Position numbers and translations under genes: made by a program. From Xylophilus rhododendri (GTDB lineage: Bacteria > Pseudomonadota > Gammaproteobacteria > Burkholderiales > Burkholderiaceae_C): 64,000 bases of DNA. The stretch lies in contig NZ_CP047650.1 in assembly GCF_009906855.1 (NCBI RefSeq), positions 1,798,001-1,862,000 of the forward strand, read 5' to 3'. The first letter of the stretch is position 1; each line of letters opens with the position of its first letter. Positions 1 to 64,000 of this stretch are shown in pieces. Below the pieces are notes generated by a model. That model was not told the DNA's origin. It ran no database searches and was given only the letters and a program-made list of their open reading frames with translations.

Positions 1-1245
1 CCCCGCGTGCTGGGCATCACCGGCGGCATCCTGCTGTCCCTGGGCCTGATCCCGGGCATGCCGCACCTGGTGTTCCTGGCCATCGGCGGACTGGTCTCCT
101 ACGGCGCCTGGCGCATGTCCAAGCGCCCGCCGCCGCCCACCCCCGAACAGCTGGCCGCCGCCGAAGCCGCCGCCAGCGCCCAGGCCGCTCCCGGCAACGA
201 CGGCGAAGCCAGCTGGGACGACCTGCAGCCGGTCGACCTGCTCGGCCTGGAGCTGGGCTACCGCCTGATCATCCTGGTCGACAAGAACCGCCAGGGCGAC
301 CTGCTGACCCGCATCAAGGGCGTGCGCCGCAAGTTCGCCCAGGAAGTGGGCTTCCTGCCGCCGGCCGTGCACGTGCGCGACAACCTGGAATTGAAGCCCA
401 GCGGCTACCGCATCACCCTGCGCGGCGTGGTGGTGGGCGAAGGCGAGGCCTTCCCCGGCATGTTCCTGGCGATCAACCCCGGCGGCATCAGCACGCCGCT
501 GATCGGCACCCCCACCACCGACCCCGCATTCGGCCTGCCGGCGCACTGGATCGACGAACGCCAGAAGGAAGCGGCGCAAATGGCGGGCTTTACCGTGGTT
601 GATTCAGAAACCGTCATGGCCACGCATCTCTCACACTTGATGCAAGTCCAGGCAGCCAAGTTGCTGAGCCGGACGGAAACCCAGCAACTGGTCGAACATG
701 TCGCCAAGCTGGCCCCGAAACTGATCGAGGAAGTGGTTCCGAAAATGGTGACTATCGCCGTGTTCCAGAAGGTGCTGCAGCTGCTGCTCGACGAGTCGGT
801 GCACATCCGCGACATCCGCACCATCATCGAAACCCTGGCCGAGCATGCCGCCGCCACCCAGGACCCGGTCGAACTGGCCCGCCGCATCCGCATCGCCCTG
901 GCGCCCTCGATCGTGCAGCAGATCTACGGCCAGGCACGCGAACTCAGCGTGATCGCCATCGAACCCCAGCTGGAGCGCCTGCTGGTGCAGGCCCTGGGCA
1001 GCAACAACGGCCCCTCGCTCGATCCGGGCGTGGCCGACATGCTGACCCGCTCCGCCGCCGAGGTCGCGCTCAAGCAGGAAGAAATCGGCCTGCCGGCCTG
1101 CCTGCTGGTGCCCGACCAAATCCGCAGCGCCATGGCCCGCCTGGTGCGGCGCGTGGCACCCCGCCTGCAGGTGCTCGCCCACAGCGAGATCCCTGAAACC
1201 CATTCCATCCGCATCGGCCCGATCCTCCGGGGAGCCAACGCATGA
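1..1245 (+). CDS. flhA: Flagellar export gate protein FlhA, C-terminal part (5' end outside window)
   Basis: The frame is open from the left edge to TGA 1243-1245, so only about 414 C-terminal residues are present. They begin with a last hydrophobic hairpin (LGLIPGMPHLVFLAIGGL), then an Ala/Pro-rich linker, then the cytosolic domain with FlhA-typical stretches such as GLELGYRLIILVDKNRQGD and SGYRITLRGVVVGEGEAFPG. FlhA is the export-gate component of the flagellar type III secretion apparatus in the inner membrane; its cytosolic ring receives chaperone-substrate complexes. The stop overlaps the flhF start (ATGA), which implies translational coupling. Family assignment is secure; the N-terminal membrane domain cannot be judged. 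Confidence 0.97.
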   Translation, partial: PRVLGITGGILLSLGLIPGMPHLVFLAIGGLVSYGAWRMSKRPPPPTPEQLAAAEAAASAQAAPGNDGEASWDDLQPVDLLGLELGYRLIILVDKNRQGDLLTRIKGVRRKFAQEVGFLPPAVHVRDNLELKPSGYRITLRGVVVGEGEAFPGMFLAINPGGISTPLIGTPTTDPAFGLPAHWIDERQKEAAQMAGFTVVDSETVMATHLSHLMQVQAAKLLSRTETQQLVEHVAKLAPKLIEEVVPKMVTIAVFQKVLQLLLDESVHIRDIRTIIETLAEHAAATQDPVELARRIRIALAPSIVQQIYGQARELSVIAIEPQLERLLVQALGSNNGPSLDPGVADMLTRSAAEVALKQEEIGLPACLLVPDQIRSAMARLVRRVAPRLQVLAHSEIPETHSIRIGPILRGANA

Positions 1246-2885
1246 ACATCCGCCGTTTCACCGCCGCCACCGCCCGCGAAGCCCTGGCCAAGGCCCGTCA
1301 CGCCTTCGGCGACGGCACGCTGATCCTGTCGAACCGCCCCGTGCCCAATGGCGTGGAAGTGGTGGCGACCGCGGAAGAGTCGCTGTCGGACCTGCAGGAC
1401 GGCGCACAGGCCGAACCGGCCGTGCCCGCCCGCATCGCCGCCCGCCCCGCCGCAGCCGCCCCCGCCAAGCCTTCCAAGCCCGCCGGCAGCCCGCTGCAGG
1501 CCCGCGCCGCCGCGCAGATGGACCGCCCCGCCCTCGGCGCGGCCCGTCCCGCCGCCGCGGCCGCCCGCCCCGCCGCCAGCACGGTCCAGGAAGACACCGA
1601 GCAGCTCGCCATGAGCACCCTGTCCTTCCAGGAATACGTGCGTGAACGCATGCTGCGCCGCCGCCACGAAGCCCTGAACGGCCAGGCCCAGGGGCTGGCG
1701 GGCGACGAAGCCCTGCCCGCCGCGCCGCTGGCCATGCCGATCGCCGAACGCGTGGAACGCATGGAGCGCTCGGTCGCCCCCGCCCTCTCCGGCAACCCGC
1801 GGCCCGCCGCTGCCGCAGCACCCGCCGCCGCACCCCGGGTGCAGCACGCCTTCCCGGCCGTCGCCGCGGCAGCCGCTGCCGCCGCGCCGCAGCGCCGCGC
1901 CGCCCCCGCTCCTGCCGCCGGCAAGGGCGTGGTCGACGAACTGCAATCGATGCGAGAGCTGATCGAGGACCGCTTCAACACCCTGGCCTGGCTGGGCCAG
2001 GCCAAGCAGGACCCGATCCAGTCCAACCTGATGCTGAAGCTGATCCGCGGCGGCTACTCCCCCGCCCTGGCCCGCGCCGTGCTGGAACGCCTGCCGCAGG
2101 AAGCCAATGCCGGCGAAGCCGTGCGCTGGCTGATCGATGTGCTGCAGCGCAACCTGCGCACTGCCCCCGGCAACCTGCCGCTGGCCGAAGAAGGCGGCGT
2201 GTTCGCCCTGGTCGGCTCCACCGGCGTCGGCAAGACCACCACCGCCGCCAAGCTGGCCGCCCAGTGCGCCCGCCAGTACGGCCCGCAGAGCGTCGGCCTG
2301 ATCACCCTGGACACCTACCGCGTCGCCGCCCACGAGCAGCTGCGCGCCTACGGCCGCATGCTCGGCGTCGTGGCCCATCTGGCGCACGACCGTGCCGCGC
2401 TGCAGGACCTGCTGGGCCTCCTGGCCAACAAGAAGATGGTGCTGATCGACACCACCGGCGTCGCCCCGCGCGATCCGCGCAAGCGCGACATGCTCGACGT
2501 GCTCGACCTGCCCGGCGTGCAGCGCCTCTTGGTGCTCAACGCCGGCAACCACGGCGACACCATGGACGAGGTCGTCACCTCCTTCAAGAGCACCGGCGCG
2601 CAGCAGGCCATCCTCTCCAAGACCGACGAAGCCGTGAAGATGGGCCCCGCCGTCGACGCCCTGATCCGCCACCAGCTCGTGCTGCGCGGCGTGACCAACG
2701 GCCAGCGTGTGCCCGAGGACTGGGAAGAAGCCGACGCCGGCCGCCTGGTGCGCGCCTCGATGCGCTCGCCCGCCAAATCCGCCTTCGACCCCAAGGCCGC
2801 CGACCTGAGCTTCTTCTTCTCGTCGGACGTCTCCGGCGCGCAGGCCGCCTTCGGCCAGGGCAAGGGGAGCCTGCTCGATGCTTGA
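1242..2885 (+). CDS. flhF: SRP-family GTPase FlhF, flagellar placement
   Basis: 547 aa. The N-terminus (NIRRFTAATAREALAKAR) is the FlhF signature. A long Ala/Pro-rich region of low complexity spans roughly residues 60-230. The C-terminal NG GTPase domain carries G1 GSTGVGKTTTAAKL near residue 324, DTYR near 356, DTTG near 402 and SKTD near 459 (a TKxD variant). FlhF is an SRP-type GTPase that recruits the first flagellar components to the cell pole. It overlaps flhA by 4 nt and the next gene by 8 nt, so flhA-flhF-flhG-like-fliA is one transcription unit. The disordered linker is longer than I expect for the family. Confidence 0.95.
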   Translation: MNIRRFTAATAREALAKARHAFGDGTLILSNRPVPNGVEVVATAEESLSDLQDGAQAEPAVPARIAARPAAAAPAKPSKPAGSPLQARAAAQMDRPALGAARPAAAAARPAASTVQEDTEQLAMSTLSFQEYVRERMLRRRHEALNGQAQGLAGDEALPAAPLAMPIAERVERMERSVAPALSGNPRPAAAAAPAAAPRVQHAFPAVAAAAAAAAPQRRAAPAPAAGKGVVDELQSMRELIEDRFNTLAWLGQAKQDPIQSNLMLKLIRGGYSPALARAVLERLPQEANAGEAVRWLIDVLQRNLRTAPGNLPLAEEGGVFALVGSTGVGKTTTAAKLAAQCARQYGPQSVGLITLDTYRVAAHEQLRAYGRMLGVVAHLAHDRAALQDLLGLLANKKMVLIDTTGVAPRDPRKRDMLDVLDLPGVQRLLVLNAGNHGDTMDEVVTSFKSTGAQQAILSKTDEAVKMGPAVDALIRHQLVLRGVTNGQRVPEDWEEADAGRLVRASMRSPAKSAFDPKAADLSFFFSSDVSGAQAAFGQGKGSLLDA

Positions 2886-3699
2886 GTCCTGCCATGACCA
2901 GGGCGCCGGCCTGCGCCTGCAGATGCCCCAGACCTGCCCCCGCCTGGCCGCCCTGATCGGCCACGGCGATACCGACACCGAATTGCCGCTGCTCTGGCAG
3001 CTGTGCGACGCCCTGCAGTCGCTGGGCTACCGCGTGGCGGTGCTCGACGCCTCGCGCGCCGAGAGCTTCGACACACCCGGCCTGCAGGGCCTGCTCGACG
3101 GCAGCCTGTCGGCCGACGACGAGCTGGACCCGAGCGGCTCTTTCGCGGCTGTCGAGCTGTCGATCTTTCCCGCGCACCGCGGCCTGGCCAGCCTGGTCGG
3201 CCTCGACGGCGTACCGGATTTCGGTGCCAGCGCACGCCTCGGCCGCGCCCTGCACAGCTACGACATCGCGGTGCTCTATGGATCCGCCGCGCAACTGGCC
3301 GAATGGGCCGGCCACTGCGCCATCGCCCCGGTGCTGCCGGCCGCGCCGCGCAAGTCCAGCCTGCTGGCGGTCGGCAAGGCGGTGAAGACCCTGGCGGACG
3401 CGGGTGTTTTGCCCACGCTGGCCTCGGTCGTCACCCGCCCCGGCATCGCCACCGCAGGCGTGGCGCAGGCCGCGCGCGAGAACCTCGCCCGCTGCGCCGC
3501 CTACTGGCTGGGTCGTGAAATCGATGTCCTGCGGGTGCGCTCCGCGCCCGAGGGCGAGCCCGCATCCACCGAAGTCCATCGTCTTGCCTTGCGGCTGATC
3601 GAAGGCGCGGCTACCCTTGCCACGGTGGCGACACCGCTGGCGCCCGCGCCCGATGCCGCCGCATTCGTCCGCCACGGACGCACCGCACGGAGCCACTGA
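2878..3699 (+). CDS. FlhG/MinD-like protein lacking a Walker A motif
   Basis: 273 aa, located between flhF and fliA where the MinD-type ATPase FlhG (FleN) normally sits. MinD-like segments can be discerned: LGYRVAVLDAS near residue 51, SYDIAVLYGSAAQLAEWA near 125, and a strand-helix stretch SSLLAVGKAVKTLADAG near 160. No KGGxGKT P-loop is visible; the region where it should be reads ALIGHGDTDTELPLLWQ. FlhG is the ATPase partner that limits FlhF and flagellar number. This copy may be a non-hydrolysing regulator, or an unrelated protein in the same slot. It overlaps flhF by 8 nt and fliA by 1 nt (TGATG), so coupling is retained. Confidence 0.6.
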   Translation: MLESCHDQGAGLRLQMPQTCPRLAALIGHGDTDTELPLLWQLCDALQSLGYRVAVLDASRAESFDTPGLQGLLDGSLSADDELDPSGSFAAVELSIFPAHRGLASLVGLDGVPDFGASARLGRALHSYDIAVLYGSAAQLAEWAGHCAIAPVLPAAPRKSSLLAVGKAVKTLADAGVLPTLASVVTRPGIATAGVAQAARENLARCAAYWLGREIDVLRVRSAPEGEPASTEVHRLALRLIEGAATLATVATPLAPAPDAAAFVRHGRTARSH

Positions 3700-4412
3700 T
3701 GTACACCGCCAAAGGCCAGCTCGACCGCGAAGCGATGCTGAAGCAGTACGTACCCCTGGTACGGCGGCTGGCGCACCACATGATCGCCAAGCTGCCGCCC
3801 AATGTGGAGATCGACGACCTGATCCAGGTCGGCATGATGGGCCTGGCCGAGGCCTTGTCGCGCTACCAGGTCACCCAGGGCGTGCAGTTCGAGACCTTCG
3901 CCACCCAGCGCATCCGCGGGGCGATGATCGACGAACTGCGCGAGGGCGACTGGATGAGCCGGGGCTCGCGCAAGAGCCAGAAGGACATCGAGCATGCGCT
4001 GCACCGGCTGGAGCAGAAGCTGGGGCGGGCGCCGCTCGAATCGGAGATCGCTTCCGAGATGGGCATGGAGCTCGATGAGTACCAGAGCATGCTGGCCAAG
4101 GTTCGCGGCACGCAGCTTGTCTATATCGAGGACATGTCTTCCAGCGAGGACGATGACGGGTTCCTGGATCGGTTTCCGGATGATCCGGATGTGGATCCCA
4201 TGCAGCAGCTTCGGGATCAGCGGCTGCGGCAGGCTCTTGTGGAAGCCATCAAGGTTTTGCCTGAGCGGGAGCAGTACATCATGAGTATGTATTACGAGAA
4301 TGACATGAATCTCAAGGAGATTGCTGCTGTTTTGGGGATTACTGAGTCTCGGGTTTGTCAGCTGCATAGCCAATCTATTGCGCGGCTGCGGTCTAAGATG
4401 CGGCATCACTGA
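3699..4412 (+). CDS. fliA: Flagellar sigma factor FliA (sigma-28)
   Basis: 237 aa, the usual length. Region 2 (YVPLVRRLAHHM through IDDLIQVGMMGLAEAL and FETFATQRIRGAMIDELR) occupies residues ~16-90. Region 4 with its helix-turn-helix (LKEIAAVLGITESRVCQLHSQ) is near residues 203-226. It directs RNA polymerase to late flagellar promoters; a matching promoter precedes flgM in this window. The gene starts inside the stop of the preceding gene (TGATG). The last ~280 bp are unlike the rest of the operon: by hand count, 4321-4380 holds G17 T23 C11 A9, while neighbouring coding DNA is C-rich. This shift leads into the palindrome just downstream. Confidence 0.97.
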   Translation: MYTAKGQLDREAMLKQYVPLVRRLAHHMIAKLPPNVEIDDLIQVGMMGLAEALSRYQVTQGVQFETFATQRIRGAMIDELREGDWMSRGSRKSQKDIEHALHRLEQKLGRAPLESEIASEMGMELDEYQSMLAKVRGTQLVYIEDMSSSEDDDGFLDRFPDDPDVDPMQQLRDQRLRQALVEAIKVLPEREQYIMSMYYENDMNLKEIAAVLGITESRVCQLHSQSIARLRSKMRHH

Positions 4413-4481
4413 TTTTTTGTTTATCTGCCATTAGGCCGGTGACTTGACGGGGTTAATCGTCGGTCGCTGGCTTTTTTTATT

Positions 4482-5053
4482 TTCTTCTACTCCTACGGAG
4501 GGTGGAGGTGGGGCTCGCGTCGCCCCACACCCCGGTAACTTTCTTTCCATTGAAAGAAAGTCACCAAAGAAAAATTAGAAAGCGGGATCGGGGACGGGCT
4601 TTCGCCCGGGTCGGGCCATTGTTTCGCTGCGCTTCACTCGGCTCTCGGCATGGCGAAGTGGGCTCAGCAACTGGAACGGATGCTCGAGGATCGGGCCGCT
4701 CGTTCGCCAAAAGCTTCACGCACTGACGCGGTTGGTGGGCGCTTGTTTTGGCGCACTGGCGGTTTCCAGGGGATCTGGACGCGGCGCTTGATCGAACTTG
4801 TCGGTTGGCTGAGCGTGAAGCTTTTGGCGAACGAGCGTCCCGATCCTCGAGCACTGGCAATCGTTGCTGAGATCAAATCGCCATGCGGAGAGCCGAGTGA
4901 AGCGAAGCGGAACAAAGGCCCGACCCGGGCGAAAGCCCGTCCCCGATCCCGCATTGAATTTTTCTTTGGTGACTTTCTTTCAATGGAAAGAAAGTTACCG
5001 CCGGTCTGGGCGGCGCAAGCCCCAGTCCCTCCCTACGCGCAGTAGAAGAAGTA
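4482..5053. repeat. Giant imperfect palindrome 1 between convergent genes
   Basis: The gene-free stretch 4413-5076 is mostly one inverted repeat: left arm about 4482-4727, right arm about 4807-5053, central loop about 80 nt. Read on opposite strands the arms share long near-identical blocks, including the GGTAACTTTCTTTCC block (4534-), GGGATCGGGGACGGGC, TTCACTCGGCTCT, and CTCGTTCGCCAAAAGCTTC. Each arm also holds smaller nested hairpins: CTTTCTTTC-CATT-GAAAGAAAG and CGGGC-TTTC-GCCCG. It lies between the stops of fliA (+) and the flgN-like gene (-). A bidirectional transcription barrier or cruciform is plausible. Short open frames within it look like translated repeat, not genes. Confidence 0.9.
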
Positions 5054-5076
5054 AATCAAGAAGCGCAAAGAGCGAG

Positions 5077-5469
5077 TCAAAAAAACCGCGACCCAAACCG
5101 CGAAGCAGCCCCAGCCCGAGAAGCAGCCTTGCTATAAGTAGCCTGATCCCCGGCGGCAGAGGGAATAAGAGAAGCCACAGCCCGATCGACCCCCGCCGAC
5201 CGCCGCGCCAAATTCTCCCGACAAGCCGCAAACCGCTTCCCCGCGGCCAGCAAACGACGCTGCAACACAGGCCCCCCGGCCCGCACAGCAGCCACAGGCA
5301 CCGGCAACAACCCGGAAACCTCGGCAGACGCATCCCGCAAAAGAGAAGAGGCCAGCAACAGCGCATCGCCGTCGCCATGAATCAAGGCCTCGGTCACGGC
5401 ATCGAGCCGAGATTCAAGTCGCCCCAGGCGGGTGTCGATATCAGACCAGGTAGCGGTTCCGGCTTGCAT
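5077..5469 (-). CDS. FlgN-like flagellar export chaperone (by position)
   Basis: 130 aa from the ATG at 5469; a longer open frame reaches 5577 but overlaps flgM and has no family-like sequence there. The protein is mostly helical (DIDTRLGRLESRLDAVTEALIHGD, split by Ala/Leu-rich helices) without membrane segments. FlgN proteins are small helical chaperones for FlgK and FlgL, and the order flgA-flgM-flgN is common in proteobacteria. The call therefore rests on position, size and helix content, not on recognised residues. The 3' end has the same unusual composition as the end of fliA, mirrored: plus-strand 5221-5280 holds C28 A15 G14 T3. Confidence 0.55.
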   Translation of the reverse strand: MQAGTATWSDIDTRLGRLESRLDAVTEALIHGDGDALLLASSLLRDASAEVSGLLPVPVAAVRAGGPVLQRRLLAAGKRFAACRENLARRSAGVDRAVASLIPSAAGDQATYSKAASRAGAASRFGSRFF

Positions 5470-5506
5470 GGCGGCACTCACTCGGAAAAGGCAGCAGACA
5501 GGGAAA

Positions 5507-5842
5507 TCAGCCGACCTGTCCCTTGCGCAGCACCTGCTGCGCGTTCGACAAAAGCTTGTCGGCGATCGCTTCCGCATCGACCGTGAACGTGCCGTTCGCG
5601 ATCGCCTCCTTCATCTTCGACACCTTCTCGGCATCGAAGGAGCCGCTGGCGCTGGAGGTTTCCAGCGAACGCGTCAGGGAGGACACGGTCACCGACACGC
5701 CGGACTGCTTGACGGCAGCCGGGTCGGGTGTGGTGGTCGCCGCGGTCTTGGCTGCAGTGGCTGCAGCCGAAGACGCGACAGCGGCCGTCTTCGCCACGGG
5801 GGTGGCGATTTCGGGAATGTCGGGGGTTTGGCCAATCTTCAT
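5507..5842 (-). CDS. flgM: Anti-sigma-28 factor FlgM
   Basis: 111 aa from ATG 5842, with GGAGAG about 6 nt upstream; a GTG one codon earlier is in frame but less likely. The N-terminus is an Ala/Thr-rich disordered stretch. The C-terminus (FDAEKVSKMKEAIANGTFTV then AIADKLLSNAQQVL) is the FlgM sigma-28-binding region, with the conserved KV..MK.AI..G.Y/F.V..E.IA..L pattern. FlgM holds FliA inactive until the hook is finished and is then exported. A sigma-28 promoter lies 42 bp upstream of the start, giving the usual FliA-FlgM feedback loop. flgA lies upstream and the flgN-like gene downstream. Confidence 0.92.
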   Translation of the reverse strand: MKIGQTPDIPEIATPVAKTAAVASSAAATAAKTAATTTPDPAAVKQSGVSVTVSSLTRSLETSSASGSFDAEKVSKMKEAIANGTFTVDAEAIADKLLSNAQQVLRKGQVG

Positions 5843-5883
5843 CACGCTCTCCAGGGCCTCGGTAGCAAGGCCTCGTAGGAAGG

Positions 5884-5910
5884 TCTTCGGCGTTTTCTCG
5901 GCAGACTTTA
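5884..5910 (-). promoter_or_regulatory. Sigma-28 (FliA) promoter of flgM
   Basis: On the minus strand the sequence reads TAAAGTCT-N11-GCCGAAGA. The established sigma-28 consensus is TAAAGTTT-N11-GCCGATAA, so 13 of 16 positions match with exact spacing. It lies in the 175-bp gap between flgA and flgM and points at flgM. Confidence 0.85.
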
Positions 5911-6017
5911 ATCTGTTTCATTTTTTTATCTTCGATCCGGGAAAAAACCAGGCCTTGTGTTGCGGCTAAAGCGCCACAAAGCGTGAATGCAGAAGCGGTC
6001 GCCACGCGAGTAAGCAC

Positions 6018-6758
6018 TCAGATCGCCACACGCACGGTGCGCGAATCGACCACGGTGCCGGTCATGAAGCGGCCGCCCTCCATGCGCACCCGCACCGGCT
6101 GGCCGACGATGCCGGCGCCCACGGCCTGGCCGTCGGATGTCACGGCGAAACCCGGGCCCTCGGCCACCACACGGACGTTGGTGCCCGCTTCGAAAACCTG
6201 CGGCGGCCGCACCATGGACTGGCGCAGGGCCTGGCCGGCGTTGAGGTTGCGGGTGACCGTGCTGCCCAGCCACTGCGCCTGGTCGCCCAGCACGGCGGCG
6301 GGCTCCTCGGCCCAGTCGACCTCGGCCTGCATCGCATCGGAGGCGGCCAGCGTGGCGCCGGCCATCACCGGACCGCGCACCACCCAGGCCGGGCCGAAGG
6401 CCTTCACCTGCACCGGCATGAAGACGTTCCAGCGCACCGGGCCGTCCACGCAGCGCAGGCCGACCCGGCTCTTGCCCCACAGCCGCATGTTGGCGGGCAT
6501 ATAGGGCTCGACCTTGTTGCAGGCCGCCAGGCGCAGGCGGCTGTCGAGCGGGCCCACGCTCACTTCCATGCGCAGCGGCATGTTCATGCTCTGCGCGCCC
6601 CGGGCCACTTCGCCGTCGAGGAACTCGCGGCTGGAAGATTCCAGGGCGGAGGTCGAGGCCTCGGCCATGCCCTGCGGAACGTTCTGGGCCAGCGCGGGCA
6701 GCGCCGCGGCGGCCAGGGCCAGGGCGATCAGGCGGTGGGGGACATCGTGGAAGGACAT
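6018..6758 (-). CDS. flgA: P-ring assembly chaperone FlgA
   Basis: 246 aa. A Sec signal peptide (residues 1-24, ending ALPALAQ) sends it to the periplasm. The SAF-type C-terminal half is recognisable (GPVMAGATLAASDA, TVTRNLNAGQALRQSMV, VRVVAEGPGFAVTSDGQAVG). FlgA assists FlgI assembly into the P ring around the rod. It is transcribed away from flgB across a 212-bp divergent region (6759-6970) in which I recognise no firm sigma-28 or sigma-54 promoter. flgM follows on the same strand but has its own promoter. Confidence 0.95.
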   Translation of the reverse strand: MSFHDVPHRLIALALAAAALPALAQNVPQGMAEASTSALESSSREFLDGEVARGAQSMNMPLRMEVSVGPLDSRLRLAACNKVEPYMPANMRLWGKSRVGLRCVDGPVRWNVFMPVQVKAFGPAWVVRGPVMAGATLAASDAMQAEVDWAEEPAAVLGDQAQWLGSTVTRNLNAGQALRQSMVRPPQVFEAGTNVRVVAEGPGFAVTSDGQAVGAGIVGQPVRVRMEGGRFMTGTVVDSRTVRVAI

Positions 6759-6970
6759 GGTGCGGGCTCCGTTGCGGCAGGACAGGCGGGCACATCAGGC
6801 ATGGCCCCGAGAACGCACTGTAGGCACAGCCCTCCCCCGGCAAGACAGGAAGAGAGGCGGCTTTCCCCGCTTCATCGCGCTTTAGTCCGGCACCCCGAAT
6901 TTCACAATCGCTTCCGACGGCAAACCTCCAAGCGCCACCTCCACACACCAACCGAACCGGGTCACCCGCC

Positions 6971-7468
6971 ATGCTCGAAACGCTCACCAACCAGCTGGAC
7001 TTCCAATCGAAGGCCCTGGTGCTGCGCGCCGAACGCCAGCGTGTATTGGCCAGCAACATCGCCAACGCCGACACGCCGGGCTACGCGGCCCGCGACATGG
7101 ACTTCGCCAGCAACCTGCGCGCCGCCACCGGTGAGTTCACCGGCGGCAGCGGCCAGCGCCTGCCGATGACCGCGTCGAGCGGCAGCGCCATCGGCAGCGT
7201 CGGCGGCATGCCCACCATCGGCCTGGCCACCGGCGACCTCGGCCGCGGCGGCTTCATGCCGGTCTCCACCGTCGGCCGCCTGCCGGGCGGCAGCGGCGCC
7301 GGCGAACTCGGCTATGCGGTGCAGACCCAGCCTTCGATGGACGGCAACAGCGTGGACCTCGACCGCGAACGCGCCACCTTCGCCGACAACGCGGTGCACT
7401 ACGAAGCCACGCTGCGATTCATCAATGGCCAGGCCAAGACGCTGCTCACAGCGATCCAGGGCCAGTGA
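6971..7468 (+). CDS. flgB: Flagellar proximal rod protein FlgB
   Basis: 165 aa. The rod-family N-terminal motif is present (RQRVLASNIANADTPGYAARD, residues ~24-44), as is the C-terminal helix (DRERATFADNAVHYEATLRFI). FlgB is the most proximal rod subunit at the MS ring. It is the first gene of the flgBCDEFGHIJKL operon, which runs without interruption to 17481. A central Gly/Ser-rich insertion (residues ~55-105) makes it longer than the ~135-140 aa enterobacterial protein. Confidence 0.96.
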   Translation: MLETLTNQLDFQSKALVLRAERQRVLASNIANADTPGYAARDMDFASNLRAATGEFTGGSGQRLPMTASSGSAIGSVGGMPTIGLATGDLGRGGFMPVSTVGRLPGGSGAGELGYAVQTQPSMDGNSVDLDRERATFADNAVHYEATLRFINGQAKTLLTAIQGQ

Positions 7469-7494
7469 GCAACACCACCCGAAGGGCCTGAACC

Positions 7495-7899
7495 ATGTCC
7501 ATGTTCTCCATCTTCAACGTCTCCGGCAGCGCGGTCAGCGCGCAGTCGCAGCGGCTCAACGCGGTGGCCTCCAACCTGGCCAACGTGGAAGCCGTGGCCG
7601 GCCCGGACGGCAAGGCCTACAAGGCCCGCCAGGTGGTGTTCCAGACCGTGCCCATGGGCGACGAGGGCACGGCCGGCGTGAAGGTGGTCCAGGTCACCGA
7701 AAGCCAGGCCGAAGGCCGCAAGGTGATGGACCCCAGCAACCCCTCGGCCGACGCCGAAGGCTATGTGACGCATTCCAACGTGAACGCGGTCGAGGAGATG
7801 GTCAACATGATCTCCGCCTCCCGCGCCTACCAAAACAACATCGAGGTGATGAACACCGCCAAGACCCTGATGTTGAAGACGCTGCAGATGGGCCAGTAA
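7495..7899 (+). CDS. flgC: Flagellar proximal rod protein FlgC
   Basis: 134 aa, standard length. The N-terminal rod motif (SAQSQRLNAVASNLANVEAV) and the C-terminal motif (VEEMVNMISASRAYQNNIEVM) that form the D0 coiled coil are both present. FlgC assembles after FlgB in the proximal rod. It lies 26 bp after flgB in the same operon. Confidence 0.97.
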   Translation: MSMFSIFNVSGSAVSAQSQRLNAVASNLANVEAVAGPDGKAYKARQVVFQTVPMGDEGTAGVKVVQVTESQAEGRKVMDPSNPSADAEGYVTHSNVNAVEEMVNMISASRAYQNNIEVMNTAKTLMLKTLQMGQ

Positions 7900-7942
7900 G
7901 CGCCCCATCCCCTCTTTTCCCACCGAACCGGAAAAAACCGCC

Positions 7943-8641
7943 ATGGCCTCCACCACCGACGCACTGTCCTCGACCACCGCCTACCAGCCCACGTCGTCGC
8001 TGACCAGCACCACCAGCACCTCGTCCTCGGGCAGCACCACCGGCACCACCAGTGCCAAGGACCAGGAGGACCGTTTCCTGAAGCTGCTGGTCGCCCAGCT
8101 GAACAACCAGGATCCGATGAACCCGATGGACAACGCCCAGATGACGACGCAGATCGCCCAGATCAACACCGTCTCCGGCATCGAGAAGTTGAACACCACC
8201 GTGACCGACCTGGCCACCCAGATGGCCGCCATGCAGGGCATCCAGGCCAGCGCGCTGATCGGCCACGACGTGCTGGCCTCCGGCAACACCGTGTCGGTGG
8301 ACAGCAGCACCAACAAGGGCAGCGGCACCTTCACCCTCGACGGCTCGGCCAGCGACGTGAGCGTCAAGGTCAGCACCGCCGGCGGCGTCACCGTCGGCAC
8401 GCTCAACCTCGGCTCCATGGCCGCCGGCCAGCACGACTTCGACTTCAACTCCACCGGCTACAGCAGCGCCGACGGCCTGAAGTTCACCGTCACCGCGGCC
8501 AACGGCTCGGCCTCGGTCGGCTCCACCACCATGGTCAAGGGCAACGTCGCCTCCATCGGTTCGGACACCACCGGCGCGCTGACCCTGAAGTTCAAGGACG
8601 GCAATACCGCCGCCTACACCTCCGTCAAGTCGATCCTCTGA
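7943..8641 (+). CDS. flgD: Hook-assembly cap protein FlgD
   Basis: 232 aa. After a Ser/Thr-rich N-terminus comes the FlgD core (QEDRFLKLLVAQLNNQDPMNP, residues ~37-57), which binds the growing hook. A C-terminal FLG_D1/tudor-Fn3-like region starts with ALIGHDVLASGNTVSV. FlgD caps the hook during FlgE polymerisation and is discarded when the hook is complete. It sits directly before flgE, as usual. Confidence 0.96.
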   Translation: MASTTDALSSTTAYQPTSSLTSTTSTSSSGSTTGTTSAKDQEDRFLKLLVAQLNNQDPMNPMDNAQMTTQIAQINTVSGIEKLNTTVTDLATQMAAMQGIQASALIGHDVLASGNTVSVDSSTNKGSGTFTLDGSASDVSVKVSTAGGVTVGTLNLGSMAAGQHDFDFNSTGYSSADGLKFTVTAANGSASVGSTTMVKGNVASIGSDTTGALTLKFKDGNTAAYTSVKSIL

Positions 8642-8698
8642 TCGGCTCCAACCGCCCCTCACCCCCGCTTTCCGCCCCCGCGCTAAGGAGCAAGCAAC

Positions 8699-9922
8699 AT
8701 GGCATTCCAACAAGGTCTCTCGGGTCTCAACGCTGCCAGCAAGAGCCTCGACGTCATCGGCAACAACATCGCCAACGTCAACACCACCGGCATGAAGGCT
8801 TCGCGCGCGGAGTTCTCGGACCTGTACGCCTCCAACCTGGGCAGCGGCGGTGCGGCCTCCATTCCCGGCATCGGCGTGATGACCGCGGCCATCTCGCAGC
8901 AGTTCAGCCAGGGCAACCTGACCACCACCGGCAACGACCTGGACCTGGCCATCAACGGCGCCGGCTTCTACCAGGTGCAGCTGCCCAGCGGCGAGATCGC
9001 CTACACCCGCAACGGCACCTTCAAGCTCGACAACAGCGGCAACATCGTCACCAACGCCGGCGCCAAGCTGCAGGGCAACATCTTCGACCCGCTGACCGGC
9101 GCGGTCACCAAGGGCAACCTCACCCTGCCCACCGGCAAGGGCGTGGCCGGCCACCAGACCTCGGCCATCACCGCCACCGCCAACCTCGACACCACCGCCG
9201 TCGCCTACAACTCGGTCACGCCCAACATCCCGCTGAGCACCTACGGCACCTCGATCACCGCCTACGACTCGCAGGGCGCGGCGGTGCCGATCGGCATGTA
9301 TTTCCAGAAGACCGCGTCCAACACCTGGAACGTGTATGCCGACTATCCGCAGGGCGGCGCCACCGGCACCACCACCGGCACGCCGGTCGGCACCGTGACC
9401 TTCGACGCCAACGGCGTGATCTCCTCCGGCACCCCGCTGACCCTGACCGGCGTGCAGGTCTCCGGCGCCGCAACGCCTGCCTTCAACGTGACCGTCAACC
9501 TCGACGGCCTGACGCAGAACGCCTCCAGCTTCTATGTCTCCAGCCTCAAGCAGGACGGCTACGCCCCGGGCGAGCTGACCGGCATGTCCTTCGCCGAGGA
9601 CGGCACGCTGACCGCGCGCTACTCCAACGGCCAGACCCAGTCCACCGGCCAGATCGTGCTGGCCAACTTCCGCAACGTGCAGGGCCTGGAGCCCACCAGC
9701 GGCGACTACTGGAAGGAGACCATCTCCTCCGGCGCGCCGATCAAGAACGTGCCGGGCTCGGGCAACTTCGGCAAGATCAATTCGGGCACGCTGGAAGACT
9801 CCAACGTCGACCTGACCGCCGAGCTGGTCAACATGATGACCGCGCAGCGCGCCTACCAGGCCAACGCGCAGACCATCAAGACGCAGGACCAGATCATGTC
9901 CACCCTGGTCAACCTCCGCTGA
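8699..9922 (+). CDS. flgE: Flagellar hook protein FlgE
   Basis: 407 aa, near the length of enterobacterial FlgE. The N-terminal LNAASKSLDVIGNNIANVNT and C-terminal LVNMMTAQRAYQANAQTIKT motifs form the D0 domain. The middle is Thr/Gly/Ala-rich surface domain. FlgE polymerises into the hook joining rod and filament. A GGAG-type ribosome site (AAGGAG at 8685-8690) precedes ATG 8699. Confidence 0.97.
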   Translation: MAFQQGLSGLNAASKSLDVIGNNIANVNTTGMKASRAEFSDLYASNLGSGGAASIPGIGVMTAAISQQFSQGNLTTTGNDLDLAINGAGFYQVQLPSGEIAYTRNGTFKLDNSGNIVTNAGAKLQGNIFDPLTGAVTKGNLTLPTGKGVAGHQTSAITATANLDTTAVAYNSVTPNIPLSTYGTSITAYDSQGAAVPIGMYFQKTASNTWNVYADYPQGGATGTTTGTPVGTVTFDANGVISSGTPLTLTGVQVSGAATPAFNVTVNLDGLTQNASSFYVSSLKQDGYAPGELTGMSFAEDGTLTARYSNGQTQSTGQIVLANFRNVQGLEPTSGDYWKETISSGAPIKNVPGSGNFGKINSGTLEDSNVDLTAELVNMMTAQRAYQANAQTIKTQDQIMSTLVNLR

Positions 9923-9950
9923 TCGCGGGCCCCAAGAACAGGACTGAGTG

Positions 9951-10688
9951 ATGGATCGGCTCGTCTACACCTCGATGACCGGCGCGGCCGCCGCGGCGGA
10001 CCGCCAGTCGGTGCTGGCCAACAACCTGGCCAACGTCTCCACCAATGGCTTTCGCCAGGAGCTGCACGCCTTCCGCGCGGTGCCGATCAAGGGCGACGGC
10101 GCCAGCACCCGTGTGTTCGCGGCCGAAACCGCCAGCACCCACGACGACACGCCGGGCACCATCACCTTCACCGACCGCAACCTCGATGCCATGCCGCAGG
10201 GCAACGCCTATTTCGCGGTGCAGGGCCTGGACGGCACCGAGGCCTATTCGCGCAACGGCGGCTTCCAGGTGAATTCCAACGGCACCCTGGTCAACAGCGT
10301 CGGCCTGCAGGTGCTGTCGGCCGACGGCGCACCCATCGACATCCCGCAGAACGCCCAGGTCGCCCTCGGCGCCGACGGCACCATCACCGCCAAGATCGAC
10401 GGCCAGGCGATCAACACCGTGGGCCGGCTCAAGCTGGTCACCCCCACCCAGGACCAGCCGCTCAAGCGCAGCGCCGACGGCCTGTTCCGCAGCGCGGCCG
10501 GCGACCAGATGGCCACCGATCCCAACGCCCGGGTACAGACCGGCGCGCTCGAAGGCTCCAACGTCAACGCGGTCAGCACCATGGTCGCCATGATCGAAGC
10601 GGCCCGGCAGTTCGAGCAGAACACCAAGCTCATGCAGTCCGCGGAGCAGAACGACAAGACCGCCAGCCAGCTGCTGTCGATGAACTAA
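9951..10688 (+). CDS. flgF: Flagellar proximal rod protein FlgF
   Basis: 245 aa from ATG 9951; the in-frame GTG one codon earlier is less likely. The rod motif [20 protein letters not shown] is at residues ~19-38. [20 protein letters not shown] and the C-terminal [18 protein letters not shown] are typical of FlgF. It forms part of the proximal rod, between FlgBC and FlgG. It is 10 bp upstream of flgG in the operon. Confidence 0.96.
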
Positions 10689-10698
10689 GGAAACGACC

Positions 10699-11481
10699 AT
10701 GATCAATTCGCTCTGGATCTCCAAGACCGGCATGGAAGCCCAGCAGACCCAGCTGGACGTCATCTCCCACAACCTGGCCAACGTCTCCACCAACGGCTTC
10801 AAGCGCGCCAACGCCGTCTTCGAAGACCTGATGTACCAGAACCTGCGCCAGGTCGGCTCCAACACCAGCGAGCAGAACCAGCTGCCCACCGGCCTGCAGC
10901 TCGGCCTGGGCGTGCGCACAGTGGCCACCTCGCGCTCCTTCGCGCAGGGCAGCCTGCAGCAGACCAGCAACACGCTGGACGTGGCCATCAAGGGCAACGG
11001 CTTCTTCCAGGTCACCCAGCCCGACGGCACCCTGGCCTATACCCGCGACGGCTCATTCCAGGTCAACTCCTCGGGCCAGCTGGTCACCAACAACGGCCTG
11101 CCGATCGCCAACGGCGTGACCATCCCGGCCAATGCGCAGAGCGTCAGCATCGCCGCCGACGGCACGGTGAGCGTGGTGCTGCCCACCACCGCCACGCCGC
11201 AGCAGGTCGGCACCATCGCCCTGGTCAACTTCATCAACCCGGCAGGCCTGGAGCCGCGCGGCCAGAACCTGTTCACCGAAACCGCCGCCTCCGGCACGCC
11301 GCAGACCGGCACCGCCGGCACCAACGGCCTGGGCACCGTCATGCAGGGTTTCGTGGAAACCTCCAACGTCAACGTGGTGCAGGAGCTGATCGGCATGATC
11401 CAGACCCAGCGCGCCTACGAGATGAACAGCAAGGCCGTGCAGACATCCGACCAGATGCTGCAGAAGCTCGCCCAGCTGTGA
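10699..11481 (+). CDS. flgG: Flagellar distal rod protein FlgG
   Basis: 260 aa, exactly the common FlgG length. [20 protein letters not shown], the [20 protein letters not shown] motif and the C-terminal [20 protein letters not shown] are all diagnostic. FlgG builds the distal rod passing through the P and L rings. AAGGAA lies upstream of ATG 10699. Confidence 0.98.
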
Positions 11482-11498
11482 TGGAAAGGAGCCCCCAG

Positions 11499-12185
11499 AT
11501 GAAACCGGTTGCCCGCTCTTTCCTGTTCGCCCTGATGCCGCTGGCCACCCTGCTCACCGGCTGCGAGACCATGCAGCCCAAGGTGGAGATGCCCGTCACC
11601 GCCGCGCCGCAGCTGGTCTACCCGATCCGCGAGCCGGTCTCGGCCACCGGCGGCCTGTTCAGCACCGCCACCTACCGCCAGGCCTTCGAGGACCGGCGTG
11701 CCCGCCTGGTGGGCGACAACGTCACGATCAACATCGTGGAGAACGTCAGCGCCAGCCAGACCTCGACTTCCACCGTGGACCGCAACGGCACCGTCAAGGG
11801 CGGCATCACCGCCCTGCCCTTCTTCGGCGCCTCCTCGCTGGCCGCCAAGACCACCGTGGCCGCGGCCGATGCCAACACCTTCTCCGGCAAGGGCGGCACG
11901 CAGAGCGCCAACACTTTCTCCGGCGCCATCACCGCGACGGTGGTGCAGGTATTGCCCAACGGCCACCTGGTCGTGACAGGCGAAAAGCAGATCGGCGTCA
12001 ACGAGAACGTGGACACCCTGCGCTTCTCCGGCACCATCGATCCGCGGGCCATCCAGGCCGGCAGCACCATCGCCTCCACCCAGGTGGCGAACGTGCGCAT
12101 CGAGTCGCGCGGCAAGGGCCAGGCCGGCGAAGCCCAGCAAATGGGGTGGCTTTCCCGGGTCTTTTTGAACGTTCTACCTTTCTGA
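11499..12185 (+). CDS. flgH: Flagellar L-ring lipoprotein FlgH
   Basis: 228 aa from ATG 11499, chosen because AAGGAG lies 7 nt upstream and because it places a lipobox (LLTGC, Cys22) at the proper distance. An earlier in-frame start overlapping flgG lacks this logic. The L-ring signature follows (GDNVTINIVENVSASQTSTS; FSGTIDPRAI; GKGQAGEAQQMGWLSRVFLN). FlgH is lipidated and forms the outer-membrane L ring. Confidence 0.96.
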   Translation: MKPVARSFLFALMPLATLLTGCETMQPKVEMPVTAAPQLVYPIREPVSATGGLFSTATYRQAFEDRRARLVGDNVTINIVENVSASQTSTSTVDRNGTVKGGITALPFFGASSLAAKTTVAAADANTFSGKGGTQSANTFSGAITATVVQVLPNGHLVVTGEKQIGVNENVDTLRFSGTIDPRAIQAGSTIASTQVANVRIESRGKGQAGEAQQMGWLSRVFLNVLPF

Positions 12186-12205
12186 GGCGCGGGAGAATTC
12201 CTCCC

Positions 12206-13345
12206 ATGCCCTCCCTCCTCCGCCCCCGTCTTCTCGCCCGCTTCGCCGTCCTCCTGGGCGCCGCCTGCGGCCTGCTGCTCGGCCAGGCGCCCGCCCAGGC
12301 GATGCGGATCAAGGAAATCGCGGCGGTGCAGGGAGTGCGCACCAACCAGCTGACCGGCTACGGCCTGGTCATCGGCCTGGACGGCACGGGTGACCAGACC
12401 ACCCAGATGCCGCTCACCACCCAGAGCCTGACCAACTACATGCAGCAGCTCGGCATCACCCTGCCGGCCGCCACCGCCTCCCAGCTGCAGCTCAAGAACG
12501 TCGCCGCGGTGATCGTCACCGCCCAGCTCCCCGCCTTCGCCCAGCCGGGCCAGATGATCGACGTGACCGTGTCCTCGGTCGGCAACGCCAAGTCGATCAA
12601 GGGCGGCACCCTCATCACCACCCCGCTGCGCGGCGTGGACGGCGAGATCTACGCCCTGGCCCAGGGCAACGTCGCCGTGGCCGGCGCCGGCGCCGCGGCC
12701 AACGGCAGCAAGGTGCAGATCAACGCGCTCAGCTCGGGCCGGGTGCCCCAGGGCGGCCAGGTCGAACGCGCCATTCCCACGCCGCTGCAGGAAGGCGATT
12801 CGATCAAGCTCGATTTGAACTCCTTCGACTTCCAGACCGCCCGCCGCGTGGCCGAAGCCATCAACCGCCGCCTGGGCAGCGGCCTGGCCCGCGCCCTGGA
12901 CGGCCGCACGGTGCAGGTCACCGCGCCCACCGATGCGAATGCCCGGGTCAGCTTCCTCGCCGACCTGGAAGAGATTCCGCTGGAGATGACCGCGCCGGCC
13001 GCCAAGGTCGTCATCAACGCCCGCACCGGCTCCATCGTGCTCAACCAGTCGGTCACGCTCGGCCCCTGCGCCATCGCCCACGGCAATCTGTCGATCACCA
13101 TCAGCACCACGCCGGTGGTCAGCCAGCCGGGTGCCTTCAGCGGCGGCCAGACCGCCGTCACGCAGAAGAGCGACATCTCGATCAAGCAGGAACCCGGCAT
13201 CCTGATGCAGGTGCCCGCATCGCCCCAGCTGGCCGACGTGGTGCGTGCGCTCAATGCGCTGGGCGCCACGCCGCAGGACCTGCTGGCGATCCTCCAGGCG
13301 ATCAAGGCCGCCGGCGCGCTCAACGCCGAGCTCGAAGTGATCTGA
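12206..13345 (+). CDS. flgI: Flagellar P-ring protein FlgI
   Basis: 379 aa from ATG 12206; an in-frame start at 12146 would overlap flgH and precede the signal peptide. The Sec signal peptide ends at Ala32 (APAQA then MRIKEIAAVQGVR). The FlgI core is clear: NQLTGYGLVIGLDGTGDQT, KNVAAVIVTAQLPAFAQPGQ and the C-terminal LADVVRALNALGATPQDLLA. FlgI forms the P ring in the peptidoglycan layer, aided by FlgA. Confidence 0.97.
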   Translation: MPSLLRPRLLARFAVLLGAACGLLLGQAPAQAMRIKEIAAVQGVRTNQLTGYGLVIGLDGTGDQTTQMPLTTQSLTNYMQQLGITLPAATASQLQLKNVAAVIVTAQLPAFAQPGQMIDVTVSSVGNAKSIKGGTLITTPLRGVDGEIYALAQGNVAVAGAGAAANGSKVQINALSSGRVPQGGQVERAIPTPLQEGDSIKLDLNSFDFQTARRVAEAINRRLGSGLARALDGRTVQVTAPTDANARVSFLADLEEIPLEMTAPAAKVVINARTGSIVLNQSVTLGPCAIAHGNLSITISTTPVVSQPGAFSGGQTAVTQKSDISIKQEPGILMQVPASPQLADVVRALNALGATPQDLLAILQAIKAAGALNAELEVI

Positions 13346-13364
13346 CGACAGGGGCAGCAAGACC

Positions 13365-14291
13365 ATGGCGCTTTCCTCCACCTCCTCCATCTCGTACAGC
13401 GGCAGCTCCTCGCCCAGCGAGGCGCTGGCCGCCGACGGCAAGTCGCTCAACGCCCTGAAGCTGGCCGCCGGCAACAAGAGCGATCCCAAGGCGATCAAGG
13501 AATCCGCCAAGCAGTTCGAATCGATGTTCATGCGCGAGCTGGTGAAAAGCATGCGCGAGGCGACGATGAAGTCCGGCATGAGCGACAGCGAGGGCGAGAA
13601 GCTCGGCACCGACCTGCTCGACCAGCAGTTCGCGGTGCAGATGTCCGGCCAGCCCGGCGGCCTCTCGGCCATGATCGAGAAGCAGCTCTCGGCCCAGCAG
13701 GGCATCAAGAGCGAGACGCTGCCCGCCTCCACCATTTCGCTCGGCGCCCTCAACAGCGGCAAGAGCGTGCAGTCCAGCGCCCCGATCAAGACCGGCAGCA
13801 CGCAGGGCGACTTCGTGGCCAAGCTGGGCGACGCCGCCGCCACCGTCAGCCAGGAAAGCGGCATCCCCGCCAGCTTCATGCTCGGCCAGGCCGGCCACGA
13901 GACCGGCTGGGGCCGGCACATGATCAAGAACAAGGACGGCAGCAGCGCCAACAACCTGTTCGGCGTGAAGGCCGGCGGCGACTGGACCGGCAAGGTCGCC
14001 GAAGTCACCACCACCGAATACATCAACGGCCAGCCGCGCAAGGTCACGGCCAAGTTCCGCTCCTACGATTCGCCGGAAGACTCGCTGCGCGACTACGCCA
14101 AGCTGATCAACGAGAACCCGCGCTACGCCAACGCCCGGCAGAAGACCGACTCGGCCCATGCCTACGCCACCGAACTCAAGCGCGCCGGCTATGCCACCGA
14201 CCCGGCCTACGCCAGCAAGCTGAGCCGCGCCATCGCCAGCGCCGCCCACTGGCAGCAGCGCGCAGTGGTGGCGGAGGCTAAAACCTCATGA
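13365..14291 (+). CDS. flgJ: Flagellum-specific peptidoglycan hydrolase FlgJ
   Basis: 308 aa, two domains. Residues ~40-110 are the rod-binding domain (AKQFESMFMRELVKSMREA). Residues ~148-300 are a glucosaminidase-type hydrolase with ASFMLGQAGHETGWG; Glu179 is the predicted catalytic acid. FlgJ opens the murein so the rod can pass and also acts as rod scaffold. The stop overlaps flgK by 4 nt. Confidence 0.96.
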   Translation: MALSSTSSISYSGSSSPSEALAADGKSLNALKLAAGNKSDPKAIKESAKQFESMFMRELVKSMREATMKSGMSDSEGEKLGTDLLDQQFAVQMSGQPGGLSAMIEKQLSAQQGIKSETLPASTISLGALNSGKSVQSSAPIKTGSTQGDFVAKLGDAAATVSQESGIPASFMLGQAGHETGWGRHMIKNKDGSSANNLFGVKAGGDWTGKVAEVTTTEYINGQPRKVTAKFRSYDSPEDSLRDYAKLINENPRYANARQKTDSAHAYATELKRAGYATDPAYASKLSRAIASAAHWQQRAVVAEAKTS

Positions 14292-16258
14292 GCCTGCTCA
14301 ACGTCTCCGCCCGGGCGCTGTCGGCCAACTCGACGGCGCTGCAGACCATCGGGCACAACATCTCCAACGTCAACACGCCTGGTTATTCCAAGCAGACGGT
14401 GCAGCTGGAGTCGGCCGGCGGCCAGTACACCGGCGCGGGCTATATCGGCCGCGGCGTGTCGGTCGCCACCATCACCCGCGCGCACGACCAGTTCCTGACC
14501 AAGCAGGCCACGCTGGCCTCGTCCGTGGCGGCATCGGACTCGGTGCGTTCGGCCAGCCTGCTGCAGCTCGAAGACGTCTTCCCCGGCGGCAAGACCGGCC
14601 TGGGCGCGTCGGTCACCGACATGCTCAACGCCTTCACCGACGTGTCGGCCGCGCCCACCGACCTGACCGCCCGCTCGGTGGTGCTGACCCGCGCCAACGA
14701 AATGGCCGGCCGCTTCAACACCGCCGCCTCGCAGCTCGACGACCTGCAGACCACCACGCAGCAGAAGCTCAGCGACGACGTCACCGCCGTCAACGGCCTG
14801 GTCACCCGCATCGCCGCGGTCAACAACCAGATCGCCGCGGCCTTCGGCAGCTCGCAGCAGCCCAACGACCTGCTCGACCAGCGCGACACCCTGATCAAGG
14901 ACCTGAACAAATACGTGCAGACCAACCAGATCGACAACGGCGACGGCTCCACCAACGTCTTCCTGGGCAGCCAGGCCCTGGTGCTGGGCACCAGCACCGC
15001 CAAGGTCGCCCTGGTGCCGGACCCGAACGGCGACCCCTCGGTGATGAAGCTCTCGGTGGGCCGTGCCGGCGTCACCGCCACCACACTGGAAGAGAGCCAG
15101 CTCGGCGGCGGCGAGATGGCCGGCCTGCTGCGCTTCAACAACACCGACCTGGCCGAAGGCCGCAACCTGCTGGGCCGCATCGCGCTGACCACCACCACCA
15201 CCGTCAACGACCAGCACAAGCTGGGCCTGGACCTCAACGGCAATGCCGGCGGCGACCTGCTCAGCCCGATCACCATTCCGCCCGGCTTCTCCGCCTCCTA
15301 CAACACCGGCACCGCCACCGTGCAGGCTTCGGTGGCCGACGTGAGCAAGCTGGCGGTGTCGGACTACCGCGTGATCATGAATTCGGGCAGCACCGGCTCG
15401 ATCACCCGCATCTCCGACGGCCAGATCACCAACTTCGACCTGTCCTCGGGCGCACCGACGGTGGACGGCCTGTCCTTCGCCATCGGTGCCGGCGCCAACA
15501 GCGGCGACACCTTCACCGTCAAGCCCTTCGCCAGCGCCGCCGCGCAGATGGCCACCGTGTTCTCCTCGCCCAGCCAGCTGGCCGTGACCAGCCCGGTGGT
15601 GGCCACCGCCGCGGCCGACAACGAAGGCTCGGTCACCATCCAGGGCCTGCTGGCCACCTCGCAGAACGCCGCCCTGAAGAGCGACGCCATCATCACCTTC
15701 GACTCGCCCACCAGCTACACCGTGACCGTGCCGCCCGGCACCGCCAGCGCCAGCCAGGCCTTCACCAGCGGCCAGACCATCAGCCTCAACGGCTGGGAAC
15801 TGACCCTGAAGGGCGTGCCCAAGGCCGGCGACGTGGTGATGGTGCAGGGCAACGACGCCAGCATCGGCACCCCGATGCGCGCCGCCGGCACCTGGCCGAC
15901 CACCTACACCGCCACGCCCGTCAGCACCGTCGGCGGGCCGGTCACCACCACCGCCGGCAATGCCGATGCGATGGCCGCCCTGCGCGACAAGACGGTGTAT
16001 GACGGCTCGCCGCTGTCGGACGGCTATGCCGCGCTGATGTCGGAGGTCGGCACCCGCGTGCAGAGCGCCCAGTTCACCGCCAGCGTCTCGGCCAACATCT
16101 CGACCAGCCTGGACAACAGCGCCTCCTCGGTCAGCGGCGTCAACCTCGACGAGGAGGCCGCCAAGCTGCTGCAGTTCCAGCAGGCCTACCAGGCCTCGGC
16201 CAAGATGATCCAGGTCGCGCAGACGCTTTTCGATTCCGTCATCGGCGCGATGCGCTAA
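14288..16258 (+). CDS. flgK: Hook-filament junction protein FlgK (HAP1)
   Basis: 656 aa, on the long side for FlgK (E. coli is about 550 aa). N-terminal NSTALQTIGHNISNVNTPGY and C-terminal EEAAKLLQFQQAYQASAKMI motifs are intact. The extra length lies in the Thr/Ser/Ala-rich middle (residues ~330-560). FlgK is the first junction protein between hook and filament. It starts within the flgJ stop and is followed 20 bp later by flgL. Confidence 0.97.
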   Translation: MSLLNVSARALSANSTALQTIGHNISNVNTPGYSKQTVQLESAGGQYTGAGYIGRGVSVATITRAHDQFLTKQATLASSVAASDSVRSASLLQLEDVFPGGKTGLGASVTDMLNAFTDVSAAPTDLTARSVVLTRANEMAGRFNTAASQLDDLQTTTQQKLSDDVTAVNGLVTRIAAVNNQIAAAFGSSQQPNDLLDQRDTLIKDLNKYVQTNQIDNGDGSTNVFLGSQALVLGTSTAKVALVPDPNGDPSVMKLSVGRAGVTATTLEESQLGGGEMAGLLRFNNTDLAEGRNLLGRIALTTTTTVNDQHKLGLDLNGNAGGDLLSPITIPPGFSASYNTGTATVQASVADVSKLAVSDYRVIMNSGSTGSITRISDGQITNFDLSSGAPTVDGLSFAIGAGANSGDTFTVKPFASAAAQMATVFSSPSQLAVTSPVVATAAADNEGSVTIQGLLATSQNAALKSDAIITFDSPTSYTVTVPPGTASASQAFTSGQTISLNGWELTLKGVPKAGDVVMVQGNDASIGTPMRAAGTWPTTYTATPVSTVGGPVTTTAGNADAMAALRDKTVYDGSPLSDGYAALMSEVGTRVQSAQFTASVSANISTSLDNSASSVSGVNLDEEAAKLLQFQQAYQASAKMIQVAQTLFDSVIGAMR

Positions 16259-16278
16259 CAGGACAAGGACACCGAGCC

Positions 16279-17481
16279 ATGAGCACCTCCCGCATCGGCA
16301 CCGCCAGCGCCTACGCCGGCGCCGTCCAGAACCTGTCGGACCGCCAGCAAGCCCTGGTGACCCTGCAGCAGAACATGACCTCGGGCAAGCGCATCAACCG
16401 CACCAGCGACGACCCGACCTCCGCCGCCCAGGCCGAACGCGCCAACACCCGCATCGACCGCATCGCCGCCGACCAGCGCCTGCTGGCCTCGCAGCGCGAC
16501 ACCATCTCCACCGCCGAGTCCACGCTCGGCAGCAGCATCGACGCGCTGCAGAGCTTTCGCGAGCTGGTGGTCAGCGCCGGCAGCGGCACGCTCACCCCGG
16601 CCGACCGCGGCTACATCGCCCAGCAGCTCACCAGCCTGCGCGACGAGATCTTCGCCAACTCCAACAAGTCCGACAGCAACGGCACGCCGCTGTTCAGCGG
16701 CCTGGGCAGCGCCGACCAGCCCTTCACCAACACCCAGCAGGTGAACTTCGCCGGCCTCTCGGGCCAGCGCACCGGCGGCGCCACCACCGTGGCGCCCACG
16801 CTGGACGGCCAGGCCACCTTCATGAACGTGCCCACCGGCAACGGCACCTTCACCTTGGCCACCGGCACCGCCAACACCGGCACCGTGTCGGTGGACGCCG
16901 GCAGCGTGCAGAACCCCAGCGCCATCACCGGCCACAACTACACCATCGGCTTCGCGGTCGATGCCACCACCGGCGTCAAGAGCTACACCGTCACCGACAC
17001 CACCGCCGGCACCACCGCCGCCACCGGCACCTACAAGGAGAGCGGCAGCATCTCCTTCGACGGCATGACGATGACGATGAAAGGCACGCCCGCCGACGGC
17101 GACACCGTGGCCATCGCCCCCAGCACCCGCAGCGACCTGTTCGCCACGCTGGACCAGGCCATCTCCAGCATCAAGAACGCCACCAGCAACAGCGGCGCCC
17201 TGCCCACGCAGATCGCCCAGTCGCTGGTGCAGATCGATTCCGGCCTGTCGCGCCTGCAGTCCTCGCGCAGCCTGGCCGGCGACATCCTCAACCAGGCCGA
17301 CCGCATCAAGACCAGCCAGGACACCCGCAGCGACCAGCTCACCGCCGAGAAATCCAACGCCGAGGACCTCGATATGATCAAGGCGGTTTCCGAGTTCTCG
17401 ACCCAGCAGACCGGCTACCAGGCCGCGCTGAGTTCCTACGCGCAGATCCAGAAGCTCTCGCTGTTCACCTATATCAGCTGA
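16279..17481 (+). CDS. flgL: Hook-filament junction protein FlgL (HAP3)
   Basis: 400 aa. The flagellin-like N-terminus (LSDRQQALVTLQQNMTSGKR, followed by TSDDPTSAAQAERA) and C-terminus (AVSEFSTQQTGYQAALSSYA) are diagnostic. FlgL is the second junction protein, between FlgK and the filament. It ends the flg operon. The 89 bp to the next gene contain a GC-rich hairpin, but its T-run lies before the hairpin rather than after, so no terminator is called. Confidence 0.96.
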   Translation: MSTSRIGTASAYAGAVQNLSDRQQALVTLQQNMTSGKRINRTSDDPTSAAQAERANTRIDRIAADQRLLASQRDTISTAESTLGSSIDALQSFRELVVSAGSGTLTPADRGYIAQQLTSLRDEIFANSNKSDSNGTPLFSGLGSADQPFTNTQQVNFAGLSGQRTGGATTVAPTLDGQATFMNVPTGNGTFTLATGTANTGTVSVDAGSVQNPSAITGHNYTIGFAVDATTGVKSYTVTDTTAGTTAATGTYKESGSISFDGMTMTMKGTPADGDTVAIAPSTRSDLFATLDQAISSIKNATSNSGALPTQIAQSLVQIDSGLSRLQSSRSLAGDILNQADRIKTSQDTRSDQLTAEKSNAEDLDMIKAVSEFSTQQTGYQAALSSYAQIQKLSLFTYIS

Positions 17482-17570
17482 CACAGCCTTCTTCGCGTCG
17501 CACGCGCCGTACTCGGGACCGCTTTTTTCGCGGGGCAGCCGCCCCGCCCGGTCCAGATCCTCCCAGGCGC

Positions 17571-18863
17571 ATGACGGCTTCTGTCCTCGACTGCATATCG
17601 CTTTCCTACCAGACCCTGTGGGGCCGGCAGCGCTCGCTCGTCGGCATCGCGGTCTTCGTCGCGCCCCTGCCCGAGCCGCCGCTGCCCGGCCCGATCGACG
17701 CACAGGAGTTGCTCGAAGCCCTGGGTGACCGCCTGCCCGCCGACGGCCCGCCGCTGTTCCTGGTGCCGCAGTCGCAAGGCCTGCTGCTCGACCTGCTGGC
17801 GGTGATCGACCCGCCCGCACCGCCCGGCGCGCCGGGCCCGCGCTTCGCCACCCGCACCCTGGCCGCGCCCACACTGGTGGTGCCCGACTTCCTGCTGCAG
17901 GCCAGCAGCCTGGCCGCCAACGGCATCCGCCTGGCCCGCCAGCGCGGCCTGCGGCTGGTGTGGCGCGGCAGCGCCGACGCGCCGCCGCCGCCCGAGCTGC
18001 GCGACAACTTCCACCGCTACTGGCTCGACCTGCCCGCGCCCTGGGCCGCCGCCGCGCTGAAGGACGCCACCCGCAAGGCCAGCGTCGGCCAGCAGATCGG
18101 CCCCGGCCGCCTGCCGCCCGGCCACATCTACGGCGGCATCGAGAGCCGGGTGCTGATGGAGTATTGCCTGGACCGCTGCAAGGCCCTGGCGCTGGCCGGC
18201 TGGCCGGCCGAGGACGTGGTCTACAGCCTGCGCCACCAGGCGATGCAGCCCTCGCACGCGGTCGTCATGGCCGCGCTCAAGGCCCTGGAGGGCGACCGCT
18301 CGGCCGAGGTGGTGCAGCGCACGCTGAGCGAGGATCCGCTGCTGGTCTACCGCTTCCTGATCTACGCCAACTCGCCGGCCCTGGGCCTGCGCGCGCCGAT
18401 CGAATCCATCCGCCACGGCATGATGATGCTGGGCATAGACACCATCCGCAGCTGGCTCGGCCAGCAGGTGCCGTTTGCCAGCCGCGAGACGGCGCTGCGC
18501 CCGGTCAACGCCCAGCTGGTGCTGCGCGCCCGGCTGATGGAGAACCTGCTCGACGCCGGCATCGAAGAGGCCCTGCGGCGCGAGGTCTCGCTCTGCGGCC
18601 TGTTCTCGGGCCTGGACCTGCTGCTGAACGAACCCGCCGGCGTGCTGCTGCCCCGCATCCGCCTGTCGCGCCGGGTGCAGGACGCCGTGATCCAGCACGA
18701 CGGCCCCTACGGCCCGAGCCTGGCCGTGACCCTGGCGCTGGAAAAGGACGACCCGCTGGCGGTGCAGGCCTTGTGCGCCACGCACGAGATGGAGCCGGGT
18801 CGGGTGAACCGCGCGCTGCTCGATGTGCTGGGCGACATCGATGTGGATGGGCCGACGATCTAG
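17571..18863 (+). CDS. HDOD-domain signalling protein (EAL/HDOD, YuxH-like architecture)
   Basis: 430 aa. The C-terminal ~210 residues match an HDOD domain, a helical signalling fold related to HD phosphohydrolases without the metal site (LSEDPLLVYRFLIYANSPAL, IRHGMMMLGIDTIRSWLGQQ). The N-terminal ~190 residues resemble a degenerate EAL-type domain, but I see no EAL motif. Proteins with this layout often act in motility or c-di-GMP signalling without being phosphodiesterases. Position directly after flgL suggests a flagellar or chemotaxis regulator; this is inference. The stop overlaps that of the convergent LysR gene by 3 nt, sharing the CTAG. Confidence 0.7.
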   Translation: MTASVLDCISLSYQTLWGRQRSLVGIAVFVAPLPEPPLPGPIDAQELLEALGDRLPADGPPLFLVPQSQGLLLDLLAVIDPPAPPGAPGPRFATRTLAAPTLVVPDFLLQASSLAANGIRLARQRGLRLVWRGSADAPPPPELRDNFHRYWLDLPAPWAAAALKDATRKASVGQQIGPGRLPPGHIYGGIESRVLMEYCLDRCKALALAGWPAEDVVYSLRHQAMQPSHAVVMAALKALEGDRSAEVVQRTLSEDPLLVYRFLIYANSPALGLRAPIESIRHGMMMLGIDTIRSWLGQQVPFASRETALRPVNAQLVLRARLMENLLDAGIEEALRREVSLCGLFSGLDLLLNEPAGVLLPRIRLSRRVQDAVIQHDGPYGPSLAVTLALEKDDPLAVQALCATHEMEPGRVNRALLDVLGDIDVDGPTI

Positions 18864-19753
18864 CCCGGGGACGCGAACGCTTCAGCCATCCATTCGATGA
18901 ACACCCGCAGCCGCGCCGAAGGATGGCGCGAGCGCGGATACAGCACCGACACCGGCATGGTCGGCGGCCGCAGCGCGGGCAGCAGTTCGACCAGGGCGCC
19001 GCTCTGCAGTTCGGCCTCGCGGCTGTAGCGCGGCGCCTGGATCAGGCCCAGGCCGGCGCGCGAGGCGGCGGCATAAGTCTCCACGCCGTTGACCGCCAGC
19101 ACGCTGGGCAGGGTCAGCTCGCGCGGCCGGCCGTCCACCAGGAAGACCAGCGGCATCACGCCGCCGGTGGCGGAAGACCGGAAACCCACCATGCGATGGC
19201 CCCGCGCCAGATCGTCCAGCGAGGCCGGCGTGCCATGCCGCGCCAGGTAGGCGGGCGAGGCGCAGGTGACTTCCGGCAGTTCCGCGAGGCGGCGCGCCAC
19301 CAGTTCGCTGTCGGCCAGCTTGCCGGCGCGCAGCACGCAGTCCATGCCCTCGCGCACCAGGTCGGAATAACGGTCGCTCTCGCTGAACTGCAGCTCGATG
19401 CCGGGATAGGCGGCCATGAAGTCCGGCAGGCGCGGCAGCAGGAAATGGCTGGCCAGCGTGCCCTGCACGCCCACATGCAGCAGGCCGTGCGGCCGGGCGC
19501 CGGCGAAGCTGTTGTCGGCCTCCTCCAGGTCGGCGATCAGGCGGATGCAGCGCTGGTAGTAGGCCTCGCCGTCCAGCGTGGGACTGACATGGCGGGTGGT
19601 GCGCTGCAGCAGGCGCACGCCCAGGCGTGCCTCCAGCGACTTGACCGCATCGGTCGCGGAGGAACGTGGCAGGCCCAGGTCCTCGGCTGCCTGGGTGAAG
19701 CTGCGGCACTCCACGATGCGGGTGAAGACACGCATGGTGTCGAAGCGGTCCAT
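18860..19753 (-). CDS. LysR-family transcriptional regulator
   Basis: 297 aa from ATG 19753; the open frame continues upstream but without LysR-like sequence. The N-terminal winged helix (MDRFDTMRVFTRIVECRSFT, AAEDLGLPRSSATDAVKSLE) is followed by the periplasmic-binding-protein-like effector domain (LLHVGVQGTLASHFLLPRLP). It resembles LysR regulators that pair with oxidoreductases. It is divergent from the SDR gene at 19872 across 118 bp, so that gene is its probable target. Confidence 0.9.
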   Translation of the reverse strand: MDRFDTMRVFTRIVECRSFTQAAEDLGLPRSSATDAVKSLEARLGVRLLQRTTRHVSPTLDGEAYYQRCIRLIADLEEADNSFAGARPHGLLHVGVQGTLASHFLLPRLPDFMAAYPGIELQFSESDRYSDLVREGMDCVLRAGKLADSELVARRLAELPEVTCASPAYLARHGTPASLDDLARGHRMVGFRSSATGGVMPLVFLVDGRPRELTLPSVLAVNGVETYAAASRAGLGLIQAPRYSREAELQSGALVELLPALRPPTMPVSVLYPRSRHPSARLRVFIEWMAEAFASPG

Positions 19754-19871
19754 TGTTCGATTTTCCCGGATAGTGATGGCGGTATGGTTAGGATTATTTT
19801 CCAGCCGCGTACAGCTATCGTGGCAGCCATGTCGCCGATGTCCGGCGGACGTATTTGCACAGGAGTCCCTC

Positions 19872-20624
19872 ATGACCGCAGCCACCCACATCTCCAACTC
19901 CAAGGTCGCCCTGGTGACCGGCGCATCGCGCGGCATCGGCGCGGCGATCGCCGAGCGGCTGGCGAGCGACGGCTTCGCCGTCATCGTCAACTACGCGGGC
20001 AGTGAAGGCGCTGCCCGCGAAGTGGTCGGGCGCATCGAAGCCGCTGGCGGCCGGGCCCTGGCCGTGCGTGCCGACGTGGCGGACGCGGCCTCGGTGCGCG
20101 CCATGTTCGAAGCCGCCGAATCCGCCTTCGGCGGCGTGGACGTGCTGGTCAACAACGCCGGGGTGATGAGCCTGTCGACCATCGCCCAGAGCGAGGACGA
20201 GGCCTTCGACCACATGGTCTCGATCAACCTCAAGGGCAGCTTCAACACCCTGCGCGAAGCCGCCCGCCGGCTGCGCGACGGAGGCCGGGTGATCAACCTC
20301 TCCACCACCGTGCTGGCCCTGCTGCAGCCCACCTACGGCATCTATGCCGCCACCAAGGCCGGCGTGGAGGCCCTGACCAGCATCCTGGCCAAGGAGATGC
20401 GCGGCCGCGGCATCACCGTCAACGCCGTGGCGCCGGGACCCACGGCGACCGACCTGTTCCTCAACGGCAAGCCGCCGGAGCTGGTCGAACGCATGGCCAA
20501 GGCCGCGCCGCTGGAGCGCCTGGGCCAGCCCGAGGACATCGCCGCCGCCGTGGCCTTCCTGGCCGGCCCGGACGGTGCGTGGATCAACGGGCAGACCCTG
20601 CGCGCCAACGGCGGCCTGGCCTGA
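19872..20624 (+). CDS. SDR-family NAD(P)-dependent oxidoreductase
   Basis: 250 aa, classical SDR. The nucleotide-binding TGASRGIG is at residues 16-23 and NNAG near 94-97. The catalytic Ser144, Tyr158 and Lys162 (YAATK) are in place. The C-terminus (RLGQPEDIAAAVAFLAGPDG, INGQTLRANGG) is typical of 3-ketoacyl-ACP-reductase-like enzymes. AGGAG at 19861-19865 supports ATG 19872. Substrate unknown; probably controlled by the divergent LysR protein. Confidence 0.92.
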   Translation: MTAATHISNSKVALVTGASRGIGAAIAERLASDGFAVIVNYAGSEGAAREVVGRIEAAGGRALAVRADVADAASVRAMFEAAESAFGGVDVLVNNAGVMSLSTIAQSEDEAFDHMVSINLKGSFNTLREAARRLRDGGRVINLSTTVLALLQPTYGIYAATKAGVEALTSILAKEMRGRGITVNAVAPGPTATDLFLNGKPPELVERMAKAAPLERLGQPEDIAAAVAFLAGPDGAWINGQTLRANGGLA

Positions 20625-20666
20625 CGGCAGCGGGAGCGCCCCGGCCGCTATAAGCTCGGCGCTCCC

Positions 20667-21716
20667 ATGCGAATCCACGAACTGAAACAGCGGCTGCAGT
20701 TGGCCGGCGCCGGCCCCAGCCACGAACAACGCATCCTGCGCAGCTGGTGCCATGCGCTGCCGCGCAATGCCGGCAAACGCAGCCCCGAGACCTTCTTTCC
20801 CTCGGCGCTGATGGCCGCCCTGCCGGCCATCGAGGCCGAACTGGCCGGGCTGGCGCGCATCACCGCCGTGCATCCCGGCGAGGACGGTTCCGAGCGCCTG
20901 CTGGTCACCCTGGCCGATGGCCAGACGGTGGAGAGCGTGCTGCTGCCGCGTGAGGGGCTGTGTGTGTCTTCGCAGGTCGGATGCGCCGTGGGCTGCCGCT
21001 TTTGCATGACCGGCCGCGACGGCCTGCTGCGCCAGGTGGGCAGCGCCGAGATCGTCGCCCAGGTGGCGCTGGCGCGGGCCCGGCGGCCGGTGCGCAAGGT
21101 GGTCTTCATGGGCATGGGCGAGCCGGCCCACAACCTCGACAACGTGCTCGAAGCGATCGAATTGCTGGGCACGATCGGCAACATCGGGCACAAGAACCTG
21201 GTGTTCTCGACCGTGGGCGGTCCGCGGGCCTTCGAGCGGCTGCATCGGTCGGCGGTCAAGCCTGCGCTTGCGCTGTCGCTGCACACCACCCGGCTCGAGC
21301 TGCGTCGCCAGTTGCTGCCGCGTGCGCCGGACATGACTCCCGAGGAACTGGTCGAGGCCAGCGAACGTTATGCCCGCGCCACCGGCTACCCGGTGCAGTA
21401 CCAGTGGGCCCTGCTCGAAGGCGTGAACGACGGCGACGAGGAGATCGAAGGCCTGGTGCGCCTGCTCGCGGGCAAGTACGGCGTGCTCAACCTGATCCCC
21501 TTCAACGCGGTCGATGGCGCCGACTACCAGCGCCCCACGCAAGAGCGCTGCGAACACCTGGCGCGCGAGTTGCACCGGCGCGGCATCCTGACCAAGCTGC
21601 GCTGGTCGGCCGGGCAGGATGTGGAAGGTGGCTGCGGGCAACTGCGGGCTCGGGCGGGGCTGGCGCAGATGGTGTCGCAGCCGGTCCGCGGGCAGGTCAG
21701 CGCAAAAGAAAAATAG
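20667..21716 (+). CDS. RlmN-family radical SAM methyltransferase (RNA adenine C2-methylase-like)
   Basis: 349 aa. The radical-SAM cluster motif is C106-AVG-C110-RF-C113. The two cysteines of the RlmN mechanism are also present: Cys99 in LCVSSQVGC, and Cys323 in GGCGQLRA as the predicted methyl carrier. GMGEPAHNLDNV and NLIPFN are family motifs. RlmN methylates A2503 of 23S rRNA and A37 of some tRNAs. Small departures from canonical RlmN (MTGRDG instead of STGxQG) suggest a paralogue; genomes of this group often carry a second rlmN-like gene. The usual rlmN neighbours (ndk, ispG, hisS) are absent here. Confidence 0.85.
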   Translation: MRIHELKQRLQLAGAGPSHEQRILRSWCHALPRNAGKRSPETFFPSALMAALPAIEAELAGLARITAVHPGEDGSERLLVTLADGQTVESVLLPREGLCVSSQVGCAVGCRFCMTGRDGLLRQVGSAEIVAQVALARARRPVRKVVFMGMGEPAHNLDNVLEAIELLGTIGNIGHKNLVFSTVGGPRAFERLHRSAVKPALALSLHTTRLELRRQLLPRAPDMTPEELVEASERYARATGYPVQYQWALLEGVNDGDEEIEGLVRLLAGKYGVLNLIPFNAVDGADYQRPTQERCEHLARELHRRGILTKLRWSAGQDVEGGCGQLRARAGLAQMVSQPVRGQVSAKEK

Positions 21717-21825
21717 GCCAAAAGGCCAAAACTGAAAAAAAAACCTGGCTCAGTGAAAAAAAAAACTGGGTCTCTGGCTCCCCAAAAAACTTTTTAAGCG
21801 GTCGCAGGAAACTTCACCGGCGCTT
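21717..21825. other. A-tract-rich spacer upstream of the sigma-54 promoter
   Basis: Between the RlmN-like gene and the ureide operon lies a short AT-rich stretch with two runs of nine or more A residues (about 21733-21741 and 21754-21763), then CCCCAAAAAACTTTTTAAG. Such phased A/T tracts usually bend DNA. An intrinsically bent spacer next to a sigma-54 promoter would favour looping by an upstream activator; that role is inference. I find no clear NtrC or IHF site. Confidence 0.4.
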
Positions 21826-21842
21826 TGGCACGCGCCTTGCAT
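21826..21842 (+). promoter_or_regulatory. Sigma-54 (RpoN) promoter of the ureide operon
   Basis: The sequence reads TGGCACG-N4-TTGCAT, matching the established -24/-12 consensus TGGCACR-N4-TTGCW, with the invariant GG and GC exactly 10 nt apart (GG 21827-21828, GC 21839-21840). It lies 46 bp upstream of the allophanate hydrolase start. Sigma-54 promoters commonly serve nitrogen assimilation through NtrC, which fits the operon content. Confidence 0.85.
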
Positions 21843-21844
21843 CT

Positions 21845-21877
21845 CATCTTGTACACATGTTCGTATTCTTCAAGATG
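21845..21877 (+). promoter_or_regulatory. Inverted repeat in the operon leader (candidate operator or RNA hairpin)
   Basis: CATCTTG (21845-21851) and CAAGATG (21871-21877) form a perfect 7-bp inverted repeat around 19 nt. It covers the expected sigma-54 start site near 21852 and contains the self-complementary TGTACA (21850-21855). It may be a binding site for the operon's own GntR regulator, or a leader hairpin. No consensus is matched closely. Confidence 0.35.
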
Positions 21878-21887
21878 GTGCAAACGA

Positions 21888-23618
21888 ATGCCGACTGCCC
21901 AGCCCTCATCGCTGACCCCGTCCGCCAACGCACCGGCCCGCCCGGAAAACGCCTGGATCGCGCCCTGGCCCGCCCCGCTGGCCGGCACTGACGGCGGCCC
22001 GCTCGCCGGCCTGCGTTTCGCCGCCAAGGACAACATCGCCGTCGCCGGCGTGCCCACCACCGCCGCCTGCCCGGCTTTCTCCTTCACGCCGGCGGAGCAC
22101 GCCAATCCGGTGCGGCGTGCGCTGGATGCGGGCGCGCTGCTGCTGGGCAAGACCAACCTCGACCAGTTCGCTTGCGGCCTCAACGGCACCCGCTCGCCCT
22201 ATGGCGCGGTGCCCAATGCTTTCGACGCGGCCTATGTCAGCGGCGGCTCCAGCTCGGGCTCCGCCTATGTGGTGGCCACGGGGCAGGCCGACTTCTCCTT
22301 CGGCACCGACACGGCCGGCTCGGGCCGGGTGCCGGCGGGGTTGAACAACATCGTGGGATTAAAGCCCTCCAAAGGCCTGATCGGCGCGGGCGGCGTGGTG
22401 CCGGCGGCGCAGAGCCAGGACTGCGTTTCCATCTTCGCCACCACCGTGGCGACCGCCGTGAAGGTGCTCGAAACCGTGATGGGCGCGGATCCGGCCGACC
22501 CCTACTCCCGCATTCCGGACATGGCCCGCGAGCCGCTGCCCGCCGCCTTCCGTTTCGGCGTGCCGGCACAGCTCGAATTCTTCGGCGACAGTGCATCGGA
22601 GGCCGCCTTCTACGACGCCCTCGCCGGCCTGGCCGCGCTGGGCGGCACCGCCGTGCCGATCGACTACGCGCCCCTGGCCGAAGCCGCCGCCCTGCTCTAC
22701 GACAGCGCCCTGGTCGCTGAACGCTACGCCGCCGTGCGCGACTTCTTCGACGCCCATCCGGACGAGGTGATCGAGCCGGTGCGCGGCATCCTGGCCGCCG
22801 GCAAGGGCTACACCGCCGCCGACGTCTTCCAGGCCCAGCACCGCCTGCAGGCCCTGGCCGCGCAGGCCGCGACGATCTGGCCCGGCATCGACCTCCTGTG
22901 CGTGCCCACCGCCCCCTGCCACTGCACCATCGCGGCGATGCGCGCCGAACCGGTGCAGCGCAACCGCGAACTCGGCTACTACACCAACTTCGTCAACCTG
23001 CTCGACTACGCCGCCCTGTCGGTGCCCGCCAGCATCCGGCCGGACGGCCTGCCCTTCGGCATCACCCTGATCGGCCCCTGCGGCAGCGACTGGCAGCTGG
23101 CCGAGCTGGGCCAACGCTTCCATCACGCCACCGGGCTGACCCAGGGTGCCACCGCACAAGTGCTGCCCGCGCCGGTGCCGATCGCCCCGCTGCAGCCCGG
23201 GCCGTCCACCCACCTGGCGCTGGCCGTCGTGGGCGCGCATCTGTCGGGCCTGCCGCTCAACGGCCAGCTGACCGAACGCGGCGCGCGGCTGGCCGAGGCC
23301 ACGCAGACCGCACCGCACTACCGCCTCTACGCCCTGCCCGACACCACGCCGCCCAAACCGGGGCTGGGCCGGGTCGCGCCGGGCGAGGACGGCGCCTCCA
23401 TCGCCGTCGAGGTCTGGCATCTGCCCCTGGCCCAGGTCGGCAGCTTCCTCGCCCTGGTGCCGCCGCCGCTGGGCCTGGGCAGCGTGGAGCTGGCCGATGG
23501 CCGCTGGGTGCACGGCTTCATCTGCGAGGGCCATGCCCTGCGGGATGCCCGCGACGTCACCGCATTCGGCGGCTGGCGCGCCTTCGTCGCCTCCCGCACG
23601 ACGCCGCCCGCGGCCTGA
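21888..23618 (+). CDS. atzF: Allophanate hydrolase (AtzF type)
   Basis: 576 aa from ATG 21888; an open frame from 21825 would place the promoter inside the gene. The amidase-signature domain covers residues ~25-450 with the Lys47, Ser121 (SGGSSSG) and Ser145 (TAGSGRVPA) triad. A C-terminal ~115-residue domain follows (LALAVVGAHLSGLPLNGQL; FALVPPPLGLGSVELADG-like), as in AtzF and in the allophanate hydrolase part of urea amidolyase. It converts allophanate to CO2 and two NH3. It is the first gene of the sigma-54 operon and the terminal step of the proposed pathway. No urea carboxylase is nearby, so allophanate must come from the amidohydrolases downstream. Confidence 0.93.
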   Translation: MPTAQPSSLTPSANAPARPENAWIAPWPAPLAGTDGGPLAGLRFAAKDNIAVAGVPTTAACPAFSFTPAEHANPVRRALDAGALLLGKTNLDQFACGLNGTRSPYGAVPNAFDAAYVSGGSSSGSAYVVATGQADFSFGTDTAGSGRVPAGLNNIVGLKPSKGLIGAGGVVPAAQSQDCVSIFATTVATAVKVLETVMGADPADPYSRIPDMAREPLPAAFRFGVPAQLEFFGDSASEAAFYDALAGLAALGGTAVPIDYAPLAEAAALLYDSALVAERYAAVRDFFDAHPDEVIEPVRGILAAGKGYTAADVFQAQHRLQALAAQAATIWPGIDLLCVPTAPCHCTIAAMRAEPVQRNRELGYYTNFVNLLDYAALSVPASIRPDGLPFGITLIGPCGSDWQLAELGQRFHHATGLTQGATAQVLPAPVPIAPLQPGPSTHLALAVVGAHLSGLPLNGQLTERGARLAEATQTAPHYRLYALPDTTPPKPGLGRVAPGEDGASIAVEVWHLPLAQVGSFLALVPPPLGLGSVELADGRWVHGFICEGHALRDARDVTAFGGWRAFVASRTTPPAA

Positions 23619-23667
23619 GCACGGTTTTTGCGCTTTCTTTTTCGATCCCCTTGTTGAGGAGTTCCCG

Positions 23668-24657
23668 ATGCAGCCATCCACCACCCCCCGCCGCCGCGTC
23701 CTGCAAATCGGCGCCACCGCCCTGGGCGCCCTGGCCGCGCCGGCCATCGTGCGGGCGCAGTCCACGCCGAAGATCCGCATCGGCTTCTGGCCCGTTGCGG
23801 CCGGCCTGCCTTTCTTTGCGGCGGTCGACAAGGGCTATTTCAAGGAAGCCGGCCTGGACGTGGAGCCGCTGAAGTTCGCCGGCGCCCAGCAGGTGATGGA
23901 GGCCATGCTCTCCGGCCGCTCCGACGGCAGCGCCAACGGCACCGGCTCGGCCAACCTGGCCATCGGCGAGATCGCCCAGCCCGGCCTGTTCAAGATCTTC
24001 TGCACCAACCCGAGCAACGCGAAGAACGTGCTCGACGAGTTCATCACCGCCAAGGACAGCCCCTACAAGACGGTCGCCGACCTCAAGGGCAAGAAGGTCG
24101 CCTCCGGCCCCGGCATCCAGAACGTGACCCTGTGCAAGACCATGCTGGAGCGCGCCGGCGCCACCGGCGCCACGGTGAGCGAGCTGCCCATCGGCCAGCA
24201 TGTGGCCGCGCTGGTCGCCGGCCAGGTCGATGCCTGCTACACCCTGGAGCCCACCGGCACCGTCGGCCGCATGAACGGCACCACCCGGGTGATCGAAGCC
24301 GGTGTCGTCGCCAAATACATCCTGGGCGATGCGATGGCGCCCTGGCACGGCGGCGCGGCCAGCCTGACCAGCGAGTTCATCAAGAAGAACCCCGAGGCCG
24401 CCAAGAAATTCATCGCCGCCTATGCCCGCGGCGTGGAGCTGGTGCGCAGCAAGCCCGAGGATGCGCGCCAGTACATGAAGGGCTACACGGCCATCGAGGG
24501 CCCGCTCACCGCCGAGGTGCCGCTGGCCGCCTACATGCTCTACAACGAGTTCAAGCCGGCCGACCTGGCCTACTTCCAGAAGTTCTACGACCTGTTCACC
24601 GAGAAGGGCATCTTCGACAAGAAGGTCGTCGTGGACAGCCTGATCTACAAGGGCTGA
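23668..24657 (+). CDS. ABC transporter substrate-binding protein (NMT1/SsuA-like)
   Basis: 329 aa. The N-terminus PRRRVLQIGATALGALAAPA, ending VRAQ, is a secretion signal with a twin-arginine-like start. The mature part is an NMT1/SsuA-type periplasmic binding protein (IRIGFWPVAAGLPFFAAVDK, YFKEAGLDVEPLKF, LVAGQVDACYTLEPTG). GAGGAG precedes ATG 23668. Together with the following permease and ATPase it forms a complete importer. The position inside the operon makes a ureide (biuret, triuret or similar) the likely ligand; this is inference. Confidence 0.9.
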   Translation: MQPSTTPRRRVLQIGATALGALAAPAIVRAQSTPKIRIGFWPVAAGLPFFAAVDKGYFKEAGLDVEPLKFAGAQQVMEAMLSGRSDGSANGTGSANLAIGEIAQPGLFKIFCTNPSNAKNVLDEFITAKDSPYKTVADLKGKKVASGPGIQNVTLCKTMLERAGATGATVSELPIGQHVAALVAGQVDACYTLEPTGTVGRMNGTTRVIEAGVVAKYILGDAMAPWHGGAASLTSEFIKKNPEAAKKFIAAYARGVELVRSKPEDARQYMKGYTAIEGPLTAEVPLAAYMLYNEFKPADLAYFQKFYDLFTEKGIFDKKVVVDSLIYKG

Positions 24658-24659
24658 CC

Positions 24660-25496
24660 ATGGCCGACGCCGCCACCACCAAAGCCGCACCGGCCGCCTG
24701 GACGCCGCCGGCCGCCAACGCCACGGCCTTCGTGCCCAAACGGCCCCTGTGGGACCGCCTGCTGCCCTTCATCGGCCCGGTCGTGCTGTTCATCCTCTGG
24801 GACCTGGTGGTGCGGCTGGGCTTCATCAAGCCGATCCTGCTGCCCACGCCGCTCGATACCCTGGTCGCCCTGGTCACCGGCCTGGCCGGCGGGCCGCTGC
24901 TGACCGACTTCGCGGTGACCGTCTGGCGCACGCTGCAGGCCTTCGTCATCGCCGCGGTGGTGGGCGTGCCGCTGGGCGTGCTGCTGGGCAGCAACGAGCG
25001 GGTCTACCGCAGCGTGGAGTTCCTGGTGGACTTTTTCCGCTCCACGCCCTCGTCGGCGCTGATCCCGCTGTTCCTGCTGATCTTCGGCGTGTCGGACATC
25101 AACAAGGTGGCCATCGCCGCCTTCGGCGCCTTCCTGATCGTGATCTTCAACAGCGCCTACGGCGTCATCAATGCCCGCAAGCAGCGGGTGATGGCCGCCA
25201 AGGTGATGGGCGCCTCGCGCTGGCAGGTGTTCAAGGACGTGCTGATCTGGGAGAGCCTGCAGCCCAGCTTCGTCGGCCTGCGCTCGGCCGTGTCGATGGC
25301 GCTGGTGATCGTCATCGTGGCCGAGATGTTCATCGGCTCGGACGCGGGCCTCGGCCACCGCATCATCGATGCGCAGCAGGTGCTCAACGTCAAGAGCATG
25401 TATGCGGCGATCCTGTCGGCGGGCGCTCTCGGCTACGCTCTCAACATCCTGTTCTTAATCGCCGAACGCAAGATCGTTCACTGGAGTGGTCGATGA
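24660..25496 (+). CDS. ABC transporter permease (BPD_transp_1, SsuC/TauC-like)
   Basis: 278 aa with about six membrane segments, beginning LLPFIGPVVLFILWDLVVRL. The EAA-type cytoplasmic loop is present (KVMGASRWQVFKDVLIWESL, residues ~180-199). It is the inner-membrane channel of the importer whose binding protein ends 2 bp upstream; its stop overlaps the ATPase start by 4 nt. Family is clear, substrate inferred from operon. Confidence 0.92.
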   Translation: MADAATTKAAPAAWTPPAANATAFVPKRPLWDRLLPFIGPVVLFILWDLVVRLGFIKPILLPTPLDTLVALVTGLAGGPLLTDFAVTVWRTLQAFVIAAVVGVPLGVLLGSNERVYRSVEFLVDFFRSTPSSALIPLFLLIFGVSDINKVAIAAFGAFLIVIFNSAYGVINARKQRVMAAKVMGASRWQVFKDVLIWESLQPSFVGLRSAVSMALVIVIVAEMFIGSDAGLGHRIIDAQQVLNVKSMYAAILSAGALGYALNILFLIAERKIVHWSGR

Positions 25497-26314
25497 GCAC
25501 CGTGATCAACGGCCCGGTCTATGCCGACGTGCCGCCACCCGTCTTCTCGCCCGGCCCGGCCGGCACCCACGTCACCATCCGGGGGCTGACCAAGTACTTC
25601 GCCGGCTGGCCGCTGTACGAGAACTTCGACCTCGACATTCCCAAGCACAAGATCGTGTCGGTCTTCGGGCCCAACGGCTGCGGCAAGTCCACGCTGATCA
25701 ACATGATCGCCGGCCTGATCCCGATCGACAGCGGCGAGATCCTGTTCGACGGCAAGTCGCTGAAGGACACCAAGATCGGCTACGTCTTCCAGAACTACCG
25801 CGAGGCGATGTTCCCGTGGATGCGCACCATCGACAACATCGCCTATCCGCTCAAGCTCGAAGGCCGCAGCAAGGCGGAAGTCGACCGGCGCATGGCCGAA
25901 CTCGTCGCCTCCTTCGACGTGAAGTTCGACCTGAACCGTTTCCCCTACGAACTCTCCGGCGGCCAGCAGCAGACGGCCTCCATCATGCGGGCCCTGGCGC
26001 CCAACCCGGAGGTGCTCTTCCTCGACGAGCCCTTCTCCGCACTGGACTTCGAGATGACCCTCTTCATCCGCGAAAAGCTGCAGGAGGTCTTCATGCAGAC
26101 CGGCACCACCATGCTGCTGGTCTCGCACGACCTGGAAGAGGCCGTGTACCTGGCCGACGAAGTGCTGCTGCTGACCAAGCGCCCCACCCGCGTGGCCGAG
26201 ATCCTGCGCTACGGCGACCCGCGCCCGCGCACGGTGGAGACCCTCAGCCAGCCGAGCTTCGTGGCGATGAAAAAGCACAGCCTGGAGATCTTCCAGCGCG
26301 AGGTGCGGCGATGA
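25493..26314 (+). CDS. ABC transporter ATP-binding protein (SsuB/TauB-like)
   Basis: 273 aa. Walker A GPNGCGKST is at residues 59-67, signature LSGGQQQ at 154-160, Walker B VLFLDEP at 174-180, and an H-loop in LLVSHDLEEA. It drives uptake through the permease upstream. Its stop overlaps the start of atzG by 4 nt (ATGA), so transporter and enzymes are translationally coupled. Confidence 0.94.
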   Translation: MSTVINGPVYADVPPPVFSPGPAGTHVTIRGLTKYFAGWPLYENFDLDIPKHKIVSVFGPNGCGKSTLINMIAGLIPIDSGEILFDGKSLKDTKIGYVFQNYREAMFPWMRTIDNIAYPLKLEGRSKAEVDRRMAELVASFDVKFDLNRFPYELSGGQQQTASIMRALAPNPEVLFLDEPFSALDFEMTLFIREKLQEVFMQTGTTMLLVSHDLEEAVYLADEVLLLTKRPTRVAEILRYGDPRPRTVETLSQPSFVAMKKHSLEIFQREVRR

Positions 26315-26529
26315 GCGGCCCGCTCCCCGACAAGGCCGCGCAGGAGCGCTATGTGGACGCCACCGCCGCGCTCATCGGCCTGCCGCTGGCGGCGGACCAC
26401 CGCCCCGGCGTGCTCGGCTTCTTCGCCCTGGCCGCCTCCATGGCCGCGGCCATCGAGGCGGTGCCGCTGACGCCGCACGACGACTCGCCGATGCGTTTCG
26501 AACCCGTTTCCCCGCGCGAGGCCGCATGA
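26311..26529 (+). CDS. atzG: AtzG-like small subunit (DUF4089) of 1-carboxybiuret hydrolase
   Basis: 72 aa, easily missed. It starts in the ATPase stop and ends within the atzE start, both 4-nt overlaps. The sequence ([20 protein letters not shown], then [17 protein letters not shown]) matches the DUF4089/AtzG pattern of two helices followed by an extended tail. Known AtzG is a GatC-like partner needed for stability and activity of AtzE. Gene order AtzG-AtzE is the same as in cyanuric acid degraders and in the hpxX-hpxY pair of oxalurate clusters. Confidence 0.85.
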
Positions 26530-27929
26530 CCCAGGCCACCGAACTCCTGCTGGGCGACGCGGCCGGCATGGCCGCCGCGGTGCGTGCCGGACAGATCAGC
26601 GCCACCGCCCTGGTCCAGGCCAGCCTGGACCGCATCGCCGCCACCGACGGCAGCGTCAACGCCTTCACCGCCCTGGTGCAGGAACGGGCGCTGACCCGCG
26701 CCTGGATGCTCGACCATGCGGGCGCGAGCCAGAAGGCCAAGCCCCTGTTCGGCGTGCCCTTCGCGGTGAAGAACCTGTTCGACGTCGAAGGCATGCCCAC
26801 GCTGGCCGGCTCGAAGATCGAACGCGCCAGTCCGCCGGCCGGGCAGGATGCCCTGCTGGTCAGGCGCCTGGAGGATGCCGGCGCGGTGCTGGTCGGCGCC
26901 CTCAACATGGACGAGTACGCCTACGGCTTCACCACCGAGAACAGCCACGAAGGCCCGGTGCACAACCCGCACGACCTGGCACGCATCGCGGGCGGCTCCT
27001 CCGGCGGCTCGGCGGCGGCGGTGGCGGCCGGCCAGGTGCCGCTGACACTCGGCTCGGACACCAACGGCTCGATCCGTGTGCCCGCATCGCTGTGCGGCAT
27101 CTTCGGCCTGAAGCCCACCTTCGGCCGGCTGCCACGTACGCGCACCTACCCCTTCGTCTCCAGCCTGGACCACCTGGGCCCCTTCGCCCGCAGCACCCGC
27201 GACCTGGCCCTGGCCTACGACGCGATGCAGGGCCACGACGCGGGCGACCCCGGCTGCGCCAGGCGCGAGGCCCAGCCCGTCTCCGCCCTGCTGGATGCGG
27301 GCACCACCGGCCTGCGCATCGGCATCCTCGGCGGCTGGTTCCAGGACCGCGCCGGACCCGAGGCCCGCGCCGCCGTCGCCCGGGTCGCCGAGGCACTGGG
27401 CGCGCGCGAGACGGTCGAGCTGCCGCTGGTGGAAGCCGGCCGCGCCGCCGCCTTCCTCATCACCAATGCGGAAGGCGCCGCGCTGCACCTGGACGACCTG
27501 CGCCAGCGCGCCGCCGATTTCGAACCCCTGTCGCGCGACCGCTTCCTGGCCGGCGCCCTGCTGCCCGCCGCCTGGATCGCCCGCGCCCAGCGGGTGCGCC
27601 AGCAATATGCCGAGGCCGCCGCCCGGGTCTTCGAACGCTTCGACATCCTGCTCGCGCCCTCCACACCCTGCCCGGCCACCACCATCGGCCAGGAGTTCTT
27701 CGACATCGGCGGCCAGCCGCTGCAGGTGCGGCCCAATATGGGGCTGCTGACCCAGCCGATCTCCTGCATCGGCCTGCCGGTCTGCTCGGTGCCGGTGTGG
27801 GGCGCGCACGAACGCCTGCCCATCGGTGTGCAACTGATCGCCGCGCCCTGGCGCGAAGACCTGGCGCTGCGTGTCTCCGCCTTCCTGGAGGAGGCCGGCA
27901 CGGTCTATGCACCGGTGGCGCCCCTGTGA
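26526..27929 (+). CDS. atzE: AtzE-family amidohydrolase (1-carboxybiuret hydrolase, catalytic subunit)
   Basis: 467 aa, amidase-signature enzyme. The predicted catalytic triad is Lys82 (FAVKNLFD), Ser158 ([10 protein letters not shown]) and Ser182 ([10 protein letters not shown]). The paired upstream AtzG-like gene and the downstream AtzH-like gene distinguish it from ordinary amidases or GatA. Known AtzE deaminates 1-carboxybiuret to 1,3-dicarboxyurea. The close relative HpxY of oxalurate metabolism is the main alternative; the operon's AtzF favours a ureide substrate. Confidence 0.85.
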
Positions 27930-27946
27930 TGTTGCAAAGGCCTTCC

Positions 27947-28327
27947 ATGGAAACCCAGATCAATCTGCCCGAGGTGCTGGCCGAGGTCACCGACGCCTTC
28001 TACCGCTACGAGGACGCGCTGGTGCACAACAAGGTCGAGGTGCTCGACGAACTGTTCTGGGACAGCGTGCACACCCTGCGCTACGGCGCCACCGAGAACC
28101 TCTACGGCTACGCGCAGATCCAGGCCTTCCGCGCCGCCCGGCCCTCGGCCGGCCTGGCGCGCGAGCTGCTGCAGGTGGTGATCACCAGCTACGGCCAGGA
28201 CTTCGCCACCGCCAACTGCGAGTTCCAGCGCATCGGCAGCAGCAGCACCGGCCGCCAGAGCCAGACCTGGATGCGCACCGCGCAGGGCTGGCGGGTGGTC
28301 GCCGCCCATGTCAGCCCGCTGGGCTGA
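27947..28327 (+). CDS. atzH: AtzH/HpxZ-like protein (DUF3225, SnoaL-like fold)
   Basis: 126 aa from ATG 27947, supported by AAAGG 6 nt upstream; an ATG overlapping the atzE stop (27929) is in frame but lacks such a site. The sequence ([49 protein letters not shown]) is a NTF2/SnoaL-like DUF3225 protein. The AtzH homologue was reported as a 1,3-dicarboxyurea deaminase giving allophanate; HpxZ is its relative in oxalurate clusters. It would link AtzE to AtzF here. Confidence 0.83.
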
Positions 28328-28352
28328 CCCTGAAGCACCCGACGAGGCCCGC

Positions 28353-29030
28353 ATGACCACCATCGAAGACGCCCAACCCTTCGCCTTCCGCTTCGACCCG
28401 GCGCACACCGCCCTGGTCATCATCGACATGCAGCGCGACTTCATCGAGCCCGGCGGTTTCGGCGAGACCCTGGGCAACGACGTCTCCCTGCTCGAAGCCA
28501 TCGTGCCCGCCTGCCGCTCGGTGCTGCTGGCCTGGCGCGCGGCCGGCGGCCTGGTGGTGCACACCCGCGAATCGCATGCGGCGGACCTGTCGGACTGCCC
28601 GCCCGCCAAGCTCAACCGCGGCGAGCCGCGCCTGCGCATCGGCGACGCCGGTCCCATGGGCCGCATCCTGATCGCCGGCGAGCCGGGCAACCAGATCATC
28701 CGGGCGCTGGCGCCCGTGCCGGGCGAATGGGTGATCGACAAGCCCGGCAAGGGCGCCTTCTACGCCACCGGCCTGCACGAGCGGCTGCAGATCCGCGGCG
28801 TGCGCCAGCTGATCTTCATGGGCGTGACCGCCGAGGTCTGCGTGCAGACCAGCATGCGCGAGGCCAACGACCGGGGCTACGACTGCCTGCTGCTGGAAGA
28901 CTGCACCGAGAGTTATTTCCCCGCCTTCAAGGCCGCCACGCTGGAGATGGTGCGGGCCCAGGGCGGCATCGTGGGCTGGACGGCCGGCAGCGAATCGCTC
29001 TTGACCGCCCTGGCAGGCGGGACAAGCTGA
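28353..29030 (+). CDS. Isochorismatase-fold cysteine amidohydrolase (triuret or biuret hydrolase type)
   Basis: 225 aa from ATG 28353. The predicted Asp25 (IIDMQRDF), Lys130 (DKPGKGAF) and Cys163 ([10 protein letters not shown]) form the cysteine-hydrolase triad. The family includes biuret hydrolase BiuH, triuret hydrolase TrtA and ureidoacrylate hydrolase RutB. DKPGKGAF and the operon context (AtzG, AtzE, AtzH, AtzF) point to a biuret/triuret-type substrate. A triuret hydrolase would make 1-carboxybiuret, the AtzE substrate; a biuret hydrolase would make allophanate directly. I cannot choose from sequence alone. Confidence 0.75.
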
Positions 29031-29047
29031 GCGACTACCATTTCCCG

Positions 29048-29776
29048 GTGCCCGCCTCCTCTCCCGTGACACCCGCTGCGCCCAAGGCCGAGACGGCCGC
29101 GTTTCGTTCGCGGGCGGACGATACCTACGCGCTGCTCAAGCGCGACATCGCCGAATTCCGGCTGTTGCCGGGCGACCGGTTCACCGAGGGCGAGGTCAGC
29201 GAGCGGCTGGGCGTCTCGCGCACGCCTGTGCGGCAGGCGCTGTTCCGGCTGCAGCAGGAGGGTTTCGTCGAGGTGCTGTTCCGCGCCGGCTGGCGGGTGC
29301 TGCCCTTCGACTTCGACGAGTTCGAGCAGCTCTACGACCTGCGGCTGGTGCTGGAGACCACGGCCGTGGCCCGGCTCTGCGAGGATGCCCCTCGGGTCGA
29401 CCATGCCCGGCTGCAGGCCCTGGCCGCGATCTGGCTGGTGCCGGTGGAAGCGCGCAGCACCGATACCGCGCAGGTGTCGGGCTGGGACGAGGAGTTCCAC
29501 TGCGAGCTGGTGGCGGCCGCGGGCAACGGGCCGATGACGCGGGTGCATCGGGACATCACCGACCGCATCCGCATCATCCGGCGGCTGGACTTCACCCAGC
29601 AGCCGCGCATCACGGCCACCTACGACGAGCATGCGCAGATCCTTCATGCGATCCTGGCGCGGCGCGGCAAGCAGGCGGCGCTGCTGCTGCGCAGTCATAT
29701 CGAAACCAGCCAGGCGGAGGTGCGCAAGATCACGCTGCACCAGGTTTATCTGGCTCGCCAAGGAGGACGGACTTGA
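29048..29776 (+). CDS. GntR-family regulator (FCD subfamily)
   Basis: About 242 aa. The winged helix (YALLKRDIAEFRLLPGDRFT, VSERLGVSRTPVRQALFRLQ) and the helical FCD effector domain (FEQLYDLRLVLETTAVARLC, DEEFHCELVAAAGNGPMTRV, HILAR-like end) are clear. No ATG is available; GTG 29048 or GTG 29066 are the only plausible in-frame starts, and neither has a strong ribosome site. It lies 17 bp after the amidohydrolase and probably senses a pathway intermediate. Composition becomes G/T rich after its end, towards palindrome 2. Confidence 0.85.
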   Translation: MPASSPVTPAAPKAETAAFRSRADDTYALLKRDIAEFRLLPGDRFTEGEVSERLGVSRTPVRQALFRLQQEGFVEVLFRAGWRVLPFDFDEFEQLYDLRLVLETTAVARLCEDAPRVDHARLQALAAIWLVPVEARSTDTAQVSGWDEEFHCELVAAAGNGPMTRVHRDITDRIRIIRRLDFTQQPRITATYDEHAQILHAILARRGKQAALLLRSHIETSQAEVRKITLHQVYLARQGGRT

Positions 29777-29927
29777 AGATTCTTTTGATGTTGCTGGTGG
29801 TGGGGGCTCTGGGGGGCTGTACGGCTACCGGGTCTTCGTCGTCGCGGGGGGCGTCTTCGGGGGTGGTGGGGGTCGGGTTGAGGTGTTTGGGGATATTGAT
29901 GCGGGGGTGGGGCGGGTTTCTCGCTGA
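29773..29927 (+). pseudogene. Small lipoprotein-like gene, apparently frameshifted
   Basis: A TTG start at 29773 overlaps the GntR stop and opens MKILLMLLVVGALGGC, a convincing lipoprotein signal with lipobox GALGGC. In that frame the sequence soon becomes Gly/Val-rich and ends at an unrelated stop near 29937. In another frame the downstream part reads VEVFGDIDAGVGRVSR then stop at 29925-29927. That ending resembles, from memory, short Burkholderiales lipoproteins ending in VYGxIDxGV. A one-base indel in the G-runs around 29850-29875 would join the halves. It may be a real frameshift or a sequencing error. Confidence 0.35.
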
Positions 29928-29965
29928 TCTGGTTTGAATCTTTTTTGGGGTTCTGTTTCCCCGTT

Positions 29966-30600
29966 GGGGGGCGGTTCTCCTGCGGAGGGCGGAGCTGGGG
30001 CTGCGCGCCCCAGACCGCGCTCACTTTCTTTGCTTCGCCAAAGAAAGTAAGCAAAGAAAGGCGACCCGACACCCGAGGCCCTTCGGGCACCGCTGCGGTA
30101 CTCGCAAAGGCGGGTCCACGACAACTCGCCTTCGGCTCAAACAGGTCGTGGCCCTGATCCGCCTTTGCTCCGTTCCTCGCTCTCGGGCTCACGGGACCCG
30201 GATACGGGGACAGCGGCTGCTTCGCAGCGCAACGGGCCGTCGCTGCGCTCGGCCCACGCTGAAATGCGGCCGATGCCAAAGGGCGGGTATTCAATCAGAG
30301 GCCGAGCGAAGCGACGGCCCGTCGCCCTGCGAAGCAGTGGCTGCCCCCGCTCCCCGGGTCCCGTCTGCGGGTGAGTGAGGAGCGCAGCAAAAGCGGATCA
30401 GGGCCACGACCTGTTTGAGCGAAGCGAGTTGTCGTGGACCCCGCTTTTGCGAGCACCGCAGCGTGCCCCCTCCGAAGGAGGGGGACTCCCGCAGCCGGGT
30501 CGCCTTTCTTTGCTTACTTTCTTTGGCGAAGCAAAGAAAGTGAGCGCGGTCTGGGCGCGCAGCCCCAGCCCCGCCCTCCGCAGAGGAGAACCACCCCTCC
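29966..30600. repeat. Giant imperfect palindrome 2 between convergent genes
   Basis: Left arm about 29966-30255, right arm about 30296-30600, loop about 40 nt. The arms are near-identical when read on opposite strands, e.g. CTGCGGAGGGCGG, GCTCACTTTCTTTGCTTCGC, GTCCACGACAACTCGC, CAAACAGGTCGTGGCCCTGA. Each arm contains a perfect hairpin ACTTTCTTTG-CTTCGC-CAAAGAAAGT, the counterpart of the hairpin in palindrome 1. The element separates the GntR operon (+) from the MFS gene (-), whose open frame runs through the right arm. Similar repeats are, to my knowledge, scattered in Xanthomonas and Comamonadaceae genomes. Confidence 0.92.
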
Positions 30601-31814
30601 GCCAGGAGACAAACAACATCAATGCGGCACCCGCTGCACATGCCCCTCCCCCTCTCCAGCCCCCGCACCGCCCGAGTCCCACAGGCCACAACCCCACCCA
30701 CCATCCAGAAGATCCCCCCAATCCCCAACACAGCCCCCGCAGCACCAAACACGATAGGCACAGCCACACTGGAAGCATTGATGAACATCAGCCGCAAGCC
30801 CAGCGCCTCCCCCTGCCGGGAAGGCGGCGTGATGTGGTGCAGCATGCTCATCACCATCGGCTGCACAGCCCCCAGCGCAAAGCCCAGCAGCACGGAACAC
30901 AGCCCCATCAGCAGCGCAGTAGGCAACAGCGGATACACAGCGAACAGCACCGCGGTGCTGAGGGTGGACACGGTGATCACATCCCGCTCATCCCGCCCCG
31001 CCGTCAACACCGGCAGCACGATGCGGATCGCAGCAGCCGCGATGGCGAACGCCCCCAGGATGGTCCCGATGGTCGAAGCACCCAGCCCCCGCTCGTGGCC
31101 CAGCAGGGGCACGACGAAGGCATGCACATCCCAGCTCGAAGACTGCAGCCAGTTGCAGAACAGCAGCCGCCGGAACATCGGCGCGCGCAGCAGGTCGATC
31201 GCCCGGTTGGGCTTGCCCTCGGCATCCACCGACGGCGGCTCGCTGGCCAGCTCGGTCACATCCCGCGCCAGGTACCAGGCCAGCAGCGGCAGCAGCGCCA
31301 TCACCACGAAACAGATGCGGAAACCCCAGAGGTCGCTGGGTGTGGCCCCCGCATGGTCGATCAGCATGCCGGCGCAGAAAGGGCCGATGAAGTTGCCCAC
31401 CGCCGGCGCGATGGCCAGCCAGCTGAAGGCCTGCTTGAGCTGCGCCGCACCGGTGGCCGCGCGGCCGACATGGCGCTGCAGCGCGATCACGACCACGCCG
31501 GTGCCGCCGCCGGTCAGCAAGGCCGCCACGCAGAACGCGGGAAACACCGGCAGCAGCGCCGCCAGGCCCGCGCCGGCGCAGGAGGCGATGGCCGCCAGGG
31601 TGACCGGCAGGCGCACGCCGTGCCGGTCGGCGAAGCGGCCGGCGGGCAGCGCCAGGAAGACCTGGGTCAGCGCGAACAGGGCTACCAGGATGCCGACCGA
31701 GGCGGCGCTGTAGCCCTGCTGCAGCGCCAGCAGCGGCACCGCCAGGCGCGTGCCCGCCATGGTCGAATGGATGAAGACCTGGATCGGGATGACACGCGCT
31801 AGTTGGGAGCTCAT
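30291..31814 (-). CDS. MFS transporter whose frame reads through palindrome 2
   Basis: 507 aa as an open frame, but only about the first 385 residues are transporter: twelve hydrophobic segments starting IPIQVFIHSTMAGTRLAVPL, with the MFS loop motif GRFADRHGVRLP near residue 60. The last ~115 residues (for example AHFLCFAKESKQRKATRLRE) are translated repeat and probably not functional. Another frame ends at 30619, right before the palindrome, so an indel may have removed the native stop. Substrate unknown. The 3' part is strongly skewed: plus-strand 30661-30720 holds C34 A15 G8 T3. Confidence 0.8.
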   Translation of the reverse strand: MSSQLARVIPIQVFIHSTMAGTRLAVPLLALQQGYSAASVGILVALFALTQVFLALPAGRFADRHGVRLPVTLAAIASCAGAGLAALLPVFPAFCVAALLTGGGTGVVVIALQRHVGRAATGAAQLKQAFSWLAIAPAVGNFIGPFCAGMLIDHAGATPSDLWGFRICFVVMALLPLLAWYLARDVTELASEPPSVDAEGKPNRAIDLLRAPMFRRLLFCNWLQSSSWDVHAFVVPLLGHERGLGASTIGTILGAFAIAAAAIRIVLPVLTAGRDERDVITVSTLSTAVLFAVYPLLPTALLMGLCSVLLGFALGAVQPMVMSMLHHITPPSRQGEALGLRLMFINASSVAVPIVFGAAGAVLGIGGIFWMVGGVVACGTRAVRGLERGRGMCSGCRIDVVCLLAEGWFSSAEGGAGAARPDRAHFLCFAKESKQRKATRLRESPSFGGGTLRCSQKRGPRQLASLKQVVALIRFCCAPHSPADGTRGAGAATASQGDGPSLRSASD

Positions 31815-31871
31815 GGAATTGGTTTGTCTCTGATTTTTTTGGGGAGAAGTCTCGGCGCGAAGGTGGCGGGC

Positions 31872-33236
31872 TCAGCCGCTCAGGGGCGGCAGTCCGCTGT
31901 GCTCCGGCGGGCCGGTGGGCAGAAGGTCCGGGTCCGGCAGCGCGCCTTCGAGTGCGTTCTGCGAAAAGCTTTTGGTCGGCTTCACGCCCAGTTCCCGCAG
32001 GCGTTCGGCCTGGGCGATGGCATTGCCGCGTCCGGCCTTCAGGCGCTTGAAGGCTTCGCCGTAGGACTTCTGCGCCCGGTCCAGCGACTTGCCGATCTCC
32101 TCCAGGTCGCCGACGAAGGCGGACAGCTTGTCGTACAGGTCGGCGCCGCGCCGGGCGATTTCCTGGGCATTGCGGTTCTGCTGCTCCTGGCGCCAGAGGT
32201 GGGCCACGGTGCGCACCACGAAGAGCAGGGTCGAGGGGCTGACCAGCAGGACGTTGCGTTTCCAGGCGTCCATGAAGAGCTGCTCGTCCGCGCCCACGGC
32301 CAGCATGAAGGCGGGCTCGATCGGCACGAACATCAGCACGAAGTCGAGCGTCTTCAGGCTGTAGAGCTGCTGGTAGTTGCGCGCGGCCAGGCCCTCGATG
32401 TGGGCGCGCACCGAGGCCAGGTGGCGGCGCTGGGCGATGGCGCGGGCCTCGTCGGTCTCGGCGGCCACGCATTCCTCGTAGGCGAGGAGCGAGACCTTGG
32501 CATCGACCACCAGCTTGCGCTCTTCGGGCAGGTGGATGATGACGTCGGGCTGGGCCCGGCTGCCGTCCTCGCGGGTGTGGTTCTGCTGCACGTGGTATTC
32601 GATGCCGCGGCGCAGGCCGGAGGCTTCGAGCACCCGCTCCAGGATCAGCTCGCCCCAGTTGCCCTGGGCCTTGTTGCTGCCCTTCAAGGCATTGGTGAGG
32701 CTGCGCGCCTCTTCGCCGAGCAGCTTGTTCAGGTCCATCAGCTGGCCGACCTGCTGCGACAGGGCCGAGCGCTGCTTGCCTTCGGCATCGTAGAACTGCT
32801 CGACCTTGCCCTGGAAGTCCGCCAGGCGCAGGCGCAGCGGGTCGAGCAGGTGGCCCAGGCTGGCCTGGTTCTGCTCGGCGAAGCGTTTGCTCTTTTCTTC
32901 GAGGATGTCGTTGGCCAGGGTCTTGAACTGGTTGGAGAGCTCCTCGCGGGTCTGCTGCAGCAGCTCGATCTTCTCGGCCGACTGCTGGCGTTCGGCGCTC
33001 AGCTGGGTCTGCACGGCGGCCAGGCGGGCCTTGGCCATCGAGAGCTCGGCGCCCAGGCCATCGGCGCGGACCTGCGCCTCGGCCAGGCCGCGGGCGCGTT
33101 CGGTCAGGGTGGCGAGTTCGGCCCGGCTTTCGGCGCGGGCCTCGGCCAGCACCTGGCGGCGTGCCAGCCACCAGCCGGCGCCCAGGCCCAGCAGCAGGGC
33201 CAGGCAGGCGATGAGGGCCGTCAGCGCCGCACTCAT
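31872..33236 (-). CDS. rmuC: DNA recombination protein RmuC homologue
   Basis: 454 aa. An N-terminal membrane anchor (LTALIACLALLLGLGAGWWL) is followed by a long coiled coil (residues ~30-130) and the RmuC nuclease-like domain (GNWGELILERVLEASGLRRG, QPDVIIHLPEERKLVVDAKV, FVPIEPAFMLAV). RmuC limits inversions at short inverted repeats in E. coli. It sits 1.3 kb from a giant inverted repeat here, which may be coincidence. The NhaD-like gene lies 18 bp upstream. Confidence 0.94.
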   Translation of the reverse strand: MSAALTALIACLALLLGLGAGWWLARRQVLAEARAESRAELATLTERARGLAEAQVRADGLGAELSMAKARLAAVQTQLSAERQQSAEKIELLQQTREELSNQFKTLANDILEEKSKRFAEQNQASLGHLLDPLRLRLADFQGKVEQFYDAEGKQRSALSQQVGQLMDLNKLLGEEARSLTNALKGSNKAQGNWGELILERVLEASGLRRGIEYHVQQNHTREDGSRAQPDVIIHLPEERKLVVDAKVSLLAYEECVAAETDEARAIAQRRHLASVRAHIEGLAARNYQQLYSLKTLDFVLMFVPIEPAFMLAVGADEQLFMDAWKRNVLLVSPSTLLFVVRTVAHLWRQEQQNRNAQEIARRGADLYDKLSAFVGDLEEIGKSLDRAQKSYGEAFKRLKAGRGNAIAQAERLRELGVKPTKSFSQNALEGALPDPDLLPTGPPEHSGLPPLSG

Positions 33237-33254
33237 GGGTGTCGTTTCATTCTT

Positions 33255-34673
33255 CTAGAACCAGACCAGGGTGATGAGCGCGAACAGCGGCAGCAGCACC
33301 GCGCAGGACCAGGCCATGTAGCCGAAGAAGCCCGGCATGGCCACGCCCTGGTGTTCGGCGATGGCCTTGACCATCAGGTTGGGCGCATTGCCGATGTAGC
33401 TGAGCGCCCCCATGAACACGGCGCCGGTGGAGATGGCGGCCAGCACCGGCGCCAGGGCGGTCATCAGCGCCTGCGGATCGCCGCCCGCGGTGTGGAAGAA
33501 CACCAGGTAGGTGGGTGCGTTGTCCAGGAAGGCGCTGAGCAGGCCGGTGATCCAGAAGTACATCGCGGGCGCCGGTGTGCCGTCCGCCCGGGTGACCGCC
33601 GCCACCACCGCGCCGAAGGGGCCGTTCGCGCCGGCCTGCAGCATGGCGATGACCGGTGCGATGGTCAGGAAGATGCCGGCGAAGAGCTTGGCCACCTCGG
33701 CCATGGGCGCCCAGGCGAAGCCGTTGTCGTGGTGCACCTGCTTCGGGGTGACCGCCAGCGAGATCAGGGTGACAGCCACCAGGCCCAGGTCGCGCAGCGC
33801 CGCCGCCAGGCTGACCGGCGTGCCGAGGATGTCGAACACCGGCGAGCCCTTCCAGAAGCCGCTCATCAGCACCAGGCCGACGATGGCCAGCAGCAGCGGC
33901 AGGTTCACCAGGCCTTCGAAGCGCAGGCGGGGGGTGTCGGCCGTGGGATCGCGCGGCCGCACGCCGTCGCGCCGCCAGAACCAGCGGTCCACCAGGAAGA
34001 AGACGGCCAGCAGCGCCAGCACCAGGAACAAGGTCTCGGTGAGGATGTGGCGCAGCATCCAGAAGAAGTCCACGCCCTGCAGAAAGCCCAGGAACAGCGG
34101 CGGATCGCCCAGCGGCGTGAGTGCGCCGCCGGCATTGGCGACGATGAAGATGAAGAAGATCACCACATGGGCCTGGCGCGCGCGGTCGTCGTTGGCGCGC
34201 AGCAGCGGGCGCAGCAGCAGCATCGCGGCGCCGGTGGTGCCCATCAGGCTGGCCAGCGCGGCGCCGATCGCCAGCAGACCGGTGTTGAGCGCCGCGCTTC
34301 CGTGCAGGTTGCCACGTACGAAGATGCCGCCGGCCACGGTGTAGAGCGCGGTCAGCAGCACGATGAAGGGCAGGTACTCGGCCAGCAGGGCATGCACCAC
34401 GGTCTGCGCGATGGCGCCACCGCCGAAGACCAGGGCGCAGGGCACGGCGAACAGCAGGGCCCAGGCCGCGGCGATCTTGCCGAAGTGGTGGTGCCAGAAG
34501 GCCGGCGCGATCAGCGGCAGCAGGGCGATCGACAACAACAGGCCGGCGAAGGGCAAGGCCCAGAGCGGCGAGAGGGCGGCACCGTCGAGGGCTGCGGCCT
34601 GGCTGCTGGTGGGCAGCAGCGCCGCCAGGACGGCGGCCGGCCAAAGGGCGCGGGAAAGGGAACTTGTTGGCAT
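33255..34673 (-). CDS. Sodium:proton antiporter / citrate-transporter-family protein (NhaD-like)
   Basis: 472 aa from ATG 34673; a TTG eleven codons earlier overlaps the upstream gene and is less likely. The N-terminus looks like a cleaved signal or first helix (LWPAAVLAALLPTSSQAAAL). About 11-12 membrane segments follow, including NLHGSAALNTGLLAIGAALA, FFIFIVANAGGALTPLGDPP and FLDNAPTYLVFFH. The GGALTPLGDPP and LDNAPTYL repeats mark the ion-transporter superfamily containing NhaD and CitMHS proteins. Transported ion not determinable. Confidence 0.8.
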   Translation of the reverse strand: MPTSSLSRALWPAAVLAALLPTSSQAAALDGAALSPLWALPFAGLLLSIALLPLIAPAFWHHHFGKIAAAWALLFAVPCALVFGGGAIAQTVVHALLAEYLPFIVLLTALYTVAGGIFVRGNLHGSAALNTGLLAIGAALASLMGTTGAAMLLLRPLLRANDDRARQAHVVIFFIFIVANAGGALTPLGDPPLFLGFLQGVDFFWMLRHILTETLFLVLALLAVFFLVDRWFWRRDGVRPRDPTADTPRLRFEGLVNLPLLLAIVGLVLMSGFWKGSPVFDILGTPVSLAAALRDLGLVAVTLISLAVTPKQVHHDNGFAWAPMAEVAKLFAGIFLTIAPVIAMLQAGANGPFGAVVAAVTRADGTPAPAMYFWITGLLSAFLDNAPTYLVFFHTAGGDPQALMTALAPVLAAISTGAVFMGALSYIGNAPNLMVKAIAEHQGVAMPGFFGYMAWSCAVLLPLFALITLVWF

Positions 34674-34702
34674 AGGCCGATCCGGGCGCGGAGCCAGCCG
34701 GA

Positions 34703-35686
34703 TCAATCGGAGAGGTCAGCGGGCAATTTTCGCATCTCCCGCGCAGATGCCGGCATGGGTATTCCGGCTTGCGCCCAGCGCCTGGCGTATTCCAGCGCGA
34801 CGACGAAGGTGTTCTCCTGCACCTGCAGCGTGCTGGCCAGGTCGCGGCCGTAGCCGCCGGCCATGGCGAAGGCCAGCGGCAGCCGGCGCTGCCAGGCCCA
34901 GTCGAAGACCCGGCGGTCGCGCGCCTCCATGCCGTCGAAGCTGAGCTTGAGCCGGCCCAGGCGGTCGCCTTCGTGCGGATCGGCGCCGGCCAGGTAGAAG
35001 ATGAAATCGGGCTCGAAGCGGTCCTGCAGGCTGGCCAGGGCCTGCTCCAGGGCGGCGAGGTAGTCGCTGTCGCCGCAGCCGTCGGGCAGGTCGATGTCGA
35101 GGTCGCCCGGCTCTTTCTGGAAAGGGAAGTTCTTCTCGCCGTGCAGCGACAGGGTGAAGACATCCGGGTCGCCGCGGAAGATGGCCGCTGTGCCGTTGCC
35201 TTGGTGCACATCGCAATCGATCACCGCCACCCGCAGCGCCCGGCGCGAGCCGCGTGCGTGTTCGGCCTGCAGCAGCCGGGCGGCGACGGCCACGTCGTTG
35301 AAGACGCAGAAGCCGCTGCCCGCGGCACGCCCCGCATGGTGGGTGCCGCCGGCCAGGTTGGCGGCGATGCCGTGCGTCAGCGCACGGTGGGCGGCGGCGA
35401 TGGTGGCGCCCACCGAATGGCGGGCGCGCTCGGCCATGGCGACCGACCAGGGAAAGCCGATCTCGCGCTGGATCTGCGGCGCCAGGCTGCCGTCGGCCAC
35501 GGCGCGGATATAGCCGGGTGTGTGCACCAGCGCCAGCTCGCCGTCGCTGGCGGCGGGGGCGGGCTGGATGTCCACCGCCGGCAGCTTCTCGCGCAGGCGG
35601 TCGCGCAGCGCGCCGTACTTGGCCATGGGGAAGCGATGGCCGGCGGGCAGCGGCAGGACGAAGCGGTCGGCGTAATAGGCGTGCAT
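34703..35686 (-). CDS. Histone-deacetylase-family protein (zinc amidohydrolase)
   Basis: 327 aa from ATG 35686; the open frame extends to 35869, but the extra residues are not HDAC-like and cover the phasin promoter region. Predicted zinc ligands are Asp159, His161 (VIDCDVHQGNG) and Asp236 (LAGADPHEGD); His116/His117 (GGTHHAG) are the catalytic pair. Bacterial members deacetylate acetylpolyamines, acetoin-related proteins or other amides; the substrate here is unknown. It is divergent from phaP. Confidence 0.88.
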   Translation of the reverse strand: MHAYYADRFVLPLPAGHRFPMAKYGALRDRLREKLPAVDIQPAPAASDGELALVHTPGYIRAVADGSLAPQIQREIGFPWSVAMAERARHSVGATIAAAHRALTHGIAANLAGGTHHAGRAAGSGFCVFNDVAVAARLLQAEHARGSRRALRVAVIDCDVHQGNGTAAIFRGDPDVFTLSLHGEKNFPFQKEPGDLDIDLPDGCGDSDYLAALEQALASLQDRFEPDFIFYLAGADPHEGDRLGRLKLSFDGMEARDRRVFDWAWQRRLPLAFAMAGGYGRDLASTLQVQENTFVVALEYARRWAQAGIPMPASAREMRKLPADLSD

Positions 35687-35761
35687 GCGGCGAAGCTCGG
35701 ATTCTCGCGGCTTGCCGATACCGCAGTGTTCCAGCCCGGTTTCCAGCCTTGCGTAGAAAAA

Positions 35762-35776
35762 TGTTGCACTGCAGCA
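35762..35776. promoter_or_regulatory. PhaR-like operator, upstream copy
   Basis: TGTTGCACTGCAGCA is a near-perfect 15-bp palindrome. It differs at one position from the complement of the perfect copy 55 bp downstream. Known PhaR repressors bind TGC-rich palindromes upstream of phasin genes, so this is a candidate site. Confidence 0.65.
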
Positions 35777-35782
35777 TATTGC

Positions 35783-35810
35783 TTGCTTTTGGTGCGCGAA
35801 CTCGTATACT
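35783..35810 (+). promoter_or_regulatory. Sigma-70 promoter of phaP
   Basis: TTGCTT (35783-35788), a 16-bp spacer and TATACT (35805-35810) make a good sigma-70 promoter. It lies between the two 15-bp palindromes and points at the phasin gene. Confidence 0.7.
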
Positions 35811-35816
35811 TGGCCG

Positions 35817-35831
35817 TGTTGCAGTGCAACA
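35817..35831. promoter_or_regulatory. PhaR-like operator over the phaP start site
   Basis: TGTTGCA-G-TGCAACA is a perfect 15-bp palindrome starting 7 nt after the -10 box. Binding here would block initiation. PhaR is known to repress phasin genes until PHA granules titrate it away. Confidence 0.7.
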
Positions 35832-35894
35832 TAGAGCGCCACCGTTTCTCGTGGGCTGATTGCGCCCACCTATCCAATCCGTAGGAGATCACCC

Positions 35895-36464
35895 ATGAAC
35901 GCCACCCCCGAACAGATCGCCGCTGCCAGCAAGGCCAACGTCGAAACCATCTTCAATCTGACCAGCAAGGCCTTCGAAGGCCTGGAACAGCTGATCAACC
36001 TGAACCTCACCGCCTCGCGCGCCGCGCTGGCCGATGCAGCCGCCCACACCCAGGCCCTGCTGAGCGCCAAGGATGCGCAGGAAATGCTGGCCCTGCAGGC
36101 CAGCGCCCTGCAGCCGATCGCCGAGAAGACCGCCGCCTACAGCCGCCACCTGTACGACATCGCGTCGGCTGCCGGTGCCGAAGTGGGCAAGACGGTGGAA
36201 ACCAAGTCCGCCGAAGCGCAGAAGACGATTTCCAGCCTGGTCGATGCCGCATCGCGCAACGCACCCGCCGGTTCCGAGACCGCCGTGGCCGTGATGAAGA
36301 GCGCCGTGGCCGCCGCCAACAACGTCGCCGACAGCCTGCAGAAGGCCGCCCGCCAGGCCTCCGACATGATGGAAGCCAACGTCAACACGCTGTCCGCCCA
36401 GGCTGCCAGCGCCGCCCGCACCGCCAGCTCGGCGACCACCGCCGCCGCACGCAAGCGCGCCTGA
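35895..36464 (+). CDS. phaP: Phasin family protein (PHA granule-associated)
   Basis: 189 aa, amphipathic and Ala-rich throughout, with no signal peptide or membrane segment. The phasin_2 pattern is visible: [60 protein letters not shown]. Phasins coat polyhydroxyalkanoate granules and control their size and number. AGGAGA lies 6 nt before ATG 35895. Regulation by a PhaR-like repressor is suggested by the paired operators upstream. A strong terminator follows. Confidence 0.93.
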
Positions 36465-36486
36465 GCCACCCCGCTCCTCCCTGAAA

Positions 36487-36512
36487 ACGCCCGGCGCTGC
36501 CGGGCGTTTTTT
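36487..36512 (+). terminator. Rho-independent terminator of phaP
   Basis: ACGCCCGGC-GCT-GCCGGGCGT is a perfect 9-bp stem with a 3-nt loop followed by a T6 run, 22 bp after the phaP stop. Confidence 0.9.
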
Positions 36513-36544
36513 CGTTTCCGCTGCGGCGGTGTCCACCCGCATAA

Positions 36545-36564
36545 TTGACGTTTACGTTAACGGC
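36545..36564 (+). promoter_or_regulatory. Candidate operator upstream of the HSD10-like gene
   Basis: TTGACGTTTACGTTAACGGC contains ACGTTTACGTTAACG, resembling (from memory) the ACGTNNACGT-type sites of LiuR/LiuQ regulators of branched-chain amino acid and acyl-CoA catabolism. It ends 17 bp before the start codon. The match is only suggestive. Confidence 0.35.
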
Positions 36565-36580
36565 AGAACAGGAGACAGAC

Positions 36581-37339
<759 letters not shown>

Positions 37340-37351
37340 GAAAGGCAGCCG

Positions 37352-38221
37352 CTACAGGTCCTGGAAGCGGCGTGACACCGCCGCCACCAGCGCCGCCTTG
37401 GCCGCCGTGCGCGACTGCACCAGGCCGATCTCGCGGCCGCCCGCCGCGGGCGGCAGCGCGATCACCCGCAGCGCCGGGTTGCGCGCCCAGGCCGCCTCGC
37501 GCAGGCAGGGCAGCACCGCCACCCCCAGGCCCGAGGCCACCAGTTCCACGATGCCCTCGATCGAGTTCAGCTCCAGGAACTCCCGCGGCCGCGCCCGCAG
37601 CTTGCGCAGCGTGCGCTCCACCAGCTGCCCGGTGTGCTCGGAGGGGTCGAAGCGGATGAAGGGTTGCTCCTCGATCAGCGCCCTGACCGGCTTGGCCGCC
37701 AGCCCGGCGGGCGCCAGCAGCACCATGGGCTCTTCATAAAGGGAGGTCCATGCCAGGGCCGCACGGTTCTGCGCCGCCGGGCCGACCACGATGGCCGCGT
37801 CCAGCGTGCCGGCCTCCACCTGGGCCACCAGTTCCTGCGACTTGGCGGCCGACACATGCAGGTCCAGCGCCGCATGCCGGCTCTTCAGGTCGACCGTGGC
37901 CTGCACCAGCCGGCGCAGCGCCGACACCACCGTGCCCAGCTTCACCGTGCCGGCCATGGCCAGCGGCGTGGCCGGCTGGCGCAGCGCCTGGTCGTAGAGC
38001 TCGACCATCTGGCGGGCCACCGGCAGGAATTCGCGGCCGTCGCCGTTGAGCGCCACCGTCCGGCCGCGGCGGTCGAAGAGCGGGCGGCGCAGATCCTCTT
38101 CCAGCGAGCGGATCTGCAGCCCGACCGCCGACTGCGTGAGCGCCACCCGCTGCCCGGCCGCGGTGAAGGAGCCGTCGGAGACGACGGCGAGAAAGGTTTT
38201 CAGAACTCGCAGGCTGGGCAT
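37352..38221 (-). CDS. LysR-family transcriptional regulator
   Basis: 289 aa from ATG 38221; the open frame extends further but is not LysR-like there. The winged helix (LRVLKTFLAVVSDGSFTAAG, QRVALTQSAVGLQIRSLEED) and the effector domain (GTVKLGTVVSALRRLVQATV, FLELNSIEGIVELVASGLGV) are typical. It is divergent from the Bug receptor gene at 38397, its likely target together with the gene at 39436. An inverted repeat at 38254-38269 lies between them. Confidence 0.9.
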   Translation of the reverse strand: MPSLRVLKTFLAVVSDGSFTAAGQRVALTQSAVGLQIRSLEEDLRRPLFDRRGRTVALNGDGREFLPVARQMVELYDQALRQPATPLAMAGTVKLGTVVSALRRLVQATVDLKSRHAALDLHVSAAKSQELVAQVEAGTLDAAIVVGPAAQNRAALAWTSLYEEPMVLLAPAGLAAKPVRALIEEQPFIRFDPSEHTGQLVERTLRKLRARPREFLELNSIEGIVELVASGLGVAVLPCLREAAWARNPALRVIALPPAAGGREIGLVQSRTAAKAALVAAVSRRFQDL

Positions 38222-38253
38222 GGCGGGCAAAAAAGAAGCGGACTTGCAGAAGG

Positions 38254-38269
38254 GAATCTCGCAAGATTC
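38254..38269. promoter_or_regulatory. Inverted repeat in LysR/Bug divergent region (candidate operator)
   Basis: GAATCT-CGCA-AGATTC is a perfect 6-bp inverted repeat, 33 bp upstream of the LysR start. The position fits an autoregulatory LysR operator, although the classical T-N11-A spacing is not obvious. Confidence 0.4.
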
Positions 38270-38396
38270 ACGCCGAAACGGCCCGGATGCCAGAGTTTTT
38301 CTTCTGAGCCAGCGCAGAAATTCCCGCTTTCCCTCGGGCGCGAGGCATTTCAATAATGAGGCGCCCCCCGTCCGACATCCCAACCAGCCGCCGCCC

Positions 38397-39395
38397 ATGC
38401 CATCGCCCGCCTCTTCCCGTTTTCCGCGCCGCCTGCTGCCGGCCCTCGCCTGCGCCGTCCTGGCCCTTGCCGCCGGCGCCGCCCGCTCGGCGGAGGCCTG
38501 GCCGACCCAGCCCTTTCGCATCATCGTGGGCTTCGCCCCCGGCGGCGCCAACGACCTGCTGGCGCGCATTCTGGCGCGCGAGCTGCAGCAGTCGCTCGGC
38601 CAGCCCTTCGTGGTCGACAACCGCGCCGGCGCCGGCGGCCTGATCGCCGACGAGGTGGTGGCCAAGGCCAAACCCGACGGCTACACCCTGCTGCTGGGTT
38701 CGGTGGGCGGCAACACCGTCGCGCCCATCCTGGCCAAGAAGCTCAGCTTCGATCCACGCAAGGACCTGGCGCCGGTCACGCTGGTGGCCGAGTCGGGCAA
38801 TGCACTGCTGGTCAATGCCAAGCTGCCCTACCGCAGCGTGAAGGAGGTGATCGCCGCCGCGAAGAAGGATCCCGGCACCATCAACTATGGGTCCTCCGGC
38901 ACCGGCTCCAGCCTGCACCTGGCCGGCGCCCTGTTCGCCCGGCAGGCGGGCGTGGAGATGGTCCACATCCCGTACAAGGGCAATTCGCAGGCGCTGACCG
39001 ATGTGGCGGCCGGGCAGATCCAGACGGTGTTCTCGGGCATACCGCCGGCCATCGCCTCGCAGCGCACCGGCGCCACCCGCATCCTGGCGGTGACGACACA
39101 GAAGCGCGTCAAGTCGCTGCCGGACGTGCCGACCATCGCCGAGGCCGGCGTGCCGGGCTACGAGTTCTCCTCCTGGTACGGCCTGTTCACCACCGGCGGC
39201 ACGCCGCCCGCCGTGGTGGAGCGCATCGCCCGCGAGGTGCAGGCCATCATCGCCCGGCCGGATGTGGCGGCGCAGTTCACCGCCCAGGGCGTGGAGCCGG
39301 CGACCAACAGCCCGCAGGTGTTCAGCAGCTTCATCGACCATGAACTCACCCGCTGGTCGCGCGAGATCAAGGCCATGAACATCACCCTGGATTGA
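38397..39395 (+). CDS. Bug/TctC-family tripartite tricarboxylate receptor protein
   Basis: 332 aa. A Sec signal peptide (FPRRLLPALACAVLALAAGA, ending ARSAEA) precedes the Bug fold (WPTQPFRIIVGFAPGGANDL, VVDNRAGAGGLIADEVVAKA, GTINYGSSGTGSSLHLAG, MVHIPYKGNSQALTDVAAGQ). Bug proteins are periplasmic receptors, very numerous in Comamonadaceae and often without dedicated membrane subunits nearby, as here. The next gene is a gamma-glutamyltransferase-like hydrolase, so the ligand may be its substrate. Confidence 0.93.
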   Translation: MPSPASSRFPRRLLPALACAVLALAAGAARSAEAWPTQPFRIIVGFAPGGANDLLARILARELQQSLGQPFVVDNRAGAGGLIADEVVAKAKPDGYTLLLGSVGGNTVAPILAKKLSFDPRKDLAPVTLVAESGNALLVNAKLPYRSVKEVIAAAKKDPGTINYGSSGTGSSLHLAGALFARQAGVEMVHIPYKGNSQALTDVAAGQIQTVFSGIPPAIASQRTGATRILAVTTQKRVKSLPDVPTIAEAGVPGYEFSSWYGLFTTGGTPPAVVERIAREVQAIIARPDVAAQFTAQGVEPATNSPQVFSSFIDHELTRWSREIKAMNITLD

Positions 39396-39435
39396 AACCC
39401 CGGCCCGCCCGCCTTCATCTTCCGAGACAACCCCC

Positions 39436-41049
39436 ATGCAGTTCGACCACACCAACCCCTACCCCAGCGCCCGCATTCCCGTCTTTGCACGCAATGTGGT
39501 CTCCACCTCCCATCCGCTGGCCTCGCAGGCCGGGCTGCGCATGCTGTGGAAGGGCGGCAATGCGGTGGATGCGGCCATCGCCACCGCCGCGGCCATGACC
39601 GTCCTGGAGCCGGTGAGCAACGGCCTGGGCTCGGATGCCTTCTGCATCCTCTGGGACGGCCAGAAGCTGCACGGCCTGAATGCCTCCGGCCGCGCGCCGC
39701 AGGCCTGGACACCCGAATACTTCCGCTCGCGCCACGGCGAGGCCAGCCGCACGCCGCCGCGCCGCGGTGCGGACTCGATCACCGTGCCGGGCGCCGTCAG
39801 CGCCTGGGTGGCGCTGAGCGAGCGTTTCGGCCGCCTGCCCTTCGCCGACCTGATGGAGCCGGCCGCCGAGATCGCCCAGCGCGGCTACCTGGTGCCGCCG
39901 GTGGTCGCGCAGAAGTGGAAGGCCGCCGCCAAGGAGCTCGGCGGCCAGCCCGGCTATGCCGACAGCTTCCTGCCGCGCGGAAGGGCGCCGGAGGTGGGCG
40001 AGTTGTTCCAGTTCCCGGCCGCCGCGCGGGCGCTGCGCGAGATCGGCCGCACGCGCGGCGAATCCTTCTACCGCGGCGAGATCGCCGAGGCGATCGCCAG
40101 CTTCATCCGCCAGCACGGCGGCAGCATGCAAGCCGCGGACCTCGCCGCCCACCAGCCGGAATGGGTGGAGCCGCTGGCGCGCGACTACCGCGGCTACACG
40201 CTGCACGAGATCCCGCCCAACGGCCAGGGCATCGCAGCGCAAATCGCCCTGGGTATCCTGGAGAAATTCGATATCGCCGGTTACGGCGCCGACTCTGTCG
40301 ATACCCAGCACCTGCAGATCGAAGCCATGAAGCTGGCCTTCGCCGATGTCTATCGATATGTCGCCGAAGGCTCCAGCATGCGCATCACGCCCGAGCAGAT
40401 GCTGGACGACGGCTACCTGGCCGAACGCGCCCGCCTGATCGATCCGCGCCGCGCCCAGGACTTCCAGGCCGGCAACCCGGTGCGCGGCGGCACCATCTAC
40501 CTCACCGCTGCCGACGAGGACGGCATGATGGTCAGCTTCATCCAGAGCAACTTCCAGGGATTCGGCTCGGGCCTGGTCGAACCGACCTTCGGCATCAGCC
40601 TGCAGAACCGCGGTTTCGGCTTCAGCCTGGATGAAGGCAGCCCGAATCTGGTGGCGCCGGGCAAACGTCCCTTCCACACCATCATCCCGGCCTTCCTCAC
40701 GCAGAATGGCCAGCCGGTGATGAGTTTCGGCGTCATGGGCGGCAACATGCAGCCCCAGGGCCATATGCAGACCCTCGTGCGCATGATCGACTTCCGCCAG
40801 AACCCGCAAGCCGCCTGTGATGCGCCGCGCTGGCGCTACAACGCCGGACTGGAGATCAATGTGGAGGCGGCGATGGACCCCGCCGTCGTGCAAGGCCTGA
40901 TAGCCCGCGGCCACCGCGCCGGGGTGATCAACGATTCGTACCAGGATTTCGGCGCCGGGCAGTTCATCTGGTCCATGGGCTCACCCAAGGAGCATGGCTA
41001 CCTGGCTGCCAGCGACCCGCGCCGCGACGGCCTGGCGGCCGGTTTCTGA
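39436..41049 (+). CDS. Gamma-glutamyltransferase-family amidohydrolase (HpxW/oxamate amidohydrolase-like)
   Basis: 537 aa, Ntn-hydrolase of the GGT superfamily. The predicted nucleophile is Thr353 (RGGTIYLTAADEDG), exposed by autocleavage. GGNAVDAAIATAAAMTVLEP and GLGSDAF match the large subunit, FGIMGG-like FGVMGGNMQPQGHMQ the small one. No signal peptide is visible, unlike periplasmic GGT, which favours the cytosolic YwrD/HpxW branch. HpxW is reported as an oxamate amidohydrolase in clusters with hpxXYZ; homologues of XYZ lie in this window at 26311-28327. It lies 40 bp after the Bug gene. Confidence 0.8.
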   Translation: MQFDHTNPYPSARIPVFARNVVSTSHPLASQAGLRMLWKGGNAVDAAIATAAAMTVLEPVSNGLGSDAFCILWDGQKLHGLNASGRAPQAWTPEYFRSRHGEASRTPPRRGADSITVPGAVSAWVALSERFGRLPFADLMEPAAEIAQRGYLVPPVVAQKWKAAAKELGGQPGYADSFLPRGRAPEVGELFQFPAAARALREIGRTRGESFYRGEIAEAIASFIRQHGGSMQAADLAAHQPEWVEPLARDYRGYTLHEIPPNGQGIAAQIALGILEKFDIAGYGADSVDTQHLQIEAMKLAFADVYRYVAEGSSMRITPEQMLDDGYLAERARLIDPRRAQDFQAGNPVRGGTIYLTAADEDGMMVSFIQSNFQGFGSGLVEPTFGISLQNRGFGFSLDEGSPNLVAPGKRPFHTIIPAFLTQNGQPVMSFGVMGGNMQPQGHMQTLVRMIDFRQNPQAACDAPRWRYNAGLEINVEAAMDPAVVQGLIARGHRAGVINDSYQDFGAGQFIWSMGSPKEHGYLAASDPRRDGLAAGF

Positions 41050-41063
41050 ACCGGCAGGGGTTC

Positions 41064-41336
41064 TTAGTAGGTCGAGCCGTATTTGAGGTTCAGGCCCCGC
41101 TCCATGCGGGCACAAACATCTGACAATTCACGTCGCTCGGCCGGGTTTGGGTCTTTTTTGTCAATCGATTTCCAACAATTTGCGACGATCAAGCGGTCGG
41201 ATTCGAGGCTCCGGCCCGCTCCGTTGCCTGACGCGAGGTTGTAGGAAAGAGCAAACAAAACGATCGCTCCGACCACCAGGACCGGCTGCGGAATGCGGCC
41301 AGGGGCGACCGGCTGAGGTGTGAATGGCGTGTGCAT
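41064..41336 (-). CDS. Small single-pass membrane protein of unknown function
   Basis: 90 aa from ATG 41336 (GGAGAC upstream); a TTG six codons earlier is in frame but less likely. One hydrophobic segment (PVLVVGAIVLFALSYNLAS, residues ~18-36) is followed by a polar C-terminus with two cysteines (NCWKSIDKKD, DVCARMERGL). I do not recognise the family. The 273 bp between it and the next gene (41337-41609) hold no gene I can support. G+C is lower than in the neighbours, which hints at recent acquisition or weak constraint. Confidence 0.6.
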   Translation of the reverse strand: MHTPFTPQPVAPGRIPQPVLVVGAIVLFALSYNLASGNGAGRSLESDRLIVANCWKSIDKKDPNPAERRELSDVCARMERGLNLKYGSTY

Positions 41337-41609
41337 GGTGAACTTTGTCTCCAAAGAAACAGCAAACGTACCGGGGAGTAACTACATGTTTTGTAGGACG
41401 TTTTCCCATGGACCTTGCTGAAGCATCAATCGCGAGATGACACCATTCCAGACGTGACTGCCACAGAAAAAGTGAGAAAGAGTCATATCCCTGGCTGGTA
41501 GAGGTCATGGAGCAGGAAATCAGGCCGCAAAGGCCCTCCTTGATCGCCTGCTCAATTTTTAGGCACATCGGTAAAGTCCGGCTTGCACGCTTGTTGCAAA
41601 TAAAGCCTC

Positions 41610-43544
41610 ATGACCTACACCGAAACCTCCTCCAGTCCTACACCGACCGCCGCGTTGGACGCCAAGGCGCCGGCTCCCGTTACCCCTGACTCCACGCAGG
41701 GCAAATCCACACGCACCTGGCTCGCCGCCAGCGTCGCCGCAGCCACCGCGACCCTTGAAGCCTGTGGCGGTGGCGGGGAAGAGTCGGCCGCAGCGGCCTC
41801 CTCTTTCTCCACCACACCTGCCATCTCGGCCCAGGCCTCCATCAGTGCCGCCGGCAAGGCTGCCATCGCCTCCAACACGCTCGCTGGCGGCAGTGCCGGC
41901 CCTCTCGCACTTCCGCATACCTGGGAGGTGCCAGCCAACGATGCCGAGGCCGCACGATTCCTGCTGCAGGCTCAGTTCAGCGCCAGCGATGCCGAAATCG
42001 CCGCCGTCAAGGACATGGGCTATGCCGGCTGGCTGGCTGCCCAGTTCAATGTGCCTGCCAGCACCACCGCCTGGGACTGGTTGGAGCAGCGCGGCTACGG
42101 CGTGCTCGACAGCAACAACTTCCATTTCACGCCCTACCAGACCGACTTCGCCGTCTGGTACCAGCTGATCAAGTCGCCCGACGGCGTACGCAAACGCGTG
42201 GCCTTGGCACTGTCCGAGATTTTCTCGGTGTCCACCAACGGCGTCGATTACTTCTGGCTGTCGCACATCATGGCCAGCTGGTGGGACACGCTGTCGGCGG
42301 GCGCGCTCGGCAACTTCCGTACCCTGCTGGAGAACGTGACCCTGCATCCGGCCATGGGCATGTACCTCAACAGCCGCGGCAGCCAGAAGGAAAGCACCGC
42401 CGGCCGCCAGCCCGACGAGAACTTCGCCCGCGAACTGATGCAGCTGATGACCATCGGCCTGGTGAAGCTCAATGCCAACGGCACGCCGGTGGTGTCCGGT
42501 GGCGTGCCGGTCGAAACCTATACCCAGAACGACGTCATCAATCTTGCGCGGGTCTTCACCGGCTACAACTTCGACACGACGGGCAACGTGCCGACCCCGT
42601 TCAACGGCCTGCAGGTGCCATCCAAGGACTTCACTCGCCGCCCGATGTCGCTCAGCGCCAGCCTGCACTCCACCCTGGAAGTGAATTTCCTGGGCACCAA
42701 GATCCCCGCCGGTACCAGCGGCGAAGCCGCCCGCAAGATCGCGCTCGACACCCTGTTCAACCATCCCAATGTCGGCCCTTTCATCGCCCGCCAGCTGATC
42801 CAGCGCCTGGTCAACAGCAATCCGAGCGATGCCTTCGTCGCCCGCGTGGCCTCCACCTTCAACAACAACGGAAAGGGCGTGCGCGGCGACATCGCGGCCA
42901 CCGTGGCCTGCCTGCTGCTCGACTCCGAATCGCGCGGTCCCAGCGGCACCACCAGCACGGCCTACGGCAAACTGCGCGAGCCCATGATCCGCATGGTGCA
43001 GTGGGCCCGCAGCTTCGGCCTGAATTCGGCCTGCGGCAGCTGGAAGATCTTCGACCAGTCCCTGAGCACCCAGCTCGGCCAGAGCCCGCTGCGCTCGCCC
43101 TCGATCTTCAACTTCTTCCGTCCCGGCTACACCCCGCCGGGCACCTCGATCGCCGCCGCCGGCAAGGTGGCGCCGGAGTTCCAGATCGTCAACGAGTCCA
43201 CCGTCAGCGCCTACATCAACTACATGATGAACGTGGTGCGCAACGGCTTCTACATCAACGCACCCGATCTGCCGCAGATCACCAGCAATGCGAAGAACGG
43301 CTTCGACATCGCCGCCACCTACGCCCAGGAGCTGCCCCTGGCTGCCGACGCGGCGGCCCTGGTGGCAAGGCTCAACCTGGTGCTCGCGGCGGGCCAGTTG
43401 TCCAAGGCCACGGTGACGCTCATCGTCAATGCGCTCAACGCCACCCCGGTCACCGCTGCCAGCAACGACGCCGTCAAGCTCAACCGCATCGCCGCAGGCG
43501 TGCTGATGGTGATGTCCTCTTCCGAATACCTGGTGCAGAAATGA
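41610..43544 (+). CDS. DUF1800 family protein
   Basis: 644 aa. A disordered Ser/Thr/Pro N-terminus precedes a hydrophobic signal-like segment (WLAASVAAATATLEACGGGG) with a cysteine that may be lipidated. The DUF1800 body follows (AARFLLQAQFSASDAEIAAV, NFARELMQLMTIGLVKLN, ARVFTGYNF, FIARQLIQRLVNSNPS, SPSIFNFFRPGYTPPG). Function unknown. DUF1800 genes are nearly always paired with a DUF1501 gene, as here with a 4-nt overlap, which suggests a two-component exported system. Confidence 0.9.
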   Translation: MTYTETSSSPTPTAALDAKAPAPVTPDSTQGKSTRTWLAASVAAATATLEACGGGGEESAAAASSFSTTPAISAQASISAAGKAAIASNTLAGGSAGPLALPHTWEVPANDAEAARFLLQAQFSASDAEIAAVKDMGYAGWLAAQFNVPASTTAWDWLEQRGYGVLDSNNFHFTPYQTDFAVWYQLIKSPDGVRKRVALALSEIFSVSTNGVDYFWLSHIMASWWDTLSAGALGNFRTLLENVTLHPAMGMYLNSRGSQKESTAGRQPDENFARELMQLMTIGLVKLNANGTPVVSGGVPVETYTQNDVINLARVFTGYNFDTTGNVPTPFNGLQVPSKDFTRRPMSLSASLHSTLEVNFLGTKIPAGTSGEAARKIALDTLFNHPNVGPFIARQLIQRLVNSNPSDAFVARVASTFNNNGKGVRGDIAATVACLLLDSESRGPSGTTSTAYGKLREPMIRMVQWARSFGLNSACGSWKIFDQSLSTQLGQSPLRSPSIFNFFRPGYTPPGTSIAAAGKVAPEFQIVNESTVSAYINYMMNVVRNGFYINAPDLPQITSNAKNGFDIAATYAQELPLAADAAALVARLNLVLAAGQLSKATVTLIVNALNATPVTAASNDAVKLNRIAAGVLMVMSSSEYLVQK

Positions 43545-44998
43545 TGAAAAAGCTTTTTTCCTCCGAACAAGGCGCCGCCGATGAAAGCCGCCGCGCATTC
43601 CTGCGCCGTTCCGGCCAGCTGGCCCTGACCGGCACGGCCCTGCCCTTCGCGCTCAACATGGCCGCCATCGGCGAGGCCGCCGCCTTCGAAGCGTCGGACT
43701 ACAAGGCGCTGGTCTGCGTCTACATGGCCGGCGGCAACGACTACGCCAACACCGTGGTCACCTACGACGACCCGAGCTACGCCAAGTACTACGCCATTCG
43801 CAGCGCCGGCGACATCGCCCTGAGCAAGGCATCGCTGGCGCCCACGCTGCTGACGCCGGCCACGCCGCTGCCCGATGGCCGCCAGTACGCGCTCAATCCG
43901 GCGATGACCGGCCTGGCCGCGCTCTTCAACAGCGGCAAGGCCGCCGTGCAGCTCAACGTCGGCCCGCTGGTGGTGCCGCTGACGCGCACGCAGTACGCCA
44001 GCGGCGGCTATCCGCTGCCGTCCAAGCTGATGTCGCACAACGACCAGGCTTCTGTCTGGCAATCGCTGGCCGCCGAAGGCGCCAACAGCGGTTGGGGCGG
44101 ACGCATGGGCGATCTGGCCCTGGCGGGCAACGGCAATTCCAACTTCACCTGCATCTCGGCCGCCGGCAATGCGGTGTTCGTCTCCGGGCAGACCGCGCTG
44201 CAGTACCAGATCAGCACCGGCGGCGCCGTCGCGGTCAATGCCATCAAGAACAATGTCTACGGCTCCAGCGCGGTCAAGGCCGCCATGGCCACGCTGATCA
44301 CCCAGCCGCGTGCCCACCTGATGGAGAACGAATACAACAAGGTCACCGCCCGCTCGATCAACCTGGAATCCATGGTCACCGCCGGCATCGGCTCGACCAG
44401 CTCGGTCACCACCGCCTTTCCCGCCGGCAACGCACTGGCCGACCAGCTCAAGATCGTGGCGCGGCTGATCGCGGCGCGCAACACGCTGGGCTCGCCCAAG
44501 CGCCAGGTGTTCTTCGTGTCGATCGGCGGCTTCGACCTGCACGACAACTTCAAGGCTCAGCACCCGGCCATGATGGCCAAGCTCAGCGAGGCGATGACCG
44601 CCTTCTACAACGCCACCGTGGAACTCGGCGTGGCCTCGCAGGTCACCAGCTTCACCGCGTCGGACTTCGGCCGCACGCTGGCCGTCAACGGCAACGGCTC
44701 GGACCACGGCTGGGGCAGCCACCACATCGTGGTGGGCGGCGCGGTCAAGGGCAGTGCCTTCTACGGCAGTGCGCCGCCGGTGAGCGTGGGCAACACCACC
44801 GCGCCGGAAGACCAGTGGCATATCGGCCAGGGCCGGCTGCTGCCCTCGACCTCGGTCGACCAGTACGCCGCCACCCTGGCGAGCTGGTTCGGCGTGGCCG
44901 ACGGCGAACTCAACGCCGTGCTGCCCAATCTGCACAACTTCGGCAGCGAAGCGGGACGGCCGGACTACCCGCGCAACATGGGCTTCATGAACGCCTGA
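43541..44998 (+). CDS. DUF1501 family protein (sulfatase-like, twin-arginine signal)
   Basis: 485 aa. The N-terminus ESRRAFLRRSGQLALTGTAL is a twin-arginine signal, so the protein is probably folded before export. The body is DUF1501 (YKALVCVYMAGGNDYANTVV, GGYPLPSKLMSHNDQASVWQ, SIGGFDLHDNF, FTASDFGRTLAVNGNGSDHG, WGSHHIVVGGAVKG), an alkaline-phosphatase/sulfatase-like fold with conserved D/H positions that could bind metal. It starts inside the stop of the DUF1800 gene. Function unknown. Confidence 0.9.
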   Translation: MMKKLFSSEQGAADESRRAFLRRSGQLALTGTALPFALNMAAIGEAAAFEASDYKALVCVYMAGGNDYANTVVTYDDPSYAKYYAIRSAGDIALSKASLAPTLLTPATPLPDGRQYALNPAMTGLAALFNSGKAAVQLNVGPLVVPLTRTQYASGGYPLPSKLMSHNDQASVWQSLAAEGANSGWGGRMGDLALAGNGNSNFTCISAAGNAVFVSGQTALQYQISTGGAVAVNAIKNNVYGSSAVKAAMATLITQPRAHLMENEYNKVTARSINLESMVTAGIGSTSSVTTAFPAGNALADQLKIVARLIAARNTLGSPKRQVFFVSIGGFDLHDNFKAQHPAMMAKLSEAMTAFYNATVELGVASQVTSFTASDFGRTLAVNGNGSDHGWGSHHIVVGGAVKGSAFYGSAPPVSVGNTTAPEDQWHIGQGRLLPSTSVDQYAATLASWFGVADGELNAVLPNLHNFGSEAGRPDYPRNMGFMNA

Positions 44999-45040
44999 GA
45001 AAGCGCCCCTGCGGCTCTACCGTCCGGGGCGGCCCGGCGC

Positions 45041-47761
45041 CTACTGGCCCAGCGGATGGCCGAAGCGGATCTGGTTCGTCCCGGTGACCTGTATCCAGGT
45101 GCCGCCCAGCGGCTGCTCCTGCAGGCCGGGCTTGCTGTAGTCGCAGACACCGCTCGGGAACACGGCACGCAGGCTGGCCAGGTCGGCATCGCGGGTGCTG
45201 CCGGTCCAGCCCGGATTGCGGGTGGCGTAGCCGGCGTAGTCGGCGGCGGTCACCGGTCGGAACTGGCACTGCATCGAGCGCGACTGCAGCGGCTCCCCCG
45301 CCTCGAAGCGCGGGAACGAGGACGCCGGGAACATGGCGTTGCAGCGCGAAGGCGTGGCGCCGGTTCCCACCGTGCCGGCCGGCGAACCATTGCCGTTGCC
45401 ATTGATGAACACCGTGTTGAAGCCACCGAAGGTCTGCGGCTCGGCGATGAAGTCGTCGGCCGCGCCGGGCGTGGTGGCGCCGTAGCAGCCATCCACCATC
45501 GCGGCCGGCTTGTTCTTCACCACCTTGCGGGCCAGGGTGTCGGCGCTGCGGTCGGCCGCCAGCGCGGTCAGCCACTGGTCCATGCCCAGGAAGGCCTTCT
45601 GCATGACGATCACCGTGCGCCCCGTCTTCGCCGGCCGCGGCGCCTGGACGGGCGTGAGGTGGTTGGCGTTCGGGTCCTGCGTGAACGCGGCCACGTTGGC
45701 CATGCCGTTCCACATCACATGGTTGTCGTACTTGCCGGTGGCCGCGGCGATGCGGGCGCGCAGGATGTAGTGGAAGAACTTCAGATGCATGTCGCCGGCG
45801 CCGGTGAACTCATTGTTCAGGCCGTCGAGGTCGAGCACCGCGGTGCTCGCCATGCCGGCCCCGCCGTACATGATCATGCCGGTCTGGTAGGCATTGCGCA
45901 GGGCTTCCGGATCGGGCTGCATGCGGGAGGTGCGCAGGTTGCCGTCGGCGTCCTGTCCGCCGATGTTCTGGTTCAGGTGGATGAACTGCGCCATCGTGAT
46001 CTGGCCGGTGTTGAGTGCGTTCAGGCCGAACTGCACGCCGGCGTTGCCGATGTAGGTGCGGCCGTAGCCGGTGGCGGGATCGACGCCGAGCACGTTCTTG
46101 TTGTGGTCGGTGACGTTGGGCCGCAGGCCGTTCGGCCTGGCGGGCAGCAGGCTCACGGCCGGCGCCGGCAGCACGCCCATCGGTGCGCTGGTCACCACGC
46201 CGGCCGGGCTGTATTTCTCGTTCGCGCCGATCACCGCGTTGAAGACGGCGCTGTTGCCGGTGCCGGCCATCACGTTGTCGCGGTCGCCCTGGTTGGCCGG
46301 GCGCAGCACGTTGTCGGTGCGCGCGGCCCAGAAGCTCGCCTGCTGGCGGATGCTGTGATAGGTCGAGTAGCCCGATGCGGCAGCGAGCTCCGCGTTGGTC
46401 CAGGTCGGCAGCGTCGCATTGGCGGCGCGGGCCGCGGCGGTGGCGTTGTCGTAGGTCGGGTCGTAGACGCTGTTGGGCAGCGGCGAGAAGGTGCCGTTCT
46501 GGGTGGTGCCGCCCTTGGTGTAGTTGAGCTGGTAGTTGTAGAAGAGCCGGCCTTCCATGCTCTGCGGGCCGGAGTTGTCCGGGAAGCCGTTGAGCATGAC
46601 GATGCCGTCGAGCAGGCCCGGATAGGTGTCGGCGATCATGCTCTGCTGCATGGCCGAGCCGGAGTTGCCCCAGCCCATGGTGTAGAGCAGCGGGCCGTTG
46701 GCCTTGATGAAGCGTTCCTTCACCATCATCATCGTCTCGGCCGAGATGATGTGGTTGCAGTTCTGGCCGAAGTAGTTGAGGGTGGAATTGGCCACCGCGA
46801 AACCCTTGCTCAGCGGCAGGTCGTTGAGCGCATTGAAGTCGCCCGACGCGCCGTTCGAGGAGTTGTTGGAGCCGCCCACCGGCCCCATCGAAGTGCCCTG
46901 CACATACCAGCCGCCGCCGCAGCTCTGGCCGAAGGGATAGACCAGCCGGCCGTTGAAGCCGCTCGGCGGTTTCAGCGCGCTGGGATTGGGATTGCCGACC
47001 GGGTCTCCCAGTACCGCCGTCTGGTAGATGCCACGGTTGATCACGCCGGTCTCGATGCGCACGATGTAGGGCACCGTGCGGCCGTCGAGCAGCGTGGTCT
47101 GCTCCACCACCGTGGGCGGATTGGCCGGGTCGTACTTCTGCCAGACCGCGGTGCCGGCCCGGGTCTTGTCGTGGTAGACCCAGTCGACCCGGGTCGGGGC
47201 CGCGCAGTTGGGATCGGTGTTCGGGGCGCTGGTCAGCGTGGGGCCGCCGGGGTAGACGGTGAAGGCATCGGTCTGGCAGTGCAGATTGCCTTCCTGCGGC
47301 GCATACAGGATCGGGCCCTGCACCGGGTAGGCGGTGAGTTTCAGGCTGCCGCGCACCTTGGTGTCGTCGCTGGCGTCGCGCACTTCGATGGTGTTGTCGC
47401 CCTGCTGCAGGCCGGTGAGCAGCGCCAGGGAGGCATTGCCTGAGGCGGCCTTCTGGAACTGGGCCGTGACGTCAGCGCCGTTGAGCCGCACCTTCACGCC
47501 GGCGACTGCCGCGCCATCGGCGCTGGTGAGCTGCACCAGGGTGTCGCTGCCGCTCGTCATTTTCTCGGGGGAAGACAGGCTTTGCACCGTGATCGCCGGC
47601 GGCGTGACGGGACCGGAACCGGTGGCGGGCGCCACCGTGGTGTTACCGCCGCCGCAGCCGGCGAGCCCGGCGATGCCGAGGGCGAGTGCGCCGTACAGCA
47701 GCCCGTGACTTTCTTGCGGCCGTGGCGTCCGGGCCATTCCCATGCTCTTTCTGGTTTTCAT
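45041..47761 (-). CDS. DUF6351 lipoprotein, putative alpha/beta-hydrolase
   Basis: 906 aa. The signal ends in lipobox LAGC (Cys36), followed by GGGN and a linker, so it is probably an outer-membrane lipoprotein. A beta-rich N-terminal domain (residues ~55-145) precedes a large domain with GWGNSGSAMQQ near residue 365, a serine-hydrolase-like elbow, and several cysteines. I assign it to DUF6351 from overall recollection. A polyester or oligomer hydrolase role is conceivable but not shown. GGAGAC precedes ATG 47761. A 21-bp IclR-type operator lies 48 bp upstream of the start. Confidence 0.75.
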   Translation of the reverse strand: MKTRKSMGMARTPRPQESHGLLYGALALGIAGLAGCGGGNTTVAPATGSGPVTPPAITVQSLSSPEKMTSGSDTLVQLTSADGAAVAGVKVRLNGADVTAQFQKAASGNASLALLTGLQQGDNTIEVRDASDDTKVRGSLKLTAYPVQGPILYAPQEGNLHCQTDAFTVYPGGPTLTSAPNTDPNCAAPTRVDWVYHDKTRAGTAVWQKYDPANPPTVVEQTTLLDGRTVPYIVRIETGVINRGIYQTAVLGDPVGNPNPSALKPPSGFNGRLVYPFGQSCGGGWYVQGTSMGPVGGSNNSSNGASGDFNALNDLPLSKGFAVANSTLNYFGQNCNHIISAETMMMVKERFIKANGPLLYTMGWGNSGSAMQQSMIADTYPGLLDGIVMLNGFPDNSGPQSMEGRLFYNYQLNYTKGGTTQNGTFSPLPNSVYDPTYDNATAAARAANATLPTWTNAELAAASGYSTYHSIRQQASFWAARTDNVLRPANQGDRDNVMAGTGNSAVFNAVIGANEKYSPAGVVTSAPMGVLPAPAVSLLPARPNGLRPNVTDHNKNVLGVDPATGYGRTYIGNAGVQFGLNALNTGQITMAQFIHLNQNIGGQDADGNLRTSRMQPDPEALRNAYQTGMIMYGGAGMASTAVLDLDGLNNEFTGAGDMHLKFFHYILRARIAAATGKYDNHVMWNGMANVAAFTQDPNANHLTPVQAPRPAKTGRTVIVMQKAFLGMDQWLTALAADRSADTLARKVVKNKPAAMVDGCYGATTPGAADDFIAEPQTFGGFNTVFINGNGNGSPAGTVGTGATPSRCNAMFPASSFPRFEAGEPLQSRSMQCQFRPVTAADYAGYATRNPGWTGSTRDADLASLRAVFPSGVCDYSKPGLQEQPLGGTWIQVTGTNQIRFGHPLGQ

Positions 47762-47808
47762 TGCTTGTCTCCTTCGTCGTTGGAATTTTTTTGCATCGGA
47801 ATACCACC

Positions 47809-47829
47809 ATATTCCGATATACGGAATAT
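47809..47829. promoter_or_regulatory. IclR operator 1 (upstream of DUF6351 gene)
   Basis: ATATTCCG-ATATA-CGGAATAT is a perfect 8-bp inverted repeat with a 5-bp spacer. An extra half site CGGAATA lies at 47797-47803. The same arms recur at 47950-47970 before the IclR gene. Confidence 0.8.
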
Positions 47830-47949
47830 GGTTTACATACTCGACAAAGTCTAAGAGCCAGCCTGATACGAGTAAATGCTGAATAGGGAATCTCCGGATC
47901 AGGCATACCCGGGGTAAGCGCGGATGGTTTCAGCAAATTTCCACCCCTA

Positions 47950-47970
47950 ATATTCCGCATATCGGAATAT
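47950..47970. promoter_or_regulatory. IclR operator 2 (autoregulatory)
   Basis: ATATTCCG-CATAT-CGGAATAT has the same perfect arms as operator 1 and ends directly at the ribosome site (GGAGA 47971-47975) of the IclR gene. Binding here should block transcription or early elongation of the regulator itself. Confidence 0.8.
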
Positions 47971-47981
47971 GGAGAAACGCC

Positions 47982-48821
47982 ATGGGGAGAAGACGAGTCG
48001 GCACGGCCACCGCGGCCGAAGTGCCGGGAGCGAATAGCGATGCAGCACAAGACCCTCGCTTCATCACCGCGCTGGCGCGCGGGATCGAACTGCTGCGCGC
48101 CTTCAAGCCACAGGACCACTGGCTGAGCCACCGCGAATTGGTGGCGCGAACCGCCCTGCCACCCGCCACGGTTTCGCGCCTGACCTTCACCCTGACGGCG
48201 CTCGGCTACCTGCGGCATCGCCCGGAAGCCGGCGAATACGCGCTGAGCCCGGCAGTACTGGGACTGGGCTTCTCGATGCTCAGCAATTTCGACATCGCCC
48301 GCATCGCCCGGCCGACGCTGCAGGCCCTGGCCGAAAAATGCCAGGCCGCCGTGTCGATGGGCGTGCGGCACGAGCTGGAAATGGTCTATGTGGCGCACTG
48401 CCGCAGCACCCAGCGGCTGCTGCTGGGCCTGGACGTGGGCGCGCGCCTGCCCTTCGCCCGCACCTCGATGGGCCAGGCCGTGCTGTTCAGTGCACAAGCG
48501 GCCGAACGCGAACTCCTGTTTCGCCGCATCGAAGCGGCCGAAGGCGATGCCTGGCCCTTGGTGCAAAAACGCCTGGCGCGTGCACAGAAGCAGTTCCACA
48601 CACGCGGCTTCGTCACGAGCGAAAAGGAATGGGATCCGGCCATCTCGGCCGCTGCCGTGCCAGTGGACCTGGGCGACGGCCGGACCCTGCTCGGCCTGTC
48701 GGTGGGCGGACCCGCGACCTGGCTGCAGGGCAGTTTTCTGCACGACGAGGTGGGGCCGATGCTGGTGCAGGCCGCCGCCAGCATCGTGTCCGCCATCCAG
48801 GCCGCGGACTGGAAGGATTGA
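47982..48821 (+). CDS. IclR-family transcriptional regulator
   Basis: 279 aa. The winged helix (FITALARGIELLRAFKPQDH, LPPATVSRLTFTLTALGYLR) and the GAF-like effector domain (ARPTLQALAEKCQAAVSMGV, RLPFARTSMGQAVLFSAQ, FVTSEKEWDPAISAAAVPV) are clear. The ATG 47982 is set 6 nt after GGAGA. It is divergent from the DUF6351 gene, and both promoters carry the same 21-bp operator, so it very probably controls both. Confidence 0.93.
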   Translation: MGRRRVGTATAAEVPGANSDAAQDPRFITALARGIELLRAFKPQDHWLSHRELVARTALPPATVSRLTFTLTALGYLRHRPEAGEYALSPAVLGLGFSMLSNFDIARIARPTLQALAEKCQAAVSMGVRHELEMVYVAHCRSTQRLLLGLDVGARLPFARTSMGQAVLFSAQAAERELLFRRIEAAEGDAWPLVQKRLARAQKQFHTRGFVTSEKEWDPAISAAAVPVDLGDGRTLLGLSVGGPATWLQGSFLHDEVGPMLVQAAASIVSAIQAADWKD

Positions 48822-48842
48822 AGACGCCAGGCCCCAACGACA

Positions 48843-48872
48843 AAGGGCTGCAACCTTGCGATTGCAGCCCTT
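48843..48872 (-). terminator. Hairpin between IclR gene and tRNA cluster
   Basis: AAGGGCTGCAA and TTGCAGCCCTT form a perfect 11-bp stem around an 8-nt loop. On the minus strand it follows tRNA-Asp and ends in a short T-run, so it probably terminates the tRNA transcript; it could also serve the IclR gene on the plus strand. Confidence 0.65.
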
Positions 48873-48890
48873 CGAATTCACTGAAGAATT

Positions 48891-48967
48891 TGGCGGAGTG
48901 GACGGGACTCGAACCCGCGACCCCCGGCGTGACAGGCCGGTATTCTAACCAACTGAACTACCACTCC
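48891..48967 (-). tRNA. tRNA-Asp (anticodon GTC)
   Basis: 77 nt including an encoded CCA. The acceptor stem is GGAGTGG/CCACTCC, the D arm AGTTCAGTTGGTTAGA, the anticodon loop CTGTCAC in a CCGGC/GCCGG-type stem, and the T loop GTTCGAGTC. It is the last tRNA of a three-gene array transcribed leftwards. Confidence 0.95.
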
Positions 48968-49025
48968 GCAGTGGTTGTAGCTTCGTTCAACTGCCTTTCG
49001 GCAACCGAACCAAGTGCCACGAACT

Positions 49026-49101
49026 TGGCGACTCTACGGGGATTCGAACCCCGGTAACCACCGTGAAAGGGTGGTGTCCTAGGCCTCTAGACGATAGAGT
49101 C
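49026..49101 (-). tRNA. tRNA-Glu (anticodon TTC)
   Basis: 76 nt including encoded CCA. The acceptor stem is GACTCTA/TAGAGTC, the anticodon loop CTTTCAC, and the T arm CGGGGTTCGAATCCCCG. It is the substrate of the glutamyl-tRNA synthetase encoded just upstream on the same strand. Confidence 0.95.
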
Positions 49102-49139
49102 AAAACCTTGGAACAAACCGACAGCAACATCTAAACAGG

Positions 49140-49215
<76 letters not shown>

Positions 49216-49284
49216 CACTGTTTTCACACACCGCCTTCTGCTTTCGCTTCGTCGTTGTGTTCAACTGCTGAGCCTCGAATTATG

Positions 49285-50679
49285 TCAGCATTTTTGGTGT
49301 TTTGCCAAGCGTGCTGAAAAAATTTTGCGATCCGTCAGTTCGATGACCGCATCCAGCGATGGTGTGTGAGCGGTTCCCATCAGCAGAACCCGCACCGGCA
49401 TTGCGAGTTGCGGCATCTTCATGCCGTGGGCGGCCAGGGTTTCCTTGATGGCCGCGGCGATGGCAGGCTTGTTCCACTCGGCCGATGCCAGCTTCTCGCC
49501 CAGCGTGGCGAGCGCGGGGAACACCGCCGGCACCACGTGCTGCGCGTATTCCGCCTCGGAGGCCTGGACCTCTTCAACGTAGAACTTCTCCGCCCAGTCG
49601 GCCAGGGCGACGATGGTGTCGCAGCGGTCCTTGAACAGGCCGCAGATGCGGGCCAGGCGGTCGTCGGCCGAGATGTCGCGCTTGAGCAGCTGCACGGCGA
49701 CCAGCGCCGCCAGGCTCTCGTCGGCCATGGCCTTGAGATGCTGGGCGTTCACCCAGCGCAGCTTGGCTTCGTCGTACTGGGCGGCGCTGCGGCCCAGGTG
49801 GTCCAGGTTGAACCATTCCAGGAACTGCGCGCGGCTGAAGATCTCGTCGTCGCCGTGGCTCCAGCCCAGGCGGGCCAGGTAGTTCACCATGGCGTCGGGC
49901 AGGAAGCCTTCGTCGCGGTAGGCGGTGACGGGCTTGGCGCCGTTGCGCTTGCTCATCTTCTCGCCCTGCTCGTTGAGCACGGTGGGCAGGTGGGCGTAGA
50001 CCGGCGGCTCCTTGCCGAGCGCACGGAAGATGTTGATCTGCCGCGGCGTGTTGTTGACGTGGTCGTCGCCACGGATCACGTGGGTGATGTCCATGTCGAT
50101 GTCGTCGACCACCACGCAGAAGTTGTACGTGGGCGTGCCGTCGGGCCGGGCGATGACCAGGTCGTCCAGCTCTTCGTTGGCGATCTCGATGCGGCCCTTG
50201 ACCTTGTCGTCCCAGGCCACCACGCCGCCTTGCGGATTGAGGAAGCGCAGCACCGGCTTCACGCCTTCGGGCACCGGCGGCAGCACCTTGCCCGGCTCGG
50301 GCCGCCAGGTGCCGTCGTAGCGCGGCTTTTCCTTGGCCAGGGTCTGGCGCTCGCGCAGGGCGTCGAGCTCGGCGATGGACATGTAGCAGGGATAGACATG
50401 GCCGGCTGCCTGCAGGTCGGCCAGCACCGCCTTGTAGCGGTCCATGCGCTGCATTTGGTAGAACGGGCCTTCGTCGTAGTCCAGGCCCAGCCATTCCATG
50501 CCTTCAAGGATGACGTCGACCGAGGCCTGGGTGGAGCGCTCCACGTCGGTGTCTTCCACGCGCAGGATGAACTTGCCGCCGGTGGAGCGGGCGAAGGCCC
50601 AGGGATACAGCGCGGAGCGGATGTTGCCCAGGTGGATGAAGCCGGTGGGCGACGGTGCGAATCGGGTACGGGTGCTCAT
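49285..50679 (-). CDS. gltX: Glutamyl-tRNA synthetase
   Basis: 464 aa, the usual length. The class I signatures are HLGN (residues 16-19, in [20 protein letters not shown]) and KMSKR (241-245). It charges tRNA-Glu. purF lies 24 bp upstream on the same strand and a tRNA-Ala/Glu/Asp array 69 bp downstream. A long antisense open frame across this gene and purF is a by-product of high GC. Confidence 0.98.
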
Positions 50680-50703
50680 GTAGCGGGCTTGTTTCGGGCT
50701 GAC

Positions 50704-52215
<1,512 letters not shown>

Positions 52216-52224
52216 GGGATTACC

Positions 52225-52710
52225 TCAGGGAAAAAATCTACCGAATGCCTGCGGCAGCACCGGCTTCAGGGCCGAGAGTGCCGCACGCAGGAGAGGCGCC
52301 GCCTGAGACGTGCGCCAGCCGTCCTGCTCGTGCAGCGACGTTGTCTCCACCACCACCGCCAATGCCAGAAGCACCAGCAGACCGCGCACCAGGCCGAAAA
52401 CGCCGCCCAGCGTGCGATCGACCGGCCGCAGTCCTACGCTGCCGATCAATTTACGAACCAGCGATGCCATCAGGCCCCAGCCGAATGCCACCGCGATGAA
52501 AGTCACCACGAACCCGGCGCCGTATCGCGCCGCCTCGCCGCTGTCGCCCATCGGCAGCCAGGCACCGACCGCGTCGGCCCACCACTGCGCGGCGACGAAG
52601 GCCACCACCCAGCCCAGCAGCGACAGCACCTCGAACACCAGACCGCGCCACAGGCCGATCAGGAAGGAGGCGGCCAGCAGCGCGGCCAGGACCCAGTCGA
52701 CGGCGCTCAC
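52225..52710 (-). CDS. cvpA: CvpA family inner-membrane protein
   Basis: 161 aa starting at GTG 52710. About four membrane segments are visible (VDWVLAALLAASFLIGLWRG, VLSLLGWVVAFVAAQWW, YGAGFVVTFIAVAFGWGLMA, GLVRGLLVLLALAVVVET). CvpA is linked to colicin V export and to envelope stress tolerance. It sits between the SPOR gene and purF, as in most proteobacteria. Confidence 0.94.
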   Translation of the reverse strand: MSAVDWVLAALLAASFLIGLWRGLVFEVLSLLGWVVAFVAAQWWADAVGAWLPMGDSGEAARYGAGFVVTFIAVAFGWGLMASLVRKLIGSVGLRPVDRTLGGVFGLVRGLLVLLALAVVVETTSLHEQDGWRTSQAAPLLRAALSALKPVLPQAFGRFFP

Positions 52711-52728
52711 CGCCTCAGTTCCCCGTCC

Positions 52729-53619
52729 TCACAAGGTGAGGATGCTGGCCGGCAAATCCAGGCCCTTGACCTTGGCCGCCGCCCGGTCGGCCTCGGCCTT
52801 GTTGGCGAAGGGGCCGACCCGCACGCGGATGCGTACGCCGTCCTTGGTATTGACCGACTGCACATAGGTCTGCAGGCCGCCACGGGTCAGCTTGGCGCGG
52901 GCTTCCTGTGCCTTGGCGGCATCGCCGAAGGCGCCGACCTGGACCACGAAACGGGCGTCGGCATTGGCTGCGGCTGGCGGCGCGGCCACAGGCGCGGCAG
53001 CCGTGGCCACCGGCTTGCCGTCGAGCAGCGCCCGGGCACGGGCGGCGTCGTCGTCGCGGGCGACCACGGCGGGCGCTGCAGGTTTGGCAGGCGCGGCGGC
53101 CTCACGGTGCGGCTCGACCGGCTTGGCCGGCGGACGCAGGGGAATCGGGGTGACGGCGGCGGGTTTTTCAGGCTTTTCCGCCTTTTCCGGCCGGGCGGGT
53201 ACGCTGGCCACGATCTCTTCGCCCTTGTCCAGCGAGTCGGCCGTGCTGGCATTGCCGGCCGGGGCCTTGGTGGCTGGCGCGTTCACGGCCGGCGCGGCGG
53301 CCGCGGCGGGCTTGGCCGGCGCCGCTGCGGGAGCGGACGCCGGGGGCGACGCGGATGCGACCGCGGCGGCAACGCTCTGGCCCCGCTCGGGAATGACGAT
53401 GGGGATATCCACCGGGATCGGCCGGGGCTGCGTATCGAACAGCAGCGGAAAGCCCACGATGCCGGCCACCAGCAGCACCGCCGCGCCGATCAGGCGGTGG
53501 CGGGCGCGCCGACGCAGCGCATCGACACTTTCGGTGGACACCGCGCGGCGCTGGCGTGCGCTGCGCTTGCCGTCGTCCTGCGCAGCGCGGCCGGGCCAGC
53601 GGAGATTGAATAAAGCCAT
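52729..53619 (-). CDS. SPOR-domain protein (DedD-like)
   Basis: 296 aa. One membrane segment (HRLIGAAVLLVAGIVGFPLL, residues ~41-60) is followed by a long Ala/Pro/Lys linker and a C-terminal SPOR domain (ARFVVQVGAFGDAAKAQEAR, GVRIRVRVGPFANKAEADRA). SPOR domains bind denuded septal peptidoglycan, so it probably acts in cell division. Position between folC and cvpA identifies it as the DedD equivalent. Confidence 0.93.
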   Translation of the reverse strand: MALFNLRWPGRAAQDDGKRSARQRRAVSTESVDALRRRARHRLIGAAVLLVAGIVGFPLLFDTQPRPIPVDIPIVIPERGQSVAAAVASASPPASAPAAAPAKPAAAAAPAVNAPATKAPAGNASTADSLDKGEEIVASVPARPEKAEKPEKPAAVTPIPLRPPAKPVEPHREAAAPAKPAAPAVVARDDDAARARALLDGKPVATAAAPVAAPPAAANADARFVVQVGAFGDAAKAQEARAKLTRGGLQTYVQSVNTKDGVRIRVRVGPFANKAEADRAAAKVKGLDLPASILTL

Positions 53620-53625
53620 GGTTTC

Positions 53626-54933
53626 CTAGACGTGCTTCGCATGCAGGCGAGGAACGCCGTTTTGCAGCACGCCGCCGACGGTGTAGAACGATCCGAAGAC
53701 GACGATTCTATCCGCCGGGTCCGCAGCGGCCACCGCGGCGTCCAGCGCCGCCTGGGGGGATCCGAAGGACACGGCCGGCACTTCGCGGCGGCCGCCGGCG
53801 GCCATCTGCAGTGCATTCCACTTGGCGCTGAGGTGGGCGGCGGTTTCGGCGCGCGGTGTCGGCAGGTCGCAGAAATACCAGCGATCCACCAGTTTGCCGA
53901 TGCGCGCCAGCATCGGCGTGAGTTCCTTGTCCGCCATGGCGCCGAAGACGGCATGGGTGGTCGGATGGAAACCCATGGCATCCAGGTTGGCGGCGAGCGC
54001 GGCGATGGAATGCGGGTTGTGCGCCACGTCCAGCACCAGCGTGGGCTGGCCGGGCACGATCTGGAAGCGGCCGGGCAACTCCGCGCGGGCCAGGCCGACC
54101 CGCACGGCCTGCGCGGGCACCGGCAGCCGGTCGCGCAGGGCATCGAGCGCCGCCAGCACACCGGCCGCATTGACCAGTTGATTGGCGCCGCGCAGCGCCG
54201 GATAGGCCAGCCCCGCATACCGCCGGCCGCGGCCGGCCCAGTTCCACTGCTGGCGGTCGCCGGAGAGATTGAAGTCGCGGCCGGACAGCCACAGGTCGGC
54301 GCCGATCTCCTCGGCATAGGCGATGACGCTGGCCGGCGGCGCCGGGTCGCTGACGATCGCCGGACGGCCGGGCCGCATGATGCCGGCCTTTTCGCGGCCG
54401 ATCGCATCGCGGGTGTGGCCCAGGAATTCGGTGTGGTCGATGTCGATGCTGGTGATGATGGCGCAGTCGGTGTCGATCACGTTGGTGGCATCGAGCCGGC
54501 CGCCCAGGCCCACTTCCAGCACCGCCAGGTCCAGGCCCGACTGCGACATCAGGCGCAGGATGGCCAGCGTGGTGAATTCGAAGTACGTCAGTTCGACGAC
54601 GGCGCCGCCGCGGGTGCGGGCTTCTTCCACCGCTGCGAAATGCGGCAGCAGGGCATCGGCGGCCACGATGTCGCCGCCGATGCGGCAACGCTCCTCGAAA
54701 TGCACCAGGTGCGGCGAGCTGTAGACGCCGGTGCGCCAGCCGGCCTGCAGGGCGATCGATTCGAGCATCGCGCAGGTCGAACCCTTGCCATTGGTGCCGG
54801 CGACGGTGACCACCGGGCAGGAGAAGCGCAGGTCGAGCCGCCCGACGAGTTCGCGTACGCGCTCCAGGCCGAGTGCGATGGTCTTGGGGTGGAGGCGCTC
54901 GCAGTGCGCGAGCCAGTCGGCGAGTGTGTTCAT
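53626..54933 (-). CDS. folC: Bifunctional folylpolyglutamate/dihydrofolate synthase
   Basis: 435 aa. The P-loop GTNGKGS is at residues 46-52; YSSPHLVHFEERCRI and LDVAHNPHSIAALAANLDAM are family motifs. It adds glutamate to folates and makes dihydrofolate. It is 6 bp upstream of the SPOR gene. accD, which often precedes folC, is not here; a divergent ArsC/Spx-like gene takes that position. Confidence 0.97.
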   Translation of the reverse strand: MNTLADWLAHCERLHPKTIALGLERVRELVGRLDLRFSCPVVTVAGTNGKGSTCAMLESIALQAGWRTGVYSSPHLVHFEERCRIGGDIVAADALLPHFAAVEEARTRGGAVVELTYFEFTTLAILRLMSQSGLDLAVLEVGLGGRLDATNVIDTDCAIITSIDIDHTEFLGHTRDAIGREKAGIMRPGRPAIVSDPAPPASVIAYAEEIGADLWLSGRDFNLSGDRQQWNWAGRGRRYAGLAYPALRGANQLVNAAGVLAALDALRDRLPVPAQAVRVGLARAELPGRFQIVPGQPTLVLDVAHNPHSIAALAANLDAMGFHPTTHAVFGAMADKELTPMLARIGKLVDRWYFCDLPTPRAETAAHLSAKWNALQMAAGGRREVPAVSFGSPQAALDAAVAAADPADRIVVFGSFYTVGGVLQNGVPRLHAKHV

Positions 54934-54992
54934 CAGGGGCGGGATTGTCGCGTAGCTGGCGCGGCGGCCGTCCGGCAGGAGAAAATCCCCCC

Positions 54993-55340
54993 ATGACGAC
55001 GATTTACGGCATTCCCAATTGCGACACGGTCAAAAAGGCCCGCAGCTGGCTCGGCGAGCACCTTCAGGACGCCCGTTTCCACGATTTCCGCAAGGACGGC
55101 CTGACGGCCGAGCAGGTGGCGCGCTGGTACGCAGCGGTCGGCGACAAACTCCTCAACCGCAAGGGCACGACCTGGCGCGGGCTCGACGCGGCGGCGCAGG
55201 CCTCGGCCGCCGATGCTGCTGGCGCGCAGGCGCTGGCCCTGGCGCATCCGGCGCTGATCAAGCGGCCGGTGATGGAGTGGCCGGACGGTGCGGTCACCGT
55301 CGGCTTCGATGCCGCCGACTGGGCGTCCCGCATCCCTTGA
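54993..55340 (+). CDS. ArsC/Spx-family reductase-like protein (YffB type)
   Basis: 115 aa, thioredoxin-like fold. The ArsC motif appears as IYGIPNCDTVKKARSWL; only one cysteine is in the active-site loop. LLNRKGTTWRGL and ALIKRPVMEWPDG are typical of the YffB/Spx branch. These proteins are thought to act on glutathione-linked substrates. AGGAGAAA precedes ATG 54993. Divergent from folC, 59 bp between starts. Confidence 0.9.
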   Translation: MTTIYGIPNCDTVKKARSWLGEHLQDARFHDFRKDGLTAEQVARWYAAVGDKLLNRKGTTWRGLDAAAQASAADAAGAQALALAHPALIKRPVMEWPDGAVTVGFDAADWASRIP

Positions 55341-55451
55341 GGGACAACTGCTTACAGCGTTTTACCTGTCGTCCGGCACGTGGAACCCGGGGACACTTCT
55401 AGACTCAGACACAAAGGTGGCGCACCCTCCCCGCGCGCCGAGGACACAGTC

Positions 55452-56000
55452 ATGAAAAAAGCTCTTGTATTTTCGATGCTCGCCGCCGCAGCGGTGTCCG
55501 CCATGGCGCAGTCGGCGCCGGCGGGCGATTCGTCGGGCATGGGCCGTGTCGTGCGCACGGCTCCCGTGGTGCAGCAGGTGCCCGGCAGCCAGGGCAAGCC
55601 GGAAAACCGCCTGGTCGGCTACGACGTGACCTACGAATACGGCGGCCACCAGTACACCACCCGCATGGCTAGCGATCCCGGCAGCTATGTCCAGGTGGAA
55701 GGCAACGGGCAGAGCCAGCCGCAGCAGGCGCTCGCGCAGCCGTCGCCGTCCTACTCGCAACCGGGCGTGGTGGAGCAGGGCGTGGTGGTCGGCGCCGGTG
55801 AGAGCTACGCGGCGGCGCCCGTCGTGTACGCGCCGGCCTATGCACCGGCTTATGCCCCGGTCTACGCGCCAGCGCCGATCTATGCAGCGCCCTACCCCTA
55901 TTACGGCGGCTACGGCTACGGCGGCGTTCCCCTCAGCCTCTCGCTGGGTTTCGGTTTCGGCCGGGGTTATGGTGGGCACGGACACGGTCGCTGGCGTTGA
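55452..56000 (+). CDS. Secreted Tyr/Pro/Ala-repeat protein of unknown function
   Basis: 182 aa. A Sec signal peptide (KKALVFSMLAAAAVSAMAQ) is followed by a small domain with RLVGYDVTYEYGGHQYTTRM. Next is a repetitive tail of YAPAYAPAYAPVYAPAPIY type, and then a Gly/His/Arg-rich end. I recall similar envelope proteins in Burkholderiales but know no function. A hairpin terminator follows. Confidence 0.8.
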   Translation: MKKALVFSMLAAAAVSAMAQSAPAGDSSGMGRVVRTAPVVQQVPGSQGKPENRLVGYDVTYEYGGHQYTTRMASDPGSYVQVEGNGQSQPQQALAQPSPSYSQPGVVEQGVVVGAGESYAAAPVVYAPAYAPAYAPVYAPAPIYAAPYPYYGGYGYGGVPLSLSLGFGFGRGYGGHGHGRWR

Positions 56001-56032
56001 GCCAGGATACGGCGCCTGCCGAGCCAGACGAA

Positions 56033-56060
56033 AAAAATGGAGCCTCCTGGCTCCATTTTT
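56033..56060. terminator. Bidirectional rho-independent terminator
   Basis: AAAAATGGAGCC-TCCT-GGCTCCATTTTT is a perfect 12-bp stem with a 4-nt loop. A-run and T-run on the two sides make it work on both strands, between two convergent genes. Confidence 0.92.
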
Positions 56061-56084
56061 CATGGCTGAACGAGGACGGGCTTA

Positions 56085-56903
56085 TCAGGTATCCGTCTTC
56101 AGCAGCGCGCCCTTGAAGACGATAGGCCCGGTCGGCCCGCCGCCCGCGGGTGCACCGCCCTTGGGTTCGAGGGTGATGGCCAGCGCGGGCGACGGCGCCA
56201 CATCGCCCTCGGCGGCCGTCAAGCGGGCCACCGCGGCGCCCTGCCCCATCAGGCCCAGCGAGCGGGGCGCCTGGCCAGGCGGCAATGCCCACAGTTCCAG
56301 CGACTTGTCCGTGCCTTCCTGGTAGTCGCCCACACGCTTGAGCGTCAGGGCGCGCTTGGCCGGATCGAAGGTGACCAGCACCGAACCGGCCTGCTTGTCG
56401 TCCTGCAGCACGGCCACGTATTCGATGCGCGGCTGCGCGGCCAATTGCGCCGTCAGCTGCGTGCCTTGCTCCTTGGCTTGCGCCAGGGCGACTTCACGCT
56501 GGCCCAGTTGCTGGTCGAGGCGCACGCCCACCACGACGGCAGCGACCGCCGCCAGCCCACCGACCAGGGCCGCGCCGCGCCACAGGCCGAGCGCACGACG
56601 CAGGCCCTGCAACAGATCGGTCGCGGTCGCCGTGGCGCTCGCAGCCGCGGCAGCCGCCACCGGCCGGCGCAGCGCCGGCAGCATGTTCTCGATGCGCTGC
56701 CAGACCTGCGGGCTCGGCAGCAAGCCGGGCTGCAGCTCGGTGAAGGCGGCGAAGGTTTCCTGCCACAGCAGCGCGCGCGAACGCACGCCGGGGTTCTCGC
56801 GCGCCATGCCTTCGAAGCGGCGCCGGGCGCCACCGCGCAGCGTGCCCAGGGCATAGGAAGCGGCGATCTGGTCGAGCAGATCGGGGTGTCTCAGCAAATT
56901 CAT
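56085..56903 (-). CDS. Anti-sigma factor (RskA/anti-sigma-K family)
   Basis: 272 aa from ATG 56903, which overlaps the sigma-factor stop. The N-terminal zinc-less anti-sigma region (LLDQIAASYALGTLRGGARR) is followed by one membrane segment (GAALVGGLAAVAAVVVGVRL, residues ~110-130). The periplasmic RskA-like domain comes next (SVLVTFDPAKRALTLKRVGD, LELWALPPGQAPRSLGLMG). It should hold the ECF sigma factor at the membrane until a signal arrives. Confidence 0.92.
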   Translation of the reverse strand: MNLLRHPDLLDQIAASYALGTLRGGARRRFEGMARENPGVRSRALLWQETFAAFTELQPGLLPSPQVWQRIENMLPALRRPVAAAAAASATATATDLLQGLRRALGLWRGAALVGGLAAVAAVVVGVRLDQQLGQREVALAQAKEQGTQLTAQLAAQPRIEYVAVLQDDKQAGSVLVTFDPAKRALTLKRVGDYQEGTDKSLELWALPPGQAPRSLGLMGQGAAVARLTAAEGDVAPSPALAITLEPKGGAPAGGGPTGPIVFKGALLKTDT

Positions 56904-57487
56904 GATGCAAACCTTCCCAGGCATTCACGCAGTTGGTTCAGGCCGCGACGTATCCAGGTCTTGACCGTGCCCAGCGGAAGTTTCAATTGTTCGGCCAGCT
57001 CGCTGTGGCTGAGTTCGCGCAGATAGGCCAGGCTGACCACCTCGCGCTGCTTGTTCTCCAGGCGCGACAGGCACTGGCGCAGCGCCGTCGCCTGCTGGCT
57101 GGCGTCGGCCATGTCGACCGGGTCGCCGCCATCGCCGGCCAGGGTGTCCTGCAGGTATTCGTCGAGCTCCACCCCGGCATCGGCGCGTTCGCTGTTGCGC
57201 CGGCGCAGGAAGTCCAGCGAACGGCTGCGCACGATCACGCCCATCCAGGCCATCGGCGGACTGATGCCGGCGCGGTAATCGCCGGCGATGCGCCAGATGT
57301 TGAGATAGGCCTCCTGCAGCGCATCCTCGGCCCACTCCCGGTTGCCGGTGACGCGCAGCGCCAGCCCGAACATGCGCGGGGAGGTGAGTCCGTAGAGCTC
57401 TTTCAGGGCGCCGGCGGAGCCGGCGTCCTGCAAGGCGATGCGAGCCATCAGGTCCATGAGGTGTTGGTCATTGCGGTCGGTCGGCAT
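56900..57487 (-). CDS. ECF-type RNA polymerase sigma factor (SigK-like)
   Basis: 195 aa. Region 2 (LALRVTGNREWAEDALQEAY, NIWRIAGDY) and region 4 (QREVVSLAYLRELSHSELAE, LGTVKTWIRRGLNQL) are complete. Coupling to the RskA-like gene by a 4-nt overlap indicates an envelope-signal regulon. No promoter pair was identified upstream. A gap of 108 bp separates it from the divergent ppnP. Confidence 0.95.
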   Translation of the reverse strand: MPTDRNDQHLMDLMARIALQDAGSAGALKELYGLTSPRMFGLALRVTGNREWAEDALQEAYLNIWRIAGDYRAGISPPMAWMGVIVRSRSLDFLRRRNSERADAGVELDEYLQDTLAGDGGDPVDMADASQQATALRQCLSRLENKQREVVSLAYLRELSHSELAEQLKLPLGTVKTWIRRGLNQLRECLGRFAS

Positions 57488-57595
57488 GCCGCGGATTGTG
57501 CTGCCATAACCTTCTTACGCAAGCCGCGGCGGCCCGGATGCGCCATCCCCATAAAATCACGGGTTTTGTCTCCAGCCGGCAAGGACTTCTTCTCC

Positions 57596-59261
<1,666 letters not shown>

Positions 59262-59359
59262 GTCCCGCCGGCTCGACCGTACCGTCGAGGTAAAGAAGCT
59301 TCAGCGCGGGGCCCGGACTGCCGATTCAACTGGCAGTCCATCCACGCCTGGAGCCTTCC

Positions 59360-59725
59360 ATGCAGATCTCCGCCTCTTCCTCCACTTCCTCGGTCAGTTC
59401 CAGTTCGTCCTCCTCGGGGGCGAGCAGCAGCGCGTCGGACATCGCCAAGCTGCAGGCGCAGCTCAAGGACCTGACGGCCCAGCTGAAGGAAGCCGCCACC
59501 GACAGCACCCTGGGCGCGGAGGCCAAGCAGCAGAAGCAGCAGTTGCTGCAGGCGCAGATCGAGGCGATCCAGGCGCAGATCGCGGCGGCGCAGGCCAAGG
59601 CCACCCAGGATGCGCAGCAGAAGGCCGAAGCCAAGAAGCAGTCCGAAGGCGGCACACCCGCGGCGCCGACGGTGCGCAAGCCCGACGACAGCACGCTGGG
59701 CAACAATCTCGACGTCTACGCCTGA
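59360..59725 (+). CDS. FlxA-like protein
   Basis: 121 aa. A Ser-rich N-terminus (residues 5-27) precedes a Gln/Ala/Lys coiled coil (SDIAKLQAQLKDLTAQLKEA, LQAQIEAIQAQIAAAQAKA) and a short polar tail. This matches the FlxA-like family; E. coli flxA is a sigma-28-dependent gene of unknown role. No good sigma-28 promoter is seen in the 98 bp upstream. It overlaps the convergent YggU-like gene by 10 nt. Confidence 0.7.
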   Translation: MQISASSSTSSVSSSSSSSGASSSASDIAKLQAQLKDLTAQLKEAATDSTLGAEAKQQKQQLLQAQIEAIQAQIAAAQAKATQDAQQKAEAKKQSEGGTPAAPTVRKPDDSTLGNNLDVYA

Positions 59726-59970
59726 GCGGCCGCGCCCTCGACATCCACCAGCTTCATCCGCCCCGAAGCCCCGCTGCGGATGCTGACCGCGGCCTTGCGG
59801 CAGCCGAAGGCCTCGGCGACCAGGGCGATCAGCTCGGCATTGGCCTTGCCGTCCACCGGCGGCGACTTGAGCTGCGCCAGCCAGCTACCGTCTTCGGTCC
59901 GGCTCAGCTGACTGACCCGAGCGTTCGGCTTGACCTTCACCTGCAGGGTCAGGCGCCCCGTCGTCGCCAT
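59716..59970 (-). CDS. DUF167 family protein (YggU-like)
   Basis: 84 aa. The DUF167 pattern is clear: LQVKVKPNARVSQ, SPPVDGKANAELIALVAEAF and VSIRSGASGRMKLV. Small alpha/beta protein of unknown function. nagZ lies 6 bp upstream on the same strand. Confidence 0.93.
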   Translation of the reverse strand: MATTGRLTLQVKVKPNARVSQLSRTEDGSWLAQLKSPPVDGKANAELIALVAEAFGCRKAAVSIRSGASGRMKLVDVEGAAAQA

Positions 59971-59976
59971 GCGGGC

Positions 59977-61059
59977 TCAGCCCAGCCGGGACAGCAGCGC
60001 GCGTGCGTGCAGATAGGCCGGATCCTTTTGCAGCGCATCCCAGGACAAGGCCTCGCCACGCGGTAGCAAGGACAGGCGGCGCCGCTCGCTCTCGGCATCC
60101 AGCACCGTGCCCGAGGCACAGGCCGCGGCCACGCCCTCGATCAGCGCATCCACCGCCTTGCCGTCGCCCAGGCTCTGGTTGCAGAGCAGCGCGAGGTCGC
60201 AACCGGCGGCGAGCGCCAAAAGCGCTGCATCGACATGGCCGATGGCGCGACCATCGACACGCCGGGCGCCTTCCATGCTGAGGTCGTCGCTGATGACGGC
60301 GCCGTCGAAGCCCAGACGGCCGCGCAGCACGTCCTTCAGCCACTTCTTCGAGAAGCCGGCCGGCAGGCCGTCCACCTTTTCATAGACCACATGCGCGGGC
60401 ATCACCGCCGTGAGGGTGCTGCTGAGCCAGGCATAAGGCGCGCCGTCGTCGGCCAGGATGGTTTCCAGCTCGCGGTCGTCGCTGGGATGGCCGATGTGCG
60501 AATCGGCCTGCACATAGCCATGGCCGGGAAAATGCTTGCCGCAGTGTTGAACGCCCGCGCGCAGCAGGCCGTGGGCCACGCAGCGCGACAGCGCCGTCAC
60601 CACATGCGGATCGCGGTGGAAGCTGCGGTCGCCGATGACGCTGGAAGCGCCATGGTCCAGGTCCAGCACCGGGGTGAAGCTGAAGTCGATGCCGCAGGCG
60701 CGCAGTTCCGAGGCCAGCACCTGGCCGGCGGCGCAGGCGGCGTCCATGGCGCGCACGGCGCCGGTGGGTTCGGGGCCGGCGGCGTCCTCGCCCCAGACTT
60801 CGCCGAAGCGGCGCATCGGCGGCAGGTGGGTGAAACCGTCGCTGCGGAAACGCTGCACCCGGCCGCCCTCGTGGTCCACGCACAGCAGGATGTCGGGGCG
60901 GATCTCCTTGATCTCGGCCGACAGCGCGGTGATCTGCGCCCGGTCGTGCCAGTTGCGGCCGAAGTAGATCAGGCCGCCGACCAGCGGATGGGCGATGCGG
61001 CGGCGGTCGTCGGCCGTGAGTTCCTTGCCGGCGATGTCGATGATGAGGGGCGAAGTCAT
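59977..61059 (-). CDS. nagZ: Beta-N-acetylhexosaminidase NagZ
   Basis: 360 aa from ATG 61059, which overlaps the acpS stop by 4 nt. Glycoside hydrolase family 3 features are KHFPGHG (residues 175-181) and the nucleophile Asp258 in AVISDDLSM. It removes GlcNAc from anhydromuropeptides in peptidoglycan recycling and so can affect AmpC induction. Confidence 0.96.
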
Positions 61060-61454
61060 GGCGGGTTCTGCTCCACGACCACGAAGGTCACGGCGTAGTC
61101 GGTCTCGTCGGTCACGGTGACATGGGCCGACAGGTGGCGGGCCTCGAACCATTCCTTGAGGCCCGCATGCAGCACGATGGCCGGCTTGCCGCTGGGCTGG
61201 TTGAGGATCTCGCACAGGCTCCAGGCCATCGGCGTGCGGATGCCCAGGCCGATCGCCTTGCTGAAGGCTTCCTTGGCCGAGAAGCGAGTGGCCAGGTAGC
61301 GGATGCCGCGGTCGGGCCAGCGGGCGCCGCGCGCGCGCCAGGTGGCCAGCTCGGACGGGCCGAGCACCCGTTCGGCGAAGCGGTCGCCATGGCGCTCCAG
61401 GCTGGCGCGAATGCGGCGGATGTCGCAGATGTCGGTGCCGATGCCGTAGATCAT
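61056..61454 (-). CDS. acpS: Holo-[acyl-carrier-protein] synthase
   Basis: 132 aa from ATG 61454; the longer frame overlaps pdxJ. The magnesium-binding motifs GIGTDICDI (residue ~3-11) and [15 protein letters not shown] are intact. It transfers phosphopantetheine to ACP. pdxJ lies 13 bp upstream and nagZ overlaps downstream. Confidence 0.96.
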
Positions 61455-61467
61455 GCGGAAACCGGCC

Positions 61468-62232
61468 TCAGGCGCCCGCGGCTTCGATGGCGCGCAGATA
61501 GGACTTGATGGTCTCGGTGTAGCCCAGCTCCAGCGCATCGGCGATCAGCGCATGGCCGATCGAGACCTCGCGCACCTGCGGCACGGTGCGCAGGAAGGGC
61601 GTGAGGTTGTCGCGGTTGAGGTCGTGGCCGGCGTTGACGCCCATGCCGCAATCCAGCGCGGCCTGGGCCGCTTCGGCGAAACGCTTGAGCTGCACTTCGG
61701 CCTCGGGCGTGCCGTGCGCGGCGGCATAGGGCTCGGTATAGAGCTCGACCCGGTCGGCGCCCACCGCCTTGGCGGCGGCCATGGCGGAGGCATCGGCATC
61801 CATGAACAGGCTCACCCGCACGCCGAGCGACTGGCATTCGGCGATCAGCGGGCGCAGGCGTTCGGCGTCCTGCGGGAAACGCCAGCCGTGGTCGCTGGTG
61901 AACTGGTCTTCGCTGTCGGGCACGAAGGTGGCCTGGTTGGGCCGCAGTTCACGGATGAAGGCCATCAGGTTCTGGAAGGGATTGCCTTCGATGTTGAACT
62001 CGACACGCGGCCATTTCAGCAGCAGCTCGGCCAGGTCGTGCACATCCTGCTGGCGGATGTGGCGCTCGTCCGGCCGGGGATGCACGGTGATGCCCTGGGC
62101 GCCGGCCTCCAGGCACAGCGTGGCGGCGCGTGTCACGCTGGGGATGCCCAGGTGGCGCGTGTTGCGCACCAGCGCGACCTTGTTGAGGTTGACCGACAGG
62201 GCCGTGGCGATGGAAGAGGCGTTTTCGGTCAT
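61468..62232 (-). CDS. pdxJ: Pyridoxine 5'-phosphate synthase
   Basis: 254 aa from ATG 62232, overlapping the recO stop by 4 nt. Conserved blocks are [40 protein letters not shown] and [10 protein letters not shown]. It makes pyridoxine phosphate for vitamin B6. Confidence 0.97.
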
Positions 62233-63002
62233 AGCTTTTGCAGGTCGATCATCATCTGGCGCGTCTTCAGGGTCGCGACGCCGGTATGGTAGTGCAGCAG
62301 GTTGCGCAGCTGCAGCTTGAGGTCTCCCACGGCGAGCGAGGCGGCCACGGCCCGCAGCGTGGGCAGGAAGGCGGCGCGCTCGGCCATCGCCGCATGCAGG
62401 TTCAGCCAGTGCTCGCCGGTGAGCGCGCCGCGCTCCTCGGGCGCCGCCGGGCGCAGGCCGCCTTCGGCGACCAGCAGGTAGCGGGTGGCGGCGGACAGGG
62501 GCTGCTGGGTGCTGGTCTGCTTGTCCAGGCCGGGCAGCAGTCCGACCTCGCGCAGCAGCAGCAGCTCGAAGGCGCGCAGCACCGGCTGCAGCGCCTCGCC
62601 GTGCTCGGAGGCCAGCACCCGCACGGCGACGGTGTAGGCATCGAACAGCCCCGGATGGGAGTCGTCGCGCGCCAGCAGGCGCAGCAGCAATTCGTTCAGG
62701 TACATGCCCGACAGCAGCGCCTCGCCGGTCGGCATCACATGGCCGCCCACCCATTCGGCGCCGCGCAGGTTGTGGATGTCGGCATCCTCGCCGCCGGTCA
62801 CGGTCCAGCCCAGGCGCAGGGGCTGCAGCGGCAGCAGCACCGGGCGGAAATTGGAGGTCGGCCGCTTGGCGCCCTTGGCCACCAGGGCGATGCGGCCGTG
62901 GTGGCGGGTGAAGGTCTCCAGGATGAGGCTGGATTCGCTCCAGTCGTAGCGATGCAGGACGAAAGCGGGTTCGTCCGAGATGCGTTTCTTGGCGGCCGCC
63001 AC
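62229..63002 (-). CDS. recO: DNA repair protein RecO
   Basis: 257 aa, starting at GTG 63002. The OB-fold N-terminus ([38 protein letters not shown]) and helical core ([20 protein letters not shown]) are typical. No zinc-finger cysteines are visible. RecO loads RecA with RecR. It lies between era and pdxJ, the usual order. Confidence 0.95.
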
Positions 63003-63020
63003 GGGGTCCGGCTGCGGGCT

Positions 63021-63992
63021 TTACTCGTAGCCGAAGGAGCGCACGCGCGCCTCGTCGTCGGCCCAGCCGGAGCGGACCTTGACCCACAGCTCCAGGAACA
63101 CCTTGGCATCGAAGGCCTTCTCCAGCTCCTGGCGAGCCTCGGTGCCGATGCGCTTCATGCGCTCGCCCTTATCGCCGATCACCATGGCCTTGTGGCTGTC
63201 GCGCTCCACCACGATGGTGGCGGCGATGCGCACCATGCGTTTGTGGGTCTTGCTGGCCTCTTCCTCGAACTTGTCGATGATGACGGTGGAGGTGTAGGGC
63301 AGCTCGTCGCCGGTGAAGCGGAACAGCTTCTCGCGCACCGTCTCGCTGGCGAGGAACTTCTCGCTGCGGTCGGTCAACTCATCCTCGCCGTACCACCAGG
63401 CCTGCTCGGGCAGGTACTTCTCGCAGATGCCGAAGAGGCGCTGGATGTCGCCCGCGTTCTTGGCCGACATGGGCACGAACTCGGTGAAGGGATGGCGCTC
63501 CTGCATGGTCTTGAGCCAGGGCGCGATCTCGGCGCGGCGGTGCACGTTGTCGAGCTTGTTGGCGATCAGCAGGCAGGGCACGCCGGGCTTGAGCAGGGAC
63601 AGCACCTTGGCATCGGCCAGGGTGAAGCTGCCGGCCTCGACCACGAAGAGCACCAGGTCCACGTCGCCCACGGCGCCCAGCACCGTCTTGTTGAGCGACT
63701 TGTTGAGCGCGGTGTTGTGCCGCGTCTGGAAGCCCGGCGTGTCCACGAAGATGAACTGCGTGGCTTCCTGGGTGCGGATGCCGGTGATGCGGTGGCGCGT
63801 GGTCTGGGCCTTGCGCGAGGTGATGCTGATCTTCTGGCCGACCAGGGCATTGAGCAGCGTCGACTTGCCCACGTTGGGCTTGCCGACGATGGCGATCACG
63901 CCGCAGCGCTGGGTGCGGCCGTCGGCCGTCACGCCGCCACCGACGGTGGCGACACCGCCGCCCACGGGCGGGAACGGCGGGATCTCGGGCAT
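63021..63992 (-). CDS. era: GTPase Era
   Basis: 323 aa. G1 GKPNVGKS is at residues 37-44, DTPG in G3, NKLD in G4; the KH domain has [17 protein letters not shown]. Era aids 16S rRNA maturation. A Gly/Pro-rich N-terminal extension of ~28 residues precedes the G domain. The start at 63992 is close to the window edge, but upstream sequence is too short to test alternatives. Confidence 0.95.
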
Positions 63993-64000
63993 GGGCGGCA

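Follow-up and report, generated by a model that had tools for sequence, protein, structure and literature searches.

Operon layout and control region

The window, by which we mean the whole analysed stretch of 64,000 nucleotides from Xylophilus rhododendri contig NZ_CP047650.1, contains nine genes, all open and all on the plus strand, which make up a one-strand operon in the order AtzF, NMT1-type ABC importer, AtzG, AtzE, AtzH, isochorismatase-fold hydrolase and GntR (Table 1). Overlaps of 4 nt link permease and ATPase (at 25493), ATPase and AtzG (26311), AtzG and AtzE (26526) and AtzE and AtzH (27926, with a GTG start). This confirms the one-strand operon with overlaps through its middle described in the initial annotation, and the gene families match those named there. 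The extent of 21826 to 29776 given there stands for the operon, but 21826 does not stand as the start of AtzF, as it lies inside the promoter and the first in-frame ATG is found at 21888. In family matching, AtzF was tested from 21846 and the GntR/FCD protein from 29090.

Table 1. Features of the operon, with positions in the window and supporting matches.
Feature	Position	Strand	Basis
Sigma-54 (-24/-12) promoter TGGCACGCGCCTTGCA	21826..21841	+	exact consensus, conserved upstream of AtzF
Palindromic element CTTGTACACATG	21848..21859	+	conserved, relatives CTTGTATACAAG; probable operator
AtzF, allophanate hydrolase	21888..23618	+	TIGR02713 740 bits; PF21986 as C-terminal domain
NMT1/SsuA-type substrate-binding protein of ABC importer	23668..24657	+	PF09084; TIGR01728 below cut-off
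ABC importer permease	24660..25496	+	PF00528
ABC importer ATPase	25493..26314	+	PF00005; 4-nt overlap with permease
AtzG, small subunit of 1-carboxybiuret hydrolase	26311..26529	+	PF13318 46 bits, cut-off 24
AtzE, 1-carboxybiuret hydrolase catalytic subunit	26526..27929	+	NF006631 700 bits; 6C62 549 bits
AtzH, probable 1,3-dicarboxyurea decarboxylase	27926..28327	+	6BJT 171 bits; GTG start, ATG 27929 possible
TrtA-type triuret hydrolase, isochorismatase fold (PF00857)	28353..29030	+	6XIX 299 bits; 14/14 TrtA residues
GntR/FCD transcription regulator	29066..29776	+	PF00392, PF07729; GTG start proposed

The promoter is the sole exact match in the 64 kb to the sigma-54 consensus, tested as GG-N10-GC with TGGCACG-N4-TTGCW ahead of the first gene. 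When up to one mismatch is allowed, three matches are found versus 1.08 expected, a number reached in 5 of 100 shuffled sequences, and the weight of the site therefore lies in its place and its conservation: with up to two mismatches it recurs ahead of AtzF in 19 of the 36 loci compared, counting the window, as opposed to 4% of 2160 random segments, in line with the earlier proposal of a sigma-54 operon. The palindrome lies 8 nt after the -12 box and is present (up to three mismatches) in all 19 loci having the sigma-54 site, in 13 of them at the same offset, while shuffled controls reach 0.9%. It is probably an operator and, by inference, that of the GntR repressor. No Rfam family, guanidine riboswitch or other, attained its gathering score within positions 19000–32000.

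Identity of the encoded enzymes

Among solved chains, the hydrolase scores highest with TrtA (6XIX), followed by two BiuH chains (214 and 197 bits) and RutB (97 bits), and it is 67.6% identical to the crystallised Herbaspirillum TrtA versus 47.7% to BiuH. All 14 active-site and specificity residues of TrtA are shared, the catalytic triad Asp24, Lys129 and Cys162 is complete, and at the positions that separate TrtA from BiuH (PMC7948467) Phe35, Asn41, Ala134, Glu160, Tyr187 and Ile205, plus Gln202, are as in 6XIX (7/7). Like TrtA, the protein carries DFFNEKKATECYQI, the counterpart in BiuH being DFYYEKKSTDCTQV. Identity as BiuH (NF050097, 247 bits versus a cut-off of 370, with differing residues) and as RutB (TIGR03614, 93 bits versus 377.95) was rejected. 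In trees built as single FastTree runs, i.e. by one method and with local support values, 169 DFFN sequences and one hybrid form one group (support 0.651) and 109 BiuH sequences another (0.942); the hydrolase falls together with 6XIX and outside the BiuH group, support for the TrtA groups being modest (0.651 to 0.677). The phylogenetic placement among TrtA, BiuH and RutB called for by the initial annotation hence falls on TrtA, and scores, residues and tree agree with its suggestion that the enzyme is, by sequence, a triuret hydrolase. Biuret, the other substrate considered there, is unlikely for this enzyme.

AtzF combines an amidase with an AH_C domain (PF21986) and lies well above the TIGR02713 cut-off of 511 bits. 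AtzE exceeds the cut-off of 461 bits for NF006631, a model named for the AtzE family that alone cannot separate AtzE from HpxY-type enzymes; its partner AtzG, recognized through PF13318 and the 4-nt overlap, has no match in NCBIfam or among solved chains. AtzH belongs to PF11533 and is called HpxZ by NCBIfam (NF033625, 203 bits), as is true AtzH in the annotation of the pADP-1 record. This naming favors the idea that AtzGEH are an HpxXYZ-type oxalurate set and that the hydrolase has an unrelated role. We consider this highly improbable: AtzE is 59.7% identical to pADP-1 AtzE versus 52.6% to Klebsiella HpxY, the corresponding values for AtzH are 68.6% versus 57.5% (HpxZ), the nine genes of the operon include no hpxW-like one, and AtzF is present. 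An HpxXYZ identity was rejected on the grounds of these identity values. All nine residues listed for the AtzH pocket in PMC6219798 (Tyr22, Arg46, Arg63, Arg66, Arg73, Phe94, Arg96, Gln106 and Gln108) are kept, and the protein is a probable 1,3-dicarboxyurea decarboxylase. A second AtzE-AtzH set of the same genome (locus L162) adjoins nitrile hydratase and CobW genes.

Proposed triuret degradation and the distribution of BiuH, AtzE and AtzH

It is likely that the operon serves nitrogen scavenging from triuret by a route bypassing biuret, and it looks geared to take all four triuret nitrogens. Nitrogen limitation would trigger expression, as the sigma-54 promoter implies, with the repressor presumably released from the palindrome over the start site, and the ABC importer would take up a ureide as its candidate ligand. 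TrtA would then convert triuret to 1-carboxybiuret, a product shown in PMC7948467, and NH3, AtzEG would hydrolyze 1-carboxybiuret to 1,3-dicarboxyurea and NH3, AtzH would decarboxylate the latter to allophanate (for both steps see PMC6219798, where the AtzH reaction was inferred and not followed directly), and AtzF would release CO2 and 2 NH3. TrtA, AtzEGH and AtzF could thus provide a complete route employing every enzyme gene of the operon, in line with the initial annotation. Each enzyme reaction has been reported for relatives, the AtzH step by inference, and we infer the whole chain, in the order given and without BiuH or TrtB; relatives possessing BiuH may go through biuret instead. One point against a bypass is that 1-carboxybiuret loses CO2 spontaneously, half of it within about 20 min (PMC7948467), and some biuret would therefore leak and be stranded.

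A different course, in which triuret is degraded through biuret, with AtzH acting as carboxybiuret decarboxylase and another enzyme hydrolyzing biuret, would conform to the published pathway, which passes through biuret, and to the finding that AtzH-family genes occur with TrtA also in genomes that have no AtzE (22 of the 79 in the family sample). We judge it very unlikely, given that BiuH over the NCBIfam cut-off is missing genome-wide in the window genome (the best match, at 246 bits, is the hydrolase itself and the next reaches 154 bits) and that the window AtzH is of the Arg66 form, found in no TrtA locus without AtzE. In agreement with the earlier statement that cyanuric acid hydrolase is lacking, AtzD was not detected in the window genome by a search that matched no control genome either, with a model that recognizes AtzD proteins when checked against them.

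The bypassing route was further considered in a family sample and a sample from outside the family, both comprising a single genome per species that are not independent by descent. Within the family, an AtzH-family match occurs in each of the 79 genomes with TrtA, exceeding the cut-off in 75, and 71 of the 79 have BiuH. Seven of the eight genomes devoid of BiuH possess AtzE, in all seven (window included) within the TrtA cluster, and a second hydrolase at 1e-40 is absent from all eight, every candidate having been scored. AtzH immediately precedes TrtA in 9 of 104 distinct loci, all nine with AtzE and eight without BiuH in the locus. These counts are in part another expression of the missing BiuH block, whose place, in loci that have it, is between the AtzH and TrtA genes. 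A lack of BiuH and the possession of AtzE are not associated beyond chance (Fisher p 0.43 in the family, p 0.46 for distinct loci). The layout is also seen in L021, a locus of a Hydrogenophaga MAG. A strict rule that TrtA needs BiuH or AtzEG was rejected as not general, applying to 78/79 genomes in the family and 63/72 outside, where nine TrtA-like genomes have neither AtzE nor BiuH. Scoring covered a subset of the first-look candidates in some or many genomes, so these survey absences, which for AtzE rest on a threshold of 1e-130, are less firm than the BiuH result for the window genome and the second-hydrolase result for the eight genomes. One locus collection represents the best 80 of at least 572 loci, and a gene missing from a locus may lie beyond the fetched stretch, as in L256, which is without BiuH even though its genome (G821) has the gene. 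In the two alphaproteobacterial plasmids read, a cupin gene directly follows TrtA.

Six sampled relatives, including one of the same genus (G276), contain the AtzF-importer-AtzGEH-GntR core in the absence of TrtA; their genomes have no BiuH over the cut-off, and the core is preceded by the same sigma-54 site and palindrome. The core must therefore have another use as well. Such core clusters can also have AtzD inserted. It is conceivable, if rather unlikely, that importer, AtzGEH, AtzF and GntR serve another imported ureide in the window too and that TrtA is an accessory feeding triuret in. However, TrtA is embedded in the operon, separated from AtzH by 25 bp and followed by GntR, and we know of no AtzEG substrate besides 1-carboxybiuret. 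The solved chain nearest to the importer binding protein is 3qsl, an exported protein for which no ligand is named, and further solved relatives are sulfonate, THI5 and nitrate proteins with weak scores. Since an importer of this NMT1 type is also present in the TrtA-less relatives and in the cluster of G458, a Herbaspirillum-like genome, its ligand could be any ureide, and the importer dedicated to triuret or biuret that was postulated initially is unsupported: importer, regulator and AtzF-AtzGEH are the same in the six relatives without TrtA.

Arg66 of AtzH and comparison with known systems

All 68 AtzH genes adjacent to AtzE retain Arg66, and all 17 TrtA loci without AtzE have lost it, through about four independent changes. 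This residue may predict which AtzH homologues act on dicarboxyurea, as in the window, and which on carboxybiuret, and the pattern suggests that AtzH-family genes without Arg66 in AtzEG-less TrtA loci decarboxylate 1-carboxybiuret. We are evenly divided on a broader reading with two interchangeable exits from 1-carboxybiuret and the AtzH family as the switch: the Arg66 form would serve the dicarboxylate made by AtzEG (bypass), the form without Arg66, confined in the loci compared to those that no longer have AtzEG, would do the job of TrtB ahead of BiuH, and the window would be bypass-only, such that triuret feeds the organism and biuret does not. That published AtzH Arg66 variants are not listed as impaired counts against this role of Arg66. 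The one-residue prediction is open to test with purified natural proteins.

Triuret is an impurity of urea fertilizer and reaches soil in large amounts, and the breakdown route described in PMC7948467 runs through biuret and needs BiuH. If the route is BiuH-free, surveys of triuret and biuret use that are scored by BiuH would miss genomes of the present kind and misread others.

With the pathway of Herbaspirillum sp. BH-1, consisting of TrtA, TrtB, BiuH and AtzF (PMC7948467), the window operon shares the entry enzyme TrtA (68% identity) and AtzF, whereas it is without BiuH and the BMP-type importer and has AtzG and AtzE. The cluster of G458, with a TrtA 92% identical to 6XIX, has the NMT1-type importer and GntR regulator in common with the window, but the gene after trtA (locus L182) encodes Cys where the window AtzH keeps Arg66. 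AtzG, AtzE, AtzH and AtzF, leading from 1-carboxybiuret to ammonia, are shared with atzDGEHF of Pseudomonas sp. ADP (PMC6219798), where entry is via cyanuric acid hydrolase and not via a triuret hydrolase; in the window gene order differs, the importer is located within the operon and the regulator is GntR instead of the LysR beside atzD. HpxX, the AtzE-family amidohydrolase and HpxZ of the Klebsiella hpx oxalurate genes are homologous to AtzG, AtzE and AtzH, but their neighbours differ and the window proteins are less identical to them than to the pADP-1 proteins. The core architecture is that of the atzF-ABC-atzGEH clusters noted in 2018 in Comamonadaceae and other Burkholderiales, with ABC transporter and amidase genes downstream (PMC6219798). 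The passage on these clusters gives no substrate, whereas here TrtA is identified in many of them as well as in the window, and we offer triuret utilization as an assignment at least for those with TrtA.

The proposed triuret operon and its promoter

The one-strand operon with 4-nt overlaps described in the initial annotation was borne out: all genes lie on the plus strand of the Xylophilus rhododendri genome (G000, 5.87 Mb; window, contig C1 1798001-1862000), 4-nt start/stop overlaps occur at 25493, 26311, 26526 and 27926 (the last with a GTG start), and a gap of 25 bp separates AtzH from the hydrolase gene. That annotation had also suggested that the hydrolase is a triuret hydrolase (TrtA) and called for its placement among TrtA, biuret hydrolase (BiuH) and RutB. 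Against solved structures the bit scores were 299 for Herbaspirillum TrtA (6XIX), 214 and 197 for biuret hydrolases and 97 for RutB; its identity amounts to 67.6% with TrtA and 47.7% with BiuH. PMC7948467 names, in its available part, 14 active-site and specificity positions, which read DFFNEKKATECYQI in the hydrolase, the same as in TrtA, and DFYYEKKSTDCTQV in BiuH. A 306-row tree places 169 DFFN sequences and one hybrid in a single group (support 0.651) and 109 BiuH in a separate one (support 0.942); in an NCBIfam search the hydrolase stayed below both the BiuH and the RutB cut-offs. Scores, identity, residues, tree and NCBIfam result together identify it, by sequence, as a predicted TrtA, in agreement with the suggestion. 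With every candidate scored, nothing in G000 reached the 370-bit BiuH cut-off, the best match being TrtA itself (246 bits) and the next hydrolase 154 bits. In line with the claimed absence of a cyanuric acid hydrolase (AtzD), the AtzD model had no match in G000; control genomes in that search gave none either, but the model itself recognises AtzD (501 bits for that of the same-genus genome G018, 491 bits for pADP-1 AtzD).

Features of the window and of compared loci
Feature	Location	Coordinates	Strand	Remark
sigma-54 (-24/-12) site TGGCACGCGCCTTGCA	window	21826-21841	+	exact match, the sole exact one within the window
TGGTGCA motif	window	21876-21882		16 nt past the palindrome
operon	window	21888-29776	+	AtzF, 3-gene NMT1-type ABC importer, AtzG, AtzE, AtzH, isochorismatase-fold hydrolase, GntR/FCD regulator
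second AtzE-AtzH pair	L162 (G000, C1:3183000-3200000)	8448-12767
hybrid hydrolase	L160 (G051)	7956-8621		only hybrid in the group of 170
AtzD-family gene	L042	3337-4428
AtzD-family gene	L155	18235-19329
IncR plasmid cluster	L260	1787-11410		between IS1 elements
115-residue cupin	L261	9659-10006
115-residue cupin	L262	9647-9994

The proposed sigma-54 promoter stands, but the AtzF start given with it falls within that promoter, the first in-frame ATG being at 21888. A site with at most two mismatches precedes AtzF in 19 of the 36 loci with enough sequence 5' of this gene (window counted), as against 4% of 2160 random segments; several of the 17 loci without it have AtzF after TrtA within the cluster (e.g. 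L238 to L241, L246, L247). Downstream of the site, a palindrome near CTTGTATACAAG (up to three mismatches) is found in 19/19 loci, at an identical offset in 13 (base-shuffled controls, 0.9%). As the palindrome would overlap the start site, we infer that the operon's own GntR would act on it as a repressor. An Rfam search of 19000-32000 found no element. The TGGTGCA motif, seen in many relatives, presumably resembles an NtrC half-site.

Gene content and locus layout in relatives

Among 299 family genomes, TrtA (E 1e-80 or better) occurs in 79, BiuH over the cut-off in 73 and an AtzH-family gene in 89 (three weak hits excluded). All 79 TrtA genomes have an AtzH-family match, 75 above the cut-off and four below (G048, G051, G128, G203); BiuH is present in 71 and AtzE in 57. 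Both accompany TrtA in 50 genomes, BiuH only in 21, AtzE only in seven (window included) and neither in one (G051), a pattern that is by itself not significant (Fisher p 0.43). In the eight BiuH-less genomes TrtA itself was the sole match at 1e-40, every candidate being scored. The sole hydrolase of G051 is the hybrid: positions 35 and 41 are Tyr as in BiuH, the other specificity residues are TrtA-type. At 320 bits on the BiuH model it is intermediate between the two kinds, and it may be a natural generalist that acts on both triuret and biuret. The 72 genomes from outside the family that carry TrtA-like genes (E 1e-70) comprise 28 with BiuH and AtzE, 19 with BiuH only, 16 with AtzE only and nine with neither. 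Because of these nine, a general rule that TrtA needs BiuH or AtzEG was dropped.

The best 80 of at least 572 TrtA loci belong mostly to Comamonadaceae genera, e.g. Variovorax, Hydrogenophaga, Polaromonas and Rhodoferax. Within the genus, G018 and G212 have BiuH and TrtA without AtzE, G276 has the core but neither TrtA nor BiuH over the cut-off, and G133 has none of TrtA, BiuH over the cut-off and AtzH. An Enterobacter hormaechei IncR plasmid carries AtzF, a BMP-type importer, formamidase, a BiuH-like gene, an ATPase, a TrtA-like gene and GntR; a TrtA-like gene at 68% occurs in 19 enterobacterial plasmid records among the matches listed.

The commonest elements of the loci are AtzF, the NMT1 importer, AtzGEH and a BiuH block, then TrtA and GntR. 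The block, exactly what the window lacks, consists of a BMP-type importer, in many cases a formamidase-like gene, BiuH and an ABC ATPase. Counted over 104 distinct TrtA loci 14 kb or longer, the BMP-type importer occurs in 76/83 with BiuH and 1/21 without (L160 of G051). AtzH lies immediately 5' of TrtA in nine of the 104; all nine have AtzE, and in eight the locus lacks BiuH. Six of the ten family genomes that have an AtzH-family gene and no TrtA possess just the core of AtzF, importer, AtzGEH and GntR (L163, L218, L221, L222, L224, L226); flanking genes are common to at most two of the six, antisense frames and ATPase paralogues aside. These TrtA-less cores are the strongest evidence for a role of importer and core beyond triuret. 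The earlier assignment of the importer was not supported, as its ligand could be any ureide. L042, L066, L071, L155 and L254 have AtzD inserted within the cluster or close to it; the lower pathway may thus be common to cyanuric acid and triuret. The second AtzE-AtzH pair of G000 neighbours genes for a TctC-type binding protein, a CobW GTPase and both nitrile hydratase subunits, and may take amides formed by the latter enzyme.

Arg66 of AtzH

We aligned 101 AtzH-family sequences in pADP-1 AtzH numbering, in which all nine of the pocket residues that PMC6219798 gives, in its available part, for the dicarboxylate substrate agree with the pADP-1 letters. Arg66 is kept in all 68 AtzH genes that lie within 3 kb of an AtzE-family gene and replaced by Leu, Thr, Ser, Cys, Val or Gly in 17/17 TrtA loci without AtzE. 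Once contig-end loci were settled by genome searches, 24/24 TrtA loci without AtzE lacked Arg66. It is also lost in two loci of unsettled AtzE status and in L245 (TrtA on another contig), and kept in L219, L223 and L225, which have AtzH without nearby AtzE and without TrtA. Tyr22, Arg46, Arg63, Arg73, Gln106 and Gln108 are invariant in both groups, and the window AtzH keeps all nine residues. Parsimony requires four Arg66 changes on the tree versus about 24 with shuffled labels. We take Arg66 to be there for the second carboxylate group of 1,3-dicarboxyurea, and a lost Arg66 to be the sign of an enzyme that acts on the monocarboxylate 1-carboxybiuret, i.e. one with TrtB function. The variant data of PMC6219798 count against this: those named as lowered in its available part are Tyr22, Arg46 and Arg63Lys and do not include Arg66, which was thus not limiting in that coupled assay. 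In Sulfitobacter and Rhizobium the gene after TrtA encodes a 115-residue cupin and takes the position that the AtzH-family gene has in some other proteobacteria (G458, Pseudomonas luteola); the cupin is possibly another carboxybiuret decarboxylase.

Proposed route and comparison with known systems

Most likely, TrtA would convert triuret to 1-carboxybiuret, AtzEG this to 1,3-dicarboxyurea, AtzH the latter to allophanate and AtzF allophanate to CO2 and ammonia, yielding four NH3 in total. As far as the available parts of the sources go, the TrtA reaction was shown for a relative (PMC7948467), and the AtzEG and AtzH steps were demonstrated or deduced with the enzymes of pADP-1 (PMC6219798). Triuret and AtzE appear together, in the openly searchable literature, only in PMC7948467 and PMC12625717, the available part of the latter describing TrtA, TrtB, BiuH and AtzF. 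A TrtA-AtzEGH operon was not found described in the literature searched, chiefly openly available articles. In its available part, PMC7948467 names AtzEG as enzyme for the TrtA product, yet draws the triuret pathway through biuret, whereas the window combines TrtA with AtzEGH and AtzF in a genome without BiuH over the cut-off. The atzF-ABC-atzGEH clusters noted in the available part of PMC6219798 come without a substrate; the window has the same core plus TrtA.
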